Below, in pieces: positions 1 to 48,627 of a stretch of 48,627 nt of DNA. The translations under genes were made by a program, and so were the position numbers. Under the pieces are notes generated by a model, which made no database searches, was not told the origin of the DNA, and saw only the letters and a program-made list of their open reading frames with translations. The first letter of the stretch is position 1. Every line of letters begins with the position of its first letter. This DNA comes from a bacterium (GTDB taxonomy: Bacteria; Zhuqueibacterota; QNDG01). The stretch lies in NCBI GenBank assembly GCA_021158245.1, contig JAGGVB010000193.1, positions 1 to 48,627 of the forward strand, read 5' to 3'.

Positions 1-284
1 ATCGGTATCTGTTACCGGTAACTTTTTTGAATATATATACTAATTTTCTTTTTTGCAAGTAAAATATTTATTTTTTTCTTTTTCTGTGAAAATGATATTT
101 CTCTTCGCAGTTTTAATTTATTTGCTTTGCAGAAAAATATCTCGACTGCCCCCACACTCCAGCATACCTTATTTTCTCAAATCATTTTTTTTATAAATAA
201 TAATTACTTTGAAAAATCAACAATAATTTTTAAATTAGATATAGAATTATAATTATTTGATATTTAAAACGTTAGAGTGATAAA
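1..284. other. Leader region upstream of the PAS kinase, no gene
   Basis: No coding region was found. A perfect 12-bp palindrome (gttaccggtaac, 11-22) is followed by six T residues and could be the end of a terminator belonging to a gene outside the window. A TATAAT hexamer lies at 248-253 without a convincing -35 box. The rest is very AT-rich and unremarkable. Confidence 0.4.
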
Positions 285-2438
285 ATGTCAGAAAACAGTA
301 TTAACAACCCAGCACCAGTTTCTCTTGATGATATTTTTTCTATCTCAGGAATGATTTTCCTTGTTCTTGATAAAAAGGGTAATATAAACTTTATTAATGA
401 CAAGGGATGTGAAATTCTCCAGTCTAATAAAAACAGCGTTCTTGGAAAAAATTGGTTTGACAATTTTGTTCCTTTTTTCGTGAAGGATAATTTAAGGTCA
501 GTATTTAATGATATGATTAACAGCAATGCCGAATTTTCTGAATATAATGAAAATCCTGTGATAACTTCCAATGGTGAAGAACGTCTTATTTCCTGGCATA
601 ATAAATTAATTCGAGACAATAACGGCAATGTAACAGGAATTTTAAGCTCAGGAGAAGATATATCAGAAAAATATATAATTAAAAAAAAGCTGCTTTTACT
701 TTCAAATTCAATTGAAGCATCAGTTGACGGTATAGGCATAGTTGACAAATCAGGCAACTATACATTTATGAACAAAGCTCATGCTGAGATTTACGGATAT
801 GATTCTCCATCAGAATTAATCGGTAAAAAATGGCAAATTCTTTATACTGAAAATGAGCTCAAAAAATTTAAAGATGAAATTATGCCTGAATTTGCAGAAA
901 ATGGTTTTTGGAGAGGCATGGCAACAGGGAAGAAAAAAGACGGCAGTACTTTTCCGCAGGAAATATCACTTACTGCCGTTGATGGCGGCGGCCTTGTATG
1001 CGTAGTATGGGATATTTCAAAAACAGTCAAATCCGAGCAGGAACTCAAGGACAGCGAAAGCCGCTACAGATCTCTGTTTCACAACAATTATTCGGTAATG
1101 CTTATTATTGACCCCGGTACAGGGGATATTGTTGATGCAAACTCTGCAGCTTGCAAATTTTACGGATGGAAACATTCGGAATTGACAAAAATGAAAATTC
1201 AGAAGATAAATACTCTTTCTGATTTGGAAGTTAAACATGAAATGCAGAAAGCAAAGAATGAGAACAGAAATCACTTTTACTTCAAACATCGTCTGTCATC
1301 CGGAGAGATTCGTGATGTTGAAGTTTACAGTGGGCCGATAAAATTATCCGGCAAAGACTATCTATATTCAATCGTACATGATATAACTGACAGAATACAT
1401 GCAGAAGAGGCTTTGCGTCTTAATGAAGAGAAAATGCGCCTCTTGGTTGAAGGTACTCAGTCTCTCTTCTTTTATACTCAGGATATTAATGCAAATATTA
1501 CGTATATCTCTCCTTCTGTTGAAGATATTACGGGTCGCAAGATTGAAGAATGGATAGGACAGAAACACTGGTTTGTCACTGATGCGGAAATTAATAATTT
1601 TGCAAAATCGCGTACACATGCCCATCTTAAGGGAGAAACAACTAAGGGGCCTATAATTGTTGAAGTCCGACATGCTGATGAGCACTCTATTTTATTGGAA
1701 GTTTTTGAATCACCAATAGTTCAGAATGGTGAAGTAACCGGTATTCATGGCGTTGCACAAGATATTACCAAAAGGAAGAGAGCTGAAGAACAAATTCAGA
1801 AAGATCTGGAAATAAGGGAGACTCTTTTAAAAGAAATTCATCACAGAGTAAAAAACAATCTTAATGTAATAACAAGCCTTTTAAATCTGCAGGCAGAACG
1901 AATCAAAACAAAAGAAGATGCTATCGCTGCTTTTCAAAAAAGCAGAGACCGTATATATTCAATGGCCCTCGTGCATGAAAAATTATACAGTTCAAAAGAT
2001 TTTTCACACATTGACATGAAACCCTATATTGAGTCCTTAAGCAACGAACTCTTAAGGATTTATTTATCAAGCGTACATGTCAGAATAAATCTGAAGGTTG
2101 AGAATGTATTTCTTGATATAGACAAAGCAATTCCGTGCGGGCTTATTATTAATGAATTAATAACAAATTCAATGAAACATTCCTTTCCCGATATGAGCAA
2201 CGGGGAAATAGACATCCTGCTGCATCCGATAAAAAAAAACATGATTGAACTAATTGTAAGGGACAATGGAACCGGATTACCGCTTGATTTTGATATAGAA
2301 AAACAGGAGTCACTCGGGCTGCGTTTAATTAAAATCCTTACTATTCAGATTGACGGGACATTGCAGGTTTTTAATGATAAAGGAGCTGTTTTTAAAATAA
2401 AATTCCCTGAAACAAACTATATAAGAATGGGCCGTTAA
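285..2438 (+). CDS. Multi-PAS sensor histidine kinase (HisKA_2 type)
   Basis: A 717-residue cytoplasmic sensor kinase without signal peptide or membrane segment. Four PAS-like domains follow one another at about residues 15-130, 135-255, 258-375 and 380-500. The HisKA_2 phosphoacceptor box EIHHRVKNNL has its histidines near residues 519-520. The ATP-binding domain at about 610-715 shows the N box GLIINELITNS, the G1-like DNGTGLP and SLGLRLI. The family autophosphorylates and passes phosphate to a receiver; the signal is probably a ligand or cofactor bound by a PAS domain. It is the only complete plus-strand gene in the window and has no receiver gene beside it, so its partner is unknown. The HisKA_2 core resembles that of the REC-PAS kinase at 35855-37249. 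Confidence 0.93.
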   Translation: MSENSINNPAPVSLDDIFSISGMIFLVLDKKGNINFINDKGCEILQSNKNSVLGKNWFDNFVPFFVKDNLRSVFNDMINSNAEFSEYNENPVITSNGEERLISWHNKLIRDNNGNVTGILSSGEDISEKYIIKKKLLLLSNSIEASVDGIGIVDKSGNYTFMNKAHAEIYGYDSPSELIGKKWQILYTENELKKFKDEIMPEFAENGFWRGMATGKKKDGSTFPQEISLTAVDGGGLVCVVWDISKTVKSEQELKDSESRYRSLFHNNYSVMLIIDPGTGDIVDANSAACKFYGWKHSELTKMKIQKINTLSDLEVKHEMQKAKNENRNHFYFKHRLSSGEIRDVEVYSGPIKLSGKDYLYSIVHDITDRIHAEEALRLNEEKMRLLVEGTQSLFFYTQDINANITYISPSVEDITGRKIEEWIGQKHWFVTDAEINNFAKSRTHAHLKGETTKGPIIVEVRHADEHSILLEVFESPIVQNGEVTGIHGVAQDITKRKRAEEQIQKDLEIRETLLKEIHHRVKNNLNVITSLLNLQAERIKTKEDAIAAFQKSRDRIYSMALVHEKLYSSKDFSHIDMKPYIESLSNELLRIYLSSVHVRINLKVENVFLDIDKAIPCGLIINELITNSMKHSFPDMSNGEIDILLHPIKKNMIELIVRDNGTGLPLDFDIEKQESLGLRLIKILTIQIDGTLQVFNDKGAVFKIKFPETNYIRMGR

Positions 2439-2887
2439 TTTACTTTACAGGTCATATCCTCAATTTCAATTTTAAAAACACAGGTTGTTGCTGCTTTATA
2501 CTCAGGGATATCAAGATGTTTGCCTGAATAGTGCTTTGTGATAATATCCAAAGCTTTGACTTTTTCTTTATGATTGTCTATAAAAATAACTCTTCCTGAA
2601 CCAATTATACTCTTGTATTTCATATTCCAGCCACATGCTTCTTCCGATTTGACAACCTGAGCATCAATATCAACTTCGAAACACACATTCGGGTTTTGTT
2701 TTAGAATTCTATTCTTTTTACCGGATTTGGAGCTGTGAAAATACAGACATCCATTTTCATATCCGAAACATAGCGGTACTATGTAGGGATTATCACCGTC
2801 AGCCATTACAATACGGCATACAAGTGCTCTTTGCAGTATTTGATTAATATTTTTTTCATCACTATATATTTTTTGATCTAATGACAT
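2435..2887 (-). CDS. Pyridoxamine 5'-phosphate oxidase-like flavin protein (NimA-like)
   Basis: A 150-residue single-domain FMN-binding split-barrel protein. Typical marks are an N-terminal helix, VCRIVMADGDNPYIVPLCF, the strand CLYFHSSKSGKKNRIL and CFEVDI, with a central WNMKYKSIIGSG. This pattern is common to the nitroimidazole-resistance/PNPOx-like family, whose members bind FMN or related cofactors and whose substrates are mostly unknown. The stop codon overlaps the stop of the convergent kinase gene by four bases. It lies 36 bases beyond the hexapeptide transferase gene on the same strand and may be the last gene of that run. Confidence 0.85.
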   Translation of the reverse strand: MSLDQKIYSDEKNINQILQRALVCRIVMADGDNPYIVPLCFGYENGCLYFHSSKSGKKNRILKQNPNVCFEVDIDAQVVKSEEACGWNMKYKSIIGSGRVIFIDNHKEKVKALDIITKHYSGKHLDIPEYKAATTCVFKIEIEDMTCKVN

Positions 2888-2923
2888 GATAGTCCGATTG
2901 TATTTATAAAAACATAAATAATT

Positions 2924-3682
2924 TCACTCCCACCCCTGCCGGTCTAACCTCTGCTCTTCAGGAGTATCTTTAAAATATTTTGCAGGAGCACCTACAACAA
3001 TTGTAAAATCTTTTACATCTCTGGTAACAACCGAACCGGCGCCTACAACTGCATCTTCCCCTATAACAATTCCGGGCAGAATTGTAGCATTTGCACCGAT
3101 TCTGCCTCCGGTCTTTACTGTAACTCCTTTAAAATGTTGAAATCTCTCTTCTGTTCTGCCAAGAAAATTATCGTTTGAGGTACATACATTAGGAGCAATA
3201 AAACAATAATCTCCAACTTTTGAGTATGCAGTAATATAACACCCGGTCTCAAGCTTACACTTTTTACCGATGCTTGTTTTATTTTCAACGGTTACCCCCC
3301 TGCCGACAATTGTATACTCTCCTATTGAAACATCTTCTCTGATAGCTGCACCGTCAGCAACAAGTATATTATTTGCCATTACAGATCCGGTATATATGAC
3401 AACCTGCGCACCGATCATGCAATCATTTCCAATAACCGCAGGTTTATACTTTTTATCATTTTTAAATATAGAACGTTTTGCCCTCATTGGATTTTTGCCG
3501 ATAACAGTGTTATCATCTATCCTTACAAAATCGCCTATTTTGGTTCCCTCATGTATAACGACATTATTTCCGATTACACACTCTTTCCCGATTGCCACAT
3601 TTTCTCCAATAACAACAAATGCGCCAAAATGAACATCCGCCCCTATTACAGCGGTTTTTTCTATTGATACGTTTTCATTCAT
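2924..3682 (-). CDS. Left-handed beta-helix (hexapeptide) acyltransferase
   Basis: A 252-residue protein made almost wholly of hexapeptide repeats of the [LIV]-G-x-x-x-x type, the parallel beta-helix of trimeric acyltransferases. The N-terminal part resembles LpxA/LpxD-like helices; the later part carries the NDN loop, GRIGANATILPGIVIGEDAV and a closing VVGAPAK as in sugar N- or O-acetyltransferases (WxcM/WlbB-like). Substrate cannot be read from the sequence; a nucleotide sugar for surface polysaccharide is a fair guess given the Wzi-type gene just upstream. An in-frame ATG at 3715 overlaps the upstream gene, but the ATG at 3682 has GGAG six bases before it, so I use that start. Confidence 0.85.
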   Translation of the reverse strand: MNENVSIEKTAVIGADVHFGAFVVIGENVAIGKECVIGNNVVIHEGTKIGDFVRIDDNTVIGKNPMRAKRSIFKNDKKYKPAVIGNDCMIGAQVVIYTGSVMANNILVADGAAIREDVSIGEYTIVGRGVTVENKTSIGKKCKLETGCYITAYSKVGDYCFIAPNVCTSNDNFLGRTEERFQHFKGVTVKTGGRIGANATILPGIVIGEDAVVGAGSVVTRDVKDFTIVVGAPAKYFKDTPEEQRLDRQGWE

Positions 3683-3701
3683 GGCTTTCTCCATAAAAGT
3701 A

Positions 3702-5282
3702 TCACCAGTTAACATAAGATGAAATTACTAACTCATCCCAGGATATATTACTTCCTTTAATATTGTCTATATTCTCTGTTCTACATTTTATAAATTTTAC
3801 TGAAAAATAGACATCTCGTCTGGGCTGAAATTTTAATTCAAATTCAGCTTCTTTGAATTTTTCTACAACACCGGAAAGAAAATTCTTAGATTCTCCGTCT
3901 TGTTCTGAATGAGGAGTGTCTATACTTCCCTTACCATGCCTTAATTGCCTTAATGAAATTGCAGATTGAAAAAATATTGAAAATCTGTGCTTTGCTTTAA
4001 TTAAAATCATATCCGAATTCGGCCTGAGATAGTGCCCTAATCCGTAAGTATAGTTCTTAAAGACATTTACCGAATCATGATGTGTATATACAAACGGGTC
4101 TATCTTTGTGTACTCTGCAGTAAATTTCGAATCTGTTAAATGTAAAGGATCAATAACAGAAACTCCCGCCTGCACTGCAAGTTTATTGCCCCAGTAATTC
4201 TGGAAAATATCAAACGGAGAGAACAGATCATCAATAAAAAGCTCTCCGTAAAATTTAAAAGATTTTGCAATTACAGCTTTTAAATCCAGGCCCATACATA
4301 AATTATCCCTGTCACCAAGAGTATGTTCTGCAATAAGGTATGGGATTACAGGATTCAGATATGCAGTTTCTGCCTGCCTTTTGCCGTAAACAACCGCCTC
4401 ATTAATGCCAATTGAAATTCCGCGCAGAGGCAGAATCTCCAATCTGTGGGCAGCTATCCACTTGTGGGAATAGTCACTTCTGAGTTCTCCGTGAATGTAT
4501 GTAAAAAGAGCTCTTCTGCTTATGGGAACAGCTATTTTAAGCATGTCAAATGACGGGGTATTCCCTGACAGGAAAAGAGGAGAATCTTCAGAATATCCCC
4601 ATTTAATATTCTGCCTCCCCCATTCAATCCTGATTCCCTTTAAATTATATGTAAGGTACGCTTCAGCACTATCCCATGTCTTTTCTCTTTTATCCTTTGA
4701 TACACTTTGAGGATAGCCCATTGATGCTTTGTAATGCTGAGTATAAAAATTTCCTGTCTCTCCGAAAATTCTTGCATCGGAATATATTCCTAATTCACCG
4801 ACATTCCCCCTTATAACAGCTCCGTAAAATGCTCTTTTTATGAAATCTCCATTTTCATCATTCTTGTTATTCAGGAATAGAGAGCCTCCCAAAACAACAT
4901 CCGCATAAAAGGAGCTGCCTTTTCCTTTCCAGCCGTAAAAGTGAGGCTCATATTCTTTTTTATCTATTTCACACTTACTGTTTTTAAGTTTATCGTGGAA
5001 TTCTCCCTTTAAGCGTTCAAGTATAGACAAATCCAGTTTTGAAAAATCTCCTTTGTGTGCTTTTACGTAAGAGTCTATTATTTTAACATATTCTGCAGCT
5101 TTATCACGTGAAAAAGGCTTTGTACCCATTATTCTGCCGCTCAAAGCACCTTTAATATTCATCCTGTCAAAATAGCAGTATGCATAGTGATCAAGAGGAA
5201 GATTAACACTCTGACTGTAAACAATATCGGTTATTGTAAAAATCAATGCACCTGCAATGAAAGTACTGATTCTTCTTTTCAT
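3702..5282 (-). CDS. Wzi-type capsule assembly outer-membrane protein
   Basis: A 526-residue protein with an N-terminal signal peptide (about residues 1-23, ending near VYSQS) and many alternating strands expected of an outer-membrane barrel. It shows features of the Cap_assemb_Wzi family: an N-terminal helical segment after the signal, the stretch WGRQNIKWGYSEDSPLFLSG and repeated aromatic barrel strands. Wzi of E. coli anchors capsule at the surface; homologues in FCB bacteria are widespread and mostly uncharacterised. The ATG is preceded by GGAG four bases upstream. It sits between the S8 protease (10 bases away) and the hexapeptide transferase, which suggests a surface-related group. Confidence 0.75.
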   Translation of the reverse strand: MKRRISTFIAGALIFTITDIVYSQSVNLPLDHYAYCYFDRMNIKGALSGRIMGTKPFSRDKAAEYVKIIDSYVKAHKGDFSKLDLSILERLKGEFHDKLKNSKCEIDKKEYEPHFYGWKGKGSSFYADVVLGGSLFLNNKNDENGDFIKRAFYGAVIRGNVGELGIYSDARIFGETGNFYTQHYKASMGYPQSVSKDKREKTWDSAEAYLTYNLKGIRIEWGRQNIKWGYSEDSPLFLSGNTPSFDMLKIAVPISRRALFTYIHGELRSDYSHKWIAAHRLEILPLRGISIGINEAVVYGKRQAETAYLNPVIPYLIAEHTLGDRDNLCMGLDLKAVIAKSFKFYGELFIDDLFSPFDIFQNYWGNKLAVQAGVSVIDPLHLTDSKFTAEYTKIDPFVYTHHDSVNVFKNYTYGLGHYLRPNSDMILIKAKHRFSIFFQSAISLRQLRHGKGSIDTPHSEQDGESKNFLSGVVEKFKEAEFELKFQPRRDVYFSVKFIKCRTENIDNIKGSNISWDELVISSYVNW

Positions 5283-5292
5283 GTTTCTCCGT

Positions 5293-7533
5293 TCATTTTA
5301 TCAGCAGCATTTTACCTGTAATAATTTGATTTTTAATTGAAACCTTATAAATATAAATTCCTGAAGGCGGAATACTGTTTAAATTTTCAGATGTATTCCA
5401 TACAATCCTTGTTTCCCCGCTTGTGCTGATTTTTTTAAAGCTGGAAAATACTTTTCTTCCTCTTATTGAATAAACACTGAAATACATATTAACCGGGAAT
5501 TTTACTCCGTTTTCAGGAATTTTTACTATTATGTTTGATGTACTGTTAAAAGGATTGGGAAATGCATTTGAAACTGTAAACTTTTCAGGAATAATTCTGC
5601 TATTTTCATCTATAACTTGCATCCGAATCCCCTGCATAGATTTAAATGCGTCAAACTTACCGAATCCCCACACCGGATCCCAGTATTCACCTTGAAGAAC
5701 ATCGTTCTGCGCTCCATATATGATTGCACTTTTTACCTGTGAGGCTGAAAGATTCGGATTCTTTTCAAAAAATAGTGCTATTGCTCCTGTCACATGCGGA
5801 GCAGCCATACTTGTTCCTCTCATGGCATAATGCACACTGTCTGTTGCAATATAATGATAATCAGGGCTGTAATGGACAAATGAAGACAGAGATGAAACAA
5901 TGTACTCTCCCGGAGCTGTAATTGTCGGTTTTTGCCAAAACTCTGAGAGACTCGGCCCGGGACTGGAAAAATGACATATATCACCTGCTGTTATATCTCC
6001 GGGCCCCCATGGATCGCTAAAAAGGCTTGGCCATTCTGTACGTGAAACATATGCTCCGACTGCTATTGTAAACATGCTGTTTCCAGGCTCTGCAACAAGA
6101 TAATCATTTGAATAATTGTCCGATATATGCGCTGAAACGGATGTATCATAAAGCCACCCGTGGAATTGACCTGCATTGCCGTAAAAGGTCAATTTCCACT
6201 TTCCTTGATACAAATTATCAACAAATCCGTTTTGCGTACGGGAATCGGAAATTGTCAGAAGCATCTCCACATCAGAAGAAGTTTCCGATGGTTTTCCTAT
6301 TGTCAGATATACTGTCCCGGAATCTGTATCAAATTTATAATCTCCCTGATCCTTTACAGGGCCCACAACTTCCCCTTTGGGGGTTGTTACTTTTATCTGC
6401 AGAGCAGTATAATCTATTGACCATATATCAAATGACACATAATCTTCTACGTTTTCGCTGATGCAGTCAACTGAAAACTCAACAACAGCGCTGTCATCTA
6501 ACGTTGGTGAAGGTTCTCCATTAGAAAGTTCTCCGGTAAAGTGAATCGGTCTCTGGCCGTCATTCCCTGCAGCAACAACTATTGCCCTTCCTTTTTCCCC
6601 TGAAAGCAAATTATCCATATACTTTTCATAATCACTTGTACCATTGTGAGGACCTCTCTGAGTCCCGAAACTGATATTTACGACAGCAGGTTTGCCAAGC
6701 TGCCTGGCTTTTTCAAAAATGTATGAAGCTGCATCACAGATATTTGAGGAAGGTACAATACCATTGTCTGCGAGTTTTACAATAATCAAATCTGCTTCAG
6801 GTGCCATGCCCACATATACACTGTCATCCATGGAGTTCCCTGCAGCCCTTCCATTCCCTGCTGCGATTCCTGCAACATGAGTACCATGGCCGGAATAATC
6901 TTTGCCTCCTATATTCAGATAATGATTTGCCAATGCATCATTAATTTGTGAATTTGTAAATTCAGTTCCGTAACCTGCAGAAGGGGCCGGCCCGGCTTTA
7001 TCAGTCTGGTCCCAGATAAATAAAATTCTGGATTTGTTATCATTTGTAATAAAATCTCTATTAGTCCAGTCAATACCATAATCTGCAATTCCGATTATTA
7101 CATTTTTACCTGTGTATGAAGTGCCTGAAACCCCGCTGTGAAGTTTGTCAACTCCAATATCCTTTATGCTGATATCCAGCATGGGATTGCACATTGCAGC
7201 AGCATCAACGGATTCTATTCCGGGAATCTGTGATAATAATTTAAGCTGGGATATTGATATTCTTGCAGTAGCAATATTCCCTGCAGCAGTACTTATACGA
7301 ATGCCGTTTTGGGACAATCTTTCAGGATGTTCTGTATTAATAAAAATATTTATAAATTCTTTATCTGAATTATTTTTGTATATTCCCTGTGTATCATCTG
7401 CTTTAAGCATCTGCAATTTATGCCTTAAAGACGGGGACATAATATTTTTCAAGTCCTGGGCAAAACTGAATGAATATAAAACAACTGTCAAAATCAATAT
7501 TAAAAATTTAACAAACCTGCCGGCTCTATTCAT
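5293..7533 (-). CDS. Secreted subtilisin-like S8 protease with T9SS sorting domain
   Basis: A 746-residue exported serine protease. Residues 1-25 form a signal peptide; a pro-region follows. The catalytic triad is visible: Asp near 151 (GIADYGIDW), His near 216 (SGHGTHVAG) and Ser in RGTSMAAPHVTGA. An insert of beta-sandwich character separates His and Ser. The last 80 or so residues, from VSNAFPNPFNSTS to GKMLLIK, form a type A T9SS C-terminal sorting domain, so the protein is expected to cross the outer membrane by T9SS. A GTG at 7557 would extend it by eight residues into xerD; the ATG at 7533 starts a better signal peptide and has CAGGT upstream. The gap to xerD is 7 bases. Confidence 0.92.
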   Translation of the reverse strand: MNRAGRFVKFLILILTVVLYSFSFAQDLKNIMSPSLRHKLQMLKADDTQGIYKNNSDKEFINIFINTEHPERLSQNGIRISTAAGNIATARISISQLKLLSQIPGIESVDAAAMCNPMLDISIKDIGVDKLHSGVSGTSYTGKNVIIGIADYGIDWTNRDFITNDNKSRILFIWDQTDKAGPAPSAGYGTEFTNSQINDALANHYLNIGGKDYSGHGTHVAGIAAGNGRAAGNSMDDSVYVGMAPEADLIIVKLADNGIVPSSNICDAASYIFEKARQLGKPAVVNISFGTQRGPHNGTSDYEKYMDNLLSGEKGRAIVVAAGNDGQRPIHFTGELSNGEPSPTLDDSAVVEFSVDCISENVEDYVSFDIWSIDYTALQIKVTTPKGEVVGPVKDQGDYKFDTDSGTVYLTIGKPSETSSDVEMLLTISDSRTQNGFVDNLYQGKWKLTFYGNAGQFHGWLYDTSVSAHISDNYSNDYLVAEPGNSMFTIAVGAYVSRTEWPSLFSDPWGPGDITAGDICHFSSPGPSLSEFWQKPTITAPGEYIVSSLSSFVHYSPDYHYIATDSVHYAMRGTSMAAPHVTGAIALFFEKNPNLSASQVKSAIIYGAQNDVLQGEYWDPVWGFGKFDAFKSMQGIRMQVIDENSRIIPEKFTVSNAFPNPFNSTSNIIVKIPENGVKFPVNMYFSVYSIRGRKVFSSFKKISTSGETRIVWNTSENLNSIPPSGIYIYKVSIKNQIITGKMLLIK

Positions 7534-7540
7534 AATAATT

Positions 7541-8473
7541 TTACCTGTCAATTTCACGAGGATGAAAAGTTCTGATCACCTCTTTTAAAAATTCACGGTC
7601 AAGATGCGTATAAATCTGAGTAGTTGAGATGTCCGAGTGCCCAAGCATTTCCTGGACAGCTCTCAGGTCTGCTCCGCCTTCGAGAAGATGCGTTGCAAAG
7701 GAATGCCTTAGAGTATGAGGGCTGATATTTTTTTTTATCCCCGCTTTTAAAGCATACTCCTTCAAATTTTTCCATACTGAAATACGAGACATTCTGGTTC
7801 CGCGTATACTCAGAAAAAGAAAATTTCCTGCCTTGCCTTTTAATGCAAGAACAGGACGTACATCCTTAAGATACATATTTATATAATAAACAGCACTGTC
7901 GCCTATTGGGACCATTCTCTCCTTGCTTCCTTTTCCGAAAACTCTGCAAAAACCTTCATTCAGATTCAAATTACTGAATGATATATTAACAGCTTCGGAA
8001 ACCCGCACACCTGTTGCATACATAAATTCAAACAGAGCCCTGTCTCTCAGCCCTTTTTTTGTTTTTAAATTCGGAGTCCTGAGTATTTGATCAACTTCGT
8101 TTATATTCAATACAGTAGGCAGGTACTTCTTCAGTTTCGGCGTTTCAAAATTCAATAAAGGGTTTTGTAATAATTCTCCGTTTTCATAAAGAAACATGTT
8201 AAACATTTTTATAGCGCTTATATTTCTTGCAATGCTGGAGTTTGCCATTCCTGTTTTTTTTAGAATCATGACAAGCTCGTTTATATGTTTAGATTCCACA
8301 TCATCAAGAGTTTCTATCCTTTTTCCCTGCAGGAACGACAGATATCTCTTTATATCATTCTGATAAGCTTTTTTTGTGTTGTCAGACAGGCCCTGATCAA
8401 GAATAATATGCTGCAGGAATCTTCTTAAAAGGGATTCAAAATCTGACTTCCTATCTGATGAACGGATTTCCAT
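7541..8473 (-). CDS. xerD: Tyrosine recombinase, XerD/XerC family
   Basis: A 310-residue site-specific recombinase. The N-terminal SAM-like core-binding domain spans about residues 10-100 and the catalytic domain about 115-305. Catalytic residues visible are Arg in YATGVRVSEAVNI, HTLRHSFATHLLEGG (His-x-x-Arg), the LGHSD histidine and the tyrosine nucleophile in TTQIYTHLD. Length and motifs fit the chromosome-dimer resolving Xer proteins rather than a phage integrase. The frame is open upstream for 74 more codons, but those lie antisense-free inside the MBL gene and look non-native; GAGGAG four bases before the ATG at 8473 fixes the start. XerC versus XerD cannot be decided here. Confidence 0.92.
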   Translation of the reverse strand: MEIRSSDRKSDFESLLRRFLQHIILDQGLSDNTKKAYQNDIKRYLSFLQGKRIETLDDVESKHINELVMILKKTGMANSSIARNISAIKMFNMFLYENGELLQNPLLNFETPKLKKYLPTVLNINEVDQILRTPNLKTKKGLRDRALFEFMYATGVRVSEAVNISFSNLNLNEGFCRVFGKGSKERMVPIGDSAVYYINMYLKDVRPVLALKGKAGNFLFLSIRGTRMSRISVWKNLKEYALKAGIKKNISPHTLRHSFATHLLEGGADLRAVQEMLGHSDISTTQIYTHLDREFLKEVIRTFHPREIDR

Positions 8474-9095
8474 TTCGCTCCTCGCCAACAGTCGTTTTCG
8501 GACCGTGGCCGGGGTACACAACAGTATCATCCGGCAATGAGAGAATTTGCTTTTGTATTGAATCCAACAGCTGCCCGGATGATCCTCCGGGAATGTCAGT
8601 ACGGCCAATCCCTCCTTCAAAGAGTGTATCACCGACAATGACAAAACCATTACCTGCAAGCCCGATACTGCCCGGTGTATGGCCTGGTATCTCAATTACA
8701 TCAAGCGTGAGAGATCCTATTTTAATTTTGCTCCCCTGTGAAATATTAGAAACCTTCCCGTCATATTTATAATCCAGGCCGAGAAATGCTGAAAAATTTC
8801 TCACACTATCACGAATAAGAATCTCATCCTTTTTATTAATAAAAACTTCAGCTCCTGTTTCCATAACAATTTTATGCAATGCGCCTATGTGGTCGTAATG
8901 TCCGTGAGTAATCACTATTTTAACAGCATTCCAGCCTTCATCTGCAAGTTCCTGCAGAATAATTTCAGATTCATCTCCCGGATCAACAACGCAGGCTTCT
9001 TTTGTACTGCTATCTGCAACAAGTATACAGTTTGTTTCAAGAGGTCCGACAGCAAAAGATTTAATTTTCAGATTACTCTTCTTCTCTTTTTCCAT
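8451..9095 (-). CDS. MBL-fold metallo-hydrolase (GloB/YcbL-like)
   Basis: A 214-residue metallo-beta-lactamase-fold hydrolase. It has the metal-binding THGHYDHIG motif, a GHTPGSIG histidine, the GDTLFEGGIGRTD aspartate and a closing YPGHGPKTT histidine, i.e. the two-metal site of glyoxalase II-like enzymes. Such proteins hydrolyse thioesters such as hydroxyacylglutathione, but without the C-terminal glutathione-binding domain of true GloB the substrate is uncertain. It overlaps xerD by 23 bases at its end and the QueG-like gene by 23 bases at its start. AAGG lies six bases before the ATG. Confidence 0.9.
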   Translation of the reverse strand: MEKEKKSNLKIKSFAVGPLETNCILVADSSTKEACVVDPGDESEIILQELADEGWNAVKIVITHGHYDHIGALHKIVMETGAEVFINKKDEILIRDSVRNFSAFLGLDYKYDGKVSNISQGSKIKIGSLTLDVIEIPGHTPGSIGLAGNGFVIVGDTLFEGGIGRTDIPGGSSGQLLDSIQKQILSLPDDTVVYPGHGPKTTVGEERNGNPFIR

Positions 9096-9756
9096 AACAA
9101 GCCTTAACGCATACTCCGCATATATACTGTCCGATACCTTTTATTTTGGAAAATTCTTTTAACTTATTATAACACAACGAAAAATTATAATCTGATGCTT
9201 TTTCGCCAAGCGCTTCTGCCGGGCATTTCGAGATACACCGCGTGCAACTTCCACAGCCGAATTCCACCGGTGAATCGGTTTTCAATGGTATATCAGTCAG
9301 GACAGTTATAAGCCTGATCTGCGAACCGTACTTTTCATTAACAATAAGATTGTTCCGGCCTCTCCATCCCAGGCCTGCTGCTTCAGCAACAAGCCTGTGC
9401 GAAACATGCGCTACCTGTTTTTCCCAGTCAATTATCTGCGATGCAGGAACAGGCAGGGCTTTATACCCTCTTCTCATTATCTCCTGTGTCATGAGGAATG
9501 CATTATTGTCAAGATTAATATTTGCCTGGCGATAATGCCATTTGTAAAGTAAGGTGGGTCGATCCTCAATTCCATATAGAACTTCTTTTGAAAGAACTGT
9601 TGCCATTGATATTCCATACTTCATACCGGACAACTCTTTATCGGAAAGATAAAAATACTTCTTCAAAGGTTCGATATATGCCACACCGAATAGTTGAATA
9701 CCTTTATCAATTACCAATTCTTTTAATTCGGAATAATTCTTCTCCTCAGGAGTCAT
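9073..9756 (-). CDS. QueG-like 4Fe-4S protein (short form)
   Basis: About 227 residues. The C-terminal third has two cysteine clusters, CGSCTRCISKCP and later CGVCVKAC, matching the double 4Fe-4S module of epoxyqueuosine reductase. Upstream are MKYGISMATVLS and EAAGLGWRGRNNLIV, the QueG-family core. It is shorter than QueG (usually above 300 residues), and the segment before AAGLGW reads VSHRLVAEA where QueG normally has an Asp used as general acid. I therefore call it a QueG paralogue rather than a proven epoxyqueuosine reductase, although tgt lies in the same gene run. The ATG at 9756 is preferred; 9774 is possible. The open frame continues upstream into the neighbouring gene. Confidence 0.75.
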   Translation of the reverse strand: MTPEEKNYSELKELVIDKGIQLFGVAYIEPLKKYFYLSDKELSGMKYGISMATVLSKEVLYGIEDRPTLLYKWHYRQANINLDNNAFLMTQEIMRRGYKALPVPASQIIDWEKQVAHVSHRLVAEAAGLGWRGRNNLIVNEKYGSQIRLITVLTDIPLKTDSPVEFGCGSCTRCISKCPAEALGEKASDYNFSLCYNKLKEFSKIKGIGQYICGVCVKACYGKREEE

Positions 9757-10204
9757 CTTCTTTTCTGCCTTCATCCGGTAAAACAGTTTCAGCAAGGGAA
9801 AGAGCAATTCCTGAAAGCATAACTTCCGGGCCCAATTTTGTAAAATCACCGGAAAGTATCTCGGTTTCAACATTTGAATAGAGCGAACAGCCTGCTCCCT
9901 TCTCAATTATCAATCCGGACAATCTGCTCTTGTGTTCAGCGATAAATGTAACTTCTCCAAGCATTTCACTCACAACATATCCGGAGCAGAAATGGAGCTG
10001 AAGATGTGTAGATAACGTATAAACGGATATAAGATTTCCTCTTTTATCTCCGATAGGAATATCAGGATAAATCTCAAGAGAAAGTTTGCGATTTTCTTTT
10101 TTGTTTTCAAGTACCATTCTGAAACATTGCCCTTCTTTTTCATACTCTGTTTCAAGTACCCGGGCAATTTTGTCAATATTTTTTTTATCAAACATGAAAG
10201 TCAT
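9746..10204 (-). CDS. Conserved-looking hypothetical protein, 152 residues
   Basis: I do not recognise this protein. It has no signal peptide, membrane segment or cysteine cluster. It begins with a charged helix (MFDKKNIDKIARVLETEYE), continues with a strand-rich middle (SLEIYPDIPIGDKRGNLISVY, then LQLHFCSGYVV and VTFIAEHKSRLSGLIIEKG) and ends with a helix near LGPEVMLSGIALSLAETVLP. The frame could start at a TTG (10222), but the ATG at 10204 has GAGG about nine bases upstream. It overlaps the QueG-like gene by 11 bases and follows the lipid kinase gene by 23, so it is probably co-expressed with both. Confidence 0.7.
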   Translation of the reverse strand: MTFMFDKKNIDKIARVLETEYEKEGQCFRMVLENKKENRKLSLEIYPDIPIGDKRGNLISVYTLSTHLQLHFCSGYVVSEMLGEVTFIAEHKSRLSGLIIEKGAGCSLYSNVETEILSGDFTKLGPEVMLSGIALSLAETVLPDEGRKEDDS

Positions 10205-10227
10205 ATCTCTTTTCCTCTTCAAAAATG

Positions 10228-10797
10228 TTATAGGAAAAGCACAATGTGCATTACAATTCCGGAAATAAGAGGTATTGTAATATTGTCGTCAATTTTATCA
10301 ATAAAAATATCCGCTGCTGTTCCTGCAGCCATTCCTGTTAACCCCGCAGCAAAAGGAAGGTTCGGCACAGCAAGTATTATCAGAAATCCTGTTGCTATAA
10401 AAACAAGACAGCCTATACATGTTTTATCTTTAAATAATTTTCTTTTACCCCATTTTTTGCCTGCCAGGGCGCTTAGAGCGTCAGATAAAGCGACAAAAAG
10501 CATAACTGAGATTGCAACACTTTGATTAAATATAAGAACAGAAACATAAAAAGCTATTAAAAGATTTGTTGCACCTGTAAATTTCTGTTTTTCATGAAAC
10601 CGCAATAATGGGCCTACAATTTTATCAAAAATTTTAGCACATTTAAAACTGAAGAATCTGCAGAGTTCAACGCTGACAGCGAAAACAATCAATAATCCCA
10701 GAATAAATAATAATTCATGTTTTTCAATAAACAAATAAGAAATAGGAAAAACAACAGAGCTTATGTGTATTACTTTTCTCTTTAATTCCTGTCTCAT
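10228..10797 (-). CDS. Diacylglycerol/polyprenol kinase family membrane protein
   Basis: A 189-residue protein with about six hydrophobic segments. The start RQELKRKVIHISS, the central DALSALAGKKWGKRKL with DKTCIGCLVF, and the closing DIFIDKIDDNITIPLISG are the marks of the SEC59/VTE5/DGK1-type CTP-dependent lipid kinases, which phosphorylate dolichol, phytol or diacylglycerol in the membrane. The bacterial members are poorly characterised, so the lipid acceptor is unknown. It lies 25 bases from rpe on the same strand. Confidence 0.85.
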   Translation of the reverse strand: MRQELKRKVIHISSVVFPISYLFIEKHELLFILGLLIVFAVSVELCRFFSFKCAKIFDKIVGPLLRFHEKQKFTGATNLLIAFYVSVLIFNQSVAISVMLFVALSDALSALAGKKWGKRKLFKDKTCIGCLVFIATGFLIILAVPNLPFAAGLTGMAAGTAADIFIDKIDDNITIPLISGIVMHIVLFL

Positions 10798-10822
10798 CTC
10801 AAATTTTCTCCTATTTGTTCAA

Positions 10823-11485
10823 TCATAGTATTGAATTTCTAATTTCCTCGACTCCGGTTTTGGGCCCTTTTTTATGTTTGAATACAGACGAGCCTGCAAC
10901 AAGGACATCAGCCCCTGCACGAACTGCCCGTACTGCAGTTCTCGAATTAATTCCTCCGTCAACTTCAATTTTTGTATTAAAAGATGATGAACTAATAATT
11001 TTTTTAAGCCCTGTTATTTGCCGTTCAGCGCTTTCAATATATTTCTGCCCGCCAAAGCCGGGATAGACACTCATAACAAGCACAATATCAATATATTTTA
11101 ATAAATGTACAACCCTGTTAATCTCTGTATCCGGATTAATTGCAATACCGCATTTCGTGTTACTTTCTTTAATCCTGGTTATAATTTTATTGTGGTCGAC
11201 ATCAAGTTCGACATGAAAGATAATACCGTCAACACCTGCATCAACAAAGGGATTGACATAGGCCTCGGGATCTTCAATCATTAAATGAGCCCACAGCTTT
11301 AGTTTTGTGACTTTTCGTACAGAAGCGGCAACAACCGGCCCGAAAGATATATTCGGCACAAAGTGGCCGTCCATAATATCGAGATGGAGAGAATTAATAC
11401 CCACATCTTCCACTGACCGGATATCTTTTTCAAGATTTGCAAAATCCGCAGCAAGTATAGAAGGACTTATTTCAACATTGTTCAT
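10823..11485 (-). CDS. rpe: Ribulose-phosphate 3-epimerase
   Basis: A 220-residue TIM-barrel enzyme interconverting ribulose 5-phosphate and xylulose 5-phosphate in the pentose phosphate pathway. Visible motifs are PSILAADFANL at the start, HLDIMDGHFVPNISFGP with the metal-binding His and Asp, MSVYPGFGGQKY, and EVDGGIN followed by AGADVLVAGSSVFK for phosphate binding. Length fits the family. A TTG lies one codon earlier; the ATG at 11485 overlaps the stop of the PASTA gene by one base (TGATG). Confidence 0.97.
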   Translation of the reverse strand: MNNVEISPSILAADFANLEKDIRSVEDVGINSLHLDIMDGHFVPNISFGPVVAASVRKVTKLKLWAHLMIEDPEAYVNPFVDAGVDGIIFHVELDVDHNKIITRIKESNTKCGIAINPDTEINRVVHLLKYIDIVLVMSVYPGFGGQKYIESAERQITGLKKIISSSSFNTKIEVDGGINSRTAVRAVRAGADVLVAGSSVFKHKKGPKTGVEEIRNSIL

Positions 11486-12249
11486 CAATTATCTTCCTCT
11501 TTAAGGCTGCTCACTACAAGATCAACTTCTGCGCCTCTTTCAGTCTCTTCTCCCGGATCAGGGGATTGTTCAATAACCGTATCAGGCAGCAGTTTTCTGT
11601 TCTTTCTTTTAGTAACTTTACCGATTTTAAGTCCGGCTTTTTGAATGATTTTTCCTGCTTCTTCCAGGCTCCTTCCCGAAACATTCGGAACTATAAAACT
11701 TGCAGGCATATGTCCGAGGCTTACGGTAATGTCAATTATTTCCTGTTCCTTCACTTCACTTCCTTCAGGAAGAGACTGTCTGCATACTACACTTTTCGGA
11801 TAGTAGTTATCATATTCGTAAAAAATTTCACCTAACACAAGGCCTGCCTGTTTCAGGACAAATTCGGATTCTCTCTCTGATGAACCTGTTATTTTGGGAA
11901 CCTTGACCATCTTCTCTCCTGCTGACACAATAACATAAATACGCCTGCCCTTTTTTACTCTTGAGAATGGAAGCGGGTTCTGACTGATCACTGTTCCGGC
12001 CTCATAGTGGTCATCAAATTTTTCTCCGTCCTTAATAATCGTAAAACCACTTTTGTCCAGTACTTTTTGTGCATCATCAAATGATAGTTCTGTTACATCG
12101 GGAAGTTCCTTTTCAATGCCGTGATGAGTTAAAACAGGCATAATCACAATATCAGCAAGAAGCACCAAAAATATTAATAAAACAATACATGCTGCAAGTC
12201 CGTAGATTACAGTCTTGTATTTTTTTATCAAGTCGATTATTTTACTCAT
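11485..12249 (-). CDS. Membrane-anchored PASTA-domain protein
   Basis: A 254-residue protein with one membrane segment at about residues 14-40 and three PASTA domains at about 45-110, 113-180 and 182-250, each with the usual V-P-(N/D/K)-(V/I/L)-x-G start (VPKITGSS, VPNVSGRS) and SQNPLP or EQSPDPG ends. PASTA domains bind peptidoglycan fragments or beta-lactams in penicillin-binding proteins and Ser/Thr kinases. Here no kinase or transpeptidase domain is attached, so a cell-wall sensing or scaffolding role is only inferred. It overlaps rsmB by 8 bases and rpe by one. Confidence 0.9.
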   Translation of the reverse strand: MSKIIDLIKKYKTVIYGLAACIVLLIFLVLLADIVIMPVLTHHGIEKELPDVTELSFDDAQKVLDKSGFTIIKDGEKFDDHYEAGTVISQNPLPFSRVKKGRRIYVIVSAGEKMVKVPKITGSSERESEFVLKQAGLVLGEIFYEYDNYYPKSVVCRQSLPEGSEVKEQEIIDITVSLGHMPASFIVPNVSGRSLEEAGKIIQKAGLKIGKVTKRKNRKLLPDTVIEQSPDPGEETERGAEVDLVVSSLKEEDN

Positions 12250-13600
12250 CGTTCCCTCTGTTTTTTTTCATCCTTACAGCAAAAGATCCATCTGTTTTAT
12301 GAATGTGGGGAAATGTTGCAACAAAACCCTTTTTATCCGTTACTTTTGAATTTACAAATTTCTCAGCTTTTTCAATAGAAAATTCTTTATGATTTATTAA
12401 AAATTGTTCAATTTGTTTTTGATTTTCCTCTGGAAGAATTGTACATGTACTGTATACCAGAACGCCTCCCGTTTTTACTGCCCTCGCACATGATTCCAAA
12501 AGATTTTTTTGTAATCGGACTGCATTATCAACATCTCTCTCTCTTCTCTTCCATCGGAGGTCCGCTCTTTTACTCAAAACACCTAACCCTGTACATGGTG
12601 CATCAAGAAGAATCTTATCAACAGACCTTACAGGCAAATTTAACGCATCAGCTGACATAATATACATTTTATCTATCCCCAGCCGTTTACAATTTTCAGA
12701 AATCCTCTTCAGCCTGTTCATGCGCAGATCCATGCTTATTACTAAAGATTTGCCTTTTGACAATTCATTAATGTGGCATGTTTTCCCTCCCGGTGCTGCT
12801 GCAACATCTGCAATAATTTCTCCGGGCTGCGGATCCACAAGATGAGCAACAATACCTGCACTTTCATCCTGTACTGAAATAAATCCTTTCCTGAAAAATT
12901 CCGAATTTATTACAGGCCCGATATGTTTAACTCTGACAAATTCATCAAGTATTTCGGATTGTTCCGCATCTTTATCAAATTTTAAAATTTCCGAAAAAGC
13001 TTCTTCTCTTGATACTTTATTTAAATTTATCCTTATTCCGAATACAGGCCGTTTGTTATCTGCTCTACATAATTGCTCTGTTTCATCTTCCCCTATAAAC
13101 CCTGTCATCCTGTTAACAAACCAGGCAGGGTGTGAATATCTTATAGAAATATAATCTTCAACCGCATTTTTTTTCAATTCTACGCCAAAAACCGGATTTT
13201 TAACAACTGCTCTTAATATTCCGTTTGCAACTCCTGACCAGTATTTTCCGTTTAACTCTTTTACAATCTGAACAGTTTCATTGATAGCCGCATAATCAGG
13301 CACACCATCCATAAATAATATTTGGTAGAGGCCAGTCTCTGCTGCACGTCTGAATTTTTCCGGAACTTTTTCCCATTTTTTATGATATTTGCTGCTTAAT
13401 ATCCAGTCTAAATATTTGAGCTGCCTTAATGTGCCATGCACAATATCAACAATAAATGAACGGTCTCTCTTGTCAAAATACTCTATTCCTAAAGAACTGC
13501 CGATATCAGTATTCAGGAATTCATCTTCCTTTAAAAACTCCATCAACAGCAATACAGCTTCTTTTCTCGCAGATATCTTGTTTTTCTGATTAACCGCCAT
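12242..13600 (-). CDS. rsmB: 16S rRNA (cytosine-967) C5-methyltransferase RsmB
   Basis: A 452-residue enzyme that uses SAM to methylate a 16S rRNA cytosine. The N-terminal NusB-like helical domain (about 1-140) carries VHGTLRQLKYLDWIL. The methyltransferase domain has the SAM site VAAAPGGKTCHI, DAPCTGLGVLSKR with a catalytic cysteine, and the second cysteine in STCTILPEEN. Length and domain order match RsmB/Sun. It overlaps fmt by 11 bases; the rsmB-fmt pairing is a common bacterial arrangement. Confidence 0.96.
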   Translation of the reverse strand: MAVNQKNKISARKEAVLLLMEFLKEDEFLNTDIGSSLGIEYFDKRDRSFIVDIVHGTLRQLKYLDWILSSKYHKKWEKVPEKFRRAAETGLYQILFMDGVPDYAAINETVQIVKELNGKYWSGVANGILRAVVKNPVFGVELKKNAVEDYISIRYSHPAWFVNRMTGFIGEDETEQLCRADNKRPVFGIRINLNKVSREEAFSEILKFDKDAEQSEILDEFVRVKHIGPVINSEFFRKGFISVQDESAGIVAHLVDPQPGEIIADVAAAPGGKTCHINELSKGKSLVISMDLRMNRLKRISENCKRLGIDKMYIMSADALNLPVRSVDKILLDAPCTGLGVLSKRADLRWKRRERDVDNAVRLQKNLLESCARAVKTGGVLVYSTCTILPEENQKQIEQFLINHKEFSIEKAEKFVNSKVTDKKGFVATFPHIHKTDGSFAVRMKKNRGNDE

Positions 13601-14534
13601 TATCTCTGCTATTCCGAAATGCAGTGCCGGGATTTATAGAATGGCCTCTTAAAAATTCCGAAACAGCCATTCTTCGTTTCCCCTGTATCTGTATTTCCCT
13701 TATTAAGACACTACCTTTGCCGCATGCAATTGAAAGTCCATCTTTATCAATTGCTGTAACAATCCCGGGCTTTTCCTCGTTATCATCATTAATAACAGAA
13801 GATAGATAAAATTTAACTCTTTTTCCATCCATAAATGAGAAAGCTCCGGGAAAAGGAGAAAATGCTCTTATCCGGTTTACTGTCTTTTGAGCATCCTCAT
13901 CCCAATTAATTTCCGGAATATCAGGAGTTATTTTTGGCGCTTTTGTAACCCTGCCTGTCTGCAAAAATGTTTCAAAATCACCATTTTCAATTAAATTCAC
14001 CGTTTCAAGCAAGAGCCCGCTTCCAATTAAAGATAATTTATCGTGCAGTTCTCCTGCTGTTTCGGATTCTCCTATTTCGACTTTCTGCTGCAGAATTATT
14101 TCGCCTGTGTCTACTCTCTCGTTAAGGAAGAAAGTTGTTACACCTGTCTCTTTTTCACCGTTTAATATTGCCCATTGTATGGGAGCAGCCCCTCTGTATG
14201 CAGGCAGCAGAGATGCATGAAGATTTACAGCACCCTTCTCCGGCATATCAATAACATGCCTGGGAAGGATTGGAAATCCTACAACAATAAAAATATCGGC
14301 CCTGAATTCATTTAACTTTTGTAAAAAATTCGGTTCCTTGAGATTGTCTACCTGATATAAAGGGAGATTGTTCTGTACGGCAAATTCCTTTACAGCCGTA
14401 CCTTTCAATTTTCTTCCTCTGCCCTTGGGTTTATCTCCGCGTGTTACTACACCTGCAATTTCATGTCTGCTTTCAGTTAGCTTCTCAAGGCTTGGTACTG
14501 AAAATTCAGGGCTTCCAAAAAAAAGAATCCGCAT
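13590..14534 (-). CDS. fmt: Methionyl-tRNA formyltransferase
   Basis: A 314-residue enzyme that formylates initiator Met-tRNA using 10-formyltetrahydrofolate. Visible are the start MRILFFGSPEFSVPSLEKL, the insert loop DKPKGRGRKLKGTAVKEFA, the catalytic NLHASLLPAYRGAAPIQWAI (Asn, His) and GVTTFFLNERVDTGEI with the catalytic Asp. The C-terminal OB-like domain begins near residue 205. The gap to yajC is four bases. Confidence 0.97.
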   Translation of the reverse strand: MRILFFGSPEFSVPSLEKLTESRHEIAGVVTRGDKPKGRGRKLKGTAVKEFAVQNNLPLYQVDNLKEPNFLQKLNEFRADIFIVVGFPILPRHVIDMPEKGAVNLHASLLPAYRGAAPIQWAILNGEKETGVTTFFLNERVDTGEIILQQKVEIGESETAGELHDKLSLIGSGLLLETVNLIENGDFETFLQTGRVTKAPKITPDIPEINWDEDAQKTVNRIRAFSPFPGAFSFMDGKRVKFYLSSVINDDNEEKPGIVTAIDKDGLSIACGKGSVLIREIQIQGKRRMAVSEFLRGHSINPGTAFRNSRDNGG

Positions 14535-14538
14535 ATTT

Positions 14539-14868
14539 TTACTTCTTATTAATCAATTGCGCAACTGAACTTCTCGTTATTTCAATTTTTACATTTTCAG
14601 AAATCTTCAATAAAAGTGTGTTTTCTTTTTCTTTTATTCCTGCAACTGTTCCGATTATACCGCCCGCAGTAAGGATTTTATCGCCTTTTTCAATAGTATT
14701 AAGCATTTGCCGGTGTTCCTTCTGCTTTTTTGCCTGAGGCCTGATCATCAATAAATACATTATTACAAGAATCAGAACAAGTGGCAAAAAGCCTAAAAGC
14801 GGATTACTCTGCGAACCCTGTGCTGCATTCTGCCCTGCCATTCCAAATACTAAAAAAATGTGATTCAC
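14539..14868 (-). CDS. yajC: Sec translocon accessory subunit YajC
   Basis: A 109-residue protein with one membrane helix (LGFLPLVLILVIMYLLMIRP) followed by the family signature RPQAKKQKEHRQML and GDKILTAGGIIGTV. YajC associates with SecDF-YidC at the translocon. An in-frame ATG further upstream would run into tgt; the GTG at 14868 has a perfect AAGGAGG five bases before it and gives the usual YajC length. No secD or secF follows; fmt does. Confidence 0.95.
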   Translation of the reverse strand: MNHIFLVFGMAGQNAAQGSQSNPLLGFLPLVLILVIMYLLMIRPQAKKQKEHRQMLNTIEKGDKILTAGGIIGTVAGIKEKENTLLLKISENVKIEITRSSVAQLINKK

Positions 14869-14873
14869 GTTCT

Positions 14874-14880
14874 CCTCCTT
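14874..14880 (-). promoter_or_regulatory. Ribosome binding site deciding the yajC GTG start
   Basis: AAGGAGG on the minus strand, a full match to the anti-Shine-Dalgarno consensus, five bases before the GTG at 14868. It overrides the in-frame ATG at 14919 lying inside tgt. Confidence 0.85.
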
Positions 14881-14882
14881 AA

Positions 14883-17359
<2,477 letters not shown>

Positions 17360-17403
17360 AAAGTCATATAATTTACGAATAAATCAATAAAACACAAAGC
17401 GTT

Positions 17404-18135
17404 TTAACTGATTTTTATTGAGCTGATAAATTCTTTAACAGCCTTTTCTCTACTTGATAAAAATTCCTTAGGAGTCCCTTCAAATACAATTTCGGCCATG
17501 CTCAGCATTGCAATCCTTGTACCTATTGAAGTTGCAGTAGCCATGTCGTGCGTCACAACAATAGAGGTAACACCTGTCTTCTCCGTTGTTTTTTTAATCA
17601 ACATATCAATTGATCTTGCCATAACAGGGTCTAGCCCGGTTGTAGGCTCATCAAAAAGCATATATTCAGGGTCCATCATCAGCGCCCTTGCAAGGCCGAC
17701 TCTCTTTTTCATGCCTCCGGAAAGGTCAGACGGATACTTTTTACGGATATCATCCAAGCCTACGAGTTCCAGTTTCTCAATAACTTTTCTTTCGATTGCT
17801 ATTTTTGGAAGAACCGAATGCTCTTTTAATGCCAGACTTAAATTTTCCTCTACATTCAGAGAATCAAATAATGCTGCACCCTGAAAAAGCATTCCGAACT
17901 TCTTTCTTATCTCAAATAATTCTTTTCTCGGCATAACGGTTATATTTTGCTCATCAACAATAATTTTACCGCTGTCCGGTTTTAAAAGCCCTATTATTGT
18001 TTTCAACAGGACACTTTTCCCAACACCGCTTTTCCCGATTATGACAAGTATCTCGTGAGGGAATACATCTAATGAAACATTCTTTAAAATTATCTCATCA
18101 TTAAATGATTTATATATGTTAAGAATCTTAATCAT
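17404..18135 (-). CDS. mlaF: ABC transporter ATPase, MlaF type
   Basis: A 243-residue ATPase with Walker A IGKSGVGKSVLLKT, Q-loop MLFQGAALFDSL, signature LSGGMKKRVGLARAL, Walker B YMLFDEPTTGLDP and the switch VVTHDM. The ALFDSLNVEEN and GLDP stretches are typical of MlaF, which powers phospholipid transfer across the envelope for outer-membrane lipid asymmetry. It is three bases from mlaE. No MCE-domain (MlaD) gene is adjacent: radA follows instead. Confidence 0.93.
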   Translation of the reverse strand: MIKILNIYKSFNDEIILKNVSLDVFPHEILVIIGKSGVGKSVLLKTIIGLLKPDSGKIIVDEQNITVMPRKELFEIRKKFGMLFQGAALFDSLNVEENLSLALKEHSVLPKIAIERKVIEKLELVGLDDIRKKYPSDLSGGMKKRVGLARALMMDPEYMLFDEPTTGLDPVMARSIDMLIKKTTEKTGVTSIVVTHDMATATSIGTRIAMLSMAEIVFEGTPKEFLSSREKAVKEFISSIKIS

Positions 18136-18138
18136 AAG

Positions 18139-18912
18139 CTAAAATAAAATTACGGCAAGTATGTAATCACTAATTAAAATGTAAGTGGAGGATGCTACAA
18201 ATGCTTTAATAGTTGATTCGCCCACTCCCCTTGCACCGCCTGCTGTTCTGAACCCTATTGACGAACCTATTAGTGCAGTACCACCGCCGAATACAAGAGC
18301 TTTTATCAATCCTGAAAATACATTGTGCAGTGCAAAATACTTCTGAACACTTGAAAAGAATGTTACTGCTGAAATATTAAGTAAAGCACCTGCAACAACA
18401 AATGCGCCGAGATGAGCAAGAAGGTTTGAATAAATAACAAGAACGGGCATCATAATCCAGCCGGCATGAAAACGGGGAGCTGCAATGTACCGCACAGGAT
18501 CAATTGCCAATGTCTCCAATGCTTCAACTTGTTCGGTAATTTTCATTGTCCCGATTTCAGCTGCAATTGATGCTCCCACTCTTCCTGCAACAACAAGCCC
18601 TGTAAGAACCGGTGAAAGTTCAATAAAGATTGCAGCACTAACTGCAGTTCCGAGAAAATCGAGAGAAATTACCCCTCTGAACTGGTATGCTGCCTGCCAT
18701 GAGGATACAGCTCCGGTAAAAAGGCTTACTACAGTAACAAGGGGAAGTGACTTAACGCCTATCCGGTACATCTGTTCAAACAGAAGATGCCTGTCCTTAT
18801 ACCAACTCCTGTAAAATGAAAATATCCTTCCGAGAAGAATGGAATATGAACCTATTTCCCTGCAGACAGAACATAGACTTTTCCCTGTAAACTGAAGCCA
18901 TTTACAGATCAT
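18139..18912 (-). CDS. mlaE: ABC transporter permease, MlaE type
   Basis: A 257-residue inner-membrane permease with five to six hydrophobic helices. Family marks are YRIGVKSLPLVTVVSLFTGAV, ELSPVLTGLVVAGRVGASIAAEIGTMK and EQVEALETLAIDP, followed by the late GARGVGESTIKAFVASS. It pairs with the MlaF ATPase. The ATG at 18912 overlaps the nadD stop by one base (TGATG); a TTG one codon earlier is less likely. Confidence 0.95.
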   Translation of the reverse strand: MICKWLQFTGKSLCSVCREIGSYSILLGRIFSFYRSWYKDRHLLFEQMYRIGVKSLPLVTVVSLFTGAVSSWQAAYQFRGVISLDFLGTAVSAAIFIELSPVLTGLVVAGRVGASIAAEIGTMKITEQVEALETLAIDPVRYIAAPRFHAGWIMMPVLVIYSNLLAHLGAFVVAGALLNISAVTFFSSVQKYFALHNVFSGLIKALVFGGGTALIGSSIGFRTAGGARGVGESTIKAFVASSTYILISDYILAVILF

Positions 18913-19496
18913 CAACGGTACAGCCCTTTTGTTTCAATAAATTGCTTCACATTTTCAGGCACCCAGAAACTTACTGATTCTCCATTATGGACGCTTTCGC
19001 GTATTTGAGAAGAAGATATATCAATTAAAGGGGTTTTTATAATTTTAACTTTATTAATAAATCTTTTTTCCGCTTTTGATAAATCAAATCCAGGCCTTAC
19101 CGCAACAACAGTGTCAATGCTTTTTAAGACCTCATCAGGCTGATACCAATTGCCAAGTCCGAGGAAATTATCACACCCGATTATCAGCACGAATTCATCA
19201 TCCGCGAAATCAGGAGAATTCTGGAACATTCTAATTGTATCAATTGTAAATGATTTTCCCTTGCGTCCGATCTCTATATCAGAAACATGGAAGTAAGGAT
19301 AGTCGTGAATAGCTATCTTCACCATTTCCAATCTCAGACCTGCTTCAGTTACAGTATTTTGAATTTTGTGCGGAGGAGACCCTGCAGGTATAAAAAATAT
19401 CTTATCAAGGCACAAACCTGTTCTTACAGCTTCTGCAATAATCAAATGGCCTGTATGAATCGGATCAAATGTGCCGCCAAATAAACCAATTCGCAT
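18912..19496 (-). CDS. nadD: Nicotinate-nucleotide adenylyltransferase
   Basis: A 194-residue nucleotidyltransferase making deamido-NAD from nicotinate mononucleotide and ATP. The start MRIGLFGGTFDPIHTGHLIIAE contains the (T/H)xGH motif, and ISSSQIRESVHNG is the second ATP-binding motif (SSTxIR-like). Length fits NadD. It lies 3 bases from bamD and leads into mlaE. The usual partner rsfS is not next to it. Confidence 0.95.
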   Translation of the reverse strand: MRIGLFGGTFDPIHTGHLIIAEAVRTGLCLDKIFFIPAGSPPHKIQNTVTEAGLRLEMVKIAIHDYPYFHVSDIEIGRKGKSFTIDTIRMFQNSPDFADDEFVLIIGCDNFLGLGNWYQPDEVLKSIDTVVAVRPGFDLSKAEKRFINKVKIIKTPLIDISSSQIRESVHNGESVSFWVPENVKQFIETKGLYR

Positions 19497-19498
19497 TT

Positions 19499-20278
19499 TT
19501 AATTTTCTTTATTTTTAATCTTTAATTTTTCTATTTCTTTTAATTCTTTCTCAGATTTTTCCGCATAAGACGAGTTCGGATATTCACTCAATATTTTATT
19601 GAAAGCTGTTTTTGCACCCTCCGTTTTTCGCATTTTTAAATTACATACTCCGGTCCAATAAATAGCTTCAGGTACAAATCTGGATTCCGGATATTTTTCC
19701 AAAAGGCTGTTAAAAGATATAACTGCTGAATCGAAATAGCCCATTTTTCTGTATAGTTCGCCTGTTTTAAATTCTTTTTTTGCCAGTTTTTCCCAGCATT
19801 CATTCAGAATATTTTTTGCTTTTGGAATTAGAGTGGAATTAGGATAATCGTCAATAAACTGCTGGAAATGAGTAATTGCTTTTTGTGTATATTCCTGATC
19901 TAATGCATAGTTCGGTGAAAGTTTATAATAACACATTCCGATTTTATATTCCGCATTATCAACAAATTCGCTCTGAGGCAGGCTCCTTATAAGTTTAGAG
20001 TACTCCTGAATGGCAAGCACATATTCCTTATCATAATAATAAGATTCGGCAAGATAATACTGAGCTTTCTCAATAATTATATTACCGGGATTGTTAAGAA
20101 CTATAATATTAAAATTTGTCTTGGCACGAAAATAGTCACCTTTATCAAAAAATCTTTTTGCATATTTATATTGATCATCTGCTGATAATTTATAAATATC
20201 AACACTTTTTTTATTACAGCCGGCTATAATTAAAACGGAAAAAATAAATAAAAACACTTTAAATATTTGCTTATTCAT
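19499..20278 (-). CDS. bamD: Outer-membrane assembly lipoprotein BamD
   Basis: A 259-residue lipoprotein. The signal peptide ends in the lipobox LIIAGC (Cys near residue 20), and the rest consists of about five TPR-like helix pairs with the YfiO signatures YYDKEYVLAIQEY and SEFVDNAEYKIGMCYYKL. BamD works with BamA in folding outer-membrane barrel proteins. The frame is open for 32 codons upstream into the next gene, but the ATG at 20278 gives the lipoprotein signal and has GGAG about ten bases before it. The final lysine- and glutamate-rich tail is a helix. Confidence 0.9.
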   Translation of the reverse strand: MNKQIFKVFLFIFSVLIIAGCNKKSVDIYKLSADDQYKYAKRFFDKGDYFRAKTNFNIIVLNNPGNIIIEKAQYYLAESYYYDKEYVLAIQEYSKLIRSLPQSEFVDNAEYKIGMCYYKLSPNYALDQEYTQKAITHFQQFIDDYPNSTLIPKAKNILNECWEKLAKKEFKTGELYRKMGYFDSAVISFNSLLEKYPESRFVPEAIYWTGVCNLKMRKTEGAKTAFNKILSEYPNSSYAEKSEKELKEIEKLKIKNKEN

Positions 20279-20298
20279 AATATTTAAACTCCAGATAT

Positions 20299-20949
20299 TT
20301 AATTGCTTCTCACCCAATAAAAAAGTGAGCCTATTATAGTAATTACTACAACTGAAACCACTGGTTCCAGCCATGAAAGTCTTCTTTTATTTGTTATAAA
20401 AATACCTTTTCCTATAATTCTGCCTTTTTGCTCAACAGCAGGTATTCTTGAAATACTGATAGTATCAGCACTTGTTTTTTCAAATTTTCTATTAAACAGG
20501 ATCTGCCCGGCCTTGTTGGCCATATTTAAATTCAAGTTTAGAATCACTTCCCTTTTACAACTTTTTGCCGAAAAATGTTTTCCTTTGCCTGTTTCTTTAT
20601 ATAGTACGGAAACATTAAGAACTATGAAAGAAATACTTTTATCATAATTATCATTTTTCTGAAAATTTACTCCATTTCCTCTTTTTACAAATCCGGCAGT
20701 AAGGCTGTTTTTAATAAAAGATGCAATTGGGCTTTTATCAGGTGATAACAGGCATATTTGCTCACTGCTGTTTAGCGGAATTTCCTGTGCAATTTGCTGA
20801 GCCATACTGTCTACAATATCAAGGTTCGTCTTAAACAACAAACCAGCATCTGCATTCCTGGAAACAAACAAGAGAATAAAAACCCATAATGCTATGCTTA
20901 ACAGGTTTTTCTTTAAATATACAACTAAAGATTTGACAACTTGTTCCAT
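20299..20949 (-). CDS. Unrecognised envelope protein with C-terminal membrane helix
   Basis: A 216-residue protein I do not recognise. A hydrophobic segment at about residues 17-35 is a signal peptide or anchor, and a second at about 195-214 (SWLEPVVSVVVITIIGSLFYW) closes the protein. Between them lies an alpha/beta stretch of about 150 residues with a strand-rich core (ISFIVLNVSVLYKE, REVILNLNLNM). The general plan, in which a soluble periplasmic domain would sit between two membrane segments, recalls FlgO/CsgG-like nucleotide-free domains, but I cannot prove this. It lies between the PorV-like gene and bamD, which points to an envelope role. Confidence 0.65.
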   Translation of the reverse strand: MEQVVKSLVVYLKKNLLSIALWVFILLFVSRNADAGLLFKTNLDIVDSMAQQIAQEIPLNSSEQICLLSPDKSPIASFIKNSLTAGFVKRGNGVNFQKNDNYDKSISFIVLNVSVLYKETGKGKHFSAKSCKREVILNLNLNMANKAGQILFNRKFEKTSADTISISRIPAVEQKGRIIGKGIFITNKRRLSWLEPVVSVVVITIIGSLFYWVRSN

Positions 20950-20986
20950 AATTTGTGTTAAACCTGATAAAATAATTCAGTATCCT

Positions 20987-22006
20987 TTAAATACGTAAAA
21001 CACATTGAGCGATATACCAGAAATTATTTAAGCCGTACTGTTTCTGCATTACAACCGCCAGGTCAAGAAGAAATTGAGGATGTTTAAAAACTCTTTCATT
21101 TGAGAATAGCGAATTCCAGTTAAACAGGCTAATTCCTGCAGAATAATTTTCAGCATCAGTATCTTTTTGGTAAAAAAAGCCTCCTCTCATTGTAAGATGT
21201 TCGAAAATATTTATTTCACATCCGAAATGAGGTTCTCGTATTGCTCCCTTGCTCTCTTCGCTTACATTTCTCACATCAAGAGAAAATGTAAATTTTTCAA
21301 ACGGTTTATATGAAAACCCCACATTAAGGGTTTCATCTGCAAACCTTTCAATGGCCATCCTGTCATTTTTAAATTGGTTTGGTAAATCTAAAAAGAATAA
21401 CCCAATCGTGATTTTATTGTGTGTTTTTAATCTTAGTCCGTATCTGTAACCCATTTTACGTATCGTCCGGCCGTCAACACTTCTTGTAAATAAATCACCT
21501 GCTATTCCTATCTGAACCTCGGGCGCCAAATCAACAGACATTCCGAATGTTGTATTCTGATTATTTTCATAATTATCACTTGAAAATATAGTCGGTCTCT
21601 CAAGTCTTTTGAAATTAAATAAAGATTCCTCTCCGAAAAGAATCCCAAACTGCACTCTCTTTAAAGAGAGTGTTATTCCCTTTAAAAAAAGACCTGTTGA
21701 GTTAATCCCGTGGAAATTTTTCAAATTATTATTATAAGCAATAAAAGGAGAAAATCCGTTTATAAAAAAAGATAATTTAACACCGTCATTTTTGCATTTT
21801 GCACTGAAAGATGCAGGATTAAAATCAAGTGAAGCCAAATCATCTTCAATTGAAACGAATGCTCCTCCCATACCAATAGATCTTGCCTTTACAGTGCTCA
21901 ATGTGGCAAGTTTATCTGTCTGGCTGTAAAGGTTCGGAATAAAGGCTGAGAATAAAAAAGAACAAACGAAAAAAATAAGCACAAACCGTCTTGGAATAAA
22001 ATTCAT
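20987..22006 (-). CDS. PorV/PorQ-type outer-membrane barrel protein
   Basis: A 339-residue protein with a signal peptide (to about residue 29, LYSQ) and the family opening TVKARSIGMGGAFVSIEDD followed by the FNPAS box, typical of the UPF0164/PorV-PorQ group of FadL-like barrels. The remaining sequence alternates polar and aromatic residues as in barrel strands. In Bacteroidota PorV shuttles T9SS cargo; whether this one does is unproven. The ATG overlaps the lnt stop by four bases (ATGA), so translation is probably coupled. Confidence 0.8.
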   Translation of the reverse strand: MNFIPRRFVLIFFVCSFLFSAFIPNLYSQTDKLATLSTVKARSIGMGGAFVSIEDDLASLDFNPASFSAKCKNDGVKLSFFINGFSPFIAYNNNLKNFHGINSTGLFLKGITLSLKRVQFGILFGEESLFNFKRLERPTIFSSDNYENNQNTTFGMSVDLAPEVQIGIAGDLFTRSVDGRTIRKMGYRYGLRLKTHNKITIGLFFLDLPNQFKNDRMAIERFADETLNVGFSYKPFEKFTFSLDVRNVSEESKGAIREPHFGCEINIFEHLTMRGGFFYQKDTDAENYSAGISLFNWNSLFSNERVFKHPQFLLDLAVVMQKQYGLNNFWYIAQCVLRI

Positions 22007-23535
22007 TTTTTAAGCAACTTTCCCGCATTCCCCAAAAATACTGATACTAATAAAATAAGAAGACTTATTATAAGAATAAAATTAGGAAAAATCAACCCAT
22101 GTTTTGTGAAAAAAGTTAATGACGTATTTGTTGAAATGTCATGTACAATAGTTGTTCTTGTATCTATAGATGATTTATCAACATATCTGCCATAAGGGTC
22201 AATAAATCCGGATATTCCTGTATTTGCGCAGCGGACAACCCACGCCCTGTTTTCAATTGCACGCAGTACAGCTATTCTTTCATGCTGAAACGGCCCTGAT
22301 GTTCTGCCGAACCATCCGTCATTTGTGATAATCACTAAAAACTGCGCACCCTTATTAAAAAATTTTCTGACAAGATCAGGGAAAATAGAATCAAAACAAA
22401 TAACTGTTCCGAATTTTATGCTGCTGTTTCCTTTACGCGGTATGAATGAAAATACAACTATTGAATCGCCAGCTGAGAAATCCCCTGTATCAAGATTAAG
22501 CTTATCTATTAATTTTCCAAAAAACGGAAGCGTCTCCCTGAATGGAACATACTCGGAGAAAGGGACAAGGTGCATTTTTGCGTAAGACAGCATTTTCATT
22601 ATCCCTGGCTTTATTAAAAATGCCGAATTATACGGGTGGCCCTTTCCGTTTTTATCCCATGAATAATCAGGCGCTCCGGTTAGCAGGGTTGAGTTCATGC
22701 TGTCAGTTATCAATCTTACCTGTTTCATTCTGGAAAATTTATATCTTATATAAAACGGCATTGCAGTTTCCGGCCATACAATCAGGTCAGGTTTTTGCCC
22801 TGCAACAGAAAAGCTTAAATCTTTATACACAACATAGTTGGAATCAATAAATGTTTTTGTCCATTTTTTGTACGGATCAATATTGCCCTGTACGAGAGCG
22901 ACCTTTATCTTTTTTTGTACGGGGATATTTTTATTCATCATAGTGAAATTGCCGTAGATCCACGGAATCAGGAATAAAAGCAGTGCAGCAGCAGAAGCAT
23001 ATATCTTCTTTTTCCTTTTAGCAGTCAATATAAAATAGATAAGAACATTTATCAGGATAACCCAGAATGTTACACCGTACATACCTGTAAAATGTGCAAA
23101 CTGGATAAATCTTGGAGAATATGTCTGAGTATATGCAATTGACTGCCATGTAAATCCAAACTCTCCCTTTGATTCAATTATCTCAATAGCTGTCCAGATA
23201 AAAGGAGCTGCAAACAGGCCGGCCTCCCCGACTTTTCCAACAATCCATTTCTGCAGCATAAAATAAAGAGCTGTAAATAGAGGCAGATAAAATAAAACAC
23301 CGAAAAACCCAGGTACTGTCGCCCATGAAATCCAGTATATTGTCCCTCCAACCCAGATTACACCTGATAAATATCCAATCCAGAATATATTTTTAATTGT
23401 TAGCCTGCTGTTATTTATCAGATTAAAAAACGGTATAAGTGAAGCAAAAGCAAGAAACCCCAAAGGAGAAGGAGGTGTAGCACCAATTAATAAAATTGAA
23501 AAAAGAAATATGTATAAAATTACATACTTTTTCAC
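22003..23535 (-). CDS. lnt: Apolipoprotein N-acyltransferase
   Basis: A 510-residue inner-membrane enzyme adding the third acyl chain to lipoproteins. About seven hydrophobic helices occupy residues 1-200, then a nitrilase domain with the catalytic Glu (VWPETAMPF), Lys (YAKMHLVPFSEYVP) and Cys (GTVICFDSIFPDLVR), and a last membrane helix near residue 485. The GTG start has AGGAG six bases upstream. Fits with the lipoprotein BamD nearby. Confidence 0.96.
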   Translation of the reverse strand: MKKYVILYIFLFSILLIGATPPSPLGFLAFASLIPFFNLINNSRLTIKNIFWIGYLSGVIWVGGTIYWISWATVPGFFGVLFYLPLFTALYFMLQKWIVGKVGEAGLFAAPFIWTAIEIIESKGEFGFTWQSIAYTQTYSPRFIQFAHFTGMYGVTFWVILINVLIYFILTAKRKKKIYASAAALLLFLIPWIYGNFTMMNKNIPVQKKIKVALVQGNIDPYKKWTKTFIDSNYVVYKDLSFSVAGQKPDLIVWPETAMPFYIRYKFSRMKQVRLITDSMNSTLLTGAPDYSWDKNGKGHPYNSAFLIKPGIMKMLSYAKMHLVPFSEYVPFRETLPFFGKLIDKLNLDTGDFSAGDSIVVFSFIPRKGNSSIKFGTVICFDSIFPDLVRKFFNKGAQFLVIITNDGWFGRTSGPFQHERIAVLRAIENRAWVVRCANTGISGFIDPYGRYVDKSSIDTRTTIVHDISTNTSLTFFTKHGLIFPNFILIISLLILLVSVFLGNAGKLLKK

Positions 23536-23544
23536 AAAATACTC

Positions 23545-23973
23545 CTACTTGGAACCGGTTTGCTCTAAATATGCAAGGTAACTCTGAAGAATAATTGTCG
23601 CTGCAATTTTATCGATTTTCTTTTTATCCCTGCTAGGTTTTTTATCCATAGCCTGCAAAGTTCTAATTGCCTGACGTGAGCTTAAACGTTCATCCCACAT
23701 AACAACATCTAAATTCAGAGACTTACGTATCATTGAAGCGAATCTCTCGGCTTCCGAAGCCATCTTACCTTTTTCACCCTTCATAGTAAGAGGAAGTCCA
23801 ATTACTATTTTACTTATCTCGAGTTCTTTAGATAATATCTTAAGCTTTTCAATAACCTGCACAATTTTTAAATTATACCAGGTATCAAAAGGCTGTGCTG
23901 TAATACCAAGAGGGTCGCTAACAGCAATACCGATTTTCTTTCTTCCGTAATCTATACAAATTATACGGCTCAA
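23545..23973 (-). CDS. ruvX: Putative Holliday junction resolvase RuvX/YqgF
   Basis: A 142-residue RNase H-fold nuclease. It shows IDYGRKKIGIAVSDPLG with the first acidic residue, VIGLPLTMKGEKG, and DERLSSRQA with the later acidic site, all diagnostic of YqgF. The family acts in 16S rRNA 5' maturation and possibly in junction resolution. Start is TTG with no strong ribosome site; it begins 12 bases after the HU gene, so re-initiation is plausible. Confidence 0.93.
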   Translation of the reverse strand: MSRIICIDYGRKKIGIAVSDPLGITAQPFDTWYNLKIVQVIEKLKILSKELEISKIVIGLPLTMKGEKGKMASEAERFASMIRKSLNLDVVMWDERLSSRQAIRTLQAMDKKPSRDKKKIDKIAATIILQSYLAYLEQTGSK

Positions 23974-23985
23974 ATTATCAAGACT

Positions 23986-24300
23986 CTATTCAATCGGCTG
24001 CTTTAGTACTTCTTTTAGAATCTTTCCGGCTTTAAAGTGAGTTTTTCTTCTTGCCGGAACATAAATAATTTGGCCTGTTTTCGGATTTCGCGCCTTTGGT
24101 TTGGGTTTTGTTTTTTTAACTTCAAACACACCGAAATCCCTGATCTCAATTCTGACTTCAGGATCAGCTTCTGCCATAAATTCTCTAAGCGCAGTAAAAA
24201 CACCGTCAACTATCTTCTCTGTTACATAGATACGTTCGTTAACAATCTTTGCAGTTCTCTTTGCAACATCTTTCTTGGTGATAGTGTCCAATTTCCCCAT
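23986..24300 (-). CDS. HU/IHF-family DNA-binding protein
   Basis: A 104-residue histone-like protein. KKDVAKRTAKIV forms the N-terminal helices; IRDFGVFEVKKTKPKPKARNPKTG is the beta-arm with the conserved R-N-P-x-T-G, and VPARRKTHFKAGKILKEVL closes it. Such dimers bend and compact DNA. It is a little longer than the 90-residue norm. The ATG has AAAGGAG six bases upstream. It lies between rsh and ruvX. Confidence 0.95.
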   Translation of the reverse strand: MGKLDTITKKDVAKRTAKIVNERIYVTEKIVDGVFTALREFMAEADPEVRIEIRDFGVFEVKKTKPKPKARNPKTGQIIYVPARRKTHFKAGKILKEVLKQPIE

Positions 24301-24335
24301 TGATGGCTCCTTTGTTTAATTAAACATAGACTGGA

Positions 24336-26555
24336 CTACTCATCGTTAGATGAATTGTCTCTTTCAACGGAAATTACTCCTTTTAACGAATTCAACTTTC
24401 TCTTGATTTTTGTCAGGTGTGAAAGATCTTTTACTTCAATCACCATTCGCACATGAATAATTTGATTTTTTGTTTCAAGATGTATTTGTACAATATCCGT
24501 ATTTAATGAAGATATTACTTCTGCAACATCTTTCATCAGATGTTTTCGCTCAGTAGAAAGAAGCCTTAATTGTACTAAAAACTGCTGCTGCTCAGTAGTG
24601 TCCCATGCAACATTAATATTTCTTTCAGGCTGATTCATCAGGTTTATTGCGTTTACGCAATCTCTTCGGTGAATAACAATACCCCTTCCCTTTGTAACAA
24701 AACCAGTGATTGGATCTCCCGGGACAGGCCTGCAGCAGGATGCAAAATTAATGAGAAGGTTATCAACGCCGTGCACACGAATCCCCTGATTTCCTCCTCT
24801 TGCTCTACTTACAAATTTTTCTAAAACATTTCTTTTCTCTCTCTGTTTCTGGGACTGTTTAAATTTTTCAGGTGCAATTTCTTTGATTAATTTATGTACA
24901 GATATATCACCCTGGCCGACATCTATGTACAGTTGCGATAAATTCGAGATTCCCAGCTTTTCAGCTGCATTAATCAGTTCTTTATTAGTCGGCTTAATCC
25001 TGTAGCGTTTAATTCCCTGCTCAATTATCTCTTTACCTATTTTGGCTGCTTCTTCAATCTGAGTTTCTTTCAGCCATCGTTTAATCTTGCTTTTTGCTTT
25101 TGATGTTTTTACAAAAGTAATCCAATCCTGACTTGGAGTCTGACTGTCCGAAGTCAGTATTTCCACAGTGTCACCGCTTTTCAATTCAGCGTTCAATGGT
25201 ATGATTTTACCATTGACCTTGGCACCGAGGCAGTGCATTCCTATGTCAGTGTGAATTTCAAAAGCAAAATCAACCGGTGTTGATCCGATTGGAAGTTTAA
25301 TCAGATCTCCTTTTGGAGTAAAAACAAATGCTTCTGATTGGAAAAGATTGGTTTTTAATATATCCATATACTCTTCCGCATTCAGATGATCTTCTTCAAG
25401 ATCAATCATTTCACGAAGCCACGAACTGTATTTATCTATTTCGTCTTCCGATTTCTTTCCTTCTTTGTACTTCCAGTGAGCTGCAATACCTATCTCAGCA
25501 ACACGATGCATCTCCTCAGTCCTTATCTGAATTTCTACTATATTTCCACCGGGACCGATCACAGTTGTATGCAGGGATTGATACATGTTTAACTTAGGGA
25601 TTGCTATATAGTCTTTAAACCTGTCGTGAAGAGGGGTATACAGATTGTGGACAACTCCAAGAGCAAAATAGCAGGCATCAATCTCCTTAAGGATGATACG
25701 TATGGCAAGCAGATCATACACCTCTTCAAAAGATCTGTTTTTATACTTGATCTTCCTGAAGATTGAATACAGACTTTTAACCCTGCCTTGTATCTTGGCT
25801 TCAATTTTGACTTTTTCAAGCTCTGTGATTATAGGAGCCACAACTTTTTGAACGTATTCATCTCTTAACGCGGTTCTCTCTTCGACCTTTTTTCTTATAT
25901 TTGCATAATCCTCAGGTTCAAGATATTTAAACGAAAGATCATCAAATTCCCATTTGATTTTTGCTATTCCAAACCTATGGGCAAGAGGAGCATAGACTTC
26001 CCTTGTTTCCAGTGCAATACGATGAGCTTTTTTTTCAGGAAGATATTGAAGAGTACGCATATTATGAAGCCGGTCTGCAAATTTGATAAAAATAACCCGA
26101 AGGTCTTCTATCATTGAAAAAATCATTTTTCTGAAATTTTCAGCCTGCTTTTCAACAGCACTTTTAAATTTAAGTTCGCTTATTTTTGTAACGCCGTCAA
26201 CTAACTGAGCGATCTCAAACCCGAATGTATCTTTTACTATTTCAATTGTAACGCCTGTATCTTCTACAACATCATGCAGAAGCCCTGCTGCAATTGTCGC
26301 ATCATCCATTCTAAGTTCAGATAAAATTCTTGCTGTCTCAATACAGTGAACAATATAATGTTCACCTGATTTCCTCATCTGATTTTTATGTGCTTCCAAA
26401 GCAAATACAAATGCCTTTTTTAGAAGAATCAGGTTGGGATTTTGATGATAACTTCGTATTTGAGTTATAATTTTACCGAATTCGCGCTTATACTTTTTTT
26501 TATAATCGTCAAAATCGATTCTCTGTTCGGAAATTTTTGTTGCTGCTGTAGACAT
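24336..26555 (-). CDS. RelA/SpoT-family (p)ppGpp synthetase/hydrolase
   Basis: A 739-residue stringent-response enzyme. The hydrolase HD domain (about 45-200) keeps metal-binding residues in HYIVHCIETARIL and GLLHDVVEDTGV. The synthetase domain (about 240-350) has GRVKSLYSIFRKIK and DYIAIPKLNMYQSLHTTV. TGS (about 400-460), helical/zinc-finger-like (FASCCRPVPGDPI) and ACT (about 665-735) domains follow, as in full-length Rel. Both active sites look intact, so a bifunctional enzyme is likely. It starts two bases after the dnaB stop. Confidence 0.97.
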   Translation of the reverse strand: MSTAATKISEQRIDFDDYKKKYKREFGKIITQIRSYHQNPNLILLKKAFVFALEAHKNQMRKSGEHYIVHCIETARILSELRMDDATIAAGLLHDVVEDTGVTIEIVKDTFGFEIAQLVDGVTKISELKFKSAVEKQAENFRKMIFSMIEDLRVIFIKFADRLHNMRTLQYLPEKKAHRIALETREVYAPLAHRFGIAKIKWEFDDLSFKYLEPEDYANIRKKVEERTALRDEYVQKVVAPIITELEKVKIEAKIQGRVKSLYSIFRKIKYKNRSFEEVYDLLAIRIILKEIDACYFALGVVHNLYTPLHDRFKDYIAIPKLNMYQSLHTTVIGPGGNIVEIQIRTEEMHRVAEIGIAAHWKYKEGKKSEDEIDKYSSWLREMIDLEEDHLNAEEYMDILKTNLFQSEAFVFTPKGDLIKLPIGSTPVDFAFEIHTDIGMHCLGAKVNGKIIPLNAELKSGDTVEILTSDSQTPSQDWITFVKTSKAKSKIKRWLKETQIEEAAKIGKEIIEQGIKRYRIKPTNKELINAAEKLGISNLSQLYIDVGQGDISVHKLIKEIAPEKFKQSQKQREKRNVLEKFVSRARGGNQGIRVHGVDNLLINFASCCRPVPGDPITGFVTKGRGIVIHRRDCVNAINLMNQPERNINVAWDTTEQQQFLVQLRLLSTERKHLMKDVAEVISSLNTDIVQIHLETKNQIIHVRMVIEVKDLSHLTKIKRKLNSLKGVISVERDNSSNDE

Positions 26556-26557
26556 AA

Positions 26558-27967
26558 TCAGAACGGTACCGCACTTTCTTCGTCGTCAAATGCTGCATTT
26601 TCAAAAGTAGCCCATTTTTTTATAAAATTCAAAACAACGGTTCCCACCGGACCGTTTCTCTGTTTGCCGATTATTATTTCTGACCTGCCTTCCATGTCCT
26701 TCTGCTGTGTTTCCTCTCTTGACATGTAAAATTCAGGCCTGTATACAAAAAGAACAACATCAGCGTCCTGTTCAATTGCTCCTGACTCACGAAGATCAGA
26801 TAACATGGGCCTTTTGTCTCCTCCTCGTGTTTCAACGGCTCTGGAAAGCTGTGAAAGAGCCACAACAGGTACGTCAAGTTCTTTTGATAAGGCTTTTAAT
26901 GACCGTGAAATAACAGATATCTCCTGCTGCCTGCTTTCAACGTTTCTCGGCCCCTGCATAAGCTGTAAATAGTCAATAACCACCATACCTATATCAGCTT
27001 CTTTTTTCAATCTTCTTGCCTTTGCACGGAGCTCAAGTACGCTTAATCCGGGTGTATCATCAACAAAAATAGGGAGCTCTGCTACTTTGCCGGAAAAAAT
27101 ACCTATTTGCCTCCACTCTTCTTTGGACATCCGTCCTGTCCTTACCGAATGTGCATCTATTCTTGCTTCAGCAGACAGGAGCCTCATTGCAAGCTGGTCA
27201 CTTGACATCTCAAGACTGAAAAATCCTACAGGCACACCTTCACTTGCTGCATATTTTGCAATATTCAGGCTAAATGCGGTTTTTCCCATTGAAGGCCTTC
27301 CTGCAATAATCACAAGTTCCGATGGCTGGAATCCTGAAGTGTATTCATCTAATTTGGCAAACCCTGTAGGAACTCCGGTTACACTGCCCTTTCTTTTGTG
27401 GAGCTTATCTATCTTTCTCATTGTTTCATGCATTATTTCCTTGATACCCTGATAGCTCTTTCTTATCTGGTTATCAGAAATGCCGAAAATCCTCTGTTCG
27501 GATTTATCAAGAATTTCGTACACATCATACTGCGCCTCATAGGAATCCCGTGCAATATTCGCTGATTCCTGTATGAGTTTTCGCAGCAAGTACTTCTGAT
27601 GAACTATCTTTGCATGAAAAGCAACATTGGCAGAAGAAGGGACAGATTCCGAAAGCTCAGTAAGATAATATGCTCCACCTACATCATCTAAGATTTTTTT
27701 TATTTTAAGTGTCTCAGCAAGAGTTATCACATCAACAGGTTCATTTTTTTCGTATAACTCTATACAGCATGAAAATATTTTCTGGTGCGCGGTTTTATAA
27801 AACGATTCAGGGTTAAGAATTTCTATTAACTTACCTATACAATCATTATCAAGCAGCATTGATCCGAGTACAGCTTCCTCAGCTTCTATTGATTGAGGCG
27901 GAATTCTGTCAAAAACAGTACTATTGTCTTCTTTTTTCTTATTGGCTATTTTCCTGGTTCCTGCCAT
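26558..27967 (-). CDS. dnaB: Replicative DNA helicase DnaB
   Basis: A 469-residue hexameric helicase. The N-terminal helical domain starts at PPQSIEAEEAVLGSMLLD. The RecA-like core has Walker A GRPSMGKTAFSLN, the Walker B region MVVIDYLQLM, and the late motifs QLSRAVE and LRESGAIEQDADVV. No intein or insertion is present. The ATG is inside the last 22 bases of the udg gene, with GGAG about ten bases before it. Confidence 0.97.
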   Translation of the reverse strand: MAGTRKIANKKKEDNSTVFDRIPPQSIEAEEAVLGSMLLDNDCIGKLIEILNPESFYKTAHQKIFSCCIELYEKNEPVDVITLAETLKIKKILDDVGGAYYLTELSESVPSSANVAFHAKIVHQKYLLRKLIQESANIARDSYEAQYDVYEILDKSEQRIFGISDNQIRKSYQGIKEIMHETMRKIDKLHKRKGSVTGVPTGFAKLDEYTSGFQPSELVIIAGRPSMGKTAFSLNIAKYAASEGVPVGFFSLEMSSDQLAMRLLSAEARIDAHSVRTGRMSKEEWRQIGIFSGKVAELPIFVDDTPGLSVLELRAKARRLKKEADIGMVVIDYLQLMQGPRNVESRQQEISVISRSLKALSKELDVPVVALSQLSRAVETRGGDKRPMLSDLRESGAIEQDADVVLFVYRPEFYMSREETQQKDMEGRSEIIIGKQRNGPVGTVVLNFIKKWATFENAAFDDEESAVPF

Positions 27968-28668
27968 AAAGGCTTATCTCCGATAATTGCATCGTATTTC
28001 TTCCTCAGTTTTTTCACATCATCCCATACGGAATATTTTTTCCCATTGTCTCTTAAAAGTGCTGCAGGATGATATGTAACAAAAACAGGTATCCCATTGA
28101 ATTCATGTATCTCTTTTCTGAGATTACCAAGGGTTGTATCTTTTTTAAGAATCGTATTAGCTGCAACACGTCCGAGAGCCAGAATAATTCCGGGATTTAT
28201 TGCCGCTATCTGCATTTCCAGAAATTTAAAACATTTTTCAACCTCTTCAGGTTTCGGATCCCTGTTTTCAGGAGGCCTGCATTTCAGTATATTACACACA
28301 TATACTTCATCTCTTGAAAAGCCTATAGCTCCTAATATTTTATTAAGAAGATTGCCTGCTTTACCTACAAAAGGTTCTCCTGTAAGATCTTCCTCTCTGC
28401 CCGGGGCTTCTCCGATAAGGAGAAGCTTTGCTTTTTCACTGCCGCCTCCGAAAACTTTTTTATTGACGGTTCTATGGAGAGAGCATTTTCGGCATTGTTC
28501 AACTTGTTTTTTTATTTCATTAAGAACATTTTTATTTTGAGAATAAAAGATATTATCTAATAGATCCGGATTATCAAGAACAATATCGTTTCCGTATATC
28601 TCTTTCTGACAAGAAAGATAATCCGTAAAAAGGGCCTTAATATTCCGGCTTTCTTCACCAATTGACAA
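27946..28668 (-). CDS. Family 4 uracil-DNA glycosylase
   Basis: A 240-residue UDG. It has the cysteine-rich opening CRKCSLHRT, the active-site GEAPGREEDLTGEPFVGKAG, NILKCRPPENRDP with further cluster cysteines, and the late motif VTYHPAALLRD. Family 4 enzymes carry a 4Fe-4S cluster and remove uracil from DNA. Four candidate cysteine ligands are visible. Start is TTG with GGTGG five bases upstream; no ATG is nearby. It follows coaBC after nine bases. Confidence 0.93.
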   Translation of the reverse strand: MSIGEESRNIKALFTDYLSCQKEIYGNDIVLDNPDLLDNIFYSQNKNVLNEIKKQVEQCRKCSLHRTVNKKVFGGGSEKAKLLLIGEAPGREEDLTGEPFVGKAGNLLNKILGAIGFSRDEVYVCNILKCRPPENRDPKPEEVEKCFKFLEMQIAAINPGIILALGRVAANTILKKDTTLGNLRKEIHEFNGIPVFVTYHPAALLRDNGKKYSVWDDVKKLRKKYDAIIGDKPLWQEPGK

Positions 28669-28677
28669 TTTTCCACC

Positions 28678-29877
28678 TTACAAGAGATTTTCGATCCTGT
28701 CTAATAATTTATCTGCAACTTGCCATTTTTGCAATAAAGGCAATTTTTCTGATTTCCCATCTCTATAAAAAATAGTAATTAAATTTGTTTCCCCACCGAA
28801 ACCTGCACCCTCATCAAAAAGATTGTTAAGACAGATCATGTCAAGGCCTTTTTCCCTTAATTTCTTCAAGGCAGATTCCTCGCCATTCTCTGTTTCCATT
28901 GCAAATCCAACTACAATATCCGGCTTCCCCCCTTTTGCCACATTGAGCAGGATATCGCTGTTTTTTCGAAGTTTAAGAGTAAATTCACCCTCTTTTTTAA
29001 TTTTTTGTTCTTTTTTTATTTCAGGGCGAAAATCTGAAACAGCGGCAGCCATTATCAAAATATCTGATTCGGAAGCTCTTTTGACAATTTCGCTATTCAT
29101 TTCTTCTGCAGTAGTAACATCTATCCTCTTAACACCAAAATGGTGTTTTAAATGTACAGGCCCTGAAACGAGGGTTACGTCAGCGCCTCTTAAAAATGCT
29201 GCTTCTGCAACAGCATAGCCCATTTTGCCACTCGAATGGTTTGATATAAACCTCACAGGATCAATTGGTTCAAGAGTCGGCCCTGCAGAAACAAGAACCT
29301 TCTTTCCTTTCAGTGAATCTTTTCCAAGCAGAATACTTGTAACTTCGTTGAGTATTCTGTTAAAATCCGCCAGGCGTCCGGGCCCCATAGCGCCGCTTGC
29401 AAGAGGGCCTTCTTCTGTAGGTATAAATTTATATCCTGATTTCTCCAGCTTTCGGCAATTATCAAGATATATTGGATTCTGCACCATCTGATAATCCATT
29501 GCCGGGGCAATAATAACCGGGGCCCTTGAAGCCATAACAAGTGTTGTCAAAAAATCATCCGCAATCCCTGATGCAATTTTACCAATTATATTTGCTGTTG
29601 CAGGCGCAATTAATATTACATCAGCCCATTCGGCAATAGATATATGTCTTGTTTTTATTGTTTTATTTTCAGGGAAAAGTTCTTTTATAACTTCATTTCC
29701 CGATAATGTCTCAAATGTTAATGAAGAGACAAATTTTAAAGCATTTCGGGTCATTACAACCTTGACATCACTGCCTTCTTTTTTAAGCATTCGCACAATA
29801 TCACATGCTTTATAAGCAGCAATGCTTCCTGTTACTCCGACAACAATTCTTCTGTTTTCAAGTTTACTATCAGACAA
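28678..29877 (-). CDS. coaBC: Bifunctional phosphopantothenoylcysteine decarboxylase/synthetase
   Basis: A 399-residue fusion enzyme for two coenzyme A steps. The N-terminal CoaC flavin domain (about 1-180) has VTGSIAAYKACDIVR, the catalytic His in TRHISIAEWAD, and PAMDYQM. The C-terminal CoaB domain (about 185-399) starts with SAGPTLEPIDPVRFISN and HSSGKMGYAVAEAA. Start is a TTG three bases after the rpoZ stop; no alternative start exists before the flavodoxin-like fold. The order yicC-gmk-rpoZ-coaBC is widely conserved. Confidence 0.96.
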   Translation of the reverse strand: MSDSKLENRRIVVGVTGSIAAYKACDIVRMLKKEGSDVKVVMTRNALKFVSSLTFETLSGNEVIKELFPENKTIKTRHISIAEWADVILIAPATANIIGKIASGIADDFLTTLVMASRAPVIIAPAMDYQMVQNPIYLDNCRKLEKSGYKFIPTEEGPLASGAMGPGRLADFNRILNEVTSILLGKDSLKGKKVLVSAGPTLEPIDPVRFISNHSSGKMGYAVAEAAFLRGADVTLVSGPVHLKHHFGVKRIDVTTAEEMNSEIVKRASESDILIMAAAVSDFRPEIKKEQKIKKEGEFTLKLRKNSDILLNVAKGGKPDIVVGFAMETENGEESALKKLREKGLDMICLNNLFDEGAGFGGETNLITIFYRDGKSEKLPLLQKWQVADKLLDRIENLL

Positions 29878-29880
29878 AAG

Positions 29881-30207
29881 TTACTTCTCTTCCTTTTTTG
29901 ATTTATCTTCCGCATCATCATCAGGAGATATATATCTGAATTCCAAATCATCATTCACAGCTTCATTAATTGCAACAACAGTTGGCTTTGTCATAACTTT
30001 TATATCCTGTTTAAATGCTTCTCTGTCAATTTCAATAGCACCTAATTCGTCAGAATCATTTTCAGTTTCCGACTGGACGGAAAGTTTTACATCGATCTCT
30101 CTTTTCTGCTCATCAATTACTTGTCTTGCCCGCAAAGCCATAACTTCAACCGCTTCGTAAATATTTTCAAATCTTTCAAATAAATCGTCAAGAGAAAGTT
30201 TAGACAT
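29881..30207 (-). CDS. rpoZ: RNA polymerase omega subunit-like protein
   Basis: A 108-residue protein whose core NIYEAVEVMALRARQV matches the omega consensus that binds beta-prime. The C-terminal half is extended with acidic sequence (DDDAEDKSKKEEK). It has the classical neighbours gmk and coaBC. GAGGTG precedes the ATG by about five bases. Omega helps assemble RNA polymerase and mediates ppGpp response in some bacteria. Confidence 0.88.
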   Translation of the reverse strand: MSKLSLDDLFERFENIYEAVEVMALRARQVIDEQKREIDVKLSVQSETENDSDELGAIEIDREAFKQDIKVMTKPTVVAINEAVNDDLEFRYISPDDDAEDKSKKEEK

Positions 30208-30216
30208 CTTGTCACC

Positions 30217-30777
30217 TCATGAAAAATGTTTAATTATTGTTTTTACTTTATTAACAGTATCATCTACAGAATCGTTAATTATTTGATAATTGTACATACC
30301 CGCATGTTCGATTTCATATTTTGCCGCATTGAGCCTTTGTTTTAATGATAATTCACTTTCTGTCCCCCTGTTTTTTAATCTAACCTCCAGCTCTTCAAGC
30401 GAAGGCGGCATAAGAAAAATCAGCACTGAATCAGGAAATATTTTTTTTATTGATTCGCCTCCCTGCACATCTATATCAAGGACAACATTTTCCCCCCGCT
30501 TTAATGCATCATCAATTTCACTCTTTAATGTTCCATAAAAATTATTATGTACTTCCGCCCACTCAATAAATTCGTTTTTTCTTACTTTTTTTTTGAATTC
30601 TTCCTTTGAAAAAAAATGGTAATCCTTCCCGTCTTTCTCCCCGGGCCTTGGTTCTCTAGTTGTAGCAGAAATGGAATAATACAGGTTATCCTCTTGTTCT
30701 AGCAGATGTGAAATAATAGTGCTTTTTCCTCCACCTGAAGGTGAAGATATAACAAATAGGGTGCCCCTCTTTTTCAA
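30217..30777 (-). CDS. gmk: Guanylate kinase
   Basis: A 186-residue GMP kinase. The P-loop SSPSGGGKSTI, TTREPRPGEKDGKDYHF for GMP binding, and DIDVQGGESIKKIFP with the lid RLKNRGTESE are all visible. Start is TTG with GGAG eight bases upstream, overlapping nothing; yicC ends six bases earlier. Confidence 0.97.
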   Translation of the reverse strand: MKKRGTLFVISSPSGGGKSTIISHLLEQEDNLYYSISATTREPRPGEKDGKDYHFFSKEEFKKKVRKNEFIEWAEVHNNFYGTLKSEIDDALKRGENVVLDIDVQGGESIKKIFPDSVLIFLMPPSLEELEVRLKNRGTESELSLKQRLNAAKYEIEHAGMYNYQIINDSVDDTVNKVKTIIKHFS

Positions 30778-30782
30778 TCTTA

Positions 30783-31664
30783 TTACTCCAGATTCTGTAC
30801 CTGCTCCCGCATTTTTTCAATCTGTTCTTTAAGCTCGATTACAATATGATTTATTTTAAAATTTGATGCTTTAGAGCTAATTGTATTCACCTCTCTATGC
30901 ATCTCCTGTAAAATAAAGTTTAATTTCTTTCCTACAATATTCGTATTTCTCAATGTCTCGATAAATATTTTCAGGTGGCTCCTCATTCGGACACATTCTT
31001 CGGTTATATCCAGCTTATCCGCTATAATGACAATTTCAGTATAGAGCCTGTCTTTATCTATTTCAACATTATTTACAAGTGCTTCAACTCTCTGTCTCAT
31101 TCGAGCGAAAGCTTCTTTTGCATTTAATTTTGCAAATTTTTCTATTTCGGTTATGCTGTTTTCTATTTCATTTATTCTTTCCGAAAGATCTTCGGATAAT
31201 GCCAAGCCTTCAGCTTTCCGCATCTCAATCAAATGATCAAGAGCCTTTTCCACTGCGTCATTTGCAGCTTCCCACAGCCCCTCATCAATTTCTCTTTTTT
31301 CTATCGGTTCAAATATTTCGGAAAAATTCAGGAAGTGTTCCAACTTCGGCTTTTCTTCTACACCTGCTTCTTCTCTGATTACCTCAAGAAGTCCTGCTAC
31401 TGCCTTTACATTCAGCCGGTTTATTTTTGTTGGAAAATTTTCCGGCTCTACATTCATATCTCCGGCTATTATAAGATGGATCTTTCCCCTTTTTATTTTG
31501 CTTTTTATCAAGTCACGTATTTTCTGCTCAAACGGCAGAAGTATAGAAGGAAGTTTGCAGGAGATATCCAAATATCTGTTATTGACCGATCTGATCTCAA
31601 CATTAACATGATAATTATTTTTTTCAATATCAGCATGGCCGATACCTGTCATACTAAATGCCAT
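30783..31664 (-). CDS. YicC/YloC family endoribonuclease
   Basis: A 293-residue protein with the YicC opening MTGIGHADIEKN, EIRSVNNRYLDISCKLP, and the closing FILQEMHREVNTISSKAS followed by IVELKEQIEKMREQVQNLE. The family includes ribonucleases implicated in small RNA decay. The central coiled region is full length. It appears to be the first gene of the long minus-strand run: a promoter lies 53-81 bases upstream. Confidence 0.94.
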   Translation of the reverse strand: MAFSMTGIGHADIEKNNYHVNVEIRSVNNRYLDISCKLPSILLPFEQKIRDLIKSKIKRGKIHLIIAGDMNVEPENFPTKINRLNVKAVAGLLEVIREEAGVEEKPKLEHFLNFSEIFEPIEKREIDEGLWEAANDAVEKALDHLIEMRKAEGLALSEDLSERINEIENSITEIEKFAKLNAKEAFARMRQRVEALVNNVEIDKDRLYTEIVIIADKLDITEECVRMRSHLKIFIETLRNTNIVGKKLNFILQEMHREVNTISSKASNFKINHIVIELKEQIEKMREQVQNLE

Positions 31665-31716
31665 TTAATATCCATCTTTCCTTAAGGTACAGCTATTAAT
31701 AAATTCACGAATTACC

Positions 31717-31745
31717 ATTTTACAAAATAAAACAGAAATAGTCAA
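31717..31745 (-). promoter_or_regulatory. Sigma70-type promoter upstream of yicC
   Basis: On the minus strand TTGACT (31740-31745) is followed after exactly 17 bases by TAAAAT (31717-31722). The predicted start lies near 31710, about 45 bases before the yicC ATG. It is the best sigma70-like match I saw in the window; promoters inside the long gene run cannot be excluded. Confidence 0.6.
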
Positions 31746-31779
31746 CATAAATTTTTATTTTTAATACGTATACAGTATG

Positions 31780-32787
31780 TTAAATAACCCTCTTCAAATT
31801 GTATTCAACAGATATTCTGTGAGTGCTTCCAAGGTCGCTGTGAGACGCAAAACCATAGTCAAGCCTCATACTCTTAAACAGAAATCCTGCACCGAGTGTT
31901 ATTCTTCCTCTGTCCGAGCCTGCTCTGAAAAATATTTTTTGTTTATATCCTATTTCAATACCGGACCTCAAATACAAATACATTGATCCTGCAGCAAGAG
32001 TAGCCACAGCTTCCCTTCCGTCAAAGCCTACAGCAAAATCCAAAACAGGAAGAAAAGAAATTTTGGATTTATTAAACGGTATTGAAATTCCGGCCCTAAG
32101 AGAAGGAAGTATTTTTTCTTTTGTACCATTATTCCACGCAGTGAGTGTTGTAGTTATATCGCGTATATTCAGGCCTAAATTTATGTGTTCAGAATAACGG
32201 AAAAGAATACCGGCATCAAAACCCAAGCCCCACGCTCCGTATTCATTACACTTTTTTCTAATAACTTTTACAGTTGTTCCATATATTAATTTTTTACTGC
32301 GGCGTCTTGCTATTGAAAAGAAAAAAGCATATTCTGCATCATTGACCATTTTATCTATTTCAGGTACATTTTGTATAAGTTTGCCGGATTCGTCTGTGTA
32401 GTATTCACCGAGGCCTAACGATGAATTTCTCAGGCGTGTAAAAGGTATCCCGTCTATACCCATTCTGAATAATCCTATACCAATTGCAGTGACTGAATCT
32501 ACTTTTCCTCCGAATCCAAGAAAATCCCAATTAACAATACCTGAAAATCGTTCGGAATGCATACCATGAACACTTGAACCGTTCAGAAAAAGTAATCCCG
32601 AGGGATTCCAGTACACAGAAGAAGCAGAAGAAGCCGCAGTTGTTCCGGCACCACCCATTGCGAGGATTCTGGCATCTACGCCTGATTCCAGAAATGCACC
32701 ACCGTACTTCGATGTATTTATTCCTGCAAAAATATTATTCACTGTAAATACAAGTAAAACAGTTGAAAAAAAAATCCTGATTTTCAA
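31780..32787 (-). CDS. PorQ/PorV-like outer-membrane protein
   Basis: A 335-residue protein with a signal peptide (to about residue 21, NNIFA) and the family opening ESGVDARILAMGGAGTTAASSASSVYWNPSGL, characteristic of UPF0164/PorV-PorQ barrels. It ends RISVEYNLKRV with an aromatic-rich last strand, as in outer-membrane barrels. Start is TTG with only a weak ribosome site. It stands apart from the housekeeping run (115 bases to yicC) and from the signalling island (108 bases). A role in lipid or T9SS cargo handling is a family-level guess. Confidence 0.8.
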   Translation of the reverse strand: MKIRIFFSTVLLVFTVNNIFAGINTSKYGGAFLESGVDARILAMGGAGTTAASSASSVYWNPSGLLFLNGSSVHGMHSERFSGIVNWDFLGFGGKVDSVTAIGIGLFRMGIDGIPFTRLRNSSLGLGEYYTDESGKLIQNVPEIDKMVNDAEYAFFFSIARRRSKKLIYGTTVKVIRKKCNEYGAWGLGFDAGILFRYSEHINLGLNIRDITTTLTAWNNGTKEKILPSLRAGISIPFNKSKISFLPVLDFAVGFDGREAVATLAAGSMYLYLRSGIEIGYKQKIFFRAGSDRGRITLGAGFLFKSMRLDYGFASHSDLGSTHRISVEYNLKRVI

Positions 32788-32895
32788 TTGGAAACAACCC
32801 TTGTTAATTTTTTATTTCACAAATTAAAATTAATAAAACAAAGGACTTAATGCAAGGAATATTTTATTGAATATGTTTTGGGTTCACCAGGATTG

Positions 32896-33963
32896 TTAGA
32901 GAGAATGCTCAATATCAAGCATCTTTGTACCTTTAAAATACTCTACAGTAACAGGATGCGAGATATGTGCAAGTTTTTGGGTGATTTCTTTTATCCTTAA
33001 GGCATTTTTAACGATAATTCGAAGCCTGTTTCTTATATCTTCATCTACTATTTTTTTGTCTTGTAATAAAATTTGAGCATTGCCTAAAATTGGTACAAGT
33101 GGATTATTAATTGCATGATTTACCGCAATTGCAGTTTCAATAATTGTTGCAACCCTTTCAGAATCGTTTAATTCTATATTAATGTTATTGCCCGGGTCAC
33201 TCTTTCTGGCAATTACAAGAGATCCTACAATTTGATTGGAACTGTTTTTCATCCTGCACACAGAAAGGTTGAGATTGAATATATCTCCTTTTTTGTCTTT
33301 TACCCTGGCATTGTAATTTGTAATCTGATTGCTCTTTTTTAGGAGTTCATAAATCTTAAGCATCTCTTCAGAGCCATTAACAAATAAAAAATTTACCTTT
33401 TCTCCTATTACTTCTTCAAAGGTAAATCCAAGCATCTCTTCACACGCGCTGTTACAATAAGTAATGACACCCTTATTATCAGTTGTCAATATAGCATCAA
33501 GTGTATTTTCAACTACACGTTCAAGAAAATCTTTTGCTTCTCTAATTGTCTCCCAAAATTGAATCTCTTCCATCTTGACTTTATGTGCAATTAGAGCATC
33601 TTCAACAAATTCAATTATTTCCGAGCTGGTAAAAGGTTTTGCCAGAATAGCGTTAAATCCAAGATTATAAAGATGCGATCTGTCTGCCTGCCCGTTTGTG
33701 GTTAATGCAATAAAAGGTATGTCTCTGATGAATTTATTTTTCTTATCTGCAATAAATTTAATATAAAGTTCCTCTCCGGAAATATCCGGGAGGAAATAAT
33801 CTACAATTACAATATTCGGGCTTATCTTTCCAATTTTTCCAAGCCCTTCTTTACCTGATTCACATAAATAGCAATCATAGTCCTTATTATTTTTAAATGC
33901 TGATTCCGCAATTTCTCTGAATTTCTTATCATCATCAATAAAGAGTACTTTCTTTTTATCCAT
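32896..33963 (-). CDS. REC-PAS-DHp protein lacking a kinase ATPase domain
   Basis: A 355-residue protein. Residues 1-125 form a receiver domain (FIDDDKKF, phosphorylatable Asp in IVDYFLPDISG, Lys in AKPF); about 140-255 is a PAS domain (TLDAILTTDNKGVITYCN); about 265-340 is a HisKA-like helical pair with the His in NHAINNPLVPILGNAQ. There is no ATP-binding domain after it: the protein ends MLDIEHSL. It can take phosphate at Asp and possibly at His but cannot make it, so it may be a phosphotransfer or scaffold protein. It starts two bases after the stand-alone receiver gene stop. Confidence 0.88.
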   Translation of the reverse strand: MDKKKVLFIDDDKKFREIAESAFKNNKDYDCYLCESGKEGLGKIGKISPNIVIVDYFLPDISGEELYIKFIADKKNKFIRDIPFIALTTNGQADRSHLYNLGFNAILAKPFTSSEIIEFVEDALIAHKVKMEEIQFWETIREAKDFLERVVENTLDAILTTDNKGVITYCNSACEEMLGFTFEEVIGEKVNFLFVNGSEEMLKIYELLKKSNQITNYNARVKDKKGDIFNLNLSVCRMKNSSNQIVGSLVIARKSDPGNNINIELNDSERVATIIETAIAVNHAINNPLVPILGNAQILLQDKKIVDEDIRNRLRIIVKNALRIKEITQKLAHISHPVTVEYFKGTKMLDIEHSL

Positions 33964-33965
33964 TA

Positions 33966-34337
33966 TCAGGCACCGATTTTTTCTGCAACAAGCTGTTTTA
34001 GAGTATTTAGATCCCAGGGTTTTGAAACCATAATTGTTCCGCTGTGTTTATCTTCTGTTATACAGCCGAATCCAATATCAAGGTAACCTGATGTAAGGAC
34101 ACGAACCGTTTCAGGGTTAAGTACTTTGACTTTTTCCAGCAGATTCACACCTGACGAATCCGGCAATTTCAGATCGGAAAGTACAAAATCAACATTGTTA
34201 TTTTCAATAATATCGAGAGCTTCATCAACCCGTGTTGCAGTGTAAAGGTTGTAACCTTCATCTTGAAAGAGGTCGCTTAGTATATCCAGAATTTCAGGTT
34301 CATCATCTACAAAGAGTAAAGCTTTACTGCTGTTCAT
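33966..34337 (-). CDS. Stand-alone response regulator receiver
   Basis: A 123-residue receiver with the acidic pair in FVDDEPEIL, the phosphorylation Asp in DFVLSDLKLPDSSG, Thr in VLTSG and Lys in VSKPW. There is no output domain. An earlier in-frame start is possible, but GGAGGA sits three to four bases before the ATG at 34337. A sigma54-type promoter lies about 66-81 bases upstream. It is followed at once by the REC-PAS-DHp gene, with which it probably exchanges phosphate. Confidence 0.93.
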   Translation of the reverse strand: MNSSKALLFVDDEPEILDILSDLFQDEGYNLYTATRVDEALDIIENNNVDFVLSDLKLPDSSGVNLLEKVKVLNPETVRVLTSGYLDIGFGCITEDKHSGTIMVSKPWDLNTLKQLVAEKIGA

Positions 34338-34402
34338 GGTTCCTCCGCTCATATAGAACTCTATTTTTATCAACAACTTATTCGTTCTCTAACCATCAAA
34401 AA

Positions 34403-34418
34403 AGCAACATTTGTGCCA
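34403..34418 (-). promoter_or_regulatory. Sigma54 (-24/-12) promoter
   Basis: The minus strand reads TGGCACAAATGTTGCT, an exact match to TGGCAC-N5-TTGC(A/T), with GG and GC separated by ten bases. Transcription would start near 34392 and enter the receiver gene after about 55 bases of leader. RpoN-dependent initiation needs an AAA+ activator, and none is encoded in this window. Confidence 0.8.
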
Positions 34419-34434
34419 CTGCCGGGGCACAAAT
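34409..34434. repeat. Perfect 9-bp inverted repeat overlapping the sigma54 promoter
   Basis: atttgtgcc (34409-34417) and ggcacaaat (34426-34434) are exact complements separated by eight bases. One arm covers the -24 box and the spacer of the sigma54 promoter. It could be a protein-binding operator. It lies upstream of the predicted start site, so it should not form a hairpin in the message. Confidence 0.6.
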
Positions 34435-34647
34435 ACTAAACCTTTAATTAACACGATCTTATGTTTTATTTTAATCAGCTGATGAAATAATTTATTTTTA
34501 AATTTCAAGGCAATGTTTTCCGGCGCTCGGATTAATTTTCCGAATGCGGTTTGCAGGAAGATGAAATGAGTTTAGGCCTCGCTCCTACAATCTGCCCTGT
34601 TCTATCTTCCAATATTTTACCACCCCTCTGGTGGGCCGTCTGTTTAA

Positions 34648-34752
34648 TGTCATTGCGATGATTCCGCACAAACACAAGACGTGACAATCTTTATAATTGT
34701 GCACGAATTTCGGAGATTGCTTTTTCCGGCAGAGCCGGAATCACAATGACAA
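34648..34752. repeat. REP/MITE-like imperfect palindromic element
   Basis: The ends, tgtcattgcgatgattccg and cggaatcacaatgaca, are inverted copies of each other with a small offset. Internally, gacaatct pairs with agattgc. A 7-bp perfect hairpin (ttccggc aga gccggaa, 724-740 of this kilobase) sits at the right end. The pattern gtcattgcga...ggcaatct...gagattgct...caatgac is a dispersed repeat familiar from many bacterial genomes. It does not encode a protein. Confidence 0.6.
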
Positions 34753-34992
34753 ATTTGGGACTTTTGATACAGCCCCGACATATTTTTGTTTATCGTAATA
34801 TTTTAAATTTTAACACCAAAACAGAATTTTATCTGCAATTGCATTCCAAGATTAGAGTTTTGAACTGAAAAAGCGGTAGGGTAATTTTTTCTTAAATAAA
34901 TATTTTTGTTCCGATTATTAAAACAGAACTTTATGTTTTATATTTTTTACTAATCAATTTTCTCGGGCTACCGCGGCAGCCTCCGGTTTTAA

Positions 34993-35795
34993 TTATTTCA
35001 GCAGCGGAATAATAACCTCAAATGGTTCATCTACGCCTATTTGCATATCAAAATTTTGAAGTTTAGCTATCACCGGATAACTTATTTCCTGCCCTTTTGC
35101 AACGAGAAGAAGACCATTTTTTGCATGTATGTCCTGATTCGCAGTCATGCCGAATATTAATTCTTTCACCCTTACCATCTTTAACCTGTTTTCAATTTTA
35201 TCAATTTTATATGTTGCTATACAGGAAAGAACTTCGGGATGGCTTTTGTAATGTGGTCTACATACCTTCTAACCCGGGAAGCCTGACTAAAAGCAGCCGG
35301 CAGAATCCCGAATAGGTGAAGCCAAATCAGCAATCTGATATTCTTTCCCGTCCTTTGCAATGAGCACTGTGTGATTGGCAAGCCCTGCAATTTCACCATT
35401 TTTAAGTACCTTACTGGCCGGATTGATGACTTTCTTACCGGTTTTAGCATTCATAATATTTAAGACTTGAGTTAGAGGCCTTCCTTCAGCTTTCCCGGTT
35501 GTCCAGCCGGTGAGATTTGCGGCCACCGGATTCATTCTGGTAATCCGCCCCTTTGTGTCGGTGGCAATAATCGCGTCACCAATGCCTGTAAGATCGCATC
35601 AAGCCAGGTATCGCGTTCTCTGAGTTTATTATCCATCTCATGTTTATAAAGCGCTGTTTCAATCACGGCCTTTAAATCTTCGGCTTTAAACGGCTTATAG
35701 ATAAATCCATACGGTTCTGTCTTCTTGGCTCTCTTTAGTGTATCTTTATCAACATAGGCAGTTACATAAACCACGGGAAATTTTACTTGATTTGA
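34993..35795 (-). pseudogene. Decayed REC-PAS-HD-type response regulator
   Basis: Fragments of one regulator lie in order on the minus strand. The second half of a receiver (from FPVVYVTAYVDKDTLKRA to YGFIYKPF) is followed by LDAILQ; a one-base deletion near 35585 then shifts the frame to GIGDAIIATDTKGRITRMNP, a PAS domain that ends at SPIRDSAG. A larger deletion follows. The last piece, in frame from HPEVLSCIATYKIDKIENRL through VRVKELIFGMTANQDI to EPFEVIIP, matches the C-terminal tail of RpfG-like response regulators. The first half of the receiver, with its Asp, is missing. It lies beside intact REC/PAS genes and is probably an old copy of a related regulator. Confidence 0.8.
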
Positions 35796-35854
35796 ATAAT
35801 TTACAGTTTGACGTTCAGAATTAAAAATTCAGCTCCACATAGCAAGGCTATTGT

Positions 35855-37249
35855 TTAAAACGGGAAAACAACATTAAACTCTTTAAATCCATCACCCTGG
35901 ACAACTTTTAATATGCCATCCAACTGTTCTGTCAAGTCAGAAATAATAGCCATACCCAGCGTATCAACCTCGGAGGATTTAAAACCGGGCGGCAGAGCAA
36001 TCCCGTCATCCCGGACGGATAGATGAACTTTTCCGGATTTTTCTTCCAACCGGATATCAATTTCACCCTTCCGTTTATCCGGGAACGCGTGTTTTATAGC
36101 GTTGGAGACAAGCTCATTTATGATCATGCCGCAGGGAATGGCCCGGTTTAAATCAATCTGAACATTTTTGCATTTATCAATAATTTTGATCTGTTCGGCA
36201 TTCTGATAGTAAAGCAGGGTTAGAGAAGCAATCAGTTTATTGATATAATACTTCATATCTATCCGCGCGAAATCCTGATTCTGATACATCATCTCATGCA
36301 CAATTGACATGGATTGAATGCGGCTTTTGCTTTCATTTAAAATCATGGAAATACGTTCGTCATTAATTTTTGAGGCCTGCAAACTCAGCAGGCTTGACAT
36401 GATCTGGAGGTTATTCTTCACCCGGTGGTGAATCTCCTTGAGCATGATCTCTTTTTCTTTCAGATCTCTCTTTATTTGTTCTTCCGCCTGCTTGCGTTCG
36501 GTGATGTCATTGAACACAGCAACTATTTCTTTGGTTTGTAATTTATATACAAAATTTTCATACCAGCTATGAATTTTTTCATCCTGATAAAATGTAATGG
36601 GATGATACGCAGGTTTACCTGTTTTCCATACTTTGCGAAATACATCAATAAGACCAAACTTTTCTACTTCAGGTCTCATTTCGAAAATACTTTTACCAAT
36701 AAGATCATCCCTTTTATCATTGCCTAATCTTTCAGCAGCTTTATTGAAATCTTTAAAAATAAAATCTTTTCCATCATCTATGACATCATAAACCGCTACA
36801 CCGCTACTTATATTATCAAATAATTCTTTATATCGGATTTCACTTTCTTTTAGTGCTTGTTCTGCCAGTTTATTTTTATCCTTCTCTATTTTTAATTTAA
36901 GCGCATTTTCAATTGCAGGAGTTAATCTTAACAGGTTTTCTTTAAGAATATAATCCCATGCGCCTCTTTTAATGGAATCAACAGCCATTTCTTCTGAAAG
37001 GGAACCCGTTACAATAATGAACGGAATATCCGGGATTAGTTTTTTGGCAATTTCCAATGCTTCAAATCCTGTGAATTGGGGCAGAGCATAATCCGAAAGG
37101 ATAATATCCGGTTTGAAGTCGTGGATAGCTGCTATAAAATCCTTTTCCGTTTCTACGCACTCAGAAATAAAATCAAATTTATGCTCCGTCAACTCTTCTT
37201 TGATAAGTTTTGCATCAAGCTTATTATCTTCCAGCATTAATATTTTCAT
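35855..37249 (-). CDS. REC-PAS histidine kinase (HisKA_2)
   Basis: A 464-residue cytoplasmic protein. The receiver (about 1-120) has LEDNKLDAKL, Asp in IILSDYALPQFTG and a helix ending in ILKENLLRLTP; a PAS domain (about 140-255) follows; the HisKA_2 box EIHHRVKNNLQIM (about 268) and an ATP-binding domain (about 355-464, IINELVSNAIKH, VRDDGIALP, LGMAIISDLT) close it. The receiver lacks a standard KP lysine motif, having LKEN. Such REC-first kinases are controlled by an upstream phosphodonor. AAGGAAG lies seven to eight bases before the ATG; the Rcp-type receiver ends 12 bases earlier. Confidence 0.94.
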   Translation of the reverse strand: MKILMLEDNKLDAKLIKEELTEHKFDFISECVETEKDFIAAIHDFKPDIILSDYALPQFTGFEALEIAKKLIPDIPFIIVTGSLSEEMAVDSIKRGAWDYILKENLLRLTPAIENALKLKIEKDKNKLAEQALKESEIRYKELFDNISSGVAVYDVIDDGKDFIFKDFNKAAERLGNDKRDDLIGKSIFEMRPEVEKFGLIDVFRKVWKTGKPAYHPITFYQDEKIHSWYENFVYKLQTKEIVAVFNDITERKQAEEQIKRDLKEKEIMLKEIHHRVKNNLQIMSSLLSLQASKINDERISMILNESKSRIQSMSIVHEMMYQNQDFARIDMKYYINKLIASLTLLYYQNAEQIKIIDKCKNVQIDLNRAIPCGMIINELVSNAIKHAFPDKRKGEIDIRLEEKSGKVHLSVRDDGIALPPGFKSSEVDTLGMAIISDLTEQLDGILKVVQGDGFKEFNVVFPF

Positions 37250-37261
37250 TTTCTTACTTCC

Positions 37262-37702
37262 TTATTTATCAGGCGGAGTTTCATTCAGGATTGCCCAGAA
37301 CGAACCCAAATCTTTCACTGCTTTCATAAAGTCTTCAAATTCCACCGGTTTTACTACATAAGCGTTAACGCCAAGATTGTAGCTTGTTATCAGGTCGCTT
37401 TCCATTTTGGAAGAAGTAAGTATAACTACCGGGATATTGCAAAGAGCTTCGCTTTTTTTAATCTGCTTTAGAACTTCCAGCCCGTCAACTTTCGGCATTT
37501 TTAAATCGAGCAGCACAACAACCGGATTACCGTTTCCCCGATCTTTATATTTAGCGCGTTTAAAAAGATAATCCAGAGCTTCTTCTCCATCTCTTACCAC
37601 ATCGATCTTATTGGCTATATTGATTTCCTCAAGAGCGGCAAGTGTAAGATCGATATCTTTCTGGTCATCTTCTGCTAATAGTATTCTTTTCAGATCATTC
37701 AT
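37262..37702 (-). CDS. Stand-alone response regulator (Rcp1-like)
   Basis: A 146-residue receiver with LAEDDQKDIDLTLAALEE, the phosphorylation Asp in VVLLDLKMPKVDG, Thr-Ser in VILTSSKMESDL and Lys in VVKPVEF. The longer loop between strand 2 and 3 (YLFKRAKYKDRGNG) is typical of Rcp1-type regulators that pair with phytochrome- or PAS-kinases. GAGG lies five bases before the ATG. Lies between the propeller kinase and the REC-PAS kinase, so phosphate relay between the two is likely. Confidence 0.94.
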   Translation of the reverse strand: MNDLKRILLAEDDQKDIDLTLAALEEINIANKIDVVRDGEEALDYLFKRAKYKDRGNGNPVVVLLDLKMPKVDGLEVLKQIKKSEALCNIPVVILTSSKMESDLITSYNLGVNAYVVKPVEFEDFMKAVKDLGSFWAILNETPPDK

Positions 37703-37773
37703 TCTTTCCTCATCTCGGTTGCTTTAAAAAACGAAATTTTACATTTTTCCGTCAAGAGCAAAAATATTCATTT

Positions 37774-40700
37774 TCAGGCGTCGGATAATGTAAAAAAGAA
37801 AGAAGCACCTTCATTTATCTTTCCCTCTGCCCGGATGTCCCCGCCATGTTTCATTATTATTCGTTTCACATTTGCCAATCCGATACCGGTACCCGGGAAC
37901 TCATTAATGCTGTGTAAGCGTTGAAAGACACCAAATATTTTATCTACATATTTCTGATCAAAGCCAACCCCATTATCTTTGATGAAGAAAATGGTATTAC
38001 CGTCTGTATCTTTCTCTGTGCCAATATGAATTTCAGGATTTTTCTCTTTACCGGTAAATTTAATAGCATTCGAGATAAGATTTACCCACGCCTGCCTTAT
38101 CAAAGAAACATCGAGATTAACATCGGGCATGTCATCAACTATGATAGAGATATTATTCTCTTTGATATCAGAATCAAATATCTGCATTGCTTCATCTATT
38201 ACTGTTTTCATATTGATATTGATCTTTTTCACATCTTTTCTACTCATCCTTGAGAAAACAAGCAGATCGTCGATGAGTTGGTTCATTTGTTTGGAAGCGC
38301 TAATTATATTATCAAAATAATTCTGTGATTTTTCATCAATTATGTGCTTAATGTTTTTATTCAGAAGTTTGGTAAATCCGTCAATATGGCGCAGAGGAGC
38401 ACGCAGGTCGTGTGAAACCGAATAGGAAAAAGCTTCCAGTTCTTTATTGGCAGCTTCCAGTTTTTTATTAGATACATCGAGTTCTACTCGTGATTCATTT
38501 ACATCTTCCAGGAGTAGAGCAAGGGATTGCTGGGATTTTTCAAGTTTCTTGTTTTTTTCTTCTAATTCTGCTGTTCGTTCCTTGACGAGTTCTTCCAGGT
38601 GTTCACGGTGTTTTCGTAGTTCTGCCTCTGCCTGCTTGCGCATGGTGATGTCTTTCATAATACCAAGCCTCCGGTAAGCTTTCCCTTTTTCATCAGCAAG
38701 AAAAAGGCCGCTATCCTCCATATAAAAATAAGTTCCATCCTTGTGTTTGAAACGATACTCCACATGATAATTGGAACATTCCTTCATGGCTTTATCGAGC
38801 AGCGTCAATGCAGCCTTGTGGTCATCAGGATGTATTCGCTTTTCCCAGCCGGATATATCGACCTTCTGAAACTCCTTGAGAGTAAAACCTGTAATCGTCT
38901 GAATATCCCCCGACCAGCCGATCTTGCCTGTAAGAATATCGTAATCGTACAGTATTTGACCAGATTGTTCTGCCAGCAGACGGTATTTTTCCTCGCTTAT
39001 TTCCAGGCTTATGTTTAGTTCATTTAATTCTTCGTTTCTGCGGCGTATAGCTCTTGTTCTTAGCTTGTAAATAAAAATTGCAGCAGACAGTATTGACAAG
39101 ATTAATAGAACACGAAACCACCAGATCTGCCAAAATGGAGGAGGCACTATTATTTTTAATGATGCCCCTTCTTCATTCCAGATACCATCATTATTACAGG
39201 CAATAACACGAAAGCAATAGGAACCCGGGGGAATATTGGTGTAATATGCCGTCCGGCGTGTTCCTGCGTCAATCCATTCTTTGTTCCACCCTTCTAATTT
39301 GTACTTAAATTTCACTCTTTCCGGGACCAAAAAACTGAGACCCGTATAGTGAAACTCAAAATCCTTATTCCCCGGAGAAATTTGAATTACCCCGCTCGCG
39401 GCAAAAGATCTATTGTCAATAATGACGTGCTCGATGAGCACCGGAGGAGGTAGCTTATTAGTCCTTATATTTTCCGGATTAATCATTACCACACCCCTTA
39501 TGGTCGGAAACCAGAGCTTTCCATCCCTGCTCTTCCAACCCGCCGGCTGAAAGCCACCATTGCATTCTTTACTCATCATACCATCCGGCTCGCCATAAGA
39601 AATAGAATTAATTGAACTTATTTTTCCCTCTGCAAAATCGTTGAGCTCTCTCATGCTGACCCGGAAAATACCATTGTTGCAGCTCATCCATAAGTTCCCT
39701 TTTCCATCTTCAAGGATCTGCCATACAGAATCATCAAACAAACCTTCTTTAGTGGTATAGGCTGTGAATTTCCCATCTTTTAACCGGTTGAGACCGCCAC
39801 CTCTTGTGCCAATCCAGAGACTTCCTTCTCCGTCCTCATAGATTGACCTCACAAGATCGTTAGACAATCCCTCCTTAGTGGAGTAGACCGTAAATTTCCC
39901 ATCCCTTAATCTGTTTAATCCACCACCGTCCGTGCCAATCCAGAGACTGCCTTCTCTGTCCTCATAGATTGACCTCACCATGTCGTTAGACAATCCATCT
40001 TTGGTGGTATAGGCTGTGAATTTTCCATCCCTCAATCGGTTAAGTCCGCCACGCCATGTGCCAATCCAGAGACTGCCCTTTCTGTCCTCATAGATTGACC
40101 ACACCATGTCGTTAGACAATCCCTCTTTGGTGGTATAAACCGTAAATTTACCATCCTTTAATCTGTTTAATCCTTCTCCCGTGCCAATCCAGAGACTGCC
40201 CTCTCTGTCCTCATAGATTGACTTCACAAGATCGCTGGACAATCCCTCCTTAGTGGTGTAGACCGTAAATTTATCATCCTTTAATCTGTTTAATCCACCA
40301 CCGTCCGTGCCAATCCAGAGACTGCCTTCTCTGTCTTCATAGATCGACTTCACAAAATCGTTAGACAATCCCTCTTTGGTGGTATAAACCGTAAATTTCC
40401 CATCCCTTAATCTGTTTAATCCACCACCTTCCGTGCCAATCCAGATACTGCCTTCTCTGTCCTCATAGATCGACTTCACTATGTCGTCAGACAATCCCTC
40501 TTTGGTGGTAAAGGCTGTGAATTTTCCATCCTTAAATCGGTTAAGGCCACCACTATATGTGCCAATCCAGAGACTGCCATTTCTGTCCTCATAGATTGAC
40601 CACACCATGTCGTTAGACAATCCATCTTTGGTGGTATAGGCTGTGAATTTCCCATCCCTTAATCTGTTTAATCCTTCTCCTGTGCCAATCCAGAGACTGC

Positions 40701-41403
40701 CCTCTCTGTCCTCATAGATTGACCTCACAAAGTCGTTAGACAATCCATCTTTGGTGGTATAGGCTGTGAATTTTCCATCCCTCAATCGGTTAAGCCCGCC
40801 ACCTCCTGTGCCAATCCAGATACTGCCCTCTCTGTCCTCATAGATTGACCTCACAAAGTCGTTAGACAATCCATCTTTGGTGGTATAGGCTGTGAATTTT
40901 CCATCCCTCAATCGGTTAAGGCCGCCACTATATGTGCCAATCCAGATACTGCCCTTTCCGTCCTCACAGATTGACCACACCATGTTGTCAGACAATCCCT
41001 CTTTGGTGGTATAGGCTGTGAATTCTTTGTCTTTTAATCGGTTAAGCCCGCCACCATACGTGCCAATCCAGAGACTGCCCTCATGATCCTCAAAAAGTGT
41101 TAAAATGTGACTGTCTTTTATATTTTTAGTATTTTTCTTGTCAAACACAGTAAACCTTACGCCATCGAAACGTACAAGACCTTCCTGAGTTCCGAGCCAG
41201 ATGTAGCCATCACGAGTCTGGAGTATGGCTGTTATAGTGCTTTGCGGAAGTCCATCCTCTACCTGCCATACATCATGAACATACTGTGTAATGGTTTTAT
41301 CAGGATCAAGCGCCCAGGCAGTAACGGGCTCACTCAGAATTATGATCAAAAGAAGAAATCCAACCGCTTGGTAAAATAAACACCTTAATTTATTTTTCAC
41401 CAT
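37774..41403 (-). CDS. Two-component propeller sensor histidine kinase
   Basis: A 1209-residue one-pass membrane kinase. A signal anchor (about 8-31) is followed by 14 propeller blades (about 38-640), i.e. two seven-bladed Reg_prop domains, a Y_Y_Y domain (about 650-755), a membrane helix (about 762-780), a PAS domain (about 805-920), a coiled coil, HisKA with SYSVSHDLRAPLRHIDG (about 985) and a HATPase with N and G boxes (WVNLISNAIKF, DNGVGFD, GTGIGLANVKRI). No receiver or AraC domain is attached, unlike the Bacteroides hybrid systems. The periplasmic propellers probably sense a ligand such as an oligosaccharide. Ten blades are nearly identical to each other in DNA. Confidence 0.94.
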   Translation of the reverse strand: MVKNKLRCLFYQAVGFLLLIIILSEPVTAWALDPDKTITQYVHDVWQVEDGLPQSTITAILQTRDGYIWLGTQEGLVRFDGVRFTVFDKKNTKNIKDSHILTLFEDHEGSLWIGTYGGGLNRLKDKEFTAYTTKEGLSDNMVWSICEDGKGSIWIGTYSGGLNRLRDGKFTAYTTKDGLSNDFVRSIYEDREGSIWIGTGGGGLNRLRDGKFTAYTTKDGLSNDFVRSIYEDREGSLWIGTGEGLNRLRDGKFTAYTTKDGLSNDMVWSIYEDRNGSLWIGTYSGGLNRFKDGKFTAFTTKEGLSDDIVKSIYEDREGSIWIGTEGGGLNRLRDGKFTVYTTKEGLSNDFVKSIYEDREGSLWIGTDGGGLNRLKDDKFTVYTTKEGLSSDLVKSIYEDREGSLWIGTGEGLNRLKDGKFTVYTTKEGLSNDMVWSIYEDRKGSLWIGTWRGGLNRLRDGKFTAYTTKDGLSNDMVRSIYEDREGSLWIGTDGGGLNRLRDGKFTVYSTKEGLSNDLVRSIYEDGEGSLWIGTRGGGLNRLKDGKFTAYTTKEGLFDDSVWQILEDGKGNLWMSCNNGIFRVSMRELNDFAEGKISSINSISYGEPDGMMSKECNGGFQPAGWKSRDGKLWFPTIRGVVMINPENIRTNKLPPPVLIEHVIIDNRSFAASGVIQISPGNKDFEFHYTGLSFLVPERVKFKYKLEGWNKEWIDAGTRRTAYYTNIPPGSYCFRVIACNNDGIWNEEGASLKIIVPPPFWQIWWFRVLLILSILSAAIFIYKLRTRAIRRRNEELNELNISLEISEEKYRLLAEQSGQILYDYDILTGKIGWSGDIQTITGFTLKEFQKVDISGWEKRIHPDDHKAALTLLDKAMKECSNYHVEYRFKHKDGTYFYMEDSGLFLADEKGKAYRRLGIMKDITMRKQAEAELRKHREHLEELVKERTAELEEKNKKLEKSQQSLALLLEDVNESRVELDVSNKKLEAANKELEAFSYSVSHDLRAPLRHIDGFTKLLNKNIKHIIDEKSQNYFDNIISASKQMNQLIDDLLVFSRMSRKDVKKININMKTVIDEAMQIFDSDIKENNISIIVDDMPDVNLDVSLIRQAWVNLISNAIKFTGKEKNPEIHIGTEKDTDGNTIFFIKDNGVGFDQKYVDKIFGVFQRLHSINEFPGTGIGLANVKRIIMKHGGDIRAEGKINEGASFFFTLSDA
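39655..41034 (-). repeat. Tandem 126-bp (123-bp) propeller-blade repeats
   Basis: Eleven consecutive in-frame units of 42 residues (two are 41) encode blades 3-13, each starting (K/R)DGKFTxYTTK(E/D)GLS and ending WIGTxxGGLNRL. Blades 3-12 are almost the same. For example 40696-40794 and 40822-40920 are identical over 99 bases at an offset of 126. Such identity suggests recent unequal crossing-over or gene conversion. Confidence 0.9.
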
Positions 41404-41447
41404 TTGCCCCAGTGTTTATGAATTATTTTCTGATCACTTGCCATTGT

Positions 41448-42857
41448 TTACTTGTCCTCCAACTCTTTCACCTTATCTTTCAATTCTTTTATCCTGAATT
41501 CTCTGTCCACGAAAAGTTTATTGAATTCTTCAAGTTTCTTGTTTTTTTCTTCTAATTCTTTAGTGCGTTTTTTTACCAGATCTTCCAGGTGGTCACGGTA
41601 TTTTTCAAGTTCTTCATGAGCATTGTGAAGGCTTTCCTTTGATTGCTCGAGTTTATTAATTTTTTGATGCAATTCATTTGTTCGTTCTGCGACTAAACCT
41701 TCTAATAGTATAGCATATTTTTTCTTTACACGGTAGCGATAATAAATAATGAAGGCGATCAACATAATAATCAATATACCTAATATAAGCAGCCATCTCT
41801 CTGTATGGGCTTTTTCCAACTGAAGTTTATAGGCTTGATTCTCTTTTTCCTTTTTCTCTGTTTCATACTTTATTTGCATTTCAGCTATTTTCTCGTTGAG
41901 CTCTACAGAAAATTGTTTTTGGGTTGACTCGGTAAAATCCCTTTGATATTTGAGCGCCTTTTGATAATTTCCGCCTAATTCGTAATACAAAGAAAAATTA
42001 TATAAATTGTCTCTAATCAGTCCTTTATTTTCAAGTTTTTCTGATAATTCCTGAGACTCAATTATATAAGGATAGGCTTTTTCAGGCTGTTTGATTTTTA
42101 AATAGTATTCAGCAATATTAAAAGTAGTTAAAGCAATTTCCCACTTATCACCAAGTTCTCGATCGATTTGCAATGATTTCAAGCGATATTCCAACACCCT
42201 TTCTATTTTGCCGGTTGCCAAATATACATTTCCAATATTGTTGTAAATCTGGGAAACACCAATTTTATCATCAATTTCTATGCTGATATCCAAAGCCTTG
42301 GAATAGTATTCTAATGCTTTATCATATTTTGCTGTTTTACTCATTACATTCCCGATTGTATTCAACGCCTGAGAAATATATTTTTTATCACCAATCTGAT
42401 ATCTCAAGTTTAAATTTTTTTGAAAATATTCCAGCGCTTTATCAAAATTGTCGAGATAAAAATTTGCCTGGCCGATATTAAGATAAGAATTTGCAATTCC
42501 GCTTTTATCGTCGATTTGTTCCATGATTCTTAAAGCCTTCAGGAAATAATCCATGGATTTTTGACTATCTCCCAGATTATTATACGCAACTCCGAGGTGA
42601 TTGAAAGCATCGGCTTTGGATTTATGATCCTGAAATTTTTCAGATAAATCGACAGCCTGTTCCGCAAACGCAATTCTCTCATTGGGCGGCAATTCCCCAT
42701 AAGCTCCCGCAAGTTCGTTTAAAATTTCTATCTTCTCTTGACCGGATGCGTTTTCCAATCTGCTTTTAAGTGTGTCAATCTCTTGAGCATAAACAGTTGA
42801 TATATTTATGAATAAAAAAATTATTATCAATATAAAAAGTTCTCTTTTAATATTCAT
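41448..42857 (-). CDS. TPR membrane protein with coiled-coil tail, no kinase domain
   Basis: A 469-residue protein. It has a signal peptide (to about residue 25, TVYAQ), periplasmic TPR repeats (about 45-320; ADAFNHLGVAYNNLGDSQKS, LEYFQKNLNL and others), a membrane helix near 352-372 (WLLILGILIIMLIAFIIYY) and a cytoplasmic coiled coil to the end. This TPR-TM-coil plan is that of TPR sensor kinases of FCB bacteria, but the coil ends at REFRIKELKDKVKELEDK with no DHp or ATPase domain. The same tail occurs in the CHASE8 protein at 43544-44815. AAAGGAG lies six bases before the ATG. It may dock onto the kinase encoded downstream. Confidence 0.88.
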   Translation of the reverse strand: MNIKRELFILIIIFLFINISTVYAQEIDTLKSRLENASGQEKIEILNELAGAYGELPPNERIAFAEQAVDLSEKFQDHKSKADAFNHLGVAYNNLGDSQKSMDYFLKALRIMEQIDDKSGIANSYLNIGQANFYLDNFDKALEYFQKNLNLRYQIGDKKYISQALNTIGNVMSKTAKYDKALEYYSKALDISIEIDDKIGVSQIYNNIGNVYLATGKIERVLEYRLKSLQIDRELGDKWEIALTTFNIAEYYLKIKQPEKAYPYIIESQELSEKLENKGLIRDNLYNFSLYYELGGNYQKALKYQRDFTESTQKQFSVELNEKIAEMQIKYETEKKEKENQAYKLQLEKAHTERWLLILGILIIMLIAFIIYYRYRVKKKYAILLEGLVAERTNELHQKINKLEQSKESLHNAHEELEKYRDHLEDLVKKRTKELEEKNKKLEEFNKLFVDREFRIKELKDKVKELEDK

Positions 42858-42875
42858 TTTTTACTCCTTTCTTAA

Positions 42876-43486
42876 TTACGATGGACGATAGACGAGAGGA
42901 CTAACGAGTCGTACAGAATGAGTCTGCTTTTCGTTCTATTGTAATGAGTTGTGCAACTGTGCTCATACTTTTCGTCCAATCTTTTAAATAGTTCAAGATG
43001 CAGGATTCAGTCTATGATTTATGGCCTTTCATTACTGATTCCCTGAAATTATAAATCTTTTTTCCAAGTTCCTCATAGCAACTCACAAAATATTCAAAGC
43101 GATTCTTTATTAATGATCCCGTTCCAAAAAGTATTTCTAAATGATATTTAGTTTCATCGCAGGACGCAACACTATATGTTAAAAAATGGACGAATTCTCT
43201 TTTATATCTTCTCCTCCCATAATCTTCAACAATATTGGCTCCTGTCGACTTTGCAGAACGTCTGATTTGTTGTCCTTCTTCATACATTTCAAATTTAGGA
43301 AGTTCCTCTAAAGTCATTTTATGAATCTCAACGGCTAATTTCTTAGCCAACTGATAAATCTCCAAATCCTTATAACTTTGCGCCTTACTCACTCGACACG
43401 ACCTCCTCTGCATCATGTATTCTCTTGCATCCTGCATCTTGTATCCTGTATTTCATCCCTCTTCCCTCATCTTTCGTCCTTCGTTA
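42876..43486. repeat. Nested inverted repeats flanking the four-helix-bundle gene
   Basis: Two inverted pairs surround the gene. The inner pair is caagatgcaggattca (42994-43009) against its reverse complement at 43426-43441 (15 of 16 match). The outer pair is 42876-42897 (ttacgatggacgatagacga) against 43465-43486 (17 of 22 match). Purine-rich direct repeats of caggatrcaaga lie within the upstream arm. The arrangement suggests a small mobile or formerly mobile cassette; no transposase is present. Confidence 0.55.
43012..43392 (-). CDS. Four-helix-bundle protein (23S rRNA IVP/S23 family)
   Basis: A 126-residue all-helical protein: YKDLEIYQLAKKLAVEIHKM, IRRSAKSTGANIVEDYGRRR, FVHFLTYSVASCDETKYHLEI and a last helix. 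This is the pattern of the family first seen in intervening sequences of 23S rRNA genes and now known as stand-alone genes; function unknown, probably nucleic-acid related. An in-frame ATG at 43437 exists, but AGAGGAGGT precedes the GTG at 43392 by eight bases and that start gives the normal length. It sits inside nested inverted repeats between the two kinase-less sensors and does not look like a signalling protein. Confidence 0.88.
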   Translation of the reverse strand: MSKAQSYKDLEIYQLAKKLAVEIHKMTLEELPKFEMYEEGQQIRRSAKSTGANIVEDYGRRRYKREFVHFLTYSVASCDETKYHLEILFGTGSLIKNRFEYFVSCYEELGKKIYNFRESVMKGHKS

Positions 43487-43543
43487 TTCTCGTTCCTTAT
43501 CCCTTTCACCCGCAACCCGTAACAATCTCTCATTCAAAATTCA

Positions 43544-44815
43544 TCATTCCTTTTTTTTCAATTCCTTCACCTTATCCCTCAACTCTTTAATCCTGAATTC
43601 TCTGCCCTCAAATAATCTATTATAGCGTTCCAGTTTTTTGTTTTTTTCTTCTAATTCGGCGGTGCGTTCTTTCACCAATTTTTCCAGGTGTTCACGGTGT
43701 TTTCGTAGTTCTGCCTCCGCCTGCTTGCGTTCGCTGATGTCGCGCACCACAACCAACAGACGGTTTTGTCCCCCGATGACAACGCGTCTCATGTTCACCT
43801 CAACCCAGAATAGCCGCCCTGTTTTGTCCTTTGCCATCCATTCAAAGAGTTGGGGTTTCCCCTCTGCCGCTTTCTTTATCCACCTCAGGGCATCCTGGCG
43901 GGTGTATGGCGGTTCGCCCTGACTCAAGACCTCAACGTCAAGCCGGCAGGCCTCCTCGCGGGTGTAACCGTACATCTCACACATTTTGTTATTGACGTCG
44001 AGGATTGCGCCTGTATCCAAATCATGGACGAAAATGGCGTCATTAGCCGCATCGAAGATAGCACGATAGTTCTCCTCCGATATCCGCAACGCCTTTTCAG
44101 CTTTATTTCTCTCAATCTCTCGAACATCAATCTGTTCCAGCATATTATTAAAGCCGTCATAAAGAATGCCAACTTCATCGTTACTCTTTTTTTCAACACG
44201 AATTGAATAGTCGCCTGTTTCTGATACTTCTTTTGTTGTTCCGGCTAATTTAAGAATAGGATTTGATATCGTTCTTTGAGTTAATAAAGATAGAAAAAAT
44301 GCAGCGATCATTCCTATAATCAATACAAAAAATGCAATAATGATATTTTGGCCTAAAATCCGCCTGCGTTGTTCCATATTTAAACGCAGTGAAACAATTC
44401 CAATAATATCACTGTCTTGTAAGATTTTTTGAGAAAGGGTGACATAGCCACTCTCGAATTCAGACGATTCTTTCTCGACCTTTGGAAATGAAAAATCATC
44501 ATATCCGATTTTGTTGTATTTTGCAAAGAGATTGCCCTCCGCATCATAAATCCAGGCGTTAACGATATCCTCTTCTGTTTCAAGTGAAAAAAGAATATCC
44601 TCGGCGGCCTTATTATCTAAAAAATTTAAAGCGGAAGTGCTATTAGCACCTATTAACTGGGCAGTGGACGATAATTGACTGATAACAGAATTTCGAAATA
44701 CTCGCATATCATTATAGACAAGAAAAGCTCCGAATAATATAAGTACGATAAAGGCAGTCAAGAGCTGAATGGCAATAAGTTTTTTTCTAATAGATAAATT
44801 TTTTATATTAATCAT
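43544..44815 (-). CDS. CHASE8-HAMP-PAS sensor protein, no kinase domain
   Basis: A 423-residue membrane protein. A first helix (about 13-32) precedes a periplasmic CHASE8-type domain (about 33-150; SSTAQLIGANSTSALNF, AWIYDAEGNLFAKY); a second helix (about 155-178), HAMP (about 180-235), PAS (about 245-365; AIFVHDLDTGAILDVNN) and a coiled coil ending REFRIKELRDKVKELKKKE follow. No DHp, GGDEF or methyl-accepting domain is present. CHASE8 is the sensor of YfiN, which YfiR controls, and a yfiR gene lies directly upstream. GGGAGGT lies seven bases before the ATG. The PAS-coding part is much more GC-rich than the rest. Confidence 0.88.
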   Translation of the reverse strand: MINIKNLSIRKKLIAIQLLTAFIVLILFGAFLVYNDMRVFRNSVISQLSSTAQLIGANSTSALNFLDNKAAEDILFSLETEEDIVNAWIYDAEGNLFAKYNKIGYDDFSFPKVEKESSEFESGYVTLSQKILQDSDIIGIVSLRLNMEQRRRILGQNIIIAFFVLIIGMIAAFFLSLLTQRTISNPILKLAGTTKEVSETGDYSIRVEKKSNDEVGILYDGFNNMLEQIDVREIERNKAEKALRISEENYRAIFDAANDAIFVHDLDTGAILDVNNKMCEMYGYTREEACRLDVEVLSQGEPPYTRQDALRWIKKAAEGKPQLFEWMAKDKTGRLFWVEVNMRRVVIGGQNRLLVVVRDISERKQAEAELRKHREHLEKLVKERTAELEEKNKKLERYNRLFEGREFRIKELRDKVKELKKKE

Positions 44816-44819
44816 CTAA

Positions 44820-45362
44820 TCAACCTCCCGCTTCTTCAACCAAAATCGCTAATTTTAAAAGTTGGGAGCTAACGTGTAAACCCGCTCGTTTAAGGGCGCT
44901 GCTATTTATTTCAAATTTAATTTTATCTGCAACAACGACAAGATTAATAGCAACACCTTTGTCGGCAAATCCTTTGCTGTCACTAATTGTTAAAATATTT
45001 TCATGACCAACCTTTTGTAAAATATTTTTTAAGCACCCTTTTTCCGATGCTGAAATAAAGAGAATATGACACATGTCGATATCCTGGATATCATGATAAT
45101 GTTTTATCCTGATTTTCTTGTTGCCGATAGTCCTCTTTTCTGCTATCTCTTTTAAGGGAATAATTATTTTGCTGTCTCCAATAAATGCAATTTTGAAAGT
45201 ATTGGAAGTATCATTATTTGACCATTGAATATACTTTGTAAAATTGTAAATAAAAACAGACTTAATTTTCTCTTCATGACCGACCTCTTTATTGATATTG
45301 GCAAACGCCATAAAATTCAGAAAGATAATAATAATCAGAAAAAAGTAACAAAATCTTTTCAT
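44820..45362 (-). CDS. YfiR-family periplasmic protein
   Basis: A 180-residue exported protein with a signal peptide (to about residue 21, FMAFA). The family pattern is clear: KIKSVFIYNFTKYIQWS, FKIAFIGDS, the central IDMCHILFIS, ILTISDSKGFADKG, and the closing INSSALKRAGLHVSSQLLKLA. YfiR in Pseudomonas binds the periplasmic part of YfiN and represses it, responding to redox or envelope stress. It is five bases from the CHASE8 gene, so the same pairing is likely here. Confidence 0.93.
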   Translation of the reverse strand: MKRFCYFFLIIIIFLNFMAFANINKEVGHEEKIKSVFIYNFTKYIQWSNNDTSNTFKIAFIGDSKIIIPLKEIAEKRTIGNKKIRIKHYHDIQDIDMCHILFISASEKGCLKNILQKVGHENILTISDSKGFADKGVAINLVVVADKIKFEINSSALKRAGLHVSSQLLKLAILVEEAGG

Positions 45363-45376
45363 AGTCTATTCCAATC

Positions 45377-47368
45377 TTAAAATGCCTGAATTTTATATCC
45401 AATTCTCAGCATTATAGTTCTTTGAGGCTGCCGGAAACGCGATACGAGATAAGCCGGATCTGAACGGTTGGAAGTGTGATAGTATTTTGCATCAAGAACA
45501 TTTTTGACGATCAACTGAATATTCAAATTGTGAAAACTTGAACAGGTTAAGACCGAATTAAGAACAAACGCCGGATCAATGAGATCTTTGCCAGTCGCGG
45601 GAATGATATGCGGATTTTTTCTGCTTCCCAAATAGTTACCGCTGAAATTAAATTTATACCCTCTTGTAAGGGCAACCTTAACCCCGATATTAGCACTATG
45701 TTTTGAAATTTCAGGTACTTCACCACCGTCTTTGTAGCGGGAATCGTTGTAAGTATAATTTATATATGGCGATAATTTTTCAGTATAATAGCTCAAGCCC
45801 AGCTCAAAACCATCTGTTTTAAGGCTGCCAGAGTTGACCCATTTACTTCTGCCTGCATCTTTAATTAATATATCAGTGATAGTATTCTTGTAGATTGAAG
45901 CTTCTGTACGTAAATTGCTGTATAAATTGTAACCAAGAAAAACTTCCACTGTGTTCATGTTTTCGGGTTTAAGATCGGGATTCCCGGTCCCCCAGGTATA
46001 ATCCCATGGTCTTGGTGCCCGGAAGGCTTCCATATACAGCAGCTTTGCAGTTAGGCGATCCTTATTGTATACTAAGCCCGCCCTGGGAGTAAGCACCTGA
46101 TTATAAACACTGCTGTTATCAAATCTTGCACCAGTTGTCAATTGCAATGATTTCAGTAAAAAATATTGCGCCTGTCCATAGACACTCAACAGTGTATTGC
46201 TTTTCATGTCCGGTTTTGCCGGCCGGGCAGGGTTTTCTTCAGGAGAATTACTCCATGTCTTTGAGTACCCCTCAGCCAGATTTTCTCTTTCAAAAACAAT
46301 CCCGCTAATCAGGGTAAGTTTGTGGTTGGGTGTATAATTAACCATACTCTCAAAACCAATCAGATCGTTAGGCCGGTAATAACCAATACGTGCTGTATCC
46401 ACAACTGCATGAACGGAATTATCTAAAACAGTGGCGTTACGATAGTACAATTGAGATAACAACGACAATTTTTCAGACTTTTTATAGTTATGCTTTAAAT
46501 AACCGTTAATGAAGCGTATATTCCATAAAGTGCCCTTGTCTCGATAAATAGTGCCTACAGAGCGGTAATATGTACCAGCGGAGACCTGTTTGTTCTGAAA
46601 AATCAATCCTGCTGTAAAATCTTTATAAGTCAGCTTGGCGTCAAAGGAATAATCATTTTCGAAGGTTTCCAGATTCTCTGTCCAATTATTATCACCTTTT
46701 TCTTCAGTTAAGTCTGCTTTATCGGATTTTTTTAACATCCCTGAAACACGAAATCCTAAATCTTTTTTCTCATCATAAAAGCCATAGCCAATATTTGTAT
46801 TTAACGTATTGAAAGATCCATAAAGCGCGTTTATATTTAATCCTTCATTCCCCTTTGGATTCTTGGTGATGAGATTTACGATACCTGAAATTGCATTTGT
46901 TCCGTATAAAGCTGAGGCAGGCCCGTAAACGACTTCTATCCTTTCCACATTGTCCAGATTATACTGCCCACCACCATAAAAACCGCCGGAATTTAACTCA
47001 TTAATTTGAATTCCATCAACAAGTATCAATATTAAATTATTCTGACTGGGTACTCCACGCTCGAAAACATAACTATTGAGGCCAAAAATGTTTCTGAATT
47101 GGAAACCGGGTAAAGGGGAAAGAGCCTCTTCCAAGGTCAAATATCCATTTTCTTTAATTTGCCCTGCAGTGATAACACGAACAGTTGCAGGTACTTCACG
47201 GATTTTCTGCGGTTTTTTTGAAGCAGTCACTACTTCGATATTCATTAATTCCTGCAAGCTAAGATTCAGCAGTTTTTCTAAATCCTGCTCTTGAGAATAT
47301 AAATTCACTGTTTGAAAAATAATGACACAAAAAATAAACAGATTAAAAATAAATGTATTTTTTTTCAT
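45377..47368 (-). CDS. TonB-dependent outer-membrane receptor
   Basis: A 663-residue receptor. After the signal peptide (to about residue 26, NLYSQ) it has a TonB-box-like start (IEVVTASKKPQK), a plug domain (about 50-165; RVITAGQIKENGYLTLEEAL, RIEVVYGPASALYGTNAISG) and a 22-strand barrel ending in a terminal aromatic strand (IMLRIGYKIQAF). The ligand is unknown. The plug lacks an N-terminal extension for sigma/anti-sigma signalling. It is the first intact gene of the island and precedes yfiR by 14 bases, an arrangement seen in other TonB-YfiR-sensor clusters. Confidence 0.92.
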   Translation of the reverse strand: MKKNTFIFNLFIFCVIIFQTVNLYSQEQDLEKLLNLSLQELMNIEVVTASKKPQKIREVPATVRVITAGQIKENGYLTLEEALSPLPGFQFRNIFGLNSYVFERGVPSQNNLILILVDGIQINELNSGGFYGGGQYNLDNVERIEVVYGPASALYGTNAISGIVNLITKNPKGNEGLNINALYGSFNTLNTNIGYGFYDEKKDLGFRVSGMLKKSDKADLTEEKGDNNWTENLETFENDYSFDAKLTYKDFTAGLIFQNKQVSAGTYYRSVGTIYRDKGTLWNIRFINGYLKHNYKKSEKLSLLSQLYYRNATVLDNSVHAVVDTARIGYYRPNDLIGFESMVNYTPNHKLTLISGIVFERENLAEGYSKTWSNSPEENPARPAKPDMKSNTLLSVYGQAQYFLLKSLQLTTGARFDNSSVYNQVLTPRAGLVYNKDRLTAKLLYMEAFRAPRPWDYTWGTGNPDLKPENMNTVEVFLGYNLYSNLRTEASIYKNTITDILIKDAGRSKWVNSGSLKTDGFELGLSYYTEKLSPYINYTYNDSRYKDGGEVPEISKHSANIGVKVALTRGYKFNFSGNYLGSRKNPHIIPATGKDLIDPAFVLNSVLTCSSFHNLNIQLIVKNVLDAKYYHTSNRSDPAYLVSRFRQPQRTIMLRIGYKIQAF

Positions 47369-47754
47369 CTTATATTCCCTTTCCTCCCCAGGCTCGCTTG
47401 CAACCTCAATCTCGCCGCCAAGCAGATCCGCTATTTTTTTCGTGAGGTAAAGCCCTAATGCCGAGCCTTCTTTGATTAGTCTCCTTTTATAATTTTCTCA
47501 ACATGTCCAAAGGCAAATATATCTCTTAAAAAGCTGCTGATATTAATGGTGAGTGTATTGATTGAACAGTCTAATTCCTGTTCATTCTTCAAAAGGTACT
47601 GGTAATATTTTTCAAAATCGTCGGTATATTTAGGAAAAAGTCGTTTTGAAATCCTGCGTTCTAGCATTGAAAGCCGGTCACCTGTAAAATCATAATCTCT
47701 TTGTTCGTGCAGATAGTTTAATATTTTATTAATTCTTTGCTGCATTTCTTCCAA
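47369..47754 (-). pseudogene. Remnant of a CheR / histidine-kinase gene
   Basis: Two unrelated fragments lie next to each other on the minus strand in different frames. The first (47754-47476) encodes the N-terminal helical part of a CheR methyltransferase (INKILNYLHEQRDYDFTG, NTLTINISSFLRDIFAF) and stops after KIIKGD. The second, about 47369-47475, reads EGSALGLYLTKKIADLLGGE followed by VASEPGEER, the G2 box and end of a histidine kinase ATPase domain. They are probably the two ends of one CheR-PAS-kinase fusion whose middle was deleted. The end of the second fragment also supplies the ribosome site of the TonB receptor gene. Confidence 0.75.
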
Positions 47755-48406
47755 CTCTTATCCAGCAAATCTATGAATTTTTCTGCTTTTAATTTCTAAT
47801 TTGCTTTCTATTTTATGAATTCATATAGAAACTACTCCGCTTCTTCTCAAACTAAAGAATTGTATCGTTTATTTTAATTTAATTTAATTTAATATCTATA
47901 ATAAATCAAGTATTTTATATTTTTTTAAATAATGAGTTCATTCTAAAAACAATGAAAATCAAACCTGTACACAATAAGGTTCATAGTAGTATATGAAATT
48001 AAATATCTTACTAAATATGGATAATACAAATCGTTCTTTGAAATAATCGTAAAATTATTTGATACAAGATACAGTAATGTCGGGATTATCCTAAATATAA
48101 CGATATATTCTCCCGAAATTGAGAAACATAGCAAACGAGAAGGCAAAAATCGATGCTTTGAACGCGCCCCTGACTTTCAGCTTGCCTTTCGGCATCTTAC
48201 ATACACAAATTCATTGATTGTGGCCTCTACATTGTTTTTCTCCCTTTTTTTCTTTGCGTACGTTGCGTTCTTTGCGAGAAATAAAAAAGGGGGGCGAGAT
48301 GTGTAGCAGACTACTTATTAAAAACAAAAACCCAGAAACTTCTTGTACAATCCTTAAAAATATTTTAAATTATCTGCGTCAATATAAAATATCTTTAAAG
48401 GCAAAA
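47755..48406. other. AT-rich intergenic region with short tandem repeats
   Basis: No gene is supported here; the frame open at 47943-48146 lacks a ribosome site and shows no family pattern. Seen are four TTTAA units (47873-47892) and a stretch of degenerate ctttgcg units at 48251-48280, a low-complexity motif found between genes in many genomes. Confidence 0.5.
48343..48371 (+). promoter_or_regulatory. Possible sigma70 promoter of the tldD-like gene
   Basis: TTGTAC (48343-48348) and TAAATT (48366-48371) are separated by 17 bases, 36-64 bases before the ATG at 48407. Both boxes differ from consensus, so this is tentative. Confidence 0.35.
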
Positions 48407-48627
48407 ATGAATACATTAAACGAATATTTTGATTTTTTCCATACTAATCCTGAATTGATTAATCGTATATTTTCGGAAACAACCGGATCAGGCAATCTAT
48501 ACTGCGACATGTTTTACCAGTCCGCAAAATCCCAAACAATCATGCTTGAGGATAATAATGTAAGCAGGGCATCTTCTTCTTTTGAGTCAGGAGTTGGAAT
48601 CAGAGTTGTAGATGATGACAGGACAGG
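48407..48627 (+). CDS. tldD: TldD-like metalloprotease, N-terminal part
   Basis: About 73 residues are visible before the window ends. The reading NLYCDMFYQSAKSQTIMLED and the following SGVGIRVVDDDR match the N-terminal domain of TldD/PmbA proteins, which together degrade unfolded peptides or mature peptide antibiotics. The active-site HExxxH motif lies beyond the edge. AAGG precedes the ATG by five to six bases. The frame is open 36 codons further upstream from an ATG at 48299, but the family usually begins near the site chosen here. TldD versus PmbA cannot be separated with this fragment. Confidence 0.75.
   Translation, partial: MNTLNEYFDFFHTNPELINRIFSETTGSGNLYCDMFYQSAKSQTIMLEDNNVSRASSSFESGVGIRVVDDDRT

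Follow-up and report, generated by a model that had tools for sequence, protein, structure and literature searches.

The stretch of DNA analysed here, the window, is contig C193 (48,627 nucleotides) of a 3.21-Mb assembly in 233 contigs. Its features of interest are a gene for a single-domain receiver, followed by a gene for a protein combining receiver, PAS and DHp domains, and the elements in front of them, all read on the minus strand:

34529..34541, minus strand: GGAAAATTAATCC, box 1 of a putative upstream activator site, a tandem dyad that orthologues share
34509..34521, minus strand: GGAAAACATTGCC, box 2, which completes the dyad
34405..34438, minus strand: terminator-like hairpin, its 3' arm being the -24/N5 part of the promoter, then a T run
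34403..34418, minus strand: putative sigma-54 promoter core (-24 TGGCAC, -12 TTGCT, N5 = AAATG), exact consensus conserved in orthologues
34392..34392, minus strand: predicted transcription start (+1), from sigma-54 promoter geometry, the C of the -12 GC (34404) being taken as -12
33966..34337, minus strand: receiver (REC), first gene of the unit, single-domain (PF00072, 2.9e-16)
32896..33963, minus strand: REC-PAS-DHp, second gene of the unit, 355 aa (PF00072, PAS, weak HisKA, no HATPase_c, that is, no CA domain)

The probable promoter core and its surroundings

On the minus strand, 34418-34403 reads TGGCACAAATGTTGCT. This is an exact sigma-54 consensus, of the form TGGCAC-N5-TTGCW with GG-N10-GC spacing kept. 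The receiver ATG (34337) comes 66-81 bp downstream of it and is the correct start of that gene: orthologues share this start, and a GGAGG ribosome-binding site precedes it. Site, spacing, orientation and distance had been proposed in an earlier, sequence-only reading of this DNA, and re-reading the minus strand bears them out. The same reading placed the site in a long intergenic region. There is indeed a gap upstream of the site (34377-35854), but it carries a dispersed repeat and decayed REC-PAS frames, so that it is not plain intergenic DNA. The repeat is about 80 bp long (match core 34695-34776), with some 15 other partial copies in the genome; it stands where the window's species departs, upstream of the enhancer, from the same-genus genome G001 (which matches QNDG01000001, candidate division KSB1 bacterium isolate B43_G9), and it is possibly a rearrangement point. 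The decayed frames (35287-35774), two short adjoining ones whose likeness to a REC-PAS protein was seen by eye, with no Pfam match, sit between a kinase gene (35855-37249) and the promoter.

Between 34376 and 34600 the minus strand has no site resembling a sigma-70 promoter, and the nearest one (34687-34658, 9/12) is at chance level. Further away, TGGCAC...GGTGG matches spaced regularly, by multiples of some 125 bp (39797-41065), were rejected as promoters: they are coding repeats of a 1209-aa Reg_prop/Y_Y_Y kinase. A gene of the 23S rRNA intervening-sequence protein family (PF05635) lies within the two-component island at 43012-43437.

Conservation of the probable promoter and of a putative tandem enhancer

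The named relatives are metagenome assemblies of the KSB1 group. Twelve genomes of the class were examined, with that of the window as G000, and eleven of them have one clear orthologue of the receiver (the exception is G006), the proteins of the ten relatives being 54-67% identical to the window's. In front of the orthologue GG-N10-GC is present in 11/11 genomes, with GG and GC at invariant positions, and TGGYAY-N5-TTGC in ten; G011, the exception, reads GGGCATGGAACTTGC and retains GG-N10-GC. Between site and start there are 56-85 bp in most genomes; in G004 and G009 the distance is 154 bp. When each upstream region is shuffled with its dinucleotides kept, such a site turns up in about 0.001 of the shuffles. 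Pairwise identity reaches 76% in the promoter columns, against 30% in the 80 bp upstream and 33% downstream, so the promoter is under selection. The eleven genomes are related, hence not fully independent tests. At the two homologous loci that stand farther off in the phylum (G015 and G019) there is no such promoter, and the switch is thus confined to the class.

The genome has what such a promoter would need. It contains one copy of rpoN, on contig C181 (PF04552, 3.1e-61), with a full RpoN box ARRTVAKYRE, and about 17 strong genes for AAA+ activators of sigma-54 (PF00158). The whole genome has 14 exact copies of TGGCAC-N5-TTGC and a single copy of the reversed pattern. Of the 14 sites, 11 are outside genes and face a downstream start codon, ten of these within about 130 bp. 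The excess and the placement of the sites together indicate that the standard sigma-54 consensus is the one in use here. Conservation in relatives, rpoN and AAA+ activators were the checks proposed with the sequence-only reading: the site is there in all eleven orthologous upstream regions, and both kinds of gene were found.

A second conserved block stands out in the alignment: GGMAAWNNNNNCC appears twice, some 19-21 bp apart (20 bp in the window, at 34541-34509). For NtrC-type activators the usual site is a pair of dyads spaced by two helical turns and located some 100-150 bp ahead of the start. In ten genomes the tandem block starts at a distance of 122-125 bp from the -24 T, on its upstream side, and G008 has a degenerate version, so that this conserved dyad is a putative binding site for an upstream activator, in line with the general scheme of NtrC-type sites (PMC7175178). 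In a pattern search of the 12 genomes the dyad pair, with a fixed 7-bp spacer pattern, was found once in the window's 3.2 Mb genome, at the receiver locus. A wider regulon was considered and rejected: hits of the tandem pattern away from that locus (in G004, G005, G006 and G008) are about as common as those of reversed-pattern controls.

The promoter of the window is overlapped by a hairpin of 13 pairs followed by a T run, on the same strand. Its predicted stability is -16.1 kcal/mol, compared with -16.6 in G002 and -20.5 in G010 (z of -2.1, more precisely -2.05, then -2.9 and -5.4). The hairpins of G002 and G010 occupy the same place, with different arm sequences; in all three genomes the left arms differ and complementarity is kept. 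G001 and most other orthologues have no unusually stable hairpin, which means that the hairpin is not the conserved thing. A conserved palindromic operator over the promoter was rejected as a sequence-specific site, the palindrome being missing in most orthologues and differing in sequence where present.

How should these elements be read? Taken by itself, the match to the consensus is no more than suggestive, as looser sigma-54 matches (two mismatches at most) number 28 in the window and 31 in shuffles, that is, chance level. One might then see here a single exact match that happened to arise among many near-consensus sites in 48.6 kb. This would ask for a quite extraordinary coincidence: exact TGGCAC-N5-TTGCT occurs once in the whole window with 0.05 expected from shuffles, it is found at the corresponding position in 11/11 orthologues, which span an order and whose flanking DNA has diverged, and there is the genome-wide excess of 14 to 1. 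The sequence-only reading had held the site unlikely to be there by chance, and the expected number and the conservation among relatives uphold that view. It is also very improbable, if somewhat less so, that the site just ends the unit upstream as an intrinsic terminator, whose GGCAC arm and whose TTGCTTTTTT tail mimic a sigma-54 promoter. The hairpin and its T run lie exactly at the site, and strong hairpins are found in G002 and G010; however, most orthologues, same-genus G001 among them, keep TGG-Y-A-Y-N5-TTGC with no stable hairpin, GG and GC are invariant when the left arm is not, and a terminator has no need for an enhancer-like block at a fixed distance. The motif at 34418-34403 is therefore, judging above all from its conservation, very probably a real sigma-54 promoter.

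Granting a real sigma-54 promoter, the transcript might run through REC-PAS-DHp into the genes of a 335-aa protein, yicC, gmk and beyond. These follow on the same strand in G000, G001, G003, G004, G008 and G009, but in G002, G005, G007 and G010 unrelated genes or long gaps come after the two-gene unit, and in the window the gene that comes after REC-PAS-DHp is 108 bp away; we hold such a longer unit to be unlikely. (In G002, the next gene after REC-PAS-DHp encodes a DUF4097 'toastrack' protein.) RpoN control of exactly the receiver and REC-PAS-DHp genes is well supported by conservation, and the control of these two genes by RpoN that had been put forward earlier finds support in the conservation of the site, rpoN and the activators. 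The whole would probably make a sigma-54 switch with one activator and one operon.

Part of the conservation could still serve termination, and the hairpin may insulate the unit from read-through. A bolder proposal, on the doubtful side, is that in at least three lineages (G000, G002 and G010) the strand of the -24/-12 elements is also the 3' arm of an intrinsic terminator. If this were true, the same 30 bp would stop transcription arriving from upstream (in G002 and G010, from the activator operon) and launch sigma-54 transcription of the feedback pair, insulating a switch that must not leak.

The probable activator and the target proteins

In nine of the eleven genomes, the gene directly upstream of the boxes encodes the same NtrC-type response regulator (REC-AAA+-HTH_8); in the window's genome and in G001 the activator gene is not adjacent to the promoter. 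The orthologue of the window's genome is at C230:2236-3615. Its product, of 459 aa, is a REC-AAA+-Fis HTH (HTH_8) protein that shares 69% identity with the query, the protein of G008, and its AAA+ domain has the GAFTGA loop intact near residue 221. G006, which has no receiver, also has no activator above 47% identity. Orthology makes this protein the probable cognate activator of the receiver promoter, and adjacency in relatives makes its link with the dyads probable. Tandem enhancer (about 123 bp upstream), overlapping hairpin and probable cognate NtrC-type activator are all absent from the sequence-only reading.

On C230, the activator is preceded by genes for a protein methyltransferase, a PspC-domain protein, a LiaF-like protein, two hybrid kinases and a 233-aa HisKA-like protein with no recognisable HATPase domain, in an order much like that of relatives; the gene order of the cluster (2236-11043, L076) is indeed conserved in several of them. 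Past the activator come pmbA, then a tldD cut off at the contig end, and in G001 a pmbA-tldD pair lies directly upstream of the receiver's enhancer. The simplest history would be that pmbA-tldD was inserted between activator and promoter in the genus, and that a second rearrangement followed in the window's species. That the activator cluster might regulate itself from a site of this type was rejected, as C230 has no strict promoter or tandem box.

As for the targets, the acidic pair, Asp68 and Lys119 (numbered in the TTG-started frame) are invariant in aligned receiver orthologues. The second protein has the same architecture and length in eight aligned orthologues; all eight stop after DHp, and HATPase_c has no match in the window protein or in the orthologue L055. 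That it could be a truncated or frameshifted kinase was thus rejected, length and end being alike in all eight. A distant homologue (L087, 33% identical, from Bacterium BMS3Bbin03, beside flagellar genes) ends after DHp too, which again argues that REC-PAS-DHp is not a broken kinase. The HisKA score of the window protein, 25.3, is just below the Pfam cut-off of 26.9, and that of L055, 32.0, is above it; AlphaFold gives confident REC and PAS domains, with a helical pair and tail of low confidence. Within DHp, His283 and Asn287, four residues on, are invariant in 8/8 orthologues, and the acidic residue expected beside His283 is Ala in seven of them and Glu in L055. In the HisKA kinases studied, this acidic residue is required for kinase activity, and Thr/Asn for phosphatase activity (PMC3510030). 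On that basis the residues present favour a phosphatase or phosphotransferase rather than a kinase. In two orthologues, Glu stands in place of the phospho-acceptor Asp of the protein's own REC (Asp55 in the window).

The scenario that we propose is as follows. The NtrC-family regulator encoded at C230:2236-3615 would bind the tandem dyads (34541-34509), placed at about -149 to -117 relative to the predicted start, and loop to RNA polymerase-sigma-54 at 34418-34403, giving an open complex; the transcript would then yield both the receiver and REC-PAS-DHp. What the analysis shows is the elements, how they are conserved and constantly spaced, rpoN and an intact gene for the activator; that the activator binds and activates, and how far the operon reaches, is what we infer. 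We consider it highly probable, overall, that a working RpoN promoter, with an NtrC-family activator at the dyads, drives this pair. As to purpose, feedback on the same phosphorelay is a tentative suggestion, short of an even chance. A DHp protein devoid of CA cannot autophosphorylate from ATP, and would therefore pass on or remove phosphoryl groups, the small receiver acting as its partner or as a phosphate sink.

Comparison with known systems

The switch, though well made, is of an ordinary, known kind, in a little-studied phylum; a search of the literature for KSB1 together with sigma-54 found nothing. Its value is that activator, enhancer, promoter and target make a complete, testable sigma-54 switch in candidate phylum KSB1, where a spacing of 122-125 bp fixed across an order, and a CA-less REC-PAS-DHp target, provide leads on phosphorelay feedback.

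PspF has no receiver domain, and in this it differs from the activator described here. The cluster of the latter, with its PspC-domain and LiaF-like proteins beside sensor kinases, is like the PspF/psp and QseE-QseF sigma-54 systems of envelope stress (PMC3709507, PMC6075780), and these neighbouring genes suggest, as no more than a hint, an envelope-stress link.

The -24/-12 core with its dyad upstream sites is like that of sigma-54 promoters on which NtrC-family two-component EBPs act, an example being several of the 22 response-regulator EBPs described in Desulfovibrio vulgaris (PMC4641369); there a REC-AAA+(GAFTGA)-HTH activator likewise goes with one neighbouring target operon. Unlike in these systems, the target here is a receiver with a CA-less DHp protein, the enhancer keeps an unusually constant distance from the promoter, and the activator gene has moved away in the window's species. 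Finally, REC-PAS-DHp resembles the stand-alone histidine phosphotransferases of DHp type, ChpT (PMC3433190), Spo0B and PhyT (PMC5898713): it has a predicted DHp-like helical pair with a conserved His and, as with them, no ATP-driven kinase activity is expected of it.
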